Origin: Thozetella sp. PMI_491
Taxonomy: Eukaryota; Ascomycota; Sordariomycetes; Chaetosphaeriales; Chaetosphaeriaceae
Length of the DNA: 64,000 nucleotides
NCBI GenBank assembly: GCA_021432635.1
Contig: MU270079.1
Span: forward strand, 186,001-250,000
Direction: 5' to 3'
The translations under genes and the position numbers were made by a program. Positions 1 to 64,000 of this stretch are shown here, in pieces. Positions within the stretch are counted from its first letter, which is position 1, and every line of letters starts with the position of its first letter. The notes under the pieces were generated by a model. That model was not told the origin of the DNA, ran no database searches, and worked only from the letters and a program-made list of their open reading frames with translations.

Positions 1-246
1 TGCCATGTGGGATCGGAATGCCACTGGATCACCTAGGAAGTCTTTCAATCGAATGTTGACATTGGACACCTTCCCAAGCACCCAGTGCTTGAGTTTGTCG
101 AGTCTCTTGCAAGCTTGACACAGCACCAAAAAGTCAGCCACTGTCAAGTACGAGGATAGTGCCTCTAGAATTGGGTAGAGTGTAGAATCGAAAATATCCA
201 GCCAGCCCAGTTGGGGTTGGTAGCTGTCGTTGGGAGGCACATCCAT
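1..246 (-). CDS. F-box-like protein, N-terminal fragment cut by window edge
   Basis: An open minus-strand frame starts at an ATG at 246-244 and runs off the left edge with no stop in 82 codons. The visible protein begins MDVPPNDSYQ and then has LDIFD, YPILEALSSYLTVADF and LVLCQACKRL. That pattern (a leucine-rich helix after a proline-containing start, then 'vadflvLcqaCKrL') looks like the short F-box helix bundle at the N terminus of many fungal hypothetical proteins, which would link a substrate receptor to Skp1. The F-box reading rests on pattern alone; the rest of the protein lies outside the window. Its promoter would lie in the gap shared with the NLR-like gene at 985. Confidence 0.5.
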   Translation of the reverse strand, partial: MDVPPNDSYQPQLGWLDIFDSTLYPILEALSSYLTVADFLVLCQACKRLDKLKHWVLGKVSNVNIRLKDFLGDPVAFRSHMA

Positions 247-984
247 ACTGTTTGTGTTGTCCGGCTGAGGAATTCAAATGAGTTCTAATCTTGGCTGAGA
301 AGTCTAAATTGCGCGAACCCCTAACAACGACGCCTACCCACGTGACTCGGCGTCATAGAAACTTACTGTGACGATGCCATTCGGGATTTCATTTGGGTTA
401 ACTTTGATGAAAGAGACTTTAGTGTGCATGAGGTAGAAAAAATGAATAGTTTCGTAAACGAGTTAGATTGGTCCATTGTTACAGAGCTGACACCTGACTT
501 GTCGAGGTGGAATGTTTGCTGGACTGACGATCTACCTAAGGTAGATAATAGGTAAGGCATCTAACTACTTACCTACCCTTTGTCACCGCACAGAATTTGT
601 AGACGATCTAAGTTCTATCTAAATTAACTAATTGTTTCTTCCATTCCCATAAGCCCAAAATTGAAATATATATTCCTTTTTCAACTGCTTGATGGACTCA
701 GGCGCCTCGCTCCTTCTTGGGCGTTGGGCTGCATCGTCTGTCAGGTGACTTATCACAGCCATCATGCAGGTAGCCAGTCAGCCACGCTGCTAAGGTAGGA
801 AACGAGGCAGCCTCGGGCAGGCAGACTGTGGCAAATTCAGCCCATGAATCGGCCTTAAGGCCTTCTGACAACCCGCAACCTCTCTTCATCTTCCCAAGCT
901 GCGGTAACTCCACCGCAGGACTTGTTCCTCTCAATTATCCCGGATCATGTCTGCTAGTAAGAGCTCTAGCTTAATCAAAAAGTC
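247..984. other. Divergent intergenic gap, no gene seen
   Basis: About 740 bases separate the F-box-like gene and the NLR-like frame, which point away from each other. The stretch is AT-richer than its surroundings around 540-680. It contains only short, uncharacteristic reading frames, which I take as chance. Both promoters should lie here, but I see no clear TATA box or operator. Confidence 0.5.
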
Positions 985-3834
985 ATGGAGGCAGCGGGGC
1001 TGGCGGTCGGCGTCGTTGCTCTGGCCAGCCTTTTCAGAGGCTGTCTCGATCTGTTTGCTTATATCTCCGCCACAAAGTCGATAGGGTATGACTACGAGTT
1101 ACTAGACACCAAGCTCAACATCGAGAAGACAATTTTCCTCCAATGGGCCAGCCATGTCAGGCTGTTCGAGGAGAACTACATCCGGCTTCTGGATGAGGCC
1201 GGCGTCTGCAGAAGCGTGTCAACGGCCCTGCTGGCTATCCAGGGTCTTCTCAGCGATGGCAAGAACTTACAGCAGCATTATGGAGTGCGTCCAGCCGAAG
1301 CAAATGAGTTCAATGATGTGATCCCGGTTATTAGCGGACCCCGAATGGCAAGCGTTGTCCGTAGCTTCCAGGCTATGACCCTGCAGGAAGGGAAGCGGGG
1401 AGAGTTGCAAAGGCTTCGCTGGGTTGTGCGCGACAAGGACAAATTCGATGAGCTGCTTAGGCAGCTGTCTTATTTCAACTCCAAACTCAACGAACTGGTC
1501 CCGGAGAGCGAGCAGAACGTAATTCTCATGGTCCAGTCCGATCTTGAGGACCTAGGTAGTATCTGCAAGATGAAACTAGTTGCTCAAGCAGCTACCAGCC
1601 AGGAGCAGATGGTAGCCACAGTTGCTTAGAAGACCGTTACAGAAGACTGCCAACGTCGTGTGTTGCAGGCTCTCTGGTACCGAACAATGCATGTCCGAAG
1701 AGAACAAGTGGCTATAGCTCATTCCAAGACCTTCATATGGGCCCTAGAAGCGAGTAAGGATTCTATCCACTGGGACAGCCTCGAAAGCTGGCTCTATCGC
1801 GGAAGTGGCTTGTATTGGGTCTCTGGCAAAGCAGGCAGCGGGAAGTCCACGCTCATGAAATTTCTCTACGGGCACGAAAGAACGCGTAATCTTCTCAAGA
1901 TCTGGTCGGGAGACAGAGATCTTACGATCTCGAGCTTCTTCTTTTGGTCTCTTGGCGGCCCGGAGCAAGGATCCCAGGATGGATTGCTGAGAGCTTTGTT
2001 ATATGACATCCTACTCTCCGACCCAACATTGATCCCTGAGATTCTTCCAGCCATGTGGAGAGAGGTTCAGACCTCAGACAGCGAAGACCCTGCTGTCCCT
2101 TCTCCATTGGAAATGGAAACAGCTCTCCAGAATCTCATATCTCACGCTGGAAACATACGCAAATATTGTTTCTTCATTGATGGCCTTGATGAGTTTTCCG
2201 GGAGACACGAGGACACGATTGCATTCCTAACCAACCTGGTTCAAACCCCCAACTTCAAAATCATTGTTTCCAGTCGACCTATCCCGTCTTGTGTGGATGC
2301 CTTTTCTAATAACCCGAAACTGCGCCATCAGGATCTAACGCGCGGCGATATTCAATCCTACGTCTCCGAAACTATTCGTTCACATCGCCACGTCCAGAGC
2401 CTTTTATGCTCCGATGCGCAATGGGCAGAGCAGATCATCAACGATATTGTTGGGAAAGCCTCTGGCGTATTTCTATGGGTTGTGCTTGCATGCCGCTCTG
2501 TCCGTCAAGGCTTTACTGCTTACGACCACCTCTCAGAGATCCAGAAACGGATAGACGAGCTACCCCCTGAGCTAAAGGATCTGTTCACTCACATGTTGGG
2601 CAAGATCGAGGCTCGCTATCGGGAGCAAGCAGCTAAGCTTTTGCGCCTATGCTACGAGAGCCGGTTATACAACTCTAGTGAGCCCCTTCAGACTCTCGGG
2701 GTAGCTCTGATTGACGACGGTAAGATGAAAACGGACCAGTTATCATTAATCGCCCCCATAACCTGGGGCAGGGCAAGGCGAAAATGCGAGGCGTTGGAAG
2801 GGCGATTGCGGAGCCGTTGCTATGGGTTGTTGGAGATTCGAATGTTTAACGAATATGGGCTGAAGCCCAGTCATAGATGCTTTTGTAAAGCTCAAAGTGC
2901 GGAAGACAATGACACACTGTTAGATTCGACGGTTGCATTCATGCATCGCTCCGTCTTTGAGTTTTTGGATCAACCTGAGGTTTGGCGTTTTGACGGCCTG
3001 CAACTCAACGACAAAGGATTCGAGGCCACAGCCACGCTTGCAAATATGTCATTGGAACTGCAATTCGGCCCGGTAACTAGCCAGCCCCGCCCAGGCACGT
3101 CTTTTAAAGACTTCTTGCTATACGGCCGTCGTGCAGATACCTTAGCGCCTGATCTATTCTCACCCGTATTGCTGAAGTTCGAGAAATTGGTCAAAAGGAC
3201 TCTCTCTAGGTACAGCCCATCGCTTCTCTGTGTTCATAACCTAAGGAGAGTTGCCCGGGCAAGCGCCTTCGACAACTAGCCGTTCGCTCTGCTCCTCGCG
3301 TTGGAAGCTAGGATGCTCAACTTTGCCAAGTCTTACATTCAAGTGCATTATGGCACATCTCTACCCAGTTTTAGAGATTCTCTTCTAGGACACGTTCTCC
3401 GCGGCTACCTGATTGAGGAATTGAGTCGGGAGCATCATTGTGTGCCTACTTCGACCTTGCAGTTCCTCCTCCAGTTAGGCTGCGACCCAAACGAAAAGAT
3501 TGCATCCCGTTGGGGTCACATGGAAACCGCTTGGGAGGAATGGATTATCACGATGCGCTGCCATGACTTTGATTCTGCGATTCACGCCGCCATAGTCACC
3601 GAAATCTTCATCCAGAAGGGCGCAGACACTATCATCGGCAAAGATTGGGTCGGTGATTCGCTCCCGGCGATTATTAATAGGAAGTTCGTTAACTTCGCTG
3701 CCGAAAACATCACGTTATCCATGAAGGATCGAGGTCATGTCTCCGATTCTGGACGACGGCTGCTTCGCCTTGTTGAGAAGCCAGCGGGCGCCGAGCGCCG
3801 ACTGGCAAATTCTCGCGACGACTTAGCGCTTTGA
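985..3834 (+). pseudogene. HeLo-NACHT NLR-like (STAND) gene interrupted by two in-frame TAG codons
   Basis: One continuous 950-codon frame runs from the ATG at 985 to a TGA at 3832-3834, broken only by TAG at 1627-1629 and TAG at 3277-3279. Residues 1 to about 210 look like a HeLo (prion-inhibition) domain: an N-terminal hydrophobic helix beginning MEAAGLAVGVVALASLFRGC, then long amphipathic helices. Next comes a NACHT NTPase with P-loop GKAGSGKST (1825-1851) and a Walker B region FFIDGLDEF (about 2173-2200), followed by SSRP and RSVFEFL motifs typical of these fungal proteins. HeLo domains cause membrane-targeted cell death in fungal allorecognition; NACHT is the oligomerising switch. No WD40, ankyrin or TPR repeats are visible at the C terminus. 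Both stops lie one C-to-T change (CpA context) from a glutamine codon, as repeat-induced point mutation would produce. A 57-nt GT-AG intron (1612-1668) could remove the first stop, but its donor is poor. Probably a pseudogene; readthrough or splicing is not excluded. Confidence 0.75.
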
Positions 3835-6800
3835 GAAAGTATTACAGACCTGTCGGTGCGCGTCGTTTGACATAGGAAACACAGCAAAGACTCAAGGTCT
3901 GATTGAGTATTTAACTATAATGCATGCTCAGCCAGTTTGTAGACTTTCAAGCCTCCAGAGACAACAGCTCGTCACGGGGAAACATGGAGGCTTGAGCTGG
4001 CTACAATCCACTCTCTGCTTGCTTTTTTGTTTGGTATGGGCCAGGCTTTAAGCATATCTGCGGGTTTAAAAGCCAGTAAACGGCCCTATGGGCGCGGTTT
4101 TGGCCCTTTGGCTCGCTGTCGGCCCTGTAAACTCTCTGTCCATCTCCGTATGGTCTAGGTTCGTCGAGAAGCATCGCCAAAGGGAGACATGAGCTGACGC
4201 AAACAAGAGCAATACTAAACAGGGCTGAGTACCATGAGTTGCCATTGCAGGTTAGAGGCAGGTAGCGGCCATATCGCTAGGCAGCATCGAGGCTATAATA
4301 GGCAGCTCAATTTTGCGACGAAGTGTAGGTGTACTAGGTTGCCTACTCGTTAGACATTCGGCCGCGGAGGCTACACGAGGCAGAAGTTGCGCAATGCTCT
4401 GCCTAACAGAGTGTCTGGAAGATGCCTAGAAGACGAACAGCTCTTACGGTACTGTAGACAGCCGAGAAAATGCACCGGTGCTCTGAGGGAACTGTTCATC
4501 ACCATCCTGCACAGAACGACCGACAGGGGCTCGACCTCTCTAAAGGATCGGCTAGCCCGCGTGATTGTGGTGACTGAAGAGGCAGAAACAAGACACTCGG
4601 AGCTAAAGGCTGCCGAGAGACTACGCACAGACGCTACGTAAGGTTGGCTGTTGTAGCATTGGGTCTACGCAGCTCGCCATCAACCCTGAGATCCCGAAGA
4701 CTGCAGCACTGGCCGAAGAGGTTACATGCCATTGCGATCATGAGACCGCAACCGCAGCCGTGATAAGGCCTCTCGTTGATAGTAGATCTACGAACTAGAG
4801 CAAGAGCACGCCGAGAGGGACTGTTTCACACGGGGAATAGAGATAAGGAAAAGGGGTCAGAGCGAAACAGATGCCGAACTGCACGCATGAGGCCTACTAA
4901 GCGTTGCTCTATGCAAGCGGCGCTAGAGCGACGGATTGTCTATCGGCACCGACCAGCGCGCTGATAGCATAGGCGTAATCGACTCGACGGGTGAGACATG
5001 GACCCAACCTTGTGATACCCACCGGCGTATTCATGATCAGGTGATGCAGACCAGGGTGGTGCGGCAGTGGGCGCACCCCGAGCTAAGGTGGTGTGCGGGT
5101 GCAGCGCTTCGATCACGGGTATGTTTCCACCTTGGCTGCGTGGCCAGACCGTGCTAATCGCACGCCCTTTGTGGTCATCCTCCCTGACGGGGGGCGACAG
5201 GCCGCGTGGGATGATCTTGGCGAGTGCACCGCTGCCAGGGCGTCACGGCGCCGGGGGGTGCGAAGGTGAGCAATGGGAGCGCTGAGCGAAACGGGACGAG
5301 AGGCGAAGGTGGGCTGTTGTGGATATATGTTGGGCGGCCTATACACGGCACGAGAGTCGCGCTCGCGTGGTAGTCGACCTTGGGCGAGCGAGGGTCGTGC
5401 AGGCCATAGCGCTCGATGTCGCCTCGGGCGGATTTTCTGTTGGTCCAGGCCCCCCAACGTGAAACGAGCATGCCAGGTACCCGCGCGATCCTAACCAGAC
5501 AGCGTGCGCTGTTGCAATAACAAACCTGATTTCGTCCCAGACATTCTGCAAGCCAAACTAGGGGGGGCCAGGGGAGTTGTGGCGGACAGGAGCTGAGCTG
5601 CGGGACGGCATATTGCACTAAGCAGCCGGGCTGCTAAGCCTACGTATGGATGTTGTCATGGAGGGGCATAGTCGCGCGAAAAACTCCTGGTGCAGACCTA
5701 GATTACAGCTGCTGACCTTGGTTGGGTCCCTGTGTATAGCGTGCTGGTCCATTCGCGCGTCGCATAGACGCTATAGGGGGGGGTAAGAAAAAGCAGGGCG
5801 CACGACACGCTTACCCCGGCAAGGATGGGCGCTGGACGCGGAAAGGTTATCGGAGCAGAACCAGCCGCCGGATTGGGCCATGACATAGGACAGGACGCGG
5901 GCATGTTATGTGTTTACGCTATGCGGTGTCCCGCTACTATGGATTGCCAGGCTTTCGCGCGCGCGCTCGTGCATACGCTGGAGGGATCCACGACGTCCAG
6001 TAGGCACTGTGTGTGCTGGCCCAGGTCAGCTCCGACACAGGACGCCCACCGACTGGCGCCCATTCGCGGAGCCGGCTTCAGGCTGTGACGTTGCTGATCC
6101 TGTGGGAGGACGGAAGCGCCCCTTAGCAGGGCAGAGCCGGCTGCGGAGGGCCCGAGGGCATGAAGGTTTGGATTGATGCGAAATTAGCTCTGCAAAAGTG
6201 CTGTGCGGTCTGCCTCGATTGCGCGTCGGGGCCAGCCAACGATTCGAGTGGCAGAAGGAAACAGTGGACGAGGAGGGGGTGAGCAAGTTGTTTGCTTTCG
6301 CGAGGTGGCACGCCGCCGGCGATTGGCCTTTCCATTCGCCAATTGCCAATTGCAAATTGCCATCAAGCCCAAAAGTGCAGCAGCGAATGCCTTTCCCGCC
6401 CTGCGCGATTGTTGCACATTTGCTGTCGGGAATTGGCGAGGCGGACTGGTTCTGGGCTGTCCCCTCATAGTCCTACAGAGGGATCAACCGACCGTCGCGA
6501 TTAGTCGCCCTCGCCGACGACGGGCGCCTCGCTGTTCCTCTCTCGGGCGCGCAGCGGCGGGAAAAGCACACTTGCACAAAGAAAGCCTTCGGCTTTGAAG
6601 AATAGCACAACCCTCTTAGCGTTGGCTGACCGCCTCCGGCGCTGGGCAATGAAAGACAGCGGGGAAGGCGGTTCTTCACGAGCAGGCATGGAATAGACCC
6701 CCAAGAGCCTTCTTGCGGTCACGGCTTGGGAGACCAACCAAGCGGCCGAGACGAGCCACCAAAGGGCGGCATGGGCTGGCATCGAATTGGCACCAGCAGC

Positions 6801-9800
6801 GCCTCCTTGTTGGCTTGCATTCCTTTGACCTGCTCTCAGCTCATTCCTTGTTCTGGCGGGACACGCCCTCGAGCCAACTTCGTGGCAGACGCTGGATGGC
6901 CTAGTCGATTGGTCAATGGCTTTGAAGCACTGTGGGGAGCAATGCAGGGTACTGGGCGGTTGCTTTTCTACGCCTACGGTGCCACAGGAGCCAGAACGGG
7001 CATCGAGGGCAAGCCAACTGAACTGAACTGAACTGGCCTGCCCCGTTTTCCCTCTCCGTTCGCCAAGCGTGCGCTGCTGCTGGGCCCCCCCTCTCAGGTC
7101 GCAATATTTGGGCATTGAGGCGTGCCACCCAGCAATATCGGAATGGACGCACCCACCGCCGGTTTGCGCTCGCCATGGCACCGAAACGTGCAGGCTTGGG
7201 CGAAAGAGGAAGGACCAAGGCCCCGGCGAGCAGCGAAGGAGAGGTCCATCAAGGGCCAGGAGGGGCTCGCGTCGGCCTAGACGCGCTTCTCCCCTTCCAG
7301 CCCCTCATCTTGGGTGTCGTCGCTGGTGGCGTAAAGGAGGGGTGATAAGATAGTGTAGATTGACGGCGACCGATAACGGGGTCCCCGCCGATCGCCCAGT
7401 GGTTCCGCCTGGCGGTTTGCGACGGGATATCAAGGCCGGACAAACGAGATAGGCCCGCGACCAGAGCGAGCGATACAGTACGCTGCGCACTATGTATGCA
7501 ACAGCAGGTGCAGCGACCAGCCTCGGAATAACGGGAGGCTATCGCGGGAAGAGAAAGTCGAGAAACTGCGCATCAATTCGATCAATTCGATCAATCCCAC
7601 CGAGGCCCCGAGTGTGAGCAAGCCCCTTGCTGAGCGGGCGTTCGGCTTTCTTCAGCCCAGGCTCAGGCCGGGCACCCACCAGACGGGCAAACCCACACTT
7701 CGCAAGGGGGGGAGGAGGGGGTGAGCAGGGCGCAAACTCCTGGCCGGTCCGCATTGGGATGGACCATGTGAAGGGAGATCCGAGACATCTCCCACACTTT
7801 CTCCCCTCGCGGAGGGACCCTCTTCGCCTATCTTGCGTTGCGAGGGGTCCCGAAGGGGGAAAGGGGGCTGGGGACGGGCTTGTTCGTGATCAGATCACGA
7901 ACAGGTGCCGGAGACAGTGGACCGGCGCAGCCTTAGCACCACGACGGCTCTGGATAAGATGCTCTATCAGCGCAGACCGGTACGCTGCTTAGGGGGGTCA
8001 GGTGCCTGTTGCTCCCACGCTTGTGACAGCGGGATGATGCGAGGGGGGGATGAGAAAATGGGAGGGTCGGTGTGGTGCGATAATCAATTGCCCCCTTGTG
8101 CGTAGTCGGCTATTCTATTCTATCTTTAGCGTCATGGGTAGGGTGATTGGGGGGGCATCTCGTGGTCGGGAATTGGCAAGGTAGTGGGACAGCCTTCGTG
8201 CTCCTCCTCCTCTTGCTCCTCCTCGGTTTGTAGGAGGTTTCTTCCTGTTAGTGAGGGGGGCTGCGGTCTGTTTGTGCAGCCCTCCCTCCCCCTCCCCCCC
8301 TTCCTCTCCGAGGGCCGTCTCCTAGCGCTCAATAAGGCCCGCCCCTCTCTGTGAGACATTGGGTCAATGCCGGCGGTGAAGCGCATGGAAACGAAGCCAA
8401 ATTGGCCGGCCAGACCGGCCGTCCTTCAAGGTGCGAAAACGAGAAGGAAAAAAAAACAACCTCGCTAAGTCCTGCGTGGAGAATTGGACGGGCGTGGGGC
8501 CATTGGCGCACTGGCAGAGAAACGCTCTGCTGGCCGCTACAAGCCGCCGAGCGCGCCGGGCGGTGAGACCCAGGAGCCCCTCGATGCAGACCGCTCCGGG
8601 GGCCGGTGGATCTGGCGCGGCCTCCGTTGGCGGCGGCGACTAACGACCACGCATCATCGCAAATCCTTAGTGCCACCAAAGCCTCCGGGCCATCGCTAAG
8701 GAGCAATTGACGCTTAGTCCTACGAGGGGAGGGGAAACGGCAGCTTGCCAGGCAGCGTAGGCAGCAAAGGCGCATGATGTCGGCGGAGCAGATTGGATTA
8801 TTCTTTTATCAATTGCTGCTGATGCGCTCCGGAATTGAGTCAAGCGGGCGGCGCGGCGGCCTTGGACGGCACAGGGCGAGAGGAGAGGCATGGGTTCCAT
8901 TGTTGGCAGTAAAAGAAGCAACAAAGTCCCAGCAGGCAACCCCCCCTCACCTCTTCCCCCCCCCCTCCTCGCTTCGTTTCCCCTTAGCGTTGCTCACTCA
9001 CGCCAATGGCTACAGTGTGAACAAAGAGGCAACGGCCTTGGGGGGGAATATCTGTCTGGAACTCCGTATCGGTCTGTATTCGTGCAAAACCGACCGAGGC
9101 CCCGTGTGGGCGAGCGAGCGCCCGCCCGCCCCAGGCTCGCTCGACTACGGCGGCGATAGGCGATAGAAGGGGGGGCAGCCTGAGCTGAGCTGAAGGACCT
9201 CCCTCGCCCTCGCGCCTCCTCACTTGCGCGGCCGAATTAACATGTGTCGGGGAGGAGGGGGACTGCCCATCAAGTGCGCGCACACAGTACGACGAACTCG
9301 GGGAGGGCAACGTTGAGGGTGATCTCGCACTCGCCTCCCGGAACACTCGGTACGGGGGGAACAGGCCGCGTAAAGCAGACTGCGAATCTCGCCGGGCTAT
9401 GCTCTAACCCTCGGACACGCTGTGATTCCAAAAGCCCTAAAGTCCGGTAGTAGATATGGCCGCGACTGCGTGGACGGTGAGACGGAGGCTCGGAATCCGT
9501 GTTAGTATCACAGAAGTATCGGCGATAACGTGTTGCGAGGATCCGATACAAGGGGCGTAGTGTACAAGAGTGAGAGAAACACGGTGTGGGGGTTGCAATA
9601 GGGCGCGGACACGGACAAACTGTGTGCTAAACGGCCCTGTAACCCTCTAGGCACTGCTGACTCCTTCGGCGACGGAGGCAAATGGTTTTAGTCCTGGCCT
9701 AGCCTGCCTGCGCCCGAAGTAATGCCCAGATGGGGGAGACTGAGCGAACGAGAGTGAGCGCGCGCGCGCGTGCGAGGGAGAGGCAGGGACGGGCTAGACG

Positions 9801-12800
9801 GGGCGCCGTCATCTCGAAATCCATCCGCCTGGGTTGATTTGAAAGCAGGCGCGTGGTGGACCGCTAAAGCCACACCTCCCCAGGAACGGGTCGCCCAGGT
9901 CGGGGAGGTACCTCGAGCTTGGCATAAGGTACATGTGATCTTATCGATAAAGACAGGTTGAGACTAGACTTAAAAGGGATGATAAGTGTTTCATTTTTAT
10001 GGGTCCGGGCTTCATCGACTGGCTGGCAGGCTCCAATGTCCACGGGAGAGCACTCGTCACGGCCCTCTTTTGCTGCGTTCGCTGTCGACTTTCCTTTCGC
10101 CGCCTGGCTCCTCCCGACCAACTGCCCGCGACTCCAGAATGAGTCACAGCTCGCGACCTGCGTCGCCAACACTCACAGACTCCATTCTCTTACAGCCCCC
10201 ATAGCCAGGCCAAACATGCCGAAACGGAGGGCTTCCTCGCGCGCCCCAGCCGCCCTGATTCGCCAATTCTCCCGGCTGTTCTGCGGCCATGGGAATTGGA
10301 ACCACCTTTCCCCGGTTCGCCAGCTTGCCAGCTCGCCTGTGCTGCCAATTCCCAACCCGCTCCAGGTGGCAATGCGTCGCTCGCCCCTGGCCTCCTCCCA
10401 ACAGCTGCTCCGCTGGATCCCGCGACGATGATGAGCTGGCGGCAAACCAATTTTTTTTTTATTTTCTTTTCCCACAGCCTGACGCCCCTCTCGCTCGCAA
10501 GAGGGGCAAGCTAGCCAGGGCCTTACCCTCGCCGCTTATTTCTCAATTCAATGATGCCCAAGGGGGCGACCGGGGACTGGCTCAATCGGGCGGGCGCCAT
10601 TGACCACCATTGACCGAGCCATTGACGAATCGGCATCGTAATTGTGCTCGTCTACTGGCTGCTGAGGCAGAGAGCTCGTGGGCATCGACAACTAGGCAAA
10701 CAGATCCCCCAGCAGGTTGCTTCTTCCCCGCCCTCTTGCTCAATGGGCTGCCTGCCCGAGCGCCGCAGTTTGGCTGACCATTTTGACCTGTCAGGTAAGT
10801 CGAATTGATTATTCGCGCCTCTACTCCGAGTCGGCGTCCAGGCTCCCTTCCAGTAGGCCTGAAGCCGCCGTCAATCCCTCCCCCCCTTCTCGCGAGCCTC
10901 GTCTTCGCCCCTGGTGGGCACTAGGTCTCGCCGCACTCGCATTTGCTCAACCCTGAACGCTGAGCTTCACGCGAAGCACGGGTTGTTGGCGTAGACAAGC
11001 ACGTCTACGTGAATCCCCTCGGCTCCCGTCGCCACCACAGGTGGTTTCGACGGGCAGGGAAGACGAGCTAGTCGCTGTCTTTCCTCTCCCTACCCTTGCC
11101 ACTTCTTCAGCTATACCCCCCATGCTCTGTCATGAAGTCACACAAGGCGGCCCTGGGAGGCATTCCGCTTTGCGGATGCTCAGGGGGCAGCAACAGCGTG
11201 AAACCTACATGTCCTTGCCCTAGACCTCTTTGTCCTCGCCAGCCCCATCCACCTGAGCCGCTTATATGCTGCATAGGTGTGGAAAGGCTGTGATTGCACA
11301 GTGATACAGACTGCCCGATCTGGCCCGTGCTCGTGGTAGGCTTGTCCCGGGTGCCAAACTTAAACGTACTCGTATCCGGTGACTTTGATGGTTCGGTGTG
11401 ACGCTTCCAGGCACTTGAACGACCAATGCTCGTCGAGATACGTAGGCAGGAGGGGTGGAGGAGGAGAGGGAAATAGGTCCAGCCATTGAGTTCCCAGTAG
11501 GCTGCCGGCAGCTCCAGGCAGAGCCTCATTCTGCCCCTCCGTCCCTGCCCACCCTTTCACATGAACAACGCCTCCGTCTTGCCTTCATCCCGCAATGCCC
11601 CCGAACTCTGTCGAGGCTCCTGATGGGACCGGCTGGCCCCGGAAGGAAGCCTTCCCCATCGCAATTGGCTACATGGTGGCGAGCAAGAACTCACGTATTA
11701 CCAGCCCGCAGCGCCGTCGCGCCATATCCCATGCGAGGTGCGACGCACCAAGCTTTCGGCTCGCTTTGCTTTCGTGGACCGAAGCTTGAGGCACCGGGGC
11801 CGAACTGGGCCGATGGGAATCCGCACAGTGAGTCGCAAGCTTGGATGCACCGACGGTTCGAGGCACAACGGCAACGTGGAGCAGCGCTAGGCTTCCGCGA
11901 GTGATGACGACAGCCCGTCTTCGAGAGCCAAGGCAGCCGCGTGCATTGCCGTGTTGCTGTGCTGGACATGCGAGAAGTTCAGAGGCCCACGACGAGAGGC
12001 AGAAAGCGACAGGCTACCGGCAATCGCTGCTTCTCGGCGCCAGGGCTCTTCCTGCACACACCCAAAACACACGCACACAGTGTTTGGTGGAGAGCATCAA
12101 TCACAATAGCAGGCAATGCGGCCGCAAGCCTTGGGATCCCGCCTTTGGAAGGGGGGGGGGGGGCCGAGAAGCGAGAGCCTCAGCAATCTGGCGGGGACCC
12201 CTCCTTGCCCTCCTCGACTCTCGAGGGCTGCGGACAAACCAATTCCCCCTCCTCCACTGGCGCTGGCTGCACCAATTGGGAGCAGGCTGGGGACTGGGGC
12301 GAAACTTGTTTGGCAGGACGCCCCAAGGTACCGCGGGTTGGGCAGGAAGTACCAGGCTGGTCATTCGTGCCCAGCCGGTCCGCCTGGGGTGACCAGGATC
12401 CGAGGGGTGGCGGTCACTCTGATTGGCCCACAGGCTGCATCGTGGCTTAGAGGGGGGTGTGACTCGAAAGGGGTATGACTCCCACTGGGGCAAGTCACAC
12501 TTACACATTCCTGGGCGGGCGCCTTCGACCCCAGACTTGCCAGAATCTGTGCATCCCCCCCCTTCTCCGGGGCCGTCCCAGGCGGATGCGAGTGCCTGGG
12601 GGCGCCTGGTGACGCCTGCGTGACCACTAACACGCCGCGTCTGCTCAGGCAGAACAGCGCCCGTGTCTCACTGGGGGGGAGAGGGGGGCAGGAGGGCACC
12701 CAAACCGACTTGCGCCGCGGGAGGCTGTTCGCTCAGCCAGCGTTAAACGGTGACTGCGAATACTGTGCGGTGCGGTGGTGCGGTCCGCGTACGTTTTGAT

Positions 12801-13698
12801 CAATTGATCAGGCCTGGACCTGGGCACCCAACCTGACCTGGGACGGACGTGGGTTTTGCCTTGAACCTTCTGTCCGCCCGTTTTCCAGTCATCTCCCGCC
12901 TCCCCTCTGACCACTGGCAACTGATTGCGCCCTGCCGCACATTGGGCCTCCTCCTTCTTCAACCCTCCCACCCCCAATCTGCAACCTCTCACTCTCTCCC
13001 TCTTCCCTCTCTCTCCCCCCCTCCTCTCGTCTCTTTTCTTCTCTTTTCTCGCTCACAACCGAGTGCGAGATCAATCTGATCCAGGTATCCACCTCTGCTG
13101 ACAATTTGCCAACTTGCGTGGTTGGCCATTGATCTCCCGACTACCCCCAATTCCGATTTGGCTGGGTTCCGCGCGGTATCCGCTTTTGCCTTGCCACCCT
13201 GCACCTTCCCCCAGCGTCCGCCAGATTCCATTGCGACGACCGCTTCTTCTATTGTGTCGCCATTAAGCAACTCTCCGGCCACAAACTCCGCCTTGCCCAT
13301 TGTCCTAACTCCTGTCAATGGCAATCTTTCAAAAACACAACGAACGCACTCTTGGACAATTACTGGCCAATTCCCCCAATTCGAACTCGCACCCGCCCCG
13401 CCGCCCAGGCTACACCGCGCACACCCACCCTGGACAATAGGACAAAAGGCAGACTAGGCGGCCAGACCGCTCAGCCCCCCTGCACACATATAACCAAACC
13501 TCACGCCCACGCACACCTCGTCTTGACTCTTTTCTCTCTTTCACACGAATTGGACCCTCAAGCCTTGCCAATCGCCACGGCAGATTCCATCTAGAGAGGC
13601 CAAAAAGACAACACTTACTTGTGACGCTCTCCCAGCCTCCACTACGAGCACCAGCATCCAGCGTTATCAGCATCAACTACCCAACCCCCAGCAGCAAC
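3835..13698. other. Gene desert of about 9.8 kb upstream of the SWIRM gene
   Basis: No reading frame here shows a recognisable domain. The many ORFs (up to 226 codons) sit in overlapping frames of GC-rich sequence and are taken as chance. The left part (3.9-5.9 kb) may hold decayed repeats, but I recognise no transposon protein. From about 6.2 kb the sequence is promoter-like, with many GCCAATT/AATTGGC motifs, poly-G runs (13 G at 12151-12163), pyrimidine tracts and a poly-T at 10450. A 17-base word GTCGGGAATTGGCRAGG occurs at about 6426 and again at about 8167. Three near-perfect TCAATTCGA units occur around 7572-7598. It may be a long regulatory region or a non-coding transcript of the downstream gene. 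Confidence 0.6.
12955..13060 (+). promoter_or_regulatory. CT-rich core promoter and likely transcription start of the SWIRM gene
   Basis: A run of about 100 pyrimidine-rich bases (CTCTCTCCCTCTTCCCTCTC type) ends near 13060, about 640 bases before the ATG at 13699. Such tracts mark transcription start regions of many constitutive fungal genes. The long leader would contain several upstream ORFs, the longest at 13352-13594 (80 codons), so translation control by uORFs is possible. This is inferred from sequence composition only. Confidence 0.45.
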
Positions 13699-14973
13699 AT
13701 GGCGGAGAGTAGCCAGATCCGTTCCTCTTCTGCTGACGGCAGTATCCACGTTGCGACAGCCAGCAAACCCCAGACGCCTTCCAACCAGATCCTCCCCATC
13801 GAGCGCAAGACTCTGCCGCTCTCCATCACGAACCTGATGTCTCCTCCCGAGCTGGCTCCCTACGAAACCTTCCAGCATGGTACCGCCACTGTGATGGGCG
13901 GCGCTGGCGAGAAGCGGGTGCCCAACGTACCGCTCTCGCCGCCCATCTCACCATTCAAGAAGCCTAGCAACACCATCGACCCGGTCCCCGCCATGTCACC
14001 CGTGCTTCGAGACCGCGATCCGATCCTGTATCCTTCCACCGAGTCGTCGTCGCCCCCGGCCGTCCCCCTCTTCAGCGAGGATAGCCCGCGGGAGGACCCC
14101 GAGACCCGACGGGTTGTGGACGCACATATCGCCGCGCTGCCCAAGTCTCGCTTTAAGAAGACCACGCCGCCCAAGCGCGAGGAGTATGAATTGACACTGG
14201 CCTTCAAGTCGAACGTCATGGAGCAGTATTTGCGGGACCCGAAGGGCTGGCTCAACCGGGAACGCGCCAACCTCAAGGCAGACCGAGATGCGAGAATCGC
14301 CGCCATGGGCCGTCGTGCCGCCAAGCTCGCGCCCATCCTCCCTGCTGCCTCCCGCCCCAGCCAGCATGGCAGCCACCACGTCCAGGCCATCCGCACACAT
14401 GCGACCCGCGTCGAGAAGACGCCCGGTGCCAAACCACGGGCGCGCGCGCCGCGTGCCCCTGCTTCGCAGACGATCCAGGTCGCTCACGTTGCCGACGGCC
14501 GCGCCAACACGCCGCCTCCTCGCCGTACGATTCCGGTGACGCCCGCTCGTGGCGTCTCTACACGTGTTAGCACCACGCCTGAGCGCACCGTCCGCCCTAG
14601 CCGCGAGGATAAGGACTTCAATGCCGTCGTCGACTACTGCCCGCCGCTGTCGACTCTTCCCAACCGCTCCAACTGCCTGAAGGTGGATTGGAAGGGCACG
14701 CCTCTGGATCTGAGCACCGACCCGCACCGCCACCTCCTCCACCCAGAGGAGATCCATCTCGCGTCGAGCCTCCGCCTGGACTGTGCCACTTATCTCACCA
14801 ACAAACGCCGGCTCTTTGAGCACCGTGTGCGATGCGCCAAGATCCCCAAGGAGTTCCGCAAGACCGACGCCCAGCAGGCATGCAAGATCGACGTCAACAA
14901 AGCCTCCAAGCTCTGGACGGCCTTCGACAAGGTTGGTTGGCTGGACATCCACCACTTCCGCCAGTTCCTCTAA
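13699..14973 (+). CDS. SWIRM-domain protein (Fun19/Laf family)
   Basis: Single-exon gene of 424 codons. The ATG at 13699 is chosen for its CAACATGG context; the frame is open for 26 codons upstream, but those contain no ATG. The first two thirds are low-complexity and basic, rich in Pro, Ser and Thr (for example LSPPISPFKK, PKREEYELTL, TPPPRRTIPVTPARG), with several S/T-P sites. The last ~100 residues form a SWIRM domain, a helical histone/DNA-binding module, with a typical core LHPEEIHLASSLRL, CATYLTNKRRLF and the C-terminal KLWTAFDKVGWLD. Fungal proteins with one C-terminal SWIRM domain and a disordered N terminus include yeast Fun19 and fission yeast Laf1/Laf2, which associate with histone deacetylase complexes. 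A nuclear chromatin role is therefore likely but inferred. The protein ends right after the domain. An antisense open frame of 367 codons over this gene is a codon-bias shadow. Confidence 0.88.
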   Translation: MAESSQIRSSSADGSIHVATASKPQTPSNQILPIERKTLPLSITNLMSPPELAPYETFQHGTATVMGGAGEKRVPNVPLSPPISPFKKPSNTIDPVPAMSPVLRDRDPILYPSTESSSPPAVPLFSEDSPREDPETRRVVDAHIAALPKSRFKKTTPPKREEYELTLAFKSNVMEQYLRDPKGWLNRERANLKADRDARIAAMGRRAAKLAPILPAASRPSQHGSHHVQAIRTHATRVEKTPGAKPRARAPRAPASQTIQVAHVADGRANTPPPRRTIPVTPARGVSTRVSTTPERTVRPSREDKDFNAVVDYCPPLSTLPNRSNCLKVDWKGTPLDLSTDPHRHLLHPEEIHLASSLRLDCATYLTNKRRLFEHRVRCAKIPKEFRKTDAQQACKIDVNKASKLWTAFDKVGWLDIHHFRQFL

Positions 14974-17911
14974 GAGCGGCGCGCCCAGTCCCTGGTCGGG
15001 CTCAACGACCATTTGCTTCCCGAGCACTACTAATTTTGCTTTTCTACGCATCTCACGAATTTGTTCGCTCCTGCGCGACACGACATTAGGGTTTTTCATT
15101 TTTTCGATGATACCCGGAGTGCGCCATCATCTTGTCACTCCACTCCCCGTTTCCGGCTTCGACCCCTGCGGTCCATCGGGCTTTTTCCCCCTTGGTGTTG
15201 CCGCTTCCCCTTTGCTTTTATTTTTTCCTTTGTCTTCTCTCCCCTCCCGGCCTGCGGGAGGGCTTGGGATGCATCGAGGATAGGATAGGGAAGGAGGAGG
15301 GTTTTCTGTGGTTTTTGTTTTGCTTTCTTTCCTCGCCACCCCCAGATACTGTTATCAACCCGGAGCATGTAGTGGCGTTTTTTTAGGTACGGAATGGAAC
15401 TCGTGAACGTGTCACCCCGGTTATGGCAGGGAGGTCATATCATCATCATTGTGGTCATTGTGAGGCAAGGCTGAGACTGGCTCATTACACTATACCCCGG
15501 GATATGTTTTTTTTTCCTTTCTGTGTCTTGTGTATCGTGGGTGTCTTGTACGGAGGTGATACTTGTGCTTTCGCGTATCCCCCTCGCGTTATTGGTATGG
15601 TTTCTTCGCTCGTACGTGCGGCATAATTTGGACATCATGGACGGTATAAACCGGCTAGCAGCAACGCGCTGCTCAATCTCATTTGTCACACCTGGGGACG
15701 GGATAGAGAGTTACCGGCGCCTCGCCTCGGGTTTTATCGAAGCCAGGCGACCGGGGTCGATCTGGCGGACGGGTCTGGTTCGATCGATCGGCCGTGGTGG
15801 GAGAGTTCACTTCGATATAGCCATCTCGTACAACGAGATAATTTGAGCACCAATTCAGGCCACTTCGGACTGTTGTGCTGCGTGATGCGGATACCTGCGC
15901 CTGACTCGCTCAACGGCAAGATCGATGAAGATTGCAGGACAGATGCTCGTCTGTTCTACTGAGTGAAAACTGACCATGTGAAAGAAACAACGTGAAAAAG
16001 CGGCATTATCGAGTCTGCCATGATGGGTGAGCCAAACCGCGGCAGTCGTCGTCCCAGACGTCCATCTCGCCACCTTTCAGCCCTACGATTGACCCCTCGT
16101 CTGTCAAATCGCGCATCATACATCGATCACCCGGGTCCCTTGCTCTAGTTTGGCTTCCCGATGCGCCCCTCCCCGCGCCTGGCAGGGACACAATTTTTTT
16201 CGGCGTCCCGACGCTGCACCCGATCCGATCGATCGCCTGCATGGCACCCGCAGGGGACCAGTCATCCCTGCGAGCGCAGCGCACCCCTCCTCCTCGTGCG
16301 ACCGGGCGACGGCGGCGGCGCGGGGTGATGTCATCCGCCAGCGCAGCGCGGCGTCTACCCATTCATCCTTCGCCGTCTATCTTGCCTTATCGCTTCTTAC
16401 TTTTTCGGCGGTCGCTCATATCGATACGGCAGCTTGGCAGAAAAGGAAGGGCGGGGGAGGGGGCGGGAAGGAGACGTCATTCCCGCTATCGCGCGCCCGT
16501 TATCGACGTTATCGAACCCCTCCCGGCGCCCTGGGTCCGGTTAAGGTTGGATTTAAGCTCGCGTGGTTTCATCTCGCTAAGCAGCGCCCTGCCCGCTCCG
16601 AGCCCACCCCCTGGCCCGGGAAGAGGAGGGGGGTGCCGGGTAGTGGGCAACCCCCCCGGACGGACGGCCGCTTAGGGGCGAGCGAACGGGACGGGCGGGG
16701 ACAGCGACCAGGGCCACGCCGCAGAGAAGGACGGGCGGGTGATCAATGGCGATCGGGCGGCCCGAGGGGGGGGGGGGGGGGGCGGTCGCGCGAGTCAAGC
16801 GGGCGGCACGATGGCAGAGGTTTGCGCCGAGCCGTCGGGGAGGGACGGACGCTGGGAGTATTTTGGGTTTGCTCGGCTCCAGGAGGTGGCTTGGGACAGG
16901 AGGGAATTGTTCGTGGCATTGGGTTCTGCGACGGTGAATTGCGTGGACGCTGCGGGCGGCCATCCTCGCTTTGCGCGAGCTGGCGTCAATCCATGACGAC
17001 GGCGGCCATTAACTTTGACTTAATCTGCAATCTAATGCGCAGACGGGCCCTGGGAAATATCATGTCTATGGACAGTGCTAGGTACGAAGAGCAGGCGGTC
17101 AGGATGACTACAGAGCTTCGATCTGTGCGTCCGTCGCGACCATCGCCGCTGACCGAAATTGACGCGCCATTCCAAATCGTTTTGGCACCTAACATGCGAT
17201 GCAGCTTCCGGGAAGTCATTCAAAGTGGCAGCTCGCAGGCAGGTCTTCGAATGTATCTATTCATCGCCGCATACTCTACAGAGAACACATAGAAAGCCTC
17301 TCAAATGCACGGAAGGTTTTGGTGGCTCTGTCGGATGGTTTTGGGTGGGTGCGAGCGCCAATTCCACCGCCTCATTCCCGAACCGCCCCACAGACCATAA
17401 GCAGTTTGCATGTGGCCGCGGTGAGTGTCCACTACAGCACCCACTAAGTACGAAGATTCCAGGCCCGCTTCTAAGCAGTGTAGTTATGCAATCTGCTTAT
17501 GCCTTTTTTCCAGATTGAGCAGACATAATACGCACTGAAGAAAGCATATACAGCCGCGCAAAGAAAAGTCTCCGACCGAGACGAAGAGTTGCGCCGGTCC
17601 TTTCGCTGGAGAAATGATGCATTCCGAGCGCCGGGCCCGGAATGCAGTCGCTCCAGACTACAGCAGTCAACGCCAGCCGTGTTGCTGGTGGACGGGAGGT
17701 GATATACGCGGCTCGTTTAAAGCTCCGACTCCCGCCCGTTTAGTATAGAATGAGCGAGCATATGTGGGCACCCCATTCCCATACCTACATGGATAAAGAT
17801 CAGCTCTCGTACATATAAGACTCATACGACGAGACCAGGTAGGCGATAATTCCTCAGCGCTGTCCTCCGACTCAACAGAAAGCATCATTACCCGGCCGCA
17901 ATTGCGACGAC
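14974..17911. other. Intergenic region of 2.9 kb, no supported gene
   Basis: The first few hundred bases are the T-rich 3' region of the SWIRM gene. From 16.1 to 16.8 kb the sequence is very GC-rich, with GATCGATC words, a run of 17 G at 16766-16782 and a chance frame of 380 codons (16150-17292). That frame is full of Arg/Gly/Pro repeats, crosses the G tract and resembles no family, so I do not call it. The last kilobase should carry the promoter of the SDR gene. Confidence 0.5.
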
Positions 17912-19063
17912 ATGAGCAAACCCAAAGGCACTATCGTAATAACCGGAGCAAACGGCGGCCTCGGCTCCGCCCTTGTCTCGCAGATCGTGTCCTCGCCCCT
18001 CGGCCGCGAGTACCATGGTGTGTACACTGTCCGCAACCCCAAGACGGCCGATGCGCTCCGTAGCGCCCTAGGCAAGGGATCGGCACACAAGCACGATACC
18101 GTCGCCTTGGACCTAGCCTCCCTCGCCAGCGTGCGCGAGGTGGCCGCCGACATCAACTCGCGCGTAGGGGACGGCTCGCTTCCGCCGATCCGCACCTTAA
18201 TCCTCAATGCCGCGTTCCAGGACAGCACCAGGCTCACCATGACCTCGGACGGCTTTGAGATGAGCTTCCAGGTCAACCATCTCTCTCACTTTCTGTTCAC
18301 ACTGCTGCTCCTACAGAGCATGGACAAGACGGAAGGGAGGATTGTAGTCGTCGGGAGCTGGTCCCACGAGTAAGTCTCGTCCTTTCTTATCCGACCTTCC
18401 ACGCCATTCACTGACACAAAACTCTCGGGTGGTAGTGTGACGGATCCACAGAACAAGAAGGGCACCGTAGCTGCCGCGTACAACGGGATTACGGAGCTAT
18501 TCACCGACACCGAGGCCCTGGCAAAGGGCAAATGGAGCAACGACCCCGACCCTCTGGCCGGATACCGCCGGTACGGGGCTACCAAGCTCTGCGAGGTCAT
18601 GTTCATGTGAGTTTGGTCATCAAGTCCTATCCATACCGTATCCCTCGTCTAACACCTGTCTAGGAACGAGCTCCAGGCGCGGATCGACAAAGACCCAGCC
18701 CTTTCCAACATCTCCGTCTTGGGAGTCGACCCGGGTGGCATGGGCACGGGGCTGCTGCGGAACGGCACATGGATGAACCGCACGATGTCCAAAGTCTTCC
18801 CGGTATTCGGAGCCGCCATGGTGCGCGTGGATCCCAACGGACTACTGCGAACAACAACCAAATCAGCCGCCGACGTGCTGCGCGCCGCTTTTAACACCGA
18901 CGAAATCGGGACGCACCCCCGAGCGCTGTATCTCAACGGCAACGAAAAGAAGGAGTGCGGTGCCGAAGCAAGGGATGAGAAAAAGCGCGAGATGCTTTGG
19001 CAGGATAGTGTGCGCTTCGCGCAGCTCCAGGAGGGTGAGACAGTGTTGAAGAATTGGATGTGA
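17912..19063 (+). CDS. Short-chain dehydrogenase/reductase
   Basis: Three exons, 17912-18369, 18436-18606 and 18664-19063, give 342 residues. Both introns (66 and 57 nt) have GTAAGT/GTGAGT donors and the phases close exactly. The protein is a classical-fold SDR: NAD(P)-binding TGANGGLG at residues 11-18, LILNAAF in place of the usual NNAG, a catalytic serine region VVGSWSHD, and the active-site YGATK at 199-203. An extended segment between Ser and Tyr (NKKGTVAAAYN...) and the downstream VDPGGMGTGLL loop match the fungal subgroup that reduces ketones in small-molecule metabolism. There is no signal peptide or membrane helix, so it is probably cytosolic. The substrate cannot be read from sequence. 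It stands alone, so no pathway partner is suggested. Confidence 0.88.
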
Positions 19064-19430
19064 CGAGAGTATGACTTGGAGAGATGCGAGGGAGTCAGTG
19101 AGGATTGGTGTAGCTGACGTATGCGGGCCGTTCTTATATACTGAGCTTTCACTGGGGCACGGAGTTTTCTTTGCCTTGTACCTTTTTCAATACCCAATAC
19201 TTGGGATAACAAGTTTAAACTTGAGAGGAGAATTTCTTTGTCTCGCTAGGTTAAATTCCAGAGGAAATCTGTAGAAAGCAGTAGAACATTGTGCGAAATC
19301 CGATTGAACAAACGATTTCGATCTCATCACAGCAGGATCATATATGAAACAGGCTGTGGGCCTTTCAATACACTCTACAGCACACTATTCTAACAGAAAG
19401 ATACATAACAAGGCCAAGAACGATGCGGCG
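19064..19430. other. Convergent 3' gap
   Basis: 367 bases between the stops of the SDR gene and the CxxC-repeat gene. AT-rich, consistent with two facing 3' UTRs. No gene or repeat seen. Confidence 0.5.
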
Positions 19431-21146
19431 CTATTCTACTGCCTTCCATACAGCCTCCAGTTCAGCAATACGCTGAAGCGTTGGCCCATGATCCCCGCCC
19501 ATGCCCGAGGCCTGGTTAAACAGCTGCGCGCTCTGTGCACCACTCATGGTGGGATAGAACCCGATGGAGCTATTTCCATAGCTTCCGCTGCCGCCCCCAG
19601 CTGCGGCAGAAATACTGCTGCCCACGTTGAGAATGAAAGCGTTCTGGTATGTGTTCATCTGCATCATCATACCGTTTCTCATCGAGCCGCGCAGGTCATT
19701 GATCTGGGGCCACGTCTGCCCGAACACCTGGAGGCGCTCCAACATGAACCGGTCAAACTCTGTCAGGTCGTTCTTCTCTATTGCCTCTGCCCATAGACCT
19801 CGAACTCGCGGGGACCAAAAGTCGCATTTTAGCGGCACCGCCCAGCCCACATTTTCGTTCCGGCGAACAGGGAACGCCCGATGGTCGAGCGCGGTACCAC
19901 GGACGATGGCCACCCAGCATTCCGGGCAGCACACGTAGGTGTCATTCAAATACCATACTAGTTCTCGCTGCGGCTCTCCGCGAGGACAGGCCGGCGTCGT
20001 CGCGAGTATCCGTACAGGTTCTGTAAACTTGGCGGGGTCTCCTGAGTCAAGCGCGGCATCGAGCAGATTAAAGTACAGGGCCGCTCGCTTTCCGCCCGAA
20101 GACTGGGGGTTGAAGCTACAGCGCAATGTGGTCCCCGGGGCCACGTATGTCTTTGAGAACTGCGTGAACCTGTCTGGGAACCCGGGTGCTTCAATAAAAG
20201 CCGCAAAGCACGAACCGCACACGTCGAATCCCTCAGCTGGGGGTTGGAGGGACATCCAGCCGGCTTCTGGACCCATCCCCTCCTTGACGCACGGTGGGCT
20301 CCTGGCTATCTTCTGTGCAGCAGTGTAGAACATGTTAAAGTCGTTCCTCTGTAGGCCCCAGTTGAGCGCCATCTTGAACGACAAAACACTCCCAGCCGTG
20401 CACTTGAGAGGTGCTCCAGTGTTCTGCGTCCCGAAAGCGTAGGCATGGGGCTCCAAGGCGGATGCGGCGATGTATTCGTGATAGCAGAACTCGCAGATCC
20501 ACACGTGCGAGAGGTCTTGCGGCTTCATCTTGTACCAGGTCTGGGTATCGGTCTCAGGGTCGAAAGGCTCGTACACATTGCACGCTGGCAGCGTGAAGAA
20601 GTGAGACATCAAACTCTCGAACTGTTCCAACGTGGCGCAATTCTTGGCCGCGCGGGCCCCTATCGCAAGGCCAGTTTCGCAAATATACGGCTCCGATGTC
20701 TGTTTCTCAGGGTAGTCCTTCAAAAGCGGTGCCCAGCCGCGCGGGACTATGTAGTCGTGATAGCAAGCGTCACAGACGGCGAAGTCGTCGAGCGGCTTGC
20801 CGGCCATCCCCCACCAGTTGTAGTCATCCGCAATCATGATGTTCCTCTTGCAAGGCTTGAGCTCGGCGCGAAACACCATGTACCTCTGTAGGATACCAAA
20901 GTCGTTTGCGCGCAGCGCCTGGGCCAGCTCCGAGGTGATGCGCGGCGTGTCGAAATCGCAGCTGCGCTGCTGGTCCGAAGGATCATAGTCCACCACGAAC
21001 TGGTCGGCGAAGGGCGTCTGAGAGAGCCGGTCGAGGAAACATCGCGAGCAAGCATCAAAGTTCACCCCTGGGAGTCTATACCAGTGCTTCTCATAGGTGA
21101 TTAACGACACCCCCGGGCAACGGGGGATAGCGACCTGTGACACCAT
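19431..21146 (-). CDS. Protein with five CxxC-containing repeats, function unknown
   Basis: Intronless frame of 571 residues. I start it at the ATG at 21146-21144 (MVSQVAIPRC), the first ATG of the frame. The protein is built from about five units of roughly 100 residues. Each ends in an aromatic or hydrophobic residue followed by CxxC (FDACSRC, FAVCDAC, WICEFC, FDVCGSC, YVCCPEC), then a hydrophobic helix and a further Cys in a C-x-F/T context. Trp and Pro residues recur at fixed places. Paired Cys in each unit suggest metal-binding (zinc) knuckles, but this is inference. The last ~100 residues are Met-, Gly- and Ser-rich (GMMMQMNTY, AAAGGGSGSYG) and may be disordered. No signal peptide or clear membrane span. 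I do not recognise a named family. Confidence 0.75.
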   Translation of the reverse strand: MVSQVAIPRCPGVSLITYEKHWYRLPGVNFDACSRCFLDRLSQTPFADQFVVDYDPSDQQRSCDFDTPRITSELAQALRANDFGILQRYMVFRAELKPCKRNIMIADDYNWWGMAGKPLDDFAVCDACYHDYIVPRGWAPLLKDYPEKQTSEPYICETGLAIGARAAKNCATLEQFESLMSHFFTLPACNVYEPFDPETDTQTWYKMKPQDLSHVWICEFCYHEYIAASALEPHAYAFGTQNTGAPLKCTAGSVLSFKMALNWGLQRNDFNMFYTAAQKIARSPPCVKEGMGPEAGWMSLQPPAEGFDVCGSCFAAFIEAPGFPDRFTQFSKTYVAPGTTLRCSFNPQSSGGKRAALYFNLLDAALDSGDPAKFTEPVRILATTPACPRGEPQRELVWYLNDTYVCCPECWVAIVRGTALDHRAFPVRRNENVGWAVPLKCDFWSPRVRGLWAEAIEKNDLTEFDRFMLERLQVFGQTWPQINDLRGSMRNGMMMQMNTYQNAFILNVGSSISAAAGGGSGSYGNSSIGFYPTMSGAQSAQLFNQASGMGGDHGPTLQRIAELEAVWKAVE

Positions 21147-22606
21147 GGCGCCAACCAAGCCGTCGATTGAGGTCGATGTGAACCCCGGAGATCAGAGCCG
21201 CGTGGAGGAGAAGCGATCTGGAAGCTTCACAGAAACCTTCAGCTACCCCTTTTAACGAGTCAGCCGCACTAGACTTATCGTGTTGACGCCTCGTAGATAT
21301 GCTAGCCTTAGCTTATTATCGGCGTGAAGTGTCTAGAACCCCTTGGCGCGACACATGCACGAATGGCAAGGTAAGCTGGCAGGTGCTAGCGTGCTGCGAG
21401 CTGAGCTAGACGCCCAAAGCTAAACTGGCCTGGGCTCAACCCATCTAGCAAGTTAATTTAACGACCGCCTGACTAGGAGCGCAACGTGTATCATGAACTA
21501 GCGGACTCATGATGGAACGATGTAGGGAGCGTCGTGGTGGTCCGAGCACCACCCGAAACAGGCTTTCTAACGGATAGGCTAGCAGAATGCGAACAATTTG
21601 TCGATTATGCCAATGATATTCTGGTTTGGCTCTTCTGCTGTCTGCCTCCCCAATATCTTTCTACCTTGTCGTCACCATGTGCGTTCACTAGGTGGGTGAA
21701 CTCTACATCTCTTACTCTCTGATCTACATGTTCTAGAGTATTACTTATGGTACCTTCCTCTTCTTCGCTTCTATAACCGTCCTCGGTGGGATTTACGTCT
21801 ACTTCGTAATTCCAGAGACTAAGGGTGTTCGTCTTCAGGATATGGATATCCTTTTCGGAGCTAAGGGTCTTGCCCCGCGGAAGATCAAGGCTTATGACGT
21901 TCATATGAACCCCAACATCGAGGTGCTTCCGAGTCTAAGGACCTCGCGGCGATTACCAATACCAAACTGCAGATGCTTGCTAGTCACGATTATTCAGCTT
22001 AACAGCGTACAACGCACATATATTCCTGAGCTCAAGTAGGCTGCTTAGAGTAGAAGAGAGTCCTAGACACTACATTCCCTTTTATGAGAGAAATAGTAGC
22101 CGGTGTGATCTTGCGAGTTCTTTGGGTCGTACTACATCTTACAGCATCGGGGAATTATTTGCCAGTGCGTTGCCGAGCGGAAGAATATCGTAAATAATAA
22201 GTTATAAAGCATCTTTGCAATTCACATAACTACCTGTGCACAATCTTTTTTCTCGCAAGCTGTGGAAAGCTGGGACCGGTACCTATGACCTGGACGCTAT
22301 AGTAATGAAGTGAAATTGCCTAGATAGTATTAGGGGGGTAAGGCAGCTGCAAGAGCCTCGTATGAGGCTGACTACAGTATTTGCATGGGGGTCCACGCTA
22401 TCCAGGTGCGGCACTGCCACCGCCACACCACTACAAATGGAACCACCCCAGGCTGCCTCGAGGATAAGCATCTCGCCCTCGTGGGAATAACGATGCCAAG
22501 AAAGCTGTTCGTCATGTTGAGCCCAGCCGTCCCGACTTTTGGCTTAGTTTCAAGCCCCAAGCGATGAAATCGGCAAATTTGCTGCAAGTGGCGGCCTGAA
22601 AACCGA
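21147..22606. other. Intergenic region with one decayed gene
   Basis: This 1.46-kb gap between the divergent CxxC-repeat gene and the HET gene contains the C-terminal remnant of a sugar-transporter-like gene (21737-22039). Elsewhere I see only AT-rich sequence. The promoter of the HET gene should lie in the last few hundred bases. Confidence 0.5.
21737..22039 (+). pseudogene. MFS sugar-transporter-like C-terminal remnant
   Basis: The frame starting just after a CTAG acceptor-like site at 21733-21736 reads ITYGTFLFFASITVLGG, then YVYFVIPETKGVRLQDMDILFG. This matches the last membrane helix of MFS sugar porters followed by their hallmark PETKG-x2-LxxMD motif. About 100 codons remain, up to a TAG at 22037-22039. 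The preceding 500 bases carry no other recognisable transporter helices, so at least 80 percent of a normal (~500 residue) porter is missing. I read it as a 5'-truncated relic, left by deletion or by partial duplication. Confidence 0.65.
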
Positions 22607-25099
22607 ATGGAGGATCATGGCACAACCGACTCGGCACAGGCCGACGTGCGCCGGCGCCTCTACAGTCCCATCGCGGCGACCGACTACCGCGTGGTGCATA
22701 TCCTACCAGGAAGATTCAAAGATGAGATCCAGTGCATTTTGGAAACGCGGCCGTCCCGGCTCAAGACTCGCTACGAAGCGCTGTCCTACCAATGGGGCGA
22801 TGAGTCAAACACCAAGCCAATACGTATCGCGCGCTTGCACTCTTCGTTCCCCTCGGTATCATCGACTAGGTTCTGGCCTGAAGGTGTCATGGGGGCTCTA
22901 ACCAGGACTTTTCGATTCCTACGGGCGGCAGCGAACAGGCACGCTGATGCTTTGCACACTCTCGGCTGGGCCGCCGGAGCTGTCTTCCTTTATCGAATGC
23001 TCTCTTCAGTCTCCTTCGAACTGCCGCGCTGGATGCCGCGATTAGTTCCCCCGAAGATATATTTGGCCCTGTGGTGTATTTTATGCGGCACAATCCCTTC
23101 ATATCTCGTCATTGGTGCATGCAAGCTTGTGGCTGAGGTCGTCGAGACCAAACCCTGGCTTGCCTTCTACGGCTTCCATATCAGCCGCAGCCAGGAAGAG
23201 TCTCCTCGCTTTGATACGCTGCAGGTGACGTCGAACTTGTCTCTTGCCTTGCGCTACCTCCGGCGGGAAAAGGTTGCTCGCACGTTTTGGATCGATGCGC
23301 TGTGCATCAACCAGGAGGATGAGGATGAAAAGATAGTGCAGATCCAGCGAATGGACTGGATATATGCCAACGCCTATTCCATGGTGGTGTGGATCGGCGG
23401 GTACCACGGACTAGAGGAGCCCGACAGATGTGCAGGGTCACAAGAGGCCGACTGCGAACACCAGCGTCAGATCCGAGCGGCGTTCCATCACATTTGGGCC
23501 CGGAGCGGTTGGCGCAACACCTTTCGATGGTATCTAAACCGTGATGAAGAAAGTGAGTTTCGAAAGGCCCGCGCAGGCCTGTGCGAGATCGCGAGGAGAG
23601 GCTGGTGGGAGAGGCTGTGGGTGATCCAGGAAGCAGCCCTGGCAACCGCGCCAATCCAGATACAATGCGGGAGCAGCACGTTTGACTTCAAGGACTTCGG
23701 ATCCGGACACTATTCCCTCATGTTGAAACATAACAAGGACAGAGAGCTCCAGGATGTGTTCCGGCCCAGTGATCACATGCTCGCCACCATCCGGGAGTTT
23801 CATTACTCACGCTTCCAGGACCGGGCAGGGGCGCTAGCTCAAACCCTGTCGAAAGGGATGATGAAGTTCATGGATGTGCTGTATCGGGATAAAGACCACG
23901 GAGAGCCAGGATTCAACCAGCAGCCTTTCGCCCAGAGATTGCACCGCGTCTTGCTCCGAACCTCTGGGCGATATCGGTGCCATGACGATCGCGATAGGTT
24001 ATATGCCGTGCTCGGGATTGCGGGAGGCACTAAGACTGGGAAGAGTACCACGATGGCCAACTTTATAGAAGGAATCAGCAGCTTTACTACCAGCATGGTG
24101 ATCGGGCAGTACATGGACCACCGGTGGCCATGGGCCACGGCGAGCATTCGAGCTAGAGTGACTATGATAGCCATTGCTATGGCATCTGCGCAATGGGGAG
24201 TATTTTACGAAGAGAAGGCTCGACATTGGAACTTCAACAGGCCAGCATACGAGGTTGCTGATTACAGGAAGGTCATCGATGCTGTGGTGAGTGGCTCCGA
24301 GGGACGGCGGTCCAACAGAGTCGAATTTTTCACCAACCTCGCGGGATATCTGGCCAGGGAGACAAAGACGCTCTCTTTCCTCGATGTAGCGAACTGCGGA
24401 GAGGATCAAGACGAGGACATGCCGTCATGGGTGCCGAACTGGTCGAGGGAGCTTAGCAAGCCGGCGTACGACTTCGCGATCCGCGCCAAGCAAGCCGAGG
24501 CCCCAAGCGAAACATTCCGGATTTTCGAGGGCAAGGGTGCGAAGATGCTCTGGCTTTTTGGTCGGTCTAAAGGACGTGTGCGTATCCTTGGCAAGCCAGA
24601 TTTGGACCGCATGCGATCTTCGCCGTGGCACGGCGCCTTTGAGAAAGGACTCGCCCTCACCAGCGACGAGAAGGCCGTGGTGGCGACCAGTCTAGAGACT
24701 CTCCATTCATTCATGCAGGAACCCTACTCAGAGATGTTGGCCGAAAGTGGCAGGAAGATTATTCCACAAATTTTGGAGATCATCACCCACTGCCTTGAAA
24801 TTGGGTTCGCACGCCTTGAAGAGGCTGGGGCTACGCTGGTCTACAGCTACGACTTGGCGGCTCGTGACATAGGATATCTGAGAGCTGGTACGGCGAAAAG
24901 GGGGGATCGACTTGTGGCTGCGCCGGACTGTTTCCACCACTTGATATTGAGAAAGATTGGGAGAGGAAGGGTCCCGCGGTGGAGGCTCGTCGGGCTGGTG
25001 GAGATGAGCAGGCCGAGAGCGAGCCGAAGAGGTTGGACGAAGAAGGAATGGGGAGAGATGGCGAAGGACAAAGTGTTACGTCTATTTAGAATTGAGTAG
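22607..25099 (+). CDS. HET-domain protein with hydrophobic insertion
   Basis: Single-exon gene of 830 residues. The three HET (heterokaryon incompatibility, PF06985) motifs are present: EALSYQWGD at 57-65, FWIDALCINQ at 227-236 followed by QIQRMDWIYANA, and RRGWWERLWVIQEA near 340. HET domains trigger programmed cell death on contact between unlike fungal individuals. About 160 residues separate the first two motifs, roughly twice the usual spacing. The extra part contains two hydrophobic stretches (about 115-137 and 150-177, for example LYRMLSSVSF and YLALWCILCGTIPSYLVIG) that look like membrane helices. The remaining 450 residues have no repeats I recognise. The gene lies about 19 kb from the NLR-like gene. 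Codon use looks normal and there is no stop or frameshift, so it is probably intact. Confidence 0.88.
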   Translation: MEDHGTTDSAQADVRRRLYSPIAATDYRVVHILPGRFKDEIQCILETRPSRLKTRYEALSYQWGDESNTKPIRIARLHSSFPSVSSTRFWPEGVMGALTRTFRFLRAAANRHADALHTLGWAAGAVFLYRMLSSVSFELPRWMPRLVPPKIYLALWCILCGTIPSYLVIGACKLVAEVVETKPWLAFYGFHISRSQEESPRFDTLQVTSNLSLALRYLRREKVARTFWIDALCINQEDEDEKIVQIQRMDWIYANAYSMVVWIGGYHGLEEPDRCAGSQEADCEHQRQIRAAFHHIWARSGWRNTFRWYLNRDEESEFRKARAGLCEIARRGWWERLWVIQEAALATAPIQIQCGSSTFDFKDFGSGHYSLMLKHNKDRELQDVFRPSDHMLATIREFHYSRFQDRAGALAQTLSKGMMKFMDVLYRDKDHGEPGFNQQPFAQRLHRVLLRTSGRYRCHDDRDRLYAVLGIAGGTKTGKSTTMANFIEGISSFTTSMVIGQYMDHRWPWATASIRARVTMIAIAMASAQWGVFYEEKARHWNFNRPAYEVADYRKVIDAVVSGSEGRRSNRVEFFTNLAGYLARETKTLSFLDVANCGEDQDEDMPSWVPNWSRELSKPAYDFAIRAKQAEAPSETFRIFEGKGAKMLWLFGRSKGRVRILGKPDLDRMRSSPWHGAFEKGLALTSDEKAVVATSLETLHSFMQEPYSEMLAESGRKIIPQILEIITHCLEIGFARLEEAGATLVYSYDLAARDIGYLRAGTAKRGDRLVAAPDCFHHLILRKIGRGRVPRWRLVGLVEMSRPRASRRGWTKKEWGEMAKDKVLRLFRIE

Positions 25100-25734
25100 G
25101 CGGTAATGCTGTCTCTAATTTCAAGCTAGAACTATGCATATCACATGAAGATAGTAACTGGGATTGATGGGCAAGTCCATCGTTTGAAAACACCACAGAC
25201 CATCACTATATCCCCATACTCGCGGATCCCTTCTTTATTAATTAGCCACCTAGGTAGTCTAAATCAGCGAGATCATCTGTATCAACATAGACCAACTGTA
25301 GCGACTGGATCAACGGCCGGCTAGTCCAATGAGAGGCGCAGAATTACACGAGCTTACTGGGTCAGTATGACCTCCGATCTGATGGAACATCCTTGATTTA
25401 CTGTGACATTCAGGATTGCAGGAGACAAAGGGTTGGCTACCCGAGCATGGCTATTCGATACCAGGAAGTTACCCACTGGAGATTGAACAAGGTTTCGGGG
25501 GATGGCGGGCCAGGCTAGTCGAACAAAGAGCAGCCTCCCCCAGCAGCTGAAGGCGAGACTTCTATGCTGCATTGAAGGGACAAGTTGACGATAGTTAGAT
25601 GTTCACAATGGCGGAAGGGGGCTACACGAGTAACGAGATGTGGGGTCATGCCAACTTCTCCGTCACGCTAAACATGCTCTCCCCACAGCCAAGGCCACGG
25701 CCTAGCTGTTCCCCGTCTATCACCACTTGCTGCC
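25100..25734. other. Intergenic gap, no gene seen
   Basis: 635 bases between the HET gene and the GNAT gene, which run in the same direction. AT-rich with a short polypyrimidine stretch before the GNAT start. Only chance reading frames. Confidence 0.5.
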
Positions 25735-26599
25735 ATGCCCGCCGCACTCACCTGGCGAATCGAGCCCGTTCGCCTATCCGACGGGCTAGCCGTTGCGTGC
25801 AACAACATATCTGCCCTCTCAGAAGACCCTAACTGGGCGATAGTATGTCCAAAGCCCGCCACGCTCGACTGGGCCATAGAGCAGGCGGCGAAGCGTGTCC
25901 CGCGCGACCTGCTGAGAGACCGCGAGCTTGCCCGGCACCAGAAGGCCGTGGACCCCCAGACAGGCGAGCTCGTGGGCTACGCGCGATGGAAACTGCCGGC
26001 CGACCGGGCATCAGCGGGAGACAGACATCCGATCTGGGCTGAGGCGCGGACAGTGGAGGCGGAGATCAGCCCGGAGGAACAAAGAAGGATTGATGAAGTG
26101 GCATCGGAGAGCATGCTTGCCCAGTGGCCGGAACGACTGGAAGCCAGGAACAACGAGATACGGCAGCGGATCATGGCCAAACAGCCATACCTCGGTAAGC
26201 ACCTGGCGGATCGAGTACGGGAGGAAGGGGGTTATACGCTGCGTGGAGCCTGACTGATTAGAGCTTGACTACCTCGGGGTGCATCCGAAGCATCAGCGCA
26301 AAGGAATTGCAACAACCCTGGTCAAAAGCGGCTTGCAAGTAGCCCAGGATTTGGGCTTGGACGTTTTCTTACAGGCCTCGGACGTCGGGCGTCTTGTCTA
26401 CGAGAAGCTCGGATTCAAGCTTATCGACGAGAACATCGAAGATGATAGTGAATTTGGCGGGCCCGGGCGTTACGTTACTTACTTCATGGTGTGGGACCAC
26501 CGGCAGAACGTTAGAGGCGAGGGTAAGCAAGGGGCCTGGGAGATAGGAGCCGCAGCATGGAAGTGGTTTGGCCTAGGTGTCCCGAATTGGGGGAACTAG
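25735..26599 (+). CDS. GNAT-family N-acetyltransferase
   Basis: Two exons (25735-26194 and 26262-26599) give 265 residues. The 67-nt intron has a GTAAGC donor, a CTGAC branch site just before its TTAG acceptor, and phase 1. The first exon gives a GNAT beginning (WRIEPVRLSDGLAVACNNISAL, WAIVCPKP) common in fungal members. The second carries the acetyl-CoA-binding motif A: LDYLGVHPKHQRKGIATTLV, with the (Q/R)xxGxG/A-type signature HQRKGIA, followed by FLQASDVGRLVYEKLGF (motif B). The acceptor substrate is unknown; fungal relatives of this type act on small molecules. No targeting signal seen. Confidence 0.88.
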
Positions 26600-26944
26600 T
26601 TATGAGAGTTCTCGAGTCTGTATTGGCTCCTGCATACCTACCACATGCAACCCTTCCGTGTATGTTTGTCAGCTTGGCATGAGACAGCTAGATTTGAGAG
26701 CCTGAAGACGGCAAATAGCTCCATAGGCTCGTTACTAGCCCAGGTGGCTCGCTGTTGGCCGTGATGGCTCCCTGTATCTGGATCAATTGCTAATTTTCAC
26801 TTATGACCTATAATGGCTAATTTTAGAAGGCGGCCTTCTTGTATCCGCGGTCCACAGCCCTATATGATATATCCAATGCCCTTAGCAGTCTAACCTTCAG
26901 AAGCATGAACTGTATGCATCCTCATCTACCAGCCCCCATCCCGG
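26600..26944. other. Convergent 3' gap
   Basis: 345 bases between the facing 3' ends of the GNAT and Mcp1-family genes. A stretch near 26745-26790 (GGCTCGCTGTTGGCC...) resembles 4110-4150, possibly a shared degenerate repeat. No gene. Confidence 0.4.
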
Positions 26945-28071
26945 TCACAATAGTGGTATCTTATCGTAAAGCCCATCGTAAATCTTGCCGACCCAGCCCG
27001 GCTGCAGTCCTCCTCGGGCCACAATGCCCAGTCCTCCCGCCGCCCATACAGCCGCCGCGGCCGCCGAGACAGCGTTGACGGCCAGCAGGATCCTCCGCCG
27101 CCTCTTCCGGTTCTTCTTGTCCAGGGCCGCGTTGCCCGTTGGCCACTCCACCTTCCAACCCGCCTTCTGCGCGACGCCCAACCACTTAGCCCAGCCCCAC
27201 ACCATATGCCCACAGCCCACGGCCAGGAGGCCGGAGTACGCCAGCCAGGAAACGGCTGGGTGGCGGGCAAATCCATGCGCTACATACGCCAGACCAATGT
27301 TGGCGCTGTCGCCCTCGACAGAGAGCGGAAGGCCACGGTTCATGAATACGTGCGCCCCGAGCAGCACGGCGAAGCCATAGCCGGACACAGAGATGTAGCT
27401 TAGGTGCGGCCATACGCTGACGGCAGAGCCGCTGCTCCTTCCGGACGCGCTCGTTTTCGCGTGGTGGAGCGCATACACACCGGGTGTCGCCCCGCCGTAC
27501 CTTTTCAAATTCTGGGAGCGGCGCAATAGCCGGAGCGCAATGCCGGAACCCACGTGTGCGATAAGGGGCAGGCCGACGAGGAGCGGCTCGGATAGCGGGG
27601 TCTGGTAGATCTCGCGGGCGAGGAGGAGGTAGGACTCGGAGGCCGGCACGGACCGGGCGACCAAGGGGATGATGGAGGTTGTGGCGAGGTGGAGCGTCGT
27701 GAAGAGAGAGAGCGTGTAGCTTGAGTAGCGCTGTATGCGCATCACTTGGGTCTGTGAGCCAAGGGCTGTCTCGCAGCGGCTAGGAGGCAGGGGAGAGGGT
27801 GATGAGCGGTGTACTCACGGTAGAATATGGGGCCATGTCCGCCGCTCCCGCTCAATCCCACCGAGGTTGTCCCCGACGACGCCAATGGCACGGAGCGGTC
27901 AGTCAACTTGGACGACGAAGCATCGGTCTCGCTTTCCTCAGGCAACGGCGGGAGCTCCTTCTCTATGTCGGCGCCGTCGGCGTTTGGCGAGTCCATAGGC
28001 GACGGATCGAGTTGCATAAGGGATATGAAGGTGTCCTGGGACGCGCGCGACCGCAGCGACGCCGAGTCCAT
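26945..28071 (-). CDS. mcp1: Mcp1-family mitochondrial outer-membrane protein
   Basis: Two exons on the minus strand (28071-27819 and 27744-26945) give 350 residues. The 74-nt intron starts GTGAGT and ends in AAG, with phase 1. The N terminus is a disordered, acidic, Ser/Pro-rich segment (EKELPPLPEESE, SVGLSGSG). It is followed directly by the family hallmark IQRYSSYTLSLFTTLHLATTS, then SYLLLAREIYQTPLSEPLLVG and SGIALRLLRRSQNLKRYG. Five or so hydrophobic helices follow, and a basic KKNRKRRRR segment lies before the last. These features match the Mcp1 transmembrane domain family (DUF1691, PF07950). Yeast Mcp1 is a mitochondrial outer-membrane protein that recruits Vps13 and suppresses loss of ER-mitochondria contacts. 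The gene is divergent from the C2H2 gene (622-base shared promoter). Confidence 0.87.
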
Positions 28072-28692
28072 CTTTGTCGAACACCAGGACTGTCACACGA
28101 CCAAAGTCCAAGATGCGGGTTCCAGGTGGATCTGTTGGGATTCTGGCGCCTTTTCAAGTCGAAGCCAATCCCGAGCTTTGGGTTTGGCATCGGGGGCCCG
28201 AGCGTCAACTTAGGTGGTCCCTGCCAAGAGGGACGTCATTTTTTGCGAATGTAGAATAAATCCACTGATAAATTCCCTCTCCCCATCTCCTTTTTGGGCG
28301 AGCAACACTAATTATGCCCAGCCACAACCGCCACTCTTCGATCACGACAAGGGAGCGGCAGTACTGACCTCGCTACTTGTCCTTTTGACTCATTTAAACC
28401 CTTTTTTTTTTTCGCTCATTATTTCCTCCTTGACTTATTGCCAGCCCTGTTGCTCCCTGTTGCTGCGTTATGAGACCTTTGGTTGTGGTCGTGGAGTGGT
28501 TGCTGTGGCTGAAGACCTTACCACTTACTAAAAACGGCAAAGGGCGGGGACGGGCGTTTTATTCCAGTCCATTTCCGACCTCGAGTTTCGGCAGCTAGAG
28601 CTCTTGCCAAAGACCTGCCCGAGCCCAACCTGCAAGCTGGATTCCACGCTTCCGCTTCGCCAGAACAGCACTTGAAAAAGCAGCAAGTCACC
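28072..28692. other. Divergent promoter region, no gene
   Basis: 621 bases between the Mcp1-family gene and the C2H2 gene. Contains T-rich tracts (28405-28415) and CT-rich stretches that could serve as initiators on both strands. No operator recognised. Confidence 0.5.
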
Positions 28693-29324
28693 ATGCCTCC
28701 GGTAAGCATGAATCTACCCCTTCCTCTATTATCCACCCTTGAGCCAAAATGCCCCTCATCTTCTCCTTGCACCGCCGTCCGTGGCTTGATGTGCTGACCC
28801 GATTCTGCTTCCAGCGCCATCAAACTCTCCCCCCGGCCGCCACGGCCGCGGCGCGCGAGGCCATGCAGTCTTTCTACTGCCAGCTGTGCCAAAAGGGCTA
28901 CACGCGGATGAACGACTATGAGGCGCATCTGAGCAGCTACGACCACAGCCACAAGCAGCGTCTGAAGGACATGAAGGCGATGGTTAGGGATCCTAACGCC
29001 GCGGCCCGCGCTAGGAGGCAGGAAGCCAAGGCAGATGGTGTCATCAGCATCAAGCTTGGAGAGGGGACCGGAGGCAGCGGCAGCGGATCCGCCGGCAGCA
29101 CGAGCGGTGGGTTCAAGAAGGGCGGGTTCAAGAAGACTGGCTTCAAGGCGGCTTTCCCGGCGGGCGGCAGTGCGGGCGCGGACGACAAGAAGGCCGATGC
29201 CAGCGCAGGGGCCACGAAGCAGGATGGCGCCAGCGAGAAGGGCCTAGCGAAGGCCGATCCCGTGGAGAGCGACACAGAGGATGAGGGATACGAGGTTTAC
29301 GACCCCAGGCACCCTACCGATTGA
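28693..29324 (+). CDS. Small C2H2 zinc-finger protein
   Basis: Exon 1 is only nine coding bases (28693-28701, Met-Pro-Pro). A 113-nt intron (GTAAGC...TTCCAG) follows, and exon 2 is 28815-29324; the total is 173 residues. One C2H2 finger lies near residues 20-45: FYCQLCQKGYTRMNDYEAHLSSYDHSHKQRL, where two Cys spaced by two residues are paired with two His. The finger plus the following H-x2-H-K-Q-R-L-K-D-M helix resembles the GPATCH8/ZNF804 type of finger found in RNA-associated nuclear proteins. After it come Gly-Ser linkers, three repeats of the type GGFKKGGFKKTGFK, and an acidic tail ending DTEDEGYEVYDPRHP. A role in RNA metabolism is plausible but inferred. Confidence 0.84.
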
Positions 29325-29627
29325 AAGTTGCTCGCTGCGCTGCCGGCAACTTTGCAACACAGCCACAGGACGCTCCATCGACGCCCCGGCACGGTTCTCT
29401 AGGGCAGCGCTTGTGAAGAGGATTTTGGACGACAAACGCGATTGGCAGTCGGCCGAGCTTGTTCAGAAAGGCCTTCTGGCCTGGCGCGGCTCAGCGGTGC
29501 ACTTGCTGATCGTAACATCATTCTTGACATCGTGGCAGCTCTAGCACTAAGAGACGTGGAGCGTGGAGGACCAATTCCAACCATACAACACCCAGGGCTC
29601 TGGACGACCTTGCAAAAACGTACACTT

Positions 29628-32290
29628 TTACGGCCCCATAGCCGACGGCCAACCTCCCGGACTGAAATCGGACAAGTCCTCCTCCATCAACCCCATAATG
29701 TGCCTATTCCCCGAGAACCAGTCTCCAAGCTGCGACGCCTGGTTCAGCGCAAACCCGTCGCGCGCACCGAACTCCCGATCTACCACCGTTTCGCTGGGCT
29801 GCACTCCCTGCTGCGGCTGCTGCGTCATGAGTCCCAGCTGGGACAGGTACATGTCGAAGTCGTTTCCGACCATGCTCATGTCCTGATCCTGCTGCTGCTT
29901 TGCCTTGGCCTCCACGTAGAGCGCTGCGACCTTGTACAGGACCTGGCACAGGCGATGCAGCTTCTCTATAGCCTCGGACATGGAGAGCACGGGCTGCAGC
30001 GTGGCGATAAAATTGGCTAGGCGCTGCAGATCCTCGGCGTCGGAGGTCTCGATTACGTGGCAGAAGAGAACGATGAACGGGACGAAAGGGTTGTAGAGAA
30101 TAGTCCTATACCCCCTTCGAGTTAGCACGCTGTGTCTACGTACAATGGACAAGTGGATTGCGAGCGGCCGTCTTACCAATGGATGTAGCCCGCCTTCATA
30201 AACACGCTGCTCGGTGCAACTTCCATGCATTCCTGGTGGTATTTGAACGCCATACGGGCCGCGTCGATGCACTCAGGGTTGAAAGTGCTCGGGAGGCCAG
30301 GTGTGCTCGGCATAGCGCGATACAGTAGCGTCAGAGTGGCCCAGTAGCTGACGTCGTCCGACTTGAGGAGCAGATCCATGGTCATGGCCCGCCACTCCTT
30401 GTCCACCAGGTCCGGGTTGGCCTCGGCCATGTGCTCCTGCCGCATGGCCTCGCCTACCTCGGTCGCCCTCTTCTCGATGAGCTTTGCTTTTTCGATCAAG
30501 AGCTGTGCGCTCTGGGTACGTTGCTCCGGCGGCCGAGCCAACCCAGCCGGGCTGTATAGCTGCTCGTAGGCCTGACCCATGATGCCGGCGTGCGCAATCC
30601 ACAGGTCGAGCACGGCCTTCCATGGCTCGGATGCGTTGATCTGTCCAAAATGACGAGGGATCGAGATGTCCCATTCTTGGATCACGGGGGAGCGCCCGAA
30701 CCGCAGCGACAGGCCTCGGTCGAGCATGTAGCTGAACCAGAAGATAGCTGACTTCTTGTCTGTCGTCTCGTCCTGCACCGCCGGGAGGCGGTGCCAGCCC
30801 AGCGTTTGGCACATAGCGGCTGCCGCGCTATTGAGCTGCCAGGCAAGTGTAAATTTGGATATCTCGACGGCGTAGGTCGCCTAGTAGCAGCGTTAGCATC
30901 TCTCTCTCAGCGAACTCGTGTTCAGCAGTAGCGCGTTACCCCGAGCATGAGTGCTTCAATGGTGTCCATTCGGGGCGGCATCAGCAGTGGCAGATTCGCT
31001 AGCGCAGTCTCGAGATTGTCCCGGCACACATAGTGGTACCGTAGCAGCTCGGCGCTCAGGGCCTCGTTCATGACGGCTTTTTCCTGGAATAAATAATATA
31101 GCCCCGCGTTTACAATAATGAAAGTCGAGAGGGTGTAGTCCTCGGTGGCGAAGAACACCTTGCGGCAGCATTCGATGAAGTCTTCGACAGCGATGAATGC
31201 GCAGGTGAGCGCGAAGGTCATCGGGGGAACATCTGGACTCTGTCAGGTCACTCATGCGCTATCTCAACTATTATAGACGGTGCTTTACGAGAAGGCTGAA
31301 CCCACCTTTGATCTCCCGTAGCAGCTGTACGACTATTTGGCTAGGCGGCAGCGGCAGCTCTTTGATCCCCCCTTTGGGTAGCGGCTTCTGGTGGGCGAAC
31401 CGGGACTCATGCGAGGTTCCCTTCTGGTGCTGCATGTGTACCATCTGCTGCAGCGAGGCCAAAGCGCTCTGGATGTCAGGGCTCAGCTGGCGCCCTAGCG
31501 ACGTGCTGGTCACGGCGTGCTCGAGGAACTCGCTGGCGAATACTGTGTGGGCGGTCATGGACGAGTTGCCTTCGAAGGCCTGGTCGTCATCCGAGTCGGA
31601 CGACGCTATCTCTTCATAGACGGTACTGGACTCTGCGGCACTTGGAGACGTAAAGACACGTGCAGTACTGCTCTGGGGCAATGCTTGGCCATCACCACGG
31701 CTCAGAGACGTGTTGATGTTGCGTAGCATGTCCTCAATGCCGGCGAGGCGGGCCTCGAAGTAGTCGATCTTACGCTCACTGCATCACCATCACCATCAGG
31801 AGGGCTAGTCCCACGCCGGGTGGCATCGGGCCCGAAGACGGGCCAGAGAGCAGGAGGGGGGAAGGCGGCTCACTATTGGTGTGAGATCAAGACCCTCTGG
31901 CGGGCCTCCTTCGGCTTCTGGCCTAGGCCGGTCGAGCTGCAGTTCCTCTGCGCTGTCCGACAGTTGGAGCATGGCGTCTCCTTGTCGCAGCGGATCTACA
32001 TGCCATGTTAGGTCGATGTCGCACGACATGGTGGGTTGCTGCCAAGTGGGCGACATACCTTTCGAGAGCGACATTGGTCACACTGCCGAGCGCACGGCGG
32101 CCGCGGGTTAGCACAGGGGCCTGACGTTCGGGGCCCGGGTTTCCGGGTGGATGGCAGCAGAAGAAAAGTCCAAAGTTGAGGGGAGAGGGGTTAAGGGGCA
32201 GAAGCCGAGGGCAAATAGACATCTTGGGCCAGCACATACAGCTCGTCGAGGCGTTCCAGGCCCGTCTGGGCTGTCGCCCGTATCAGCCAT
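29628..32290 (-). CDS. Zn2Cys6 transcription factor with fungal-type middle domain
   Basis: Seven exons on the minus strand (32290-32240, 32082-32059, 31995-31874, 31778-31306, 31232-30940, 30880-30177, 30105-29628) give 714 residues with all phases closing. The Zn2Cys6 cluster is split over three exons. Exon 1 ends TPRRA, exon 2 is only 24 bases (CDQCRSRK) and exon 3 continues IRCDKETPCSNCRTAQRNC. The six Cys are residues 18, 21, 28, 34, 37 and 44. A linker and coiled segment follow (ERKIDYFEARLAGIEDML), then a fungal_trans regulatory domain with ALMLGATYAVEISKFTLAWQLN, FWFSYMLDRGLSLRFGRSP and GYIHWTILYNPFVPFIVLFCHVIE. The C terminus is Gln/Met-rich. It is a nuclear DNA-binding regulator; its targets are unknown. 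The nearest gene upstream is the GH16 enzyme, but I see no direct link. Confidence 0.9.
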
Positions 32291-33038
32291 GGGCGTTGCA
32301 CCTCCCGGCAACTGGCAGGGGAGGGTCAAGAGAGCTCAGGAAGGCCTATAATCTCAACCGACGTTGATGACTCAGCGATCAGCCGTCTCCCAGGCGAATT
32401 AGACGGGACGCGGCAGATCGCACCCGGAGGCGAGAGAATTTCGGCAATATGCTTCGGGTTAGAAGATGTCAGAGAATATCACGTCGAGCCTTCAGCGAGT
32501 TGCTGCACAAAGAGAGGCGAAACTGTCCTCTCAGTGAGAAGCCGGGCCACGGTGAGTCGAAGGTCAAGGTGGAGTGTGTGCTTGGGGAAGGTGGGCCGCA
32601 TTGGGAAACGTCAAGGGGGGCCCACCGGCAGGGCTGTGCATTCCGCGGGGCCCGAGGCCCGGGACTGGAAGGCGCACGGTTCCTTCCCACCTCGCCAGAG
32701 GCGAACCAGGAACCTTCCTCTTACCTAGGTCCCTAGTGACCTTTCCTTTTTTTCAAATTCATATAACTACAGAAACCTACTCCCCCATAGAGACCAGCTC
32801 CACGGGTTTGCATACTGCTACTACCGGGCGTAATGGGCCAGAGCACACCCTAACCCTAAGTCACGTTTAGCCAAGCGAGGACGAAGCAGGCCTACTCCAG
32901 CCTGGGTACTCCACGTGACCGGTGAGAACTACGTCGTTGATGTTTGTCTAGCCTTCCTTCCTATAGTTAGGTATATACAATAGGCCCCCAGGCCACTGCT
33001 ATATACAGCGAACAGAGCTCCCAGCCCCCTTACTTCTT
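32291..33038. other. Intergenic gap, no gene seen
   Basis: About 750 bases carrying the 5' region of the Zn2Cys6 gene and the 3' end of the GH16 gene. A telomere-like CCCTAACCCTAA occurs once at 32848-32859. Reading frames here are short and overlapping. Confidence 0.5.
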
Positions 33039-34017
33039 CTATCCCGTAACCCGGCAGACAGAGGTTGCCGACAGACGAGAACCAGAGCACCGGGACTGCC
33101 AGTCGGCCTGGCGGGCCTTGTCGGTCGAGTTGAAGTAGGCGTTGAAGTACCGAATCGATACGCTAGCATTCTTAGCCGGGGGCCCTCCGGACCACTTGTC
33201 GTCGCCGTTGCTCCAGTGAGACAGCAGGACATGGCCGGGGTGGTTTGGGACGGCGTCGCCGCTCATCTGATTGATGACGCGGCCGTCGGCATAGAAGGTC
33301 ACTAATCCGGGAATCCAATCGAAGCGGTATTCATGAAAGCCATTGGTGGGATCAAACGGGAGGTTTTTGACGGCCCAAGTCCCGCCCTCTTCGGCGTCAT
33401 AGTCGGGATCTAGGTTTGCGTTGGAGTGCAGGACCACGTTGGTAGGGAAGACGCGGCGTACGAAATCGAAAGACTTTGACAAGAACTCGATGTCGATCTC
33501 TTGCGTGTCATTGAAATACTGAAACATGTGCTGTTTAGCAGCTCTATTCACCACGTGAGGGCAAGACGCCTTTACGCACCCAGTAGAAGGCTGCGCAGGT
33601 CCCGCTGTCCCGGGGCAGCTTAATACTGGCCCTGTATGAGCCGTAAAGAAAGTCGGATCGCGTGGTGGCTATTTCGGCGCTCGGGATCATCCCGTCTACG
33701 CTCTTCGACCCGACAACTAGCTGAAAACCCGTGGAACGTACGGTCGACGCTGGAAGGACGGTGCTGGGCGAGAACAACTCCCCATACGGTCCGCGAGAAG
33801 CGTTCGATGATTTGTTGAAAATCTGGGTCCTCCAATCCGGCGAGCCCACTAAGGTGGTGACGTTGAGGAAATTCGTCTCCAAAGAGTCCGTGAGCAGGGT
33901 CGTCCCCAGGCCCTGCAGGCGAACGGTGTGGCCGCATTCGCAACTAGCGAGCACATGATTAAATAAAAACAAGCCGATGCTGCTAAAAAGTAGTAATGCG
34001 CGTATACTGATTACCAT
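33039..34017 (-). CDS. Secreted glycoside hydrolase family 16 (beta-glucanase-like)
   Basis: Two exons (34017-33580 and 33518-33039) give 305 residues. The 61-nt intron starts GTGCGT and ends TTTCAG, phase 0. An alternative ATG lies six codons upstream (34035). The N terminus is a signal peptide (MVISIRALLLFSSIGLFLFNH, cleavage probably after VLA). The GH16 active-site motif EIDIEF follows the splice site; its two Glu flanking the Asp are the nucleophile and acid/base. FLYGSYRASIKLP and FHEYRFDWIPGLVTFYADGRVI upstream and downstream of it are typical GH16 jelly-roll strands. Known GH16 members cut beta-1,3/1,4-glucans or remodel cell-wall glucans; which of these applies here cannot be told. 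Several N-x-S/T sites fit secretion. There is no GPI signal at the C terminus. Confidence 0.9.
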
Positions 34018-36703
34018 GCCGTTATGTGAATGCATGCCGGCGTATGTACGATGGGTCCCAGCCCCAGGCTCAGGCTTAGCAAACAAAGAAACCAATGGAT
34101 ATCGGCTTGTAAGTCGCCGGCCACTCCGTAGACGGAGCCAGACTGCGTATATATATGCTACGCGATGCCCGCCAGCTGCCACAGGTTAGCGAGCGCCAAG
34201 GTATTTACCCTTGGGGTTTATCCACGTCCCAGGTGATGGCAGGAACGCAAAGTGTCTAATACCACCCCACGTCATTTTGGCTAATTGCCGCGATAGGTGG
34301 TGTACTCTCACTCTCTTCTGTTAATTGGCCGCAGGTTACCAATTCTACTAGGCGAGGTCATTCTGAGATAACATGTCCTAAAATACCACACACTCTGTGA
34401 CAATAGTGATATTGTCATCTGCCGTGGCTGACACCCACCCTCAGCCGACTAATAAAACACGGAGAGAAGCTCTTCATCGGGTCCGAGATTCCGAATAGCT
34501 CCTAGGGCATGGCCGAGGCTTGCCCTGACAGAATTTTCGGTCAAGTGTATTCAACAACGGCCTAGTCAGTTTCCCTAGGAATGCTACTGGATAAACGGAT
34601 GAAAATAATGCAGCGCAGCCTCGTACATGCAAAAAGAGGCACTTGATACAGCTTCTATCACATCTCCAGTTAATATGGAGAGAGCCCGTAAAGGGGTATA
34701 TTCCTCCAGCCTCTCGTCCCACAAGTATTGGCAATAGAAATATCTGGATCGTTGGTATCTTCTTGACCCAAATGTCGCTCTCCTAGTCTGGAGACGCGGA
34801 GCAGACGAGACGCCTGCAACGTGCCGGAATGCACGGTCGGCGTACCTTCCGGTTGTAATTGCCTTCAACGGGTACGACTGCTCAGTTACATCTCCATCGA
34901 ATTGATGCAACGTGCCAGCTGGTGTCTTGTCCGGAACCAAAGCGTCGCTCCCCCCAGCCACGCTGCCACTTTGTAAAAGCATACGTTGCCCCTATCGAGT
35001 GGCAATATACTGCCGTACCTCTTCTCTGGCTATTTCGCAGGCGTCAGTCGGTCCCCTTAAATTATGTCAGCCTCCGGCTCCGACCCACGCCTCCGCCCCG
35101 GGTGACCGGTGACCCGGCCCCACAGCAGCTCCGGGAGCTGTCCGCACAGCGTCGTGAAATGGCTAGAGTCTGCTTGCCAGAGCGACCTGAAATCAACCGT
35201 ACGCAATAAGCTTGCAAGCGGCTACGAGGTACTGTATCCTCGATTGTCCTCCGAGCTTACCGTCTTGTGGAGCTTGTGGGCCATGCTCCTTCGGACCTTC
35301 TCTTCCCAGGTTCGCGAAGTTGAAGCCGGCTATGGCGGGAGATTGAACGAACGCGGACAGCGGGAATTGCTTGCAATCCATTCTGGCCTATTGATTCCAC
35401 CACGGACCTCTAGGAGTGTGGGATGTGCAGGTACCATGTCTCGCAGCGGAATCCGTCCCAAGTCTTGGAGCACTCTTACGCGATCAAACCGTGTGCGAGT
35501 CAGGCCTCGCAAAATATGAAGGAGAAACGCCACCACCAATTTGGCAAACTCATCGGTGTCAGGCGTTTGCCTAGACATGACTTGCTGTTTCAGTTCCAAG
35601 GGAAACCATCCCAGATTGCACCACTGAGTAACTACCCCGAGGCTTTCGTAAGCCTAGGCATCGAGTTCATAAATACCTAGATGCATTACCTCGATCAATG
35701 ATGTTCGTGAGAGCAATGAGCTATGCTATGCATGGTCCTCCACATCTCCGCATCCCCGCCTCTCCACCCCCGACCCCTACCTACCCCGCCCTGTGCACTT
35801 ACTCGGGACCAAGGAACGGCGTCCTGATGCTATGGGTCGTCTTCGCAAACCATCCTTCGCCACCACACCACCTGATGCGCTTCCTCGCCCCATGATTTGT
35901 CCTAATGCATCGGCCCTACGGGTAGGCGCTTCCCCATTCCCAAGTACCGCGGCTTGGGGATCTCCCACGGACGTTCCCCGAGTTGTCTTGACCGTTCGTA
36001 GCAACGGCGGCCACTTAGCGCTTCTGTGCACCGAGACAGGTACGGCCCCCGTCATGACTCGCCTCCCATCATGCTTCGCGCAAGTTACCCCTCAGATCTG
36101 CGAGCCTTGGCGGACGGGACATTCAATGAACCGTGTTGTTGATACTGACTCTTGCGGCCGTCGAAATGCTGAGACCTGAGACAGCGCACCGCGCCATATT
36201 TGTGCCCAGACCACCGAGCCCCTCTACAACAGGGTGGTTGGGCTAGGAATCCCTTCCGAGGTGGGAAGTTGTGCAACCAGCGTAGAACGAAACAGCAAGC
36301 CACGGCCCACATTGACACGTCCTCGTTGGTGCTAAATATGCCTGCTCTCCTTGTCTCGGCCTCGCCCTATCCCGGCAACCGCCCGCAGCGCACACTAATG
36401 AGGCTATGGTTCCTCCGGCCTAAGGGGTAAGCACCTTGAACCTTGGCTACCCCCGCTACTCTTGTTGCACAAGACTCGCAGAAGTGCGGAGTAGCTCGCA
36501 CCCAACCAGCTGCCTAGCGGCCTGTGCGAAGCCGGAATAAAGAAGAGCTCGTTGCACAACTGATTCCGTGGCTGATTCCGGGTTGCGGTGCTCCTCGAGT
36601 ATTTATACTGCAGATTTGCTTCTTTCACCGCCAGCTCCCAAGATCCTGGTAGCTATCATTTATTTTGTCACTGCTGTTGTGAACTCTTGCCTATTTTGCC
36701 ACC
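34018..36703. other. Intergenic region with one degraded reading frame
   Basis: 2.7 kb between the GH16 gene and the divergent GMC gene. Contains the stop-interrupted minus-strand frame at 35222-35686 (listed separately). A minus-strand frame of 132 codons at 34584-34982 has no recognisable motif. The last 300 bases before 36704 include a CT-rich stretch and ATTTAT-type A/T-rich elements that may form the GMC promoter. Confidence 0.45.
35222..35686 (-). pseudogene. Degraded protein-coding frame with three TAG codons, family unknown
   Basis: One minus-strand frame is open from 35686 to 35222 except for TAG at 35656-35654, 35332-35330 and 35224-35222. It reads like a folded protein rather than chance: YESLGVVTQWCNLGWFPLEL, then EFAKLVVAFLLHILRGLTRT, DRVRVLQDLGRIPLRDM and GGINRPEWIASNS, with alternating hydrophobic and charged helices. 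All its stops are TAG, each one C-to-T step from a Gln codon. I cannot name the family. It may be an RIP-mutated relic, or a real gene whose introns I have not seen. Confidence 0.35.
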
Positions 36704-38819
36704 ATGGGCCTCTACAAGACCCTCCCCGACCACATCAAGGAGGTCGACGTCATCGTTGCGGGCGGTGAGTGCTTTGCTGTAGTGACCTGCTAGACCGAAG
36801 TATCTAGTGAAAAGCTGGCTGACAGACGCCCGTGGCAGGCGGTACTGCTGCTTGCATCGTGGCCTCGAGGCTGGCTGAAGCGGACCCTTCTCTCGAGATT
36901 CTCGTCATCGAGGGCGGGCCGAATAACTACAACTTGGACCACGTTGTCCATCCTGCCCTCTACCTGGAGAATCTCGCCCCCGACACAGGCAGCGCGATCT
37001 TCTACAAGGGGAACAAGTCAAAGCTGCTTGCCGACCGGGAGCCAATCGTGCCCTCCGGCGGCATCCTTGGAGGCGGATCGTCTATTAACTTTATGATGTA
37101 TGCCCGCCCCTCTCTTTCTACCTCGCGGTGCACGCAATGGCCACTTAGCTCACCAATCAGGTACACCCGCGCTCAGCGATGCGACTTCGACTCCTGGAAG
37201 ACCCCTGGGTGGTTTGCGGATGAACTCATACCATTCTCTCACAAGGTTCGCCTACTCCTCCTGGCACACAGCTGCCGCGTTTAGCTTCTTTTATCCCAAA
37301 CTGACACCTCCGCCATATAGTTGGAAACCTACCATGGCCCCGGACCGAAGTCTGCTCACGGCTTTTCGGGTCCGGTGAACATCACTTACAAGACTCAGGG
37401 ATCCAGCATCATCGAAGATGACATCATCCAGGCCGCAGGCCAGGTCGGTCAACGCGAGCTCACAGATCTGCAAGACTTTGCGTCCAACGACGGCGTTGCA
37501 CGCCACGGACGCTACATTGGCCTTGATGGCCGCCGCCAAGACACAGCCCATCGATACCTGCACCCGCTGTTGCAGGATGGGAAGCATCCAAATCTACACG
37601 TGCTGGTAGAACACAAGGTCGTGCGGGTGCTCTTTGACGATGCCAAACGGGCCGTCGGAGTCGAATATGTCACAAACCCTGGCTCTGCACCGAACACTGC
37701 CCTCTCGAAGCCCACCAAGCACACGGTCGGTGCGCGGAAGCTTGTGGTCGTGTCGAGTGGCGCCCTGGGGTCTCCGTCAGTACTGGAGCGTTCCGGAGTC
37801 GGTAACCGTGAGGTGCTCGAGCGCGCTGGGGTTCCGGTCGTCGCGGACGTGCCAGGCGTGGGTCATGACTACCAAGACCACCACCTGGTCCTCATCCCGT
37901 ATAAGACGAACTTGCAGCCGGAGCATACCAACGACGCATTGAACAAGGGCACAAAGAACCGTGGCGAGGCGATTGCGAGCAACGACCCCGCCCTTGGGTG
38001 GAACACGATTGATTTCGCTGCAAAGATCCGTCCCACCGATGCCGACCTCGCGACGCTTGGGCCAGAGTTCAAGGCGAAATATGACCGGGACTTCAGAGAT
38101 ATCCCGGATCGCCCCTTGATGCTGTGGGCGGTCGTTTCAACGTGAGTCAGCCTCATAACATACGCCTGCATTAGTGATAGGCCCCTGAACGAGTCTTGGT
38201 ACTTACCAACGTCCCTTCATATAGGTACCTTGGCGACTACTCGGCGGTCCCTGACGGGCAGTACATTACAGTGGGCAACTACACCGCTTACCCGTACTCA
38301 CGCGGGCACATCCACATCACAGGTCCAGAAGTCACAGACCCGCTCGACTTTGACCTTGGCTTCTTCGCCGATGAGGACGATATTGACCTCAAGAAGCACA
38401 TCTGGGCATACAAAAAGCAGCGAGAGGTTATGCGGCGCACCAAGCTCTTCCGCGGCGAGCTGGCGATAGGACACCCCGAGTTCCCAGCGGGTTCCAAGGC
38501 AGCGCTCACGGACGGCCCGGTGGTGGGTGAGATCCGAGACCTCGAGTACAGCGCAGAGGACGATCGGGCGATCGAGGCTTTCGTGCGAAAAACGGTCGCG
38601 ACGACATGGCATTCGCTCGGGACCGTCAAGATGGCCCCGCGGGAGCAGAATGGCGCCGTCGACAAGGATCTGAATGTGTACGGCGTGACGGGGCTCAAGG
38701 TGGTGGACCTGAGCATTGCGCCAGAGAATGTGGGCGCTAACACGAACAATACGGCGCTGACGATCGGAGAGAAGGGGGCAGACATCATTGCCCGGGAGCT
38801 CGGCATCCAGCTCAAGTAA
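36704..38819 (+). CDS. GMC oxidoreductase, alcohol (methanol) oxidase-like
   Basis: Five exons (36704-36764, 36839-37097, 37161-37245, 37321-38141, 38225-38819) give 606 residues with phases closing. The FAD-binding Rossmann motif DVIVAGGGTAACIVASRLAEA lies at 15-36. The GMC signature follows with VPSGGILGGGSSINFMMYTR and the downstream RCDFDSWKTPGWF. The C-terminal catalytic pair is TTWHSLGTVKM (His about 538) and GANTNNTAL (Asn about 581). The wording of the SSINFMMYTRAQ region is closest to alcohol oxidases, which oxidise short primary alcohols to aldehydes and release H2O2. It is about 55 residues shorter than yeast AOX. The C terminus is GIQLK, so there is no PTS1 peroxisomal signal. The Clr5-domain gene lies downstream. 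Its promoter lacks the CGG-N6-CCG element of the 43-60 kb cluster. Confidence 0.9.
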
Positions 38820-40331
38820 AGACGCATGCAACAGGGTGGTAACGCCGAATAGCTTCCGAATCGATATGTATAGGTTCGGGAATCAGTTTAAATTGAGAGA
38901 CTATTCTGTAAATCTTGGCTACGAAACGATACGAGCCCCCTTTATAGTGATACCAAGGCTGCTCTCTAGGAAACTAGCACTTTGCAATACAGTAGCGCCT
39001 TGGATATCTGGTTTGACCAAAGCAGGACTGGTTTCAGCGGAATTAGTTCTGTAGTCACCCCAGCGCCCTGAAATAGTGGCTATTTGATCGGCCGTAATAT
39101 GGCCACCTAGATTTGTGAGGTAGGGTGGACCTGCTATTTCTAGATGTGCTAGTGAGGTTTGTAGCGTACCTCAGCGGCATTATCGGGGCCAGTTGCAACG
39201 ATAAGATGCGCACACATGCCACTGAGACCACCCTCGCCAGAGCGTGCATGATTTTTATCGGTCCAGGAAACTTGAGATCATCGGTACGAGTGTCGTGGCG
39301 CCGTTTATTGCCAGCCAAGAGAGAAAAGTCATCGGCTCATCTATATAAGAGATCCTGATCATCCTAAGACCGGTAGGAAAATAGACACCTTCGAGTTCCA
39401 CCCAGTCACAGATAACCTGTAAAATGAAGTAGTAGTCGTCTCATTTGAATTGCCAGGCAAGCCAGGGTCGCCGCCAGTCTCCATGGCAGCCTCAGGTAAT
39501 ATGAGGAGCAGAGTACGTCACCACCCCCTGTCTGCTGGCGTGAAACTGGAGATCCAGGGTGACATACCCTACGGCGGCCGCTACAGCCGCTATACTTGCT
39601 TTATTCCCGAGTCGTTTCCAGGGAGCGTTCACTGAGTTGCGCAACCTCGTAATGTCCAATCGCAGGATGCTTGTACCTGCATTGCAAGACGGTTCTTCAG
39701 TCGATGGAAGCCCCTGCCGTAGCCGCCAATCTCAGATCCTTACAAGGTACATACTATGCTAGCAATTCACCAAAAGGGTAGATCGTAGGTGCTGCACATG
39801 GTATGCAACCCTTCGATTCCGACTTCGTCATTGCTGGGTGACATGCATCGGCCATCTGTGCCGCCCGCCCAGCGGGTTCAGCCGTCTGGCCCGCTCTGGT
39901 GCGACCTTGGCAAATTCGGCTGGAGAGAATAACATCCCTGTTTTCCATATTGGGAATAGCGGTTCTTGGAAGCCAAATGGAGTCTAGTGCACACGGGACG
40001 TGCCACATGTCATCAGCCAGGAGGGGAACGTTGGGACGTTTGTGAACGCTGTGTAGCTGATCACTACAGCCCTCCTCCTTCCGGTTGGATGTTTTGACAT
40101 TCGGGGGGAAACTGTCCGAATCTTATGGTTGCTGACCTGGAAACGACCCGTAGTTTAAGGCTACCCAATAGCCTCGTCTCTTCCCCACTCCGCGGCGCCA
40201 CGCTTGTCCTCGTGGCTGGTTCTCTTCACATTGGCGACCGTAGAGCTTAACCCAACAACCCGGAGGCGGTAGGGATACTTGCTACCCTCTCACGCGCTAG
40301 GTCGTGTCCCTCCGCGCTAGGGTTCGCTGGC
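38820..40331. other. Intergenic gap, no gene seen
   Basis: 1.5 kb between the GMC gene and the Clr5-domain gene, both on the plus strand. AT-rich first half, only chance frames. No repeat or operator recognised. Confidence 0.5.
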
Positions 40332-41789
40332 ATGTCAAGCCAAGAAGACTCTGTCTCGCCTGAGGCCGCTCCCGCTCCTGCTTCCGGGGCGGTCCACTTC
40401 AATGTGGTGCGGGACGGGCGTTTACGGTATGCTGGAGAGCTTTGGGAGGAGAAGAAGGACGAGATTAAGCAGCTCTACCGAGACCAAAACCTGCCGCTGC
40501 GGGAGGTCATCCAGGTAATGCGAGACAGGGGCTTTGATGCAAGGTGAGAGAGCACCGTGGCGCCGCGCACTCCACTTGGCCGCTGGCGGGGGTTGACCTT
40601 TAACTTCCTGATTAGCGAGAAGATGTATAGGGCCCGGTTCAAAAGCTGGGGTTGGGCAAAAAATAAGCCGCGCGTGAGTACGGCGCTTCGGCGCGTGGAG
40701 CACGGCCAAATCCCGCGACCATCAAGCCCGCCCACAGCGCCCATCCTGCGCCATCAAGCCGCTATCATTGCAGGGCTAGTGCAATGTCTGCCGGCTGACT
40801 TGACCACTATGGCTTGGTCGTGGGGCACTGGGCCCTACGCAGATTCTGACGCCGGCCGCTCGGTGACGGACATCTGTCAGGGCAACCTCTTGGTGCAGCG
40901 GGGACAGCACACCGGCGGCTTCCGGATGATCCACCGCGGTTTCAGCAAGCTCCACGCCGTATTTGACCAACACACGACACATTGTCTCTTGGACATGATC
41001 ATCCATCTCCAAGTATACTGCGACGAGAGCATCATCCAGGCCGTGTGGCGCTACCTTAGCTCCTATTCAGCCGTCGTCCTGCACAGGGGCCATCGGATCC
41101 ACGAGATACTGGAGCGGCTGCGGGAGCTGTCGCACCAGCCCGAGATACACTATGGAGACGCCATCCGGGACACGCAGATCCAGGTCTACGAGGCGTTTCG
41201 GCAAACAAACGCATTCCGGGACCCCTCCATCCTTGGTATGATGGCCAATGGGCTCAAATCGCGGCGGACAGTCGCGCCCTGGAAGGACTCTGATTGGGTA
41301 AGCTTCGCCACGGAGAAGCTGGATGACATGAGAAGCTCGATGCGCCAGACGTGGGGCGTCGCCGGCGTCGATTACCACAAGTGGCTCTACCGACACATTG
41401 GTGGTGTCCGTAGTCTCTACGGCCTAGACAGCGAGCAGGCCGTAGCACTGGCTGTCGACATCGACCGCGAGATGGAGGGCATCGACTGCGCGGAACCGCG
41501 GATCGCCCAGGAATGCTGGGTCAGCATGGGCCAGCACCACTGGAAGAAATGGGAAGAGACGAGGGATCCCTTGAGCCCGCGTGCCGGGATGGCCATCTCG
41601 TATCTGGAAAAATTTGTAGAGCGCAGCCGTGAGCTGGGCCTGCGCAATGATCACCAGCTTGATTGGCTGCAGCTCCTCGCATCTTGGCAGAGGACGGCGG
41701 GGCGGGCGTCAGATGCAGAAGCGACCATGGTACACTATGCTACGATGGTTCAACAAATAGAAGCGCTCCCCGACCCGAAGGCTAATTAA
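40332..41789 (+). CDS. Clr5-domain protein
   Basis: Two exons (40332-40543 and 40616-41789) give 461 residues; the intron (72 nt, GTGAGA...GATTAG) is phase 2. The Clr5 domain (PF14420) is split by the intron: ELWEEKKDEIKQLYRDQNLPLREVIQVM in exon 1 and SEKMYRARFKSWGWAKN in exon 2. It is a helix-turn-helix-like DNA-binding module found at the N terminus of many filamentous-fungal proteins. The remainder is mostly helical (for example GGFRMIHRGFSKLHAVF, CWVSMGQHHWKKWEE) and may form TPR-like repeats, with AGRASDAEATMVHYATMV at the end. The function of such proteins is largely unknown; a regulatory role is inferred. It lies about 850 bases from the 3' end of the monooxygenase gene. Confidence 0.85.
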
Positions 41790-42636
41790 AAAAGATATTG
41801 AATATGGGAGAACAAGGAGTAGCGGTCTGCATGGAAGGGGCTATCAATGATACCAAAGATCCCACCCCACAGTGGACCAACGCGCCTCGGAGGCCATCCA
41901 CGCTCCAAATGTTAGCTACGATGCCACCAACACTTTGTGACTGGGCCCGTCTTACGGAAGCCCCATATTGTTATGTACACCCCAAGATTGACAAGATTGA
42001 TGGTCTATCTGGCCTGGTACAAGTGCCAGCATACGAGAGGCGGCATTGGTCCGTACCTCCGAGCAAGCCCATCAGCTCTCCATATATGTCCTTGGCCCGC
42101 CCCTCACGGCCCCGGTAAACTTTAATGCTTGGAGAATACCTAGGTTTGTAATAAGGCGCTTGCTTCACACAGCGTTGCGTCGCAGCGTTGCAGTGTATGG
42201 TACCTCGCCTAGCCTGTCGCCTAGCGGCCGCACAACCCCCACCGCTACAAACAGCCTATAACCGCTTGTGACGCGACTTCTCACTTTCTTGATCCTTCGA
42301 CCTTGGACCCCTCATTTGCAAGTTTGCGTCAACCATTGTGCTAGCTATTAACGTCGGTGTCGTTGTCAAGTTCGACAAGGACGAGTGTATCAAATCACAA
42401 GCGAACCATATAGTTACCTATTGGCTTGCATGGTTACACAGATCGGGTTGCGAAAGAAGCGAGCTTCTAGTTTCGTCCAGTTCAGAAAACCGAGATGGAA
42501 TGGTGCGTTTATGAAACTATGTATGGCCTGAGCTATTTTCGTGGTTCAAAATGTCCCGATAGAGGCATGCCCCGCCTTCAGCTGCCGCAGTGCCACAGGC
42601 AACAGTTCGCGATATATGTGGCCGTCCCACTTCCCA
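41790..42636. other. Convergent gap at the left edge of the metabolic cluster
   Basis: 847 bases between the facing 3' ends of the Clr5 gene and the monooxygenase gene. No reading frame with a recognisable domain. Confidence 0.5.
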
Positions 42637-44927
42637 CTAAGCTGCTGTCGCCGACTTCTCAATAGCAAAGAATTGATCTTCCTCTTGCAGCGGTGGTGTT
42701 AAGACCGCATGAAGGACGTTCCGCCGCGGCGGCGGCGGAACTTGGACATTGTCAAGATATCCCGTGGTGGAAGTATCTTCCATCGACGCCATGATCATTC
42801 CGTTACCCATCCACTCCAACATATCCTCCTCGCCCTCTGTGAATGAGGTGTATTCAAAGTCCTCAAATCGAGGCGCTGCAAGTGTCGCCCGCTGGTGGAC
42901 GGCTGAACCGGGCCAGTATCCCAGCATTCTCCCATTGGCGGTTCTTTTCGCCCAGTTGTTGCACTGCGATGGCTACGATTAGACTCGAGACCCGTGGCGT
43001 ATGATGTACCCCTCTATTGATGACTTACTGTGAATGCAAAGGTGCTCTTGGCGAAGTAACGGTCTACCTGCTTCATAAACGCCCTGATCGAGACATCCCT
43101 ACTCCAATCGTTAGCTACTAGCGATCCCAAGATCTTGGCGCGGCGAACTCACTTGGCCACCATGGAACGTATGTTCTCTCTCTGTATCTTCTGAATGCAC
43201 TTGATCATGTATTCGCAAACACACTCGCTCATATGGATCGTAGATCCCGCGCCGGGTGCGCCATTCGGTCCGACAAACAGGAACAGATTGGGCATCTTCT
43301 CTGGAAAGATGGACATGTAGGCACCAGGTTCCGAGCTCCAGAGGTCATCGAGTGACACGCCGCCTAGACCGTAGATTGGTGTCTCATCGAGCCGGAGCTC
43401 TCTACAGCATAGCGGAGGAGAGTAAGGATCGCTGACCAAGGAAGTAGCACTGACAAGGAGCACTTACGTATTGAAGCCTGTCGCGCAAATAATGGCGTCA
43501 ACCTCTCGCAGGGTGCCGTCATCATCCACGATGCCATTCTCGATGACTCGTTTAATGCCCTTGGGGATGAAGTTGAGGTTATCCTCCACTAGAGACTCCA
43601 AGTACTTAGGACCGGGAGAAACCCGTCGGCAGGCCACAGGATACGTGGGTTTGAGGTGATCAAAGATTTCAGGCTTGCGCGCCAGTCTCCGTTTCATGGA
43701 CTCCTCAGTCGCCTTGGAGAAAGTCCGGTTCATTTCTGACCCTACCCAGTGGATCAACTGCGCTTTGTTGACATAATTCTCGACTGTATGTCGATATTGG
43801 ATGTATGACTTGGGATCCTGGGCGAACCTGTCTCTCTCCTCCTGGGAGTGTTCAACTAGGTCACAAGCGAGTTAGAGGGACTCCTAGACTTTGGGGCGGG
43901 TTATCGCCTACAGTTGTGTATGTCGGCGTTAGCTTTCCTCGGGTCGGCTGCGACGTAACCAGCCGGCGAGATCCACGCTTGACCACGGACGTAGTGGTCC
44001 ATATACTTAACCTTAGGCAGGATCGCCGGAACGAGCTGCACTGCAGTGGCGCCGTATCCGACGACCGCTACTCGCTTACCGGTTGGGTCGAAGGACTCAT
44101 CCCAGTTGGCCGAGTGGATCAACGGCCCCTGGAACTCTTGGAGCCCGGGAATTTGTGGCCAGGCCCATTTGTTCAGGTTTCCAGTGGCCTTCACGAACAC
44201 ATCACAGTAGTCTTTGAATTCCTATCGTATCATGTTAGGAAATGCACGCTTCTAGGCGAACTCGACGGGGGCGCGCGGGACATCTCACCAAACTGTCCCG
44301 TAGTCTGAGCAAGGTGATCTCCCACTGGGCCTGGTCCTGCAACCATCTAGCTGACTTGAAGAGGTGACCAAAGCGGATGTACTTTTTCACGTCGTAACGC
44401 TCTGCAATGTCATTGAAGTACTCGGCGATCTCCTGACCCGGAGAGAAGAAATAGGACCAGTTTGGGTTATTGGCAAAGGTGTACTGGAAGCAGTGGGAAG
44501 GAACATCTGCAGTGGCATGCTCGTTATCAGCCATCATGCCGAGATAAATTTATGCCAAAATCATCTCAGAAACTGGACGTACCGCAGGTGACGCCGGGGT
44601 ATCTACCGATAGTGAGCCTTATTGATACTCTACCGAAGCGAGCACTTCGGGATAAACCTACTTGTTCTCGTACCAAACACCACCGACTTCATCGTTCTTG
44701 TCGTAGATCCTCAAGTCAAGATTAGGAATCGTCTGAGGGAATCGGATACCGCAGAGAATGCCGGACATGCCTGCCCCAATGCAAACGACCTTGATGGGTC
44801 TGGCGTAGTCGACAGGGGCATCAGGGGGTTTGGGGACAGCACCCGGGCACTGCATGGTGGATAAGATAGAGGGTTCGGGGTAGACCTGATAAGAGCGTGT
44901 GGGATGCAGGAGAATGCCTTTTGCCAT
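42637..44927 (-). CDS. Flavin-containing Baeyer-Villiger-type monooxygenase
   Basis: Eight exons on the minus strand (44927-44662, 44602-44583, 44506-44289, 44221-43912, 43855-43468, 43401-43153, 43098-43029, 42963-42637) give 615 residues, with every phase closing. Exon 2 is only 20 bases and encodes the middle of YPGVTCD. Two Rossmann motifs are visible: GAGMSG at 51-56 (FAD) and GYGATA at 223-228 (NADPH). Between them is the Baeyer-Villiger fingerprint FQGPLIHSANWD at 198-209, fitting FxGxxxHxxxW. ATG-type motifs (ICATGFNT) and CNNWAKRTANGR near the C terminus also fit. Such enzymes insert oxygen next to a ketone to give an ester or lactone. A CGG-N6-CCG box lies 264 bases upstream of the ATG. 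It is the left-most gene of the proposed regulon; the substrate is unknown. Confidence 0.92.
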
Positions 44928-45865
44928 ACAATAGTTATACCTCTTGCTTGTAGAAATGAGACCCTGTCTTCGTCAAGCCTTAGCATACTTTTTTAGCATT
45001 TCACTTTGACTGCTACAGTTCCGTGCGGACGCCGCAGTGGCGTGTTGATCTAGTTAGATGGCTTTCTTGCGCGACACAACCATCGTATCAGCCCATATTA
45101 ACCCGCACGGGTCTAGAATCCATGAATGGTTGCATAGCGAACGCGTTGGGAACGACCCGAACTTGGCATGTTCCGCATGTTGCCCTAGGCCGGGCCATTC
45201 CGCCCGGGTATAAGACGAGTGGGGCAGGTCCCGGTGGGGATGCATCTCTTGGACAGAAGCGACCTGCCTAAGCTGGGCCCCCCCTCGTCCTACCGTATAG
45301 ATTGGCGCCCGGGTGGATATCCTTAGTTATTGAGCGTATGTGTAGACACCACGCGGCTCATCCCTAGTCTCTTGCCCCTATCATAGTGCTCTACGGCATG
45401 ACGGGATCTATCCGAGATGCCGAAACTCCGAAATTTCTGGACGTGACTACAGCAGCTACTGTCTTTGTTTCAGGACACTGTGGTTCAATGGCGTAACGAA
45501 TTTGATGCGCCGTAGTTTCGGCCAGCTGTACTAACGCCCAAGAGCCATGATGGAGGTATGCGAGAGCACCCTGGACGACGGCGTAACATTTACGGTAATT
45601 TGTCTACTCATGTAAGCCTCATGGCTGCAAATTTTACGTGACAATGGGGTTGGGAATTAGGAATACTCTACACTCATGGGACAAGGCCACGTTTCACTGT
45701 CTCCGGCCCGCCGAGTCATCAAGACGCCCGAGACATAGGATCAGCGACACTAACTACCGGCAGACCGACGCATTATGATCAACAAAGGCTCAACCATAGA
45801 CTAGATATTACGCAAATGGCCTCGTATTTGTCTCTTTATTCGTAATTGAAGTCCATAACGGTCAC
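44928..45865. promoter_or_regulatory. Monooxygenase promoter region with one CGG-N6-CCG box
   Basis: 938 bases between the monooxygenase start and the 3' end of the cupin gene. The box CGGGCCATTCCG lies at 45191-45202. The same 12-mer occurs in the regulator-transporter promoter at 58266. No reading frame with a recognisable domain. Confidence 0.5.
45191..45202. promoter_or_regulatory. CGG-N6-CCG inverted repeat upstream of the monooxygenase
   Basis: CGGGCCATTCCG, 264 bases upstream of the monooxygenase ATG. Identical to the box at 58266-58277. Inverted CGG triplets spaced by six bases are the form bound by dimeric Zn2Cys6 factors such as Ppr1 and UaY. The assignment to this cluster's regulator is inference. 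Confidence 0.55.
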
Positions 45866-46601
45866 TTAGTTTACGTTTGCTGTCGCTATCTTGCTCCACT
45901 CCCGAATGAGGTATCCATTTGGGCCCTCCAGAGGGTCAGTGCTCGGCAACGGGACCTGAAGCGCCCTTTGCTTGTTCTCTGCCGTATCCTCATCTGTCTG
46001 GCACCACACGCTGATCCATTTGGGATCCTGGAGGATAACATAAGGTTCAGTTTAGGAGAGCGACTGTATGTTACAGGCAAGGTACATACCTCTTTGGGGA
46101 AGAACACGATGAATCGGTAATCCTCAGTCGCGGTGGAAGAGCAATGAGAGACGCCGGCGGGTATGATCATGACATCTCCCTTGTTGAGTCTAATCAGCTG
46201 CTCTGCAGAGTGGTCATCCAACGGACCCCGCCCTATGGACAACTCGGACGATCCTGTAGCGACGCCTAAGAAATGAGATTAACCGGCTGTCATGGCGTAA
46301 GGTCTATGAAGACAAACCGTAGCACTCATGGACGTTGGGGTGATAGTGCGATTTGAACCACGCATTCCACGCGCCCTACTTGGATCAGAAAAGATTCCGT
46401 TTCTATCCAGGCTGAACAAAGCGTTCCAGGGACAACCACACTTACACCCCGGACCCATCCGCCGTTTGATTCCAGATAGATCCTGATCTCCTCTTCGTTC
46501 TGGCAGTGCTTCAGGGCCCCGCGGTAAACAACAACTGGTAACTCGCTCCCGGGGACGTACGGCGTGTCGCCGACGAAGTAGTGCTCGGGTTCAGACAACA
46601 T
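45866..46601 (-). CDS. Small cupin-fold protein
   Basis: Four exons (46601-46446, 46375-46318, 46265-46090, 46027-45866) give 183 residues with all phases closing. A single cupin beta-barrel is visible. Motif 1 is WNAWFKSHYHPNVHECYGVATG, where HYHPNVHE supplies metal-binding His/Glu. Motif 2 is RLNKGDVMIIPAGVSHCSS, with G-D-x2-IPxG-x2-H. A metal-dependent small-molecule enzyme (isomerase, decarboxylase, dioxygenase or dehydratase) is likely; the fold does not specify the reaction. Cytosolic by sequence. It is transcribed divergently from the FMN hydroxyacid oxidase across 473 bases that carry two CGG-N6-CCG boxes, which argues that the two act in the same pathway. Confidence 0.88.
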
Positions 46602-46808
46602 ACCGGGAGGCCTTTGCTGATATCCAGTCTGTGTCTGTCTATCGATGATCCAGCAGGAGATCGCAATCTTTCTAGTGGACGCCCTAGCGTGACGGCAATT
46701 GCGATTATATGAATCCTGGCATGTAGTGAAAGCATTCCGGGTATGGGCCGTGGCTTCGGCAAACCAATCAGCGCTCAGAGCCGTGACCCAGCGGATCCGG
46801 CCCGGGCC

Positions 46809-46820
46809 CGGACTGAGCCG
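46809..46820. promoter_or_regulatory. CGG-N6-CCG box 1 of the cupin / oxidase promoter
   Basis: CGGACTGAGCCG followed by A, so the right half fits the CCGA form. It sits 208 bases upstream of the cupin ATG. Confidence 0.55.
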
Positions 46821-46841
46821 ACTACGACCCGCAGCAGGGTT

Positions 46842-46853
46842 CGGAGTGTCCCG
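46842..46853. promoter_or_regulatory. CGG-N6-CCG box 2 of the cupin / oxidase promoter
   Basis: CGGAGTGTCCCG, preceded by T, so the left half fits TCGG. It sits 222 bases upstream of the oxidase ATG. Confidence 0.5.
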
Positions 46854-47074
46854 CGATTGGCTCTAAGCAACCGGTTCGACCTGTACGCCACCCGGCCGGC
46901 AACGGAGGACGCTACATGATCTTCATGGTGGTGTTTATAGACCCTTGTTGCCATCCGGATCATGTGCCCATAGTGTACTAAACTGTCTCGCTGCGTCAGC
47001 CTGCCAGGTGTAAGCAAGCTCCTTTATCGGGCCTCTGACACTGCACACGCTGAAAGCGCAAACAGTGAAGAAAC

Positions 47075-48770
47075 ATGGCTAAGTCTACGGAAATGATCTT
47101 AACGATCGCTGACCTACGGGCAACGGCATCGGCCAAGCTGCCGAAGCAAATCAGAGGTGCGGCATAATATTATCAGTAGAACCCTGTGACGTCGCCCATG
47201 CGTTATTGTCATCGTCGCTTCGGGAATGATATTGGTAGCTAGCGCTAACAGGTGGTTTGTAGACTATTTCAATGAGGGTGCTATGGAGATGCTTACGTAC
47301 GGACTGCCTCTTATCGGCCCATGTCTACCATGGCCAGTATGTCACTGACAGCTCTAGACTGCGGGAGAATGAAGAGGCATTCAATCGATTCAAGATTAGG
47401 CCCCGCATCCTCTCCAATGTCGCCAATGTTGACACCTCAACCACCATCTTAGGCCAAAAGGTGAGCGATCCTATTGTTGATAGAATAGCCACGGGAGATT
47501 CCTCAAGGATGAACACAGCCACAAACACTGCTAATCCGAAGCAAAGGTGCCTCTCCCATTTGGCTTTTCTCCGTCAGCGATGCATTGTATGGCCCACCCC
47601 GACGGCGAAAGAGCTACATCTCGAGGTGCCGCCGCTCGTGGAATCCCCATGGGGCTCTCCACCTATTCCACAGTCTCTTTGGAGGATGTAATCAAGGAGG
47701 GGGGTTCAAACCCTTACGCCTTCCAGCTCAGCATCTTGAAAGACAGGCAGACGAGTCTGAATTGGATCAAGCGGGCTGAAGGTGCGTCATTTATTGCCCC
47801 CTTTCCTCTTCGCCGTTCGTATTTGCTGTGTCCCCAACCCTCCTGCTAAGTATTGGTGTGATAGCTGCGGGGTATAAGGCACTCTTTATTACTGTGGATG
47901 CGCCGGTCCTTGGTCAGCGCTTGAACGAGACACGGAACCATCTCGAGTTGCCTGAGGGGCTTAGTTTACCTAATCTACAGAGCGAAGTTGTCACTGACAG
48001 CGACGGCAAGACCACCGTCGTCCCGGCACGAACTCACCACGTTCCTGGGCGAGACCCCAGCAACTCGTGGGAATCGGTGATTCCGTGGGTCAAGGCCAAT
48101 ACCAATCTGGAGATCTGGTTGAAAGGAAGTGAGTTTCTATTTATGCCGTCTGATTCCAGTGACTTAGTCGCACAGTGAGTATACCCCAATTGTACTAACC
48201 AGAAACCACTTCCAGTTTACTGTGCCGAAGACGTTCTTCTGGCCATCCGGTACGGCCTCGACGGCGTGATTGTCTCAAACCATGGAGGCAGGCAGCTTGA
48301 TGGTGTCCCGGCAACCATTGACGCCCTGCCTGAGTGCGCTGCAGCTGCAAAAGGCCGCATAAAGATTGCCATTGATGGAGGTATTCGCCGGGGTACCGAC
48401 ATCTTTAAGGCCCTGGCCTTGGGCGCAGATTTTTGTTTCATGGGCCGTGTGCCTCTATGGGGGTTAGCAGTAAGTACACGCACTCCACCTATCCAGCCCA
48501 TTTCCGCGATAGGCCTGTCGGCTGGGATAGTGATGGATATCACTGACACATTTGTATAGCATGATGGCCAAAAAGGCGTTGAACTGGCTATCAAGATACT
48601 GGAACAAGAACTACTGACAGCCATGGCACTTTCTGGGTTAGTTAAATTTGAGCATACTTCTAATTGAGCCTTCCTAATTGCTGACTTGCCCTAGATGTGC
48701 ATCCATCAGGGAGATATCAAGTAAACACCTGTCTGTTATTGGAGCGAATGGACTCTTGTGTAGACTATAG
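47075..48770 (+). CDS. FMN-dependent alpha-hydroxyacid oxidase/dehydrogenase
   Basis: Eight exons (47075-47156, 47263-47296, 47358-47460, 47547-47781, 47865-48128, 48216-48469, 48560-48636, 48695-48770) give 374 residues. All phases close and the introns have clear branch sites (for example TACTAAC at 48193). The family signature SNHGGRQLD contains the catalytic His (H262) and flavin-contacting Arg. LKGIYCAEDVLLA supplies the flavin Lys (K238). FITVDAPVLGQRLNETRN, IAIDGGIRRGTDIFKALALGA and FCFMGRV complete the TIM barrel. The length fits glycolate/lactate oxidases; there is no cytochrome b5 domain. These enzymes turn L-2-hydroxyacids into 2-ketoacids, passing electrons to O2 or another acceptor. 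The C terminus is Cys-Arg-Leu, which fits the PTS1 peroxisomal consensus. The nearby D-2-hydroxyacid dehydrogenase would serve the opposite stereoisomer. Confidence 0.92.
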
Positions 48771-49090
48771 CGACGTAGTTAGTTGGAGTTAGCTTGGTCA
48801 CATCTAGAGAAAAATAAAAGTGTTACTGTGAAATACCTTGCATCTAAGTCCCAGATCGCTACTTCGTTCGTGTGTTGAGACCGTCAATTAGGAGAGAGGA
48901 CTCTGTAACTATCGTTCCTTACATAGGGGGAATATCTTTTACACATAAGCCATACAGAAGACCAGACGGGCTACCTCCAACAGGTGCGTATCGAGCACCC
49001 TGTTATACATCATCATAAGACAACAGTTCTACGTCATAGTTGGAGTCTCACAAACAAGGTCTTCTTCCCCTATGTTTTGATTATGAACTT
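48771..49090. other. Convergent 3' gap
   Basis: 320 AT-rich bases between the facing stops of the hydroxyacid oxidase and class II aldolase genes. No gene. Confidence 0.5.
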
Positions 49091-50169
49091 TTAATCGAGG
49101 AAGTCCCCCTTCGTCTCCTTCAAGATCAAGTCGTACTCGGGCTTGAACTGCATGAACAACACCTCAGGAGTTCCGGACCCCTTCTTTGTATATGCTGCCT
49201 CCGCATTGCCCACGTACTTTTTCTCTAACCCGTTGGCCGCAGCAGCTTCGGCAAGAAGCTGCGTCTGGCACGCCTGCTCAAGGGCAATGAACAAAGCTGC
49301 TGCCTCGTCGACGGTGCCTCCGCATGTCAGAATGCTGCGGGGCCGGAGAAGTTAGCTTCAAGTAACATGGCATGGTCGAAGCTGTGAGGGCCTACCCATG
49401 GTTCTGTAGTATGACGCTCTTGTTCGTCGGGCCGAGCGCCTGGGCAATGCGGTCGCCCTCCTCCCTCGCCAATACAACTCCGCCAAAGCCCTCGTACACG
49501 GAGAGGTCGTTGTAGAAGAAGCACATATCTAGTAGTGTCTTGAGTTAGTTTCAGAAGAAGTGCTCGGTATTGCCCCAGCTTGCTCACCCTGGTTTAGCAT
49601 CTCGATGGGCTTGCCAAAGGTCGACCACGCTCGGCCGTAAGGCGAGTGCGTATGTGCAGCGGCGTGTACATCCGGCCGGGCCTTGTGCAGGGCAGCGTGG
49701 ATCATGAAGCCGGCCTTGTTGACCTTGTATGGGGTCGGTGTGAGAGGCTGGCCTTCCTCGTTGACCAGAATCAAGTCACTAGCTTTGATGAGAGCGAAGT
49801 GCACCGCGTATGGATCTATCGGTGTGCTGTAGTTAGCGCTCTTGTTTGGGTTCACGATAGCTTAACACGGGATGCACAGCCTGGCGAGGACATACTGATC
49901 CAGAAGCAGTCCGGTTGAACCGGGTCTCGTAGGCTGATATGGCCGCCGGCGCCATCGTTGAATCCCATCTTCGCGAAGATGCGGAAGGCCGCTGCCATGT
50001 GTTCCTTGGCCCACTGCCGCTCGGCATATTTGTCCGTGAATGTGGGGATGACATGGATCTTCTCGATCAGGTCGATACCGCTGGCCGGGGGCTCCGTCGA
50101 GGCCGGCCCGGAAGCTCGCAGAACCACCTCAGCCTCCGGGGCAGTTGCGGTCTCTGTGATGGTTGCCAT
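49091..50169 (-). CDS. Class II aldolase/adducin-family protein
   Basis: Four exons (50169-49896, 49815-49588, 49528-49396, 49334-49091) give 292 residues with phases closing. The class II aldolase/adducin head domain is complete. AKMGFNDGAGGHISLRDP is the phosphate-loop region. HAAAHTHSPYGRAWS carries the zinc-binding His-x-His pair, and SVILQNHGILTCGGTVDEA carries the third His. FALIKASDLILVNEEG and EAAALFIALEQACQTQLLA are standard family segments. Bacterial relatives cleave phosphorylated or free hydroxyketo-sugars or decarboxylate small acids. Fungal members of this length occur widely and their substrates are mostly unknown. Here it could split a hydroxy-keto acid produced by its neighbours. 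Divergent from the D-2-hydroxyacid dehydrogenase with one CGG-N6-CCG box between. Confidence 0.9.
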
Positions 50170-50696
50170 GTTGTTTGTTCCGTGGTAATGTCAATATGCT
50201 TGTCTACTCTTCCCTTGACACGCTGTCGCACGAAACGATGTCTCTTTGGTAGTATTCTCCCCCTCCTTTACCCCAAGTCTTTATCTCTGGAACCGTCCGT
50301 ATCAGGGCGGTGCGGATCGCCGCTGTGGAGACCGTGATAGACTTGTAGATGGGTGTGGGGAACGGCGCTCTTCAAGTCGGCGCCAGGGGTCACTAAGCTA
50401 CATTAGCTCGGTTCGTTCCGACTGTTTGTGGATTGGGTAGTGGGAACAACCGGAATGGCCCGGACACACGCATATTGTGAGGCAACGCACCCCCACACTG
50501 CCAGAAGTTGTAGGTACGACGCCGGAGCGTAGTTGTAGCTGCACTAAGCATGCTGCACACTCTCTTAGAGACTGTATCGATAGATAACCAGGCCCTGGCA
50601 AGGTGCTTCTGCACCGCAGTATCTCATATTCCTAGCCTGACACAACTCCCCCTTTTAGCTGACTACTCATACGCTACCCACCTACCCTTGTGCAAC
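50170..50696. promoter_or_regulatory. Divergent aldolase / D-hydroxyacid-dehydrogenase promoter
   Basis: 527 bases with one perfect TCGG-N6-CCGA box at 50408-50421. An ATG in frame with the dehydrogenase at 50550 lies in the leader but is judged too far upstream to be the start. Confidence 0.6.
50409..50420. promoter_or_regulatory. CGG-N6-CCG box of the aldolase / dehydrogenase promoter
   Basis: CGGTTCGTTCCG flanked by T and A, so it fits the extended form TCGG-N6-CCGA. It sits 240 bases from the aldolase ATG and 277 from the dehydrogenase ATG. Confidence 0.6.
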
Positions 50697-51868
50697 ATGG
50701 CAGATGCTCCGGTACCAATCGCCACCAAACCAAGAGTCTTGTCGCTGGGCAAGCTCAACTATGCAGACCCCGCCATGCTCCAGAATTTTGAGTCCAAGGT
50801 CGATCTCCACGTGGTGCAGCCCAGTGACCGGGAGAGCACAGTGAAGCTCATTGCCGAGACAGCCAAGTCACAAAGCCCCTTTGATGCTGTCATGATATTA
50901 ATGGGGAGCGGGCCCTATGAGCGCTTCGATGAGGAACTCCTTGGGCCCCTCGTCCCAGGTATCAAGATTGCGGCATGCGTCAACGCGGGGTACAGCGAGT
51001 TTGACCTGAACTGGTTTACGTCGAACAAGATCTATGTGACCAACACGTTGCACGCTGTGGCAGAGCCCACGGCGGATATGGCCATGTACCTTATCCTTGC
51101 GGTTCTGAGAGATACATACCAGAAGGAGAAGAACGTCCGGATGGGCGGCTGGAGAAACGCCACAAGTCCACCTCGAGACCCGAATGGCTTGACTCTGGGC
51201 ATAGTAGGCATGGGCAAGATCGGCAAGGCAAGTCTTTCAATGCCTGACAAAGAAAGCAAAGCGAAACGAGAGAAGTGGTTCAATTATAACCAAACTCTGC
51301 TAACTCCTCATCAGCACGTGGCCAGAAAGGCCAAGGTCTTCGGTATGAAGATTCAGTACTATAACCGGTCACGGGTGCCGGAGGAGGAGGAAAAGGCCCT
51401 AGAAGCCAAGTACTGCTCCGAATTGAAGGAGCTACTCGCAACATCTGATGTTGTCTCCATCAACTGCCCGCTGACCGACGCAACGCGCGATATGATTGGC
51501 GAGGCCGAGATCGCTGTCATGAAGGACGGCTCGTTCCTTGTGAACACAGGACGTGGACCCGTCGTGAATGAGAAAGCGCTCATACAGGCATTGTGGTCTG
51601 GCAAGATCGAGAGGGCAGGACTGGACGTCTTCGACCACGAACCTAAGATCAAGTGAGCTCCTTATGCCTAGACATACGATATCCTGAGAATCGAAGCTAA
51701 CAGGAGGCAAATAGCCCCTTCTTTCGCGCGAGCGAAAAGGTCATTGTGCAGCCACATATGGGCTCTTGGACAGACGTCGCCTGGAAGAACGCGTATCACG
51801 AAACAATGGCCAATATCGAGGCATTGTTCTTCGATGGAAAGCCAATTTCTCCTGTAAATAAATTTTAG
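50697..51868 (+). CDS. D-isomer-specific 2-hydroxyacid dehydrogenase
   Basis: Three exons (50697-51227, 51315-51652, 51715-51868) give 340 residues. The first intron uses a GC donor (AAG/GCAAGT), a CTAAC branch site and a CAG acceptor. It is 87 nt, free of stops and in frame, so retention would insert 29 residues right behind the NAD loop. The ATG at 50697 (CAACATGG) is preferred over 50550, which would add 49 unrelated residues. The Rossmann loop GIVGMGKIG (Gly 171, 173, 176) is followed by SINCPLTDATRDMI. The catalytic Arg lies in LVNTGRGPVVN, the Glu in GLDVFDHEP and the His in VQPHMGSW. Relatives reduce glyoxylate, hydroxypyruvate and other 2-ketoacids to D-hydroxyacids with NAD(P)H. It ends 183 bases from the convergent aminotransferase gene. 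Confidence 0.92.
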
Positions 51869-52051
51869 ATGATTTCTGTATGAAGTAAATAGATAGTCGC
51901 TGTCATAGCGGCCGCACGGGACTAGACCAACTTATGACTTCATGCTACGTTCGTAAGGTATAATATACTAGGGGCAAAAAGGATCAACACTTCTCGCTTC
52001 TTATCTGCATGCAAGAAACTGCAAATAGTTTTAGCAAAGCTTAGCGAGACA

Positions 52052-53481
52052 CTAAATGGCGATCAAAGCCCGGTGAAGTGTGCAGAACTTCCGGACCTCC
52101 TCAACAAACAAATCTAGTGCCTCCTGGGGGAATACCAAGCTGAGCGCGATTGTCCCACGGCTTTGGACCCACCAACCGGCCTCTAGCATCTCCAACCAAA
52201 AGAGCTCTTTGAGAGCATTGTCCTCAACGGGCAATACGTCGTCCTTGCAGGAGATCTGCTCAGCTCGCAGGCCACTAGTTGTGGCGTGGATGCACATCAG
52301 TGAGCCGCGCCCAGTGACACAGAACCTCGTACCCCGGAAGACATCGTTCAACTGCTGCCGCAGATCGTCGCCGCGTTTATTGAGTGCAATGGAGGCCTCT
52401 TCCGTATATACCTCAGAGAGACCGACGTAGCCGGCGTTCAGCATCATGCAGTTGTTCTGAAACGTGCCCGAGTGCGCGAGCGAGCCAGGGGTGCGAGGGT
52501 CATAGACACTCATAATGTCTTCCCGACCACCAAAGGCACCAAACGGCATCCCGCCGCCTAGATACTTTCCGAGTGTGACTAGGTCGGGTTGCACGGCAAG
52601 GGTGCTCTTCAGGCCGCCTACAGCTAGTCGGGACGTGACCACCTCGTCTAGTATGAACAGGGCGCCGTTCTGAAGTGTCTCCATTAGCACAAGGGACAAA
52701 GGGCTTGAATTCAGACAGCAGATTGAGAAAATAACTCACGGCCTGGGTCACATCGCGAATTGTTTTCAAGAATTCCGCCGTTGCCGAGACTGCTCCACCG
52801 GAACTCTGCACGGCCTCCAAGATAACGGCGGCGATGTCCTTGTGCTCTTCAAATACTTTCTTCACGCCGTCGACATCGTTGTACTGCAAGAGAAGCCAAT
52901 CGGTAGGATCCACATTGTTCGGGGCAATGTCAGTGCCAAAAGAGAGCACACCACCATGGTAGGCTCCGCGAAAGACGACTACCTTGCGGCGGCCGGTGAA
53001 CTTCCTCGCCGCCGCCAAGCAATGGATATTGGCCTCGGTGCCGGAATTTGAGAAGCGGAGGCGGTCGAGGCCGAAACGCGCGCACAGAAGTGATGCATAG
53101 CGTTGCTCGTAGCGCGTAGTAGCGCCCAGGTTCAGCCCGATGCCGTAAAGAGCGGCGGACAGAGCTTCTTGGAGACGGGGATGTGAATGACCGTAGAGTC
53201 CGGCCGTCAGGTCTCCTGTGAGATCGTTGTACCTTGAGGGGAGGTCAGTTGGTTCATCTAAACAAGCTCTAATTCATTGAGAGCTTAACTCACTCGTGCC
53301 CATCCTCGTCAAAGACCTTGTATGCCTCGCCCCTCTGAATGCTAACTGGGAACGGAGGAGTATAGAGAAGCGTTCTCGTGTTTCCTCCGGGGAGGCTCTG
53401 GAGTGCCTGCTCAAACAGCTCCTTCGACTTTGGGTTCCTAGCGGCGAAGCGCTGAATGGCACTCTCTATCGCGACGTCCAT
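52052..53481 (-). CDS. Class III aminotransferase, GSAM / beta-transaminase-like
   Basis: Three exons (53481-53294, 53232-52740, 52669-52052) give 432 residues with phases closing. This is a fold-type I PLP enzyme. RFSNSGTEANIHCLAAAR binds the PLP phosphate, FTGRRKVVVFRGAYHGG is the family loop, LFILDEVVTSR supplies the PLP-pyridine Asp (235), and TLGKYLGGGMPFGAFGG carries the Schiff-base Lys (262). The N-terminal part (SLPGGNTRTLLYTPPFPVSI, GLYGHSHP) and overall length fit glutamate-1-semialdehyde aminomutase-like enzymes. Within these it looks most like beta-amino-acid (beta-phenylalanine type) transaminases rather than heme-pathway enzymes, which fungi do not need. That subfamily call is from memory of motifs. 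RidA lies divergent to it, which fits release of a reactive imine or enamine. Confidence 0.9.
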
Positions 53482-53625
53482 ATTGTGCGGGGCAGCTGGT
53501 GCTGTGGTCCGGACTGCAATCGCCGACCGGCAGACTGACGTATAATGAGCACTGAGAGCCTCAAAGTATAGTGCCTGGGCTGCGATCTATCCCTATCGGA
53601 TACAACGATGCTCCGGCTGGACCTA

Positions 53626-54225
53626 GGCTGTGTTAGAGCCGGGATCACTCCGCATCTCCTGTTACGGCGGTTCCACGCTTTCGGCTGAAGCCGATTTGCC
53701 TCCACCGCCTAGGGGCCGGCCGGTGGGGTTGAGCCGACATCGCATGTCAACACATGGAATTTGGCGGTCCAGATCCCCTTGGGAAGCTCATACACCCATA
53801 CGCTCGAAAGTAAAGTGAAGAGTATGACTTAAGAGAATTGATCGAGTTATCACTACCACCGCTGCCTAGAAAGTGAGCGTTTCAATAAGTACTTAGAGCT
53901 TACCCGTCTAATTGCCTGGCCCGTGCCCCATCCGCATAGGTTACCACTTACGGCGCCTGGCATAATCGCTTAGGCTGGTAGAGCTGGCATCATCCCGCAC
54001 CCCATCCGCATTGGTTACTACTTACAGCACCTAGGTTATTCGCCCAGGCAGGCTGTTTTAGAACTGGCATCACTCTACGCCCCCTGTTGAACCCCTATCG
54101 TAGTTCTCGTTGGAGCTGATGTGCGTTTACATGTCTACCAGGCAGGTACCTGAGCTAGACGTCATCACGTCCAGCTCGAAACGACCGCCTTTGACAATGG
54201 GTGGGGCGAGCCGACATCGCAGGGC
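53626..54225. repeat. Three diverged copies of a short repeat between aminotransferase and RidA
   Basis: The word GGCTG-n-TTAGAgCcGGgATCACTC recurs at about 53626, 53972 and 54048. Copies two and three extend into a shared CCCCATCCGCAT and GGTTACCACTTAC segment (53936 and 54001). A second shared word, GAGCCGACATCGCA, is at 53731 and 54209. Most differences between copies two and three are C/T or G/A, as RIP or old cytosine deamination would leave. I cannot tell whether this is a decayed mobile element or a duplicated promoter part. Confidence 0.45.
53682..53693. promoter_or_regulatory. CGG-N6-CCG box of the aminotransferase / RidA promoter
   Basis: CGGCTGAAGCCG flanked by T and A, fitting TCGG-N6-CCGA. 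It lies 201 bases upstream of the aminotransferase ATG but 834 from RidA, so control of RidA from this site is less certain. Confidence 0.55.
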
Positions 54226-54526
54226 GCGCGAAGAATGTGGGAACTGAAGCGAAGCAAATAGTCTATTGCTAAGAAAATCATGGATAGTTCCGAGATAAAA
54301 AGGGCAGATAGATAGAATCGGAGGCTCCCTTTGCGATATATTCCGAGTACCGGCCCGGGAAGAGGAATGGATACCTCTAGGCTATCACGCTGGAAGATAA
54401 TATAAACGTCTAGTCCCCATAGCATCTGCGTATTCCATCCTCGAATTCTTGTCTTAACCTTTTGGAAGTCCTCTGCTCTTTTGTAATCTGATAGCTCCAA
54501 TGGTGTATCTCCGTTGTGCTGCAGCC

Positions 54527-55076
54527 ATGCCTGGTCACCAGACTATCACCGCTACCAACGCCCCGGCCCCAAACCCGGTCCTCTCCCAGGCAACAGTCTA
54601 CAATGGACAAGTATTCTGCTCTGGCTCGCTGGGAGTTGACCCCAAGACTGGCAACCTTGTCGAGGGGACGATTGGAGATCGCACTGTACGCCCAACTCTC
54701 GACCTCCCTTACCGACCCTGTTCGCGGCACAAGCTAATCCATCCCCACTAGACCCAAGCCCTGAAGAACTTGCAGGCTGTTCTAGAAGCTGCAGGATCCG
54801 GGATCGACAAGGTTCTGAAAGTGATGATCTATGTCACCAGCATCAGTGACGTGCCTGCCCTGAACGCGGCCTACACTGCGTTTTTCCCCGAACCAAGGCC
54901 GGTGAGTCCCAACGAGAGCACCCCGGACAATGCTGTGATACGTGATTTCCCAAGTAAATATCTCGAAGAGATCTAACGAGTTTACTTCAATTCTATTATA
55001 GGCGCGTGCATGTGTAGCCGTTAAAGAGCTGGCTAAAGGAACAGATGTGGAGATCGAGTGCGTTGGGTACATCTAG
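54527..55076 (+). CDS. RidA/YjgF/YER057c-family enamine/imine deaminase
   Basis: Three exons (54527-54685, 54752-54901, 55002-55076) give 127 residues, the usual RidA length. The start MPGHQTITATNAP at 54527 fits fungal relatives better than the in-frame ATG nine codons upstream. Family features are NPVLSQATVYNGQVFCSGSLGVDPKTG, ALKNLQAVLEAAGSGIDKVLKV, and the last-exon RACVAVKELAKG with the conserved catalytic Arg. RidA hydrolyses 2-aminoacrylate and similar enamines/imines formed by PLP enzymes. Most fungi carry a mitochondrial and a cytosolic form; here there is no evident mitochondrial presequence. Its place in the cluster beside a PLP aminotransferase suggests a pathway-specific copy. Only 70 bases separate its stop from the convergent regulator gene. 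Confidence 0.92.
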
Positions 55077-55146
55077 ACACCGTCAGTCTGCCCTTCTTGG
55101 CCTCCATGCGAGTCTTTACGGAGGCAGGTGTACATGTAGTCTTAAT

Positions 55147-57658
55147 TTAATTTATCATGCTAGATAACAGCACCTCCACCGACGAGCACATGCCCACTTC
55201 CGTGATGTTCGCCAAGAAGCCCGTCAGCTGCTCATCAGTCGAGGAGGACAGCACGGGCATAGCAGGTACCGTCATAGAGGTCTCTAGCTCCGCGAGCATG
55301 GTCTGGGTGGCGCGTGAGAGCATGTCGAAGGCGTCACGATAGGGCTGAACCGCCGCCCACCTCTCTGCCATGACTGCGAGCACTACCATGCAGGAAGTAC
55401 AAGTGGCCGACACCTTATCCAGCCGAAATACGACACGCGTCTCGGGGCTCGTCCAAAGGCAGTACAGGAACGTTACACCGCCAAGAAACAGCACGTGCAA
55501 GGCACCCCAGGTATCGTTGAGGCGCTGGCTGAGATACAGCTGGCGGTATATCGAACATATTGACTCGGCCGAGTGCGCCGACTCCAAGAAAGTAGACCCC
55601 GGTGTCGTCTCATCCGTCCGGCTCGAGTGGAGCACTAGGTTGTGACGATGGAGGAGGAGGATGGAGTGGTGGTACATTAAGTTGAACCATTCAGAGCCTC
55701 CAAAGGCATTGTTGTGCGCTCGGTTGGACTGTAGCTGTTCTGGTGCTGAGTCGCGCCAGTCCTTCAGTTCCATTTTGAAGCCTTCAATAAGCATCGAGGA
55801 CATGAAACCAGGCGTATCGTTCCCTCCCCTTTGGGGGTACACGAGGCTTTGTATTCGCGTCCATATATGCCTCACGCGGATGGTGTGGATGGCGGCGGAC
55901 ACGGTCGTCGTCGGCTCTGAGTTGGATACTCTCGGTTCGGCCAAGAGCCCTGCTACGGTAATGTTCTCGTCGTTGATGTCTAGCGGGAGCTGGAAGAACA
56001 GTAAGCATCTAGGAAATCTGACACTAGAGGGCGCAGAGGAGGTCTTACCTCTACATCAATATCGGAATCTGTGATTCCCACCGGCCGCCCAAGGGTAATA
56101 GCTACGGCACGGTCCAAATTGTACGCACACCAGAACACGCGTCTCCGCATCTGCGTCTTGAGCATGTTGAGCTCCACCTTGAACCAAGGAATCTTTCGAT
56201 GGAGGCCCATCTCTATGCACTGGCGGAGAGCAAGGCCAGACAACGTCCTGTAGGTTGCTTATCAATAAAATACCTTAGAGTACAATGGAGAAAGCGGGAA
56301 GAGATCGTCGGCTACGTCGATAGCAATGGCGCCTTACCATACAGAAATCCCTACTGGAGAGCGCATCGAATACATAGCGCAGCAGAGAATGGCTTGTATC
56401 GATTCTAATGTGCTCAGTTTCATGACCTTCTCGAACAAGTTCTCAGCGGATGCGTAAAGTCCCTACATAGCGTTAGCATAATGGAAAGCCAGCACATTGA
56501 AGTGAGGTTGTGATATACCTCTGGTAGTGAGGCGCCGGCGAGAGGGCCGGTCAAGGCACCGACTGCTGCAACCTGGGAAGATAAGCATGAGAGAACTGTT
56601 GCGGAGTGGTATGTCTGAGATCACCCACAGCGTAGAGAAAGAAGAGATGCACCGGGTCAGGCGAGTATCCAGACTCGACGGCCGTGAGGACTTCCTCTTC
56701 CCATTGAAGAAAGGTAGGTCGGTGCAGGAAAGGGAACTGCGGGTGCACTTGGTCGAAGTAGGCTGCCGTCAGCATTGTAGTCACGCTGCGGTCGGGTAGC
56801 GGGACCGGCGTAGGCGTCGGCCGAGCCTGCACCAGTTTCGACGGCAGGCCAGCCATGGTGAGGCCCGGCGCCTGTGCGCGGACGCCGCGCAGGGTAGCGG
56901 AGAACAACTTGGTGAGCGAGTAGCCTGAAGATTCCCCGAAATAATGGGGATCGCCTCCGGCCGCACGCAGGCAAAGCAGTTCTAGATTGGAGAAGTCATC
57001 GCCGTCGTGGGTGCTACCGGCGCTGTCAACGGCGGCTGCATCCGAGAAGCTGGTGGCCGCCCGGTCGAATCAGCGTCGCCCAGGCTGGGATGGGAGGGGA
57101 AGGGTCGAGTTCACCTTGGTGTCTGGCATTCATCCTCGTGTGCTGGGCCGTCTCGCCGTCGCGAGAGCATTCCGGCTGAGCTGCTGGTCAGCAAGTCTAG
57201 GTCTACATTCGGCAGCACCTCGCGCATGCGGTTCTCGAGAAAAGCGATGTGCTGCTCGAGGGAGGCGTTATGCTTCTCCAAGGACTCCAGATAACCGCGA
57301 GGGTGCCGGCGCTTCGTAGACGGATCCTGACTGATACATTCTACCCGCACGTACATGCTTTCGTCAGCATTTTACTGGTCACAGCCGGGAAGGAATGCTC
57401 GAATGGCAAGATACCCACCTCGATTTGCTCTGAGGCATTGTCTGCAGGCAGGCGTTTGTCCATCACACTATGAGAATGGTCGAGGCACTTATTAGCACAC
57501 GCGCCACGGGACGGTACAGGACGCATCGTGGCAGTGGGGGAGGGAAGGTTCGGAGGGTGCCATACCCGTTGCTTCTTCTGCTGGCAAGCCAGGCAAGCAA
57601 GTGATACCCGAGGCCGCCTCCGGAGCGGAGGCCCGGGCGACGAGTGCGAGTCCGACAT
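55147..57658 (-). CDS. Zn2Cys6 transcription factor, likely cluster regulator
   Basis: Eight exons on the minus strand (57658-57566, 57467-57419, 57340-57115, 57049-56629, 56572-56519, 56462-56338, 56247-56049, 55989-55147) give 669 residues, every phase closing. The Zn2Cys6 cluster is split over three exons: CLACQQKKQR, CDGQTPACRQCLRANR, EC. The six Cys are residues 22, 25, 32, 39, 42 and 49. A coiled coil follows (YLESLEKHNASLEQHIAFLENRM), suited to dimerisation. The fungal_trans domain has YFDQVHPQFPFLHRPTF, CCAMYSMRSPVGISVW, LALRQCIEMGLHR, RRRVFWCAYNLDRAVAITLGRP and DSDIDVELP. It lies between RidA and the transporter. Two CGG-N6-CCG boxes in its own promoter suggest autoregulation. That it binds these boxes is inference. 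Confidence 0.92.
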
Positions 57659-58221
57659 GGCTGGGTGAGCGACCAGCCCTTCAGCAGTAACAACGGTGCA
57701 GGGGCCAGAGCCGTATGCTCAGCGCTCTGCAATCTATCTCTACACTTTTACGCGATGTACCGGCAGTTGTCACCTGGAGGTTGCTGCACCCCGCAGCAAC
57801 AAGCGATGCACGGCGACGTGTGGGGACCCTTGGCTCCTTGCCACGGGCTGTCTTAGGTAGCACATTCAGGTATGATAAGACCAAGTGAAGCTAAGGGGAC
57901 CCAAAGCTATCCAAAGCTCTCTTAGCTTCTCCATCATTAGAGGAGACCCACAGCCGTGCGACACCGTAAATTGGAGAGCCTGTCTATCTTATCTTGACCT
58001 TTCTATCAGGATGACCAACAAGGCACCCTGGCAGTCGTTTGCTCGCCAAGATGGAATCACCCACCTGCTGCGTCTAACCCGGGGTACGGAATCGCGAAAC
58101 CGAAAGTCCGAAGTGTTTCTAAGCCAGATAAGCCAAGTCTCCAGTAGTGCACCGTCGGCTGGGAACAGGGAACTAGACAGCTAATTACGAGTCAGAGCAT
58201 CATCCTCGGTGGATACCCACT

Positions 58222-58233
58222 CGGGTCAGACCG
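58222..58233. promoter_or_regulatory. CGG-N6-CCG box 1 of the regulator / transporter promoter
   Basis: CGGGTCAGACCG flanked by T and A, fitting TCGG-N6-CCGA exactly. Confidence 0.6.
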
Positions 58234-58265
58234 ACTTCCCCACATTATCCAACCCCGAGCTAGTA

Positions 58266-58277
58266 CGGGCCATTCCG
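58266..58277. promoter_or_regulatory. CGG-N6-CCG box 2 of the regulator / transporter promoter
   Basis: CGGGCCATTCCG followed by A. The same 12-mer occurs upstream of the monooxygenase 13 kb away. Confidence 0.6.
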
Positions 58278-58488
58278 AAGGCTGGCGTCAGTCAGACTTC
58301 AGCCCCTATCGAACCAGGCACGGCGTCGTCAAGGTGGGACGCGGAGAGGCAAGGCTGATGATTGGCATGCTGGATGACCTAGCCACTCAAGGATCGAAAG
58401 TTACAAATGATGACGAGCCGCCGTGAAGAGGGCCTTTGAGGATCTTAGCACCCGGCATCGCGACTGTCTCGTCGCACAAAAAGACAAC

Positions 58489-60379
58489 ATGGATACCAAG
58501 AAGACAGATTCCATCGTGGCCCCGCGTGTCTCGTCCGACCTCATGGAGGGTGAAGTGATCACGTCTGCGACCAAGGGGGGCTTTACGGCCGAGGAGGTCG
58601 CTAGGGCACTGGCCGAGTACCAGCCCGGATCCAAGGCTGAGAAACGCATGCTCCTCAAGGTTGATCTGTTTCTCCTACCGACACTTTGGATTATGTGTGT
58701 TATCTGTTACATGGATCGCAATAACATTGTAAGTCTTGGGATGAGGCTGGCGGCACTATGTGAGAACGTCTAGGAAGCTAACAGGTTGTTATGACTAGGG
58801 CAATGCGAATGCTGCTGGCATGAGCAAGGACCTCCATCTTTCAGACACCCGTAATAACCCACCGATTGTTTGATTCCATCAATGGCAGTGCTGACTAGGC
58901 GAACCGAAAAGAATATTCGCTGCTCATTTCCTTGTTCTTCGTCGGCTATGTCCTGTGGGAGGTACCATCCAATATCATATTGTCACGGACCCGGCCAGCC
59001 TTCTACCTTCCAGGGCTTATGGTGGTAAGAGATCCAAATATTCTACGAGAACTTGGGGCCCGACATGAGCGAAGGAGACTGACCCAGTGAAACACAATTA
59101 TAGGCTTGGGGCACTCTTGTATGTGGCATGTCCCAGGTCAATGACTTCAAGGACATCCTCATTTGCCGGTTCTTCTTGGGCGTGATCGAGGCCGGCTTCT
59201 TCCCTGGCGTCCTTTACATCATGTCTTGCTGGTACAAAAAGAACGAAATCGGTACGTGGACTGGCCCCCGCCAAAGTCAAACACAGTCTACCTGGGCAGA
59301 ACCGAGCTGACCGTCAATCGTTCATCCGCAGGCAAACGATTCTGCTTCTTTTTCACCGCACTGTGCTTTGCAGGAGCAGCTAGCGGCCTCATCTCGGGCG
59401 CAGTGATCTCAGGTCTTGACGGCGCGAGGGGCATGACCGGTTGGCGTTGGCTTTTCTTGGTGGAGGGCATCGTCACCATCAGCTGGGCCATCGTCTCCAT
59501 CTTTCTCCTATTCAACTATCCTGACACAAAGTCGCGCCGCCTAAATGACCAGGAACGACTGCTGGCCATCGTCCGCATCATGCACGACAAGGGCGATGTC
59601 GCATCGGCCCGTAAGCGCCGGCGTCTGACGCCTTTGGAGAGTGTCAAGGCCGCCCTCGTCGATCTGCGGACCTATTTCTTCATCATCCTATATATGACCC
59701 AGAACGGCTCTACCACAGTATCGTATTTCATCCCGACTGTCCTGAATAGTATGGGGTATACCGGGGTCTCGGCGCAGTGGATGACAGTCCCCATCTGGGC
59801 GGTGAGTATCATCCCGTCGCTGCAAGTATGATTCTCTAGAGCGTATCGATGCTAACCGGCTGAATGTTGTTCCAGGTTGGTACCGTCTTCCTCCTCGTGT
59901 TCCCGCAGACTGCCGATAGGTACAACGACAGGAGGTGGCACATCGTGGGCGGGCTTATGACCGGCTTCATCAGCGCCGTAGTTAGTGTGTGCGTGCCGCA
60001 TAACCAGCAGGTTCGGTACGCCTTCATGTGCTTCTATATTGCCGGGCTTTACATGACTCTGCCGCTCATCTTGAACTGGGCGTCCGAGCTCATGGCACTT
60101 CCGGCGGAGAAGCGGGCCGTGGTCATCGCCCTTACCAACTGCGTGGGGAGCATCTCGTCCATCTATGGCAGCTTCCTCTGGCCGTCGACCGACGCACCCG
60201 AATACAAGAAGGGCTTCACCGTCGTTTCCATCTTCCTCGGATTCGGCGTCTGCCTTGCCGCCGGACTACCAATCATCTTCCGACATCTGCCCACCTTCAC
60301 AACCAAGGCGGAGCGGGAGCTCGCGGCAGAGATGCAGAGGGAGAGGGCGGAGACAAGAGGAAGCGACGGTACCGAGTGA
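58489..60379 (+). CDS. MFS transporter, Dal5/Tna1-type anion:cation symporter
   Basis: Six exons (58489-58728, 58799-58850, 58912-59024, 59104-59251, 59332-59801, 59876-60379) give 508 residues with phases closing. The ATG at 58489 (CAACATGG) begins MDTKKTDSIV. Twelve membrane spans are expected. The first contains DLFLLPTLWIMCVICYMDRNNIGNA, the hallmark of the anion:cation symporter branch (allantoate, nicotinate, pantothenate, biotin precursors). GYVLWEVPSNIIL, CRFFLGVIEAGFFPGVLY and GWRWLFLVEGIVTI also fit. A central cytosolic loop follows (NYPDTKSRRLNDQER). It should carry an organic anion across the plasma membrane by proton symport. Placement next to the regulator and the shared boxes make it the likely uptake step of the pathway. 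Confidence 0.92.
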
Positions 60380-61615
60380 TCTGCCGGACAAAAGTACTCT
60401 TTCTACCATGGTTTTAGAAACGATAGCCAGGACTGTGGCTTCCTCGCAAGCGCCACCGTTTCTTGTGTAGTGGTACTTTCAGACCAACAGCCAGCCTGCT
60501 TAATCTCGCGTCTCATCCGGGTGAAAAGGGCGCCTTCCTATGCGAGCGTGACAAGTGCTGAATGCGCGAATTCATGTACTTTTTATAATTGCTACCAAGC
60601 GACCCGAAGCCCTGGGGCCAGCCTGGTTGGTATGGTGTTTTACATACAGACTATGGCTAATGTGGTCTAGACCTGAAGATATTTGCCACTCTCCTGCACC
60701 CGATGCCAGATCACTGATTCCGCATTAGGCATAGGGGCTCGGAAATAGATGAAATTCATGAAACCGATCCAAGGTAGCCAAATTTGAGGGCTGGATAAAA
60801 GGGCTCTCGGTCGAGTGCCTGAATGGTGTGCCCCGCCGGATGCAGTTGGATGCACAAGAGAGCCGGGTATTCTGTCCTATTGGGGGCCGTAGACGACGTG
60901 AAGTGGAAACCGAGGCCGTCGTAGCAGACGATCCATCCAGTGACAACTAACTTAAAGATACGCTTGCAGGTCTTTCTGCCAATGGCGAGCCTTAGCTTCT
61001 AGATAGTGTGTATATTTCTGTCGTCCCAAGCCCGACGTCAGCGCTAATACTTGGTGCGAATTGGGCAGCGTAGCATCCAGCCGCTGTCCTACCCGCATAC
61101 GGCTGTCTTCGTCACTAAGCCCCAGCTCTGTCGCCCCCACAGGGTTGCACTCCGAACCAATGTGTTACCAAGTCTGGGGAAGACCAACGTAATAGGAAGA
61201 GACTATCTCCGGTCATCTCTTGTCCTCATTGGACTAGTGTCGACTTGGAGGGCAGCGGCCTAGAAGCGGCGCAAAGGAGGGGGATACATGCATGGGCTGA
61301 AAACCTGCAGCTGGCAACATGTCCTCAAGCCCACCGGATGTTCCGCGGCGCGGAATTGATTCAACTTAACCGTATGGGCGTGGGCGGCGCTGCAAGAAAG
61401 CGCGGGAACCTCTGATAGGACTGGACCCTGGTCTGCATCAACTTCTAATCGAAATAGCCACAGGCCAAGAACACCTTGCCAACCAATAAGTTGATAAGAG
61501 CAGAACTGCCCACGCATACATAGGCGATCCGCAATTTTTTTTTGCCACCCCATGATGTGTTTAGCAGCGCTGTTCTCTCCCACAAGATATCAAACTCGTC
61601 CTGGCAACTGCCACC
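60380..61615. other. Intergenic gap, no gene seen
   Basis: 1.24 kb between the transporter and the MOCOS-like gene, same strand. I find no CGG-N6-CCG here; the nearest approach is CGG-N5-CCG at about 61336. A poly-T tract at about 61536 precedes the next start. Only chance reading frames. Confidence 0.5.
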
Positions 61616-63187
61616 ATGGCCACTACCCGCGACTCGTCGCCCCTGAACGACATAGAGAAGGCAGCAGACGAGAAATGGATCGAGATGCATAGTGAATCGC
61701 TTCGAGACGGCACCCCGATTATCCTGGAGTCCTATCCCGAGTATGCGAGCACGTCACGCCTGGACGAGCTCCGCGACGCTGAGTATGCCTATCTTGATGA
61801 CCAAGACCACTTGTACTTGGACTACACGGGCTCCGGCTTGGCGGCCCACGCACAACACCGCGCCCACACGGAGCGCCTTTCGACCACCCTCTTCGGCAAT
61901 CCCCACTCGATCAGCCCAACGAGCGACGCGGCGACAAAGGCAGTTGCCCAGGCGCGGCAGAGGGTCCTGCAGCATTTGAGTGCATCAGCCGACGAGTACA
62001 CGGTCGTCTTTACAGCCAACGCCACTGGCGCTGCTCGGCTGGTCGGCGAGGCGTACCCATTCCGCCGGGGCAGCCGCCTGGTCCTCACGACCGACAACCA
62101 CAACTCGGTGAATGGTCTGCGGGAGTTTGCAAGACGGCGCCACGCGCGCACCACATATGTAGCAGCATCGGGCAGTGACCTGCGCGTAGACCAGCACGAC
62201 TTGCTGAAAGCCCTATCCAGCGGCGCGGGCCGCTCGCTTCTGTCTCTGCGGGCCAAGGCTGCGTCAGCTCTCGGTGGGCACGGACGGAGTGGCTTATTCG
62301 CATACCCGGCACAGAGCAACTTCAGCGGGGTACGTCACCCTCTGGAATGGGTCCGATTAGCGCAAGATCGTGGCTTCCACGTGCTCCTCGACGCCGCGGC
62401 GTATCTACCGACGGCGACGCTAGATCTCTCCGGGCCTATTAAGCCCGACTTCATCACCATCAGCTGGTATAAACTCTTTGGCTACCCCACGGGGCTGGGC
62501 TGCCTGGTGGTGCGACGCGATGCACTCGCCTGTCTCCGTCGCCCGTGGTTCTCGGGCGGCACCATCCAGGTGGTGACGGTGCAGCTGCCCAAGTGGCATG
62601 TCATGGCGGACGACGAGGCCGCCTTCGAGGACGGCACGCTGAACTTCCTGGCCATACCCGACATCGTCGTCGGGCTCAACTGGCTCGAGAGCATCGGCAT
62701 GTCCCTCGTTGAGACGCGCGTGCGGTGCCTGACAGGTTGGTTTCTAGACAGCTTGTTGAGGCTGCGGCACAGCAGTGGCCGCGCGATGGTAGTGGTGTAC
62801 GGGCCGAAGGACATGCGGATGCGCGGCGCGACTGTCACGTTCAACTTTTTCGATGCGGCCGGCAAGGTGGTGGACGAGCGACTAGTGGCTGTCGAGGCGT
62901 CCAGGGCGCGCATCTCGCTGCGGACGGGGTGCTTCTGTAACCCCGGGTGCGGCGAGGACGCGTTCGGGCTGCGGACGTCGTCGCTGGAGCCGTTGCTGCG
63001 GGCCGGGGTCAAGTTCATCGACGACTATCTCCGGGTCGTCGGACTGCCGTCCGCAGGGGCGATCCGTGTCTCGTTCGGGATCGCCTCCAATGCGCAGGAT
63101 GTAAGTCGGTTCCTCGACTGGGCAGAGAACACCTACAAGGATCGCATCACGAACAACCGAGATCTCCCGCCTCGGGGTCATTGCTGA
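61616..63187 (+). CDS. Class V PLP enzyme, molybdenum-cofactor-sulfurase-like, without MOSC domain
   Basis: Single exon, 523 residues. The ATG at 61616 has a CCACCATGG context. Family features in order: YLDYTGSGLAAHAQ near 67-80, FGNPHSISPTS at 93-103, VVFTANATGAARLVGEAYPF, TDNHNSVNGLREFARRR, NFSGVRHPLEWV, and SWYKLFGYPTGLG with the PLP Lys at 286. RTGCFCNPGCGED holds the Cys residues 439, 441 and 445 that carry persulfide sulfur in MOCOS. The protein ends after this domain. The N-terminal-beta-barrel plus MOSC half that binds the molybdenum cofactor in the full ~800-residue sulfurases is absent. It may be a standalone cysteine desulfurase or a C-S lyase of a pathway. It sits next to the cluster, but its promoter lacks the shared box, so membership is uncertain. 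Confidence 0.88.
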   Translation: MATTRDSSPLNDIEKAADEKWIEMHSESLRDGTPIILESYPEYASTSRLDELRDAEYAYLDDQDHLYLDYTGSGLAAHAQHRAHTERLSTTLFGNPHSISPTSDAATKAVAQARQRVLQHLSASADEYTVVFTANATGAARLVGEAYPFRRGSRLVLTTDNHNSVNGLREFARRRHARTTYVAASGSDLRVDQHDLLKALSSGAGRSLLSLRAKAASALGGHGRSGLFAYPAQSNFSGVRHPLEWVRLAQDRGFHVLLDAAAYLPTATLDLSGPIKPDFITISWYKLFGYPTGLGCLVVRRDALACLRRPWFSGGTIQVVTVQLPKWHVMADDEAAFEDGTLNFLAIPDIVVGLNWLESIGMSLVETRVRCLTGWFLDSLLRLRHSSGRAMVVVYGPKDMRMRGATVTFNFFDAAGKVVDERLVAVEASRARISLRTGCFCNPGCGEDAFGLRTSSLEPLLRAGVKFIDDYLRVVGLPSAGAIRVSFGIASNAQDVSRFLDWAENTYKDRITNNRDLPPRGHC

Positions 63188-64000
63188 AGCTGCTTGCCGG
63201 CCTTGGTTGTACAAAATTATGTATGTATTGAAAAGAGGGCAAGTGCTCCGCTGCCTAGTATATACCATACCCCCTTCCGTGGTGAAGAACAGATCTCGTC
63301 TCGCTGCCGGTAGCGTCGAACCAAATACCTACGCCCCCACGTCGTAATAGACCAACCATCACTCCCCCCCACGTCGTAATAGAAAAAGCGCCAATGGTCC
63401 CCACGTCGTAAAAGACAGCCTTGGCAGGACCACTGATACAGCGCCAGCCCCGAGGTATAGCGGGAAAGAAGCAGACTACCTACAGTACGTACACGCGCGG
63501 AATCCGCACTTCGCCGGGCTCTGATCACGGCTCAAAGAAAAAAGATCGCCGGAGCACCTGCTCCTAAATCAGTGCATATCCCGACTCGGACTAACTATTT
63601 TATGGGGGGCTAGCGACGCCTCCGCGGAATGGTTGTCGAGCTGGGGCTTGCAGGGAGCCCCCCAGGCTCGTAACTCTAGATTGACAAGCGCGCAATTCAT
63701 GAGTCACCTGGCAACTGGTGTATAGCTGAGGCTGGCTGCGCTGACTACGGGTCGTCATCCAATTGGGAACACATCATGGGGTTGCGTTTCATATTCTAAA
63801 CTGCTCGGTTGCGCACGCAGCCAAGAGCGCCGTTGAAACTGGCCGCTTGGCTTACTTTCTCAGCTCCCCGGTCCGCGGACCCCGATCCCGCACTCGCTGA
63901 ATCGATCCCCACCCCAGACCCTCCAGCCAGCCACGAGGTGGCCGCACCGTCCGCAGTGTAAGCAATACTTGGAAATGCAAGGCCCTCCGCAAGCCTGTGG
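63188..64000. other. Right-end intergenic sequence
   Basis: 813 bases with no supported gene. Contains the 32-bp tandem repeat at 63334-63414. Confidence 0.5.
63334..63414. repeat. Tandem repeat, three copies, 32-bp period
   Basis: CCCCACGTCGTAATAGA recurs with ACGTCG at 63339, 63371 and 63403, exactly 32 bases apart. The third copy reads GTAAAAGA. The spacer between cores differs more than the core, so the core may be under constraint or the array may be old. The core contains ACGTCG, similar to bZIP half-sites. Confidence 0.7.

Follow-up and report, generated by a model that had tools for sequence, protein, structure and literature searches.

Eight inverted repeats of the form CGG-N6-CCG (boxes) are distributed over the five 5' gaps of a nine-gene cluster of Thozetella, and we consider it likely (with a probability of about 0.78) that these boxes serve as operators for a single pathway-specific Zn2Cys6 activator, the most likely candidate being the product of the gene at 55147-57658 in the cluster itself. 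A shared motif in each 5' gap beyond chance and a matching regulator gene in the cluster were both found, and the interpretation of the boxes as a pathway-specific operator of an already known type would seem well supported, if unproven. The observation of the boxes was confirmed, and it is stronger than the sequence-only reading had reported. That reading had listed seven boxes, whose coordinates were all exact, and had assigned at least one to each of the five gaps, as we also found (1, 2, 2, 1, and 2 boxes per gap); the eighth box, at 50451, had been overlooked. It was correct in ascribing the extended form TCGG-N6-CCGA to the boxes at 50409, 53682, and 58222. The recurrence of one 12-mer, CGGGCCATTCCG, also stood, but the 12-mer is present in three gaps and not in two, the third copy being the box at 50451.

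The window, i.e. the whole stretch of 64,000 nucleotides that was analyzed, corresponds to positions 186001-250000 of contig C65 in a genome of 72,315,471 bp and 157 contigs. Its introns and gene content suggest a filamentous fungus. The nine genes lie within 42.6-60.4 kb of the window, and their models are home-made, having been obtained by a codon-usage splice search and joins by eye. The five 5' gaps, with a total length of 3898 bp, are four divergent promoters and the promoter of the monooxygenase gene. The window contains 20 boxes, 11 of them within 44928-58488; the three boxes of this region that lie outside the gaps (46450, 53062, and 57033) are in predicted exons. In seven of the nine genes, a box is found 201-336 bp before the ATG. 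The exceptions are the RidA gene, whose sole box is 834 bp away, and the regulator gene, whose own boxes are 564-608 bp away.

Features of the cluster, with positions numbered from the first nucleotide of the window. 'Nearest box' is the distance from the ATG of the gene; the distances given for the boxes are to the ATGs of the genes named.
Feature	Position	Strand	Remarks
FMO-like / Baeyer-Villiger monooxygenase gene	42637..44855	-	another in-frame ATG near 44927; nearest box 336 bp
Gene for small protein, cupin-like by eye	45866..46601	-	nearest box 208 bp
FMN-dependent alpha-hydroxyacid oxidase/dehydrogenase gene	47076..48770	+	first and last exons placed by eye; nearest box 223 bp
Class II aldolase/adducin-family gene	49091..50169	-	relative of TqaM and NovR decarboxylase; nearest box 240 bp
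D-2-hydroxyacid dehydrogenase gene	50697..51868	+	nearest box 235 bp
Class III aminotransferase gene	52052..53481	-	beta-phenylalanine aminotransferase is best solved relative; nearest box 201 bp
RidA/YjgF-family gene	54527..55076	+	last exon placed by eye
Zn2Cys6 transcription factor gene	55147..57658	-	C-X2-C-X6-C-X6-C-X2-C-X6-C, Ppr1-type linker, leucine heptads by eye, Fungal_trans domain
MFS transporter gene	58489..60379	+	nearest box 212 bp
Box CGGGCCATTCCG	45191..45202	+	FMO/BVMO promoter; 336 bp from ATG at 44855
Box CGGACTGAGCCG	46809..46820	.	divergent cupin-like/FMN-dehydrogenase promoter; 208 bp (cupin-like), 256 bp (FMN-dehydrogenase)
Box CGGGACACTCCG (read on -)	46842..46853	-	cupin-like/FMN-dehydrogenase promoter; 241 bp and 223 bp, respectively
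Box, extended form TCGGTTCGTTCCGA	50409..50420	.	divergent aldolase/D-2-hydroxyacid dehydrogenase promoter; 240 bp and 277 bp, respectively
Box CGGAATGGCCCG, reverse complement of CGGGCCATTCCG and its third copy	50451..50462	-	aldolase/D-2-hydroxyacid dehydrogenase promoter; 282 bp and 235 bp, respectively
Box, extended form TCGGCTGAAGCCGA	53682..53693	.	divergent aminotransferase/RidA promoter; 201 bp (aminotransferase), 834 bp (RidA)
Box, extended form TCGGGTCAGACCGA	58222..58233	.	divergent regulator/MFS promoter; 256 bp (MFS), 564 bp (regulator)
Box CGGGCCATTCCG	58266..58277	+	divergent regulator/MFS promoter; 212 bp (MFS), 608 bp (regulator)
Gap with nine HGATAR sites	53482..54526	.	example gap

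The genome contains 21,628 boxes, i.e. 0.30 per kb, as against 2.05 per kb in the gaps. The genome-wide comparison that the sequence-only reading had proposed thus showed the gaps to be denser, the reference being the density of the whole genome and not that of promoters alone. At the genome rate, 1.17 boxes are expected in 3898 bp; the Poisson probability of eight or more is 3e-5, and that of at least one box in all five gaps is 3e-4. When the gaps were subjected to dinucleotide shuffling, the mean number of boxes was 1.07 and the maximum was 5. Among 63 arrangements of CGG triplets (three orientations with spacers of 0-20), the inverted N6 form alone was represented in each of the five gaps; of 2000 shuffles, 1 had some inverted or everted spacing that gave at least eight matches and covered all gaps. 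Pairs of boxes 15-40 bases apart number 283 in the genome; three of these are in the cluster, as compared with 0.05 expected in 13.6 kb. Direct repeats with an eight-base spacer are equally frequent in the gaps (eight CCG-N8-CCG and two CGG-N8-CGG), but they occur in only three of the five. The box excess is supported by several of these measures, which are at most partly independent of each other.

The 12-mer CGGGCCATTCCG is present 14 times in the 72 Mb genome, and three of these copies are in three gaps of the cluster, while the word CGGGNCANTCCG has 100 copies genome-wide, four of them in the cluster. The spacer GCCATT is identical in three boxes, and the spacers of all eight boxes show greater similarity to each other than those of random sets, the value being attained by 4 of 1500 sets. 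A general spacer consensus was dropped, as 428 of 3000 random sets attained the value when identical copies were counted once. The null pool for these comparisons consisted of 82 spacers, taken from the 23 loci that were fetched first and from the remainder of the window; some of the loci overlap and were chosen for their boxes.

The sequence-only reading had placed a Zn2Cys6 gene inside the cluster, and this was borne out by a protein with a Ppr1-type domain and a linker matching the 6-bp spacing. The sites of Ppr1 and UaY are CGG-N6-CCG, with six-base spacing and an extended TCGG...CCGA form, and linkers of the type DPxTxxxxPR are common in the large Zn2Cys6 family. After removal of two introns, the start of the regulator reads CLACQQKKQRCDGQTPACRQCLRANREC-ISQDPSTKRRHPRGYLESLEKHNASLEQHIAFLENRMREVL, and it contains the cysteine cluster C-X2-C-X6-C-X6-C-X2-C-X6-C (CLACQQKKQRCDGQTPACRQCLRANREC). 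Ppr1 is its best match among solved structures (1PYI, E 4e-9), with Gal4, Put3, and others scoring lower; because similar linkers are common in the family, this match is not specific. The alignment with Ppr1 has no gap from the first cysteine through the linker (CISQDPSTKRRHPRGYLESLEK aligned to CVSLDPATGKDVPRSYVFFLED), and the lysine pair between cysteines 2 and 3 is shared, QQKKQR of the regulator aligning with RLKKIK of Ppr1. Heptads were read in LESLEKHNASLEQHIAFLENRMREVL, by eye alone, with L/N/I/M and L/L/L/V at the respective positions. Two lysines are reported to contact the CGG, and the linker to set the distance between the triplets (PMC4245848). The Ppr1-type domain and linker thus support the view that the in-cluster protein belongs to a type that would suit the observed spacing, although this falls short of proof.

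A common GC-rich pattern might have accumulated in the gaps by chance and have been singled out post hoc. Genome-wide there is one box per 3.3 kb, no enrichment is seen over the entire window (20 boxes vs 24.9 in shuffles), and in an unbiased scan of 35,951 gapped trimer pairs other word patterns outranked CGG-N6-CCG, which came merely 24th by enrichment, albeit against a background that contained loci fetched for such boxes, which lowered its rank. Nevertheless, none of 2000 shuffles of the gaps attained the count of eight, all five gaps have a box, and for eight random boxes the expected number of sets of three identical 12-mers is about 1e-5, so that we regard chance as a very unlikely explanation. 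The three identical copies could also mean that the repeated boxes are remnants of the recent duplication of one promoter piece and not independently kept operators. The boxes at 45191 and 58266 both have CTAG three bases upstream, and those at 45191 and 50451 have one further base, C, in common, as such an origin might have left. On the other hand, the sequences to the right of the three copies differ from the adjacent base onward and those to the left diverge within two bases, both orientations occur, and CGGGCCATTCCG is, apart from its own one-base shift, the sole 12-mer common to more than one gap. Duplication is therefore disfavored, and we find it hardly probable as an account of what the sequences display.

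It is also conceivable that the boxes are real operators which are read by another Zn2Cys6 protein of the genome, be it a paralog or a global regulator, while the in-cluster protein recognizes a different site or has its function elsewhere. A genome search with the regulator, in which 68 of the 336 first-look candidates were scored, yielded at least 83 matching pieces, several of which reach into the DNA-binding domain, and a paralog on contig C15 has cysteine and linker spacing that predicts the same half-site spacing; moreover, the boxes of the in-cluster regulator gene are the distant ones noted above. The location of the regulator inside the cluster, the fit of its Zn2Cys6 domain and linker to the spacing, and the concentration of the three-copy 12-mer at the cluster locus argue against another reader, which we judge to be rather unlikely. 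The preferred reading is still that of operators for the in-cluster activator.

The regulon limit is not clean. The sequence-only reading had seen no box upstream of the GMC, Clr5, or MOCOS-like genes. This held for the GMC gene (stretch 35520-36703) and the MOCOS-like gene (stretch 60380-61614), upstream of which no box was found, but not for the Clr5 gene: a box at 39873 precedes the likely start of the gene (40332) by 448 bp, and the frame in question encodes a Clr5 domain. Because of this box, the boundary of the regulon on the Clr5 side is uncertain, and the distance of the sole RidA box likewise blurs the limit.

The other 11 copies of CGGGCCATTCCG in the genome were fetched with 4 kb on either side as candidate trans targets. 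Nine of the 11 are inside some open frame of at least 140 aa, which falls short of proving that they are coding, and the tenth (L011) is within the apparent coding N-terminus of an amidase gene. The eleventh (L015) is outside such frames; an FAD-linked oxidase frame starts 1.2 kb downstream of it, and the locus gave no match to the cluster proteins. There was thus no convincing promoter target among these 11 copies. On contig C76, the word CGGGNCANTCCG occurs three times within 13 kb, and the 30 kb compared there showed no match to the cluster proteins.

The top pattern of the unbiased trimer-pair scan was not the box but GATAGA, and we therefore counted HGATAR sites in the gaps. HGATAR is the AreA consensus according to PMC8478523. 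The five gaps contain 25 such sites, as compared with 8.5 expected from the background and a shuffle mean of 10.6, and none of 500 shuffles attained 25. None of the six other non-coding stretches of the window showed a significant excess, the nearest to one being the stretch upstream of the MOCOS-like gene (5 vs 2.7; 39 of 300 shuffles). CCAAT and a CreA-type pattern were not enriched in the five gaps. The HGATAR enrichment of the cluster gaps is a new observation, going beyond the sequence-only reading. Together with the boxes, it suggests the two-signal layout of fungal nitrogen-source genes; with GATA sites in the boxed promoters, expression would need nitrogen derepression as well.

Eight paralogous loci of the same genome were checked for boxes, and two of them, on contigs C15 and C9, also for GATA sites. 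The C15 locus (L033) holds a paralogous trio: its aldolase shows 66% and 45% identity in two separate pieces, its D-2-hydroxyacid dehydrogenase shows 47%, and the third member is a related regulator whose cysteine and linker spacing is the same as in the in-cluster protein. Each 5' gap at C15 has one box, located 341 bp from the aldolase ATG and about 405 bp from the dehydrogenase ATG. Taken alone, these two boxes are weak evidence, as about 0.5 is expected at the genome rate in the two gaps of together 1.8 kb. Both gaps also show an excess of GATA sites (7 vs 2.6, attained in 3 of 300 shuffles, and 5 vs 1.7, in 5 of 300). At C9 (L034), where a regulator paralog lies beside a RidA gene, neither a box nor a GATA excess was found in the two upstream stretches tested, and boxes occur within the match span of the regulator only. 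The remaining six loci have boxes without a clear pattern, or none: at L035 a box precedes the aldolase by about 0.5 kb; at L030, L031, and L032 one box each is more than 1 kb away; a box lies within the gene at L027 and, as a second box of the locus, at L031; and L024 has no box.

The aminotransferase gave beta-phenylalanine aminotransferase as its best match among solved structures (E 2e-107). The best match of the aldolase-family protein was a fuculose-1-phosphate aldolase entry, followed by TqaM and NovR decarboxylase; the D-2-hydroxyacid dehydrogenase matched glyoxylate reductases and D-mandelate dehydrogenase, the FMN enzyme lactate and hydroxyacid oxidases, 4-hydroxymandelate oxidase included, and the monooxygenase Baeyer-Villiger enzymes. 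A library search with the cupin-like protein gave no significant match, and its PDB matches to 11S globulins were weak (best E 0.37). Taken together, the family matches of the enzymes suggest that the cluster may degrade an aryl or beta-amino / 2-hydroxy acid to obtain nitrogen. Chemistry leading from a beta-keto acid to an acetophenone would supply a ketone for the Baeyer-Villiger enzyme. We tentatively raise the further idea, which may well turn out otherwise, of an undescribed fungal nitrogen-source pathway for a beta-aryl-amino (or aryl 2-hydroxy) acid, in which uptake, a beta-phenylalanine-type aminotransferase, a NovR/TqaM-like enzyme, two hydroxyacid dehydrogenases, and a Baeyer-Villiger enzyme would be governed by a two-input switch (the own regulator at CGG-N6-CCG and AreA at GATA) that might also be kept by the duplicated regulator-aldolase-dehydrogenase locus on C15.

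In the mechanism that we propose, the 55147-57658 protein would bind CGG-N6-CCG as a homodimer of the Ppr1/UaY type in the four divergent promoters and the monooxygenase promoter, and the nine genes would be switched on jointly in the presence of the substrate or an intermediate. The regulator may also act back on its own divergent regulator/MFS promoter. As the AreA-type GATA sites would make nitrogen derepression necessary too, two signals would be required.

The proposed regulon is concrete and testable, with eight 12-bp sites, one candidate regulator, and nine target genes, and the GATA sites predict nitrogen control of the cluster. If it is confirmed, it would be a further case of a fungal cluster whose DNA code, that is, half-site spacing from the linker, can be read from sequence alone and used to delimit a catabolic cluster and indicate its class of substrate. 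A text search of the literature for the site, variously spelled, found no paper.

Among known systems, Ppr1 of Saccharomyces cerevisiae resembles the regulator in the spacing of the Zn2Cys6 domain, the lysine pair, and the gapless linker to the putative coiled-coil region, as judged from the best PDB match. With Ppr1 and UaY of Aspergillus nidulans, the cluster shares inverted CGG boxes with a six-base spacer, three of them here with TCGG...CCGA. Ppr1 and UaY control dispersed pyrimidine or purine genes, whereas the putative targets form one contiguous cluster that holds its regulator.

The terrein cluster of Aspergillus terreus likewise has a Zn2Cys6 gene, terR, in the cluster and one CGG motif across promoters; that motif was found in silico in most cluster promoters and confirmed by SPR and reporter tests (PMC4360782). 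The TerR site is a direct repeat with a five-base spacer, TCGGHHWYHCGGH, in contrast to the inverted boxes with six bases in Thozetella (PMC4360782). The terrein cluster is also biosynthetic, whereas the Thozetella cluster looks catabolic.

As regards the enzymes, a comparable system is the transamination of beta-phenylalanine (PMC6150868), the aminotransferase of the cluster being nearest, among solved structures, to beta-phenylalanine aminotransferase; but that system is bacterial, and the substrate proposed here is deduced from the enzymes. No fungal cluster for beta-phenylalanine transamination was among the literature matches listed. The hxn nicotinate regulon of A. nidulans differs in that HxnR is a Cys2His2 zinc-finger protein and in its substrate and enzymes; yet this regulon resembles the Thozetella cluster in its nitrogen-source gene clusters, in which bidirectional promoters are shared and AreA HGATAR sites accompany a pathway-specific factor (PMC8478523).

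The five 5' gaps of the cluster (44856-58488) were enriched for AreA-type GATA sites, with 25 HGATAR matches against 10.6 in shuffles, and GATAGA was the highest-ranked word in an unbiased scan of the same gaps. The repeat CCG-N8-CCG was present eight times in these gaps, equal to the number of CGG-N6-CCG boxes, or ten times when CGG-N8-CGG was added, and was confined to three of the five (a, b and d; 45021-54008).

Paralogs of cluster genes were found on contigs C15 and C9 of the genome, and a box lies near the neighboring Clr5 gene. The results showed that each of the two 5' gaps of the C15 trio carries a box together with a GATA excess; no box was found in the two upstream stretches checked at the C9 regulator paralog and its RidA gene. 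Read on the minus strand, the box near the Clr5 gene differs from the 53682 box at one of 12 bases.

Features at paralogous loci and near the Clr5 gene
Feature	Locus	Position	Remarks
Aldolase/Zn2Cys6 regulator/D-2-hydroxyacid dehydrogenase trio	L033 (C15:383001-393000)	4226-10000	paralogous to cluster genes
Further paralog of cluster regulator	L034 (C9:535001-545000)	3592-7866	adjoins RidA gene
CGG-N6-CCG box	window	39873-39884	448 bp upstream of Clr5 gene

The list of 100 genome copies of the word CGGGNCANTCCG held only one further place with three so close, within 13 kb in the stretch C76:120000-149999 (L020-L022). The cluster proteins had no matches in these 30 kb.

Among solved structures, the nearest relatives of the class III aminotransferase (52052-53481) are beta-phenylalanine aminotransferases, and this similarity suggests that the cluster substrate may be a beta-amino acid.
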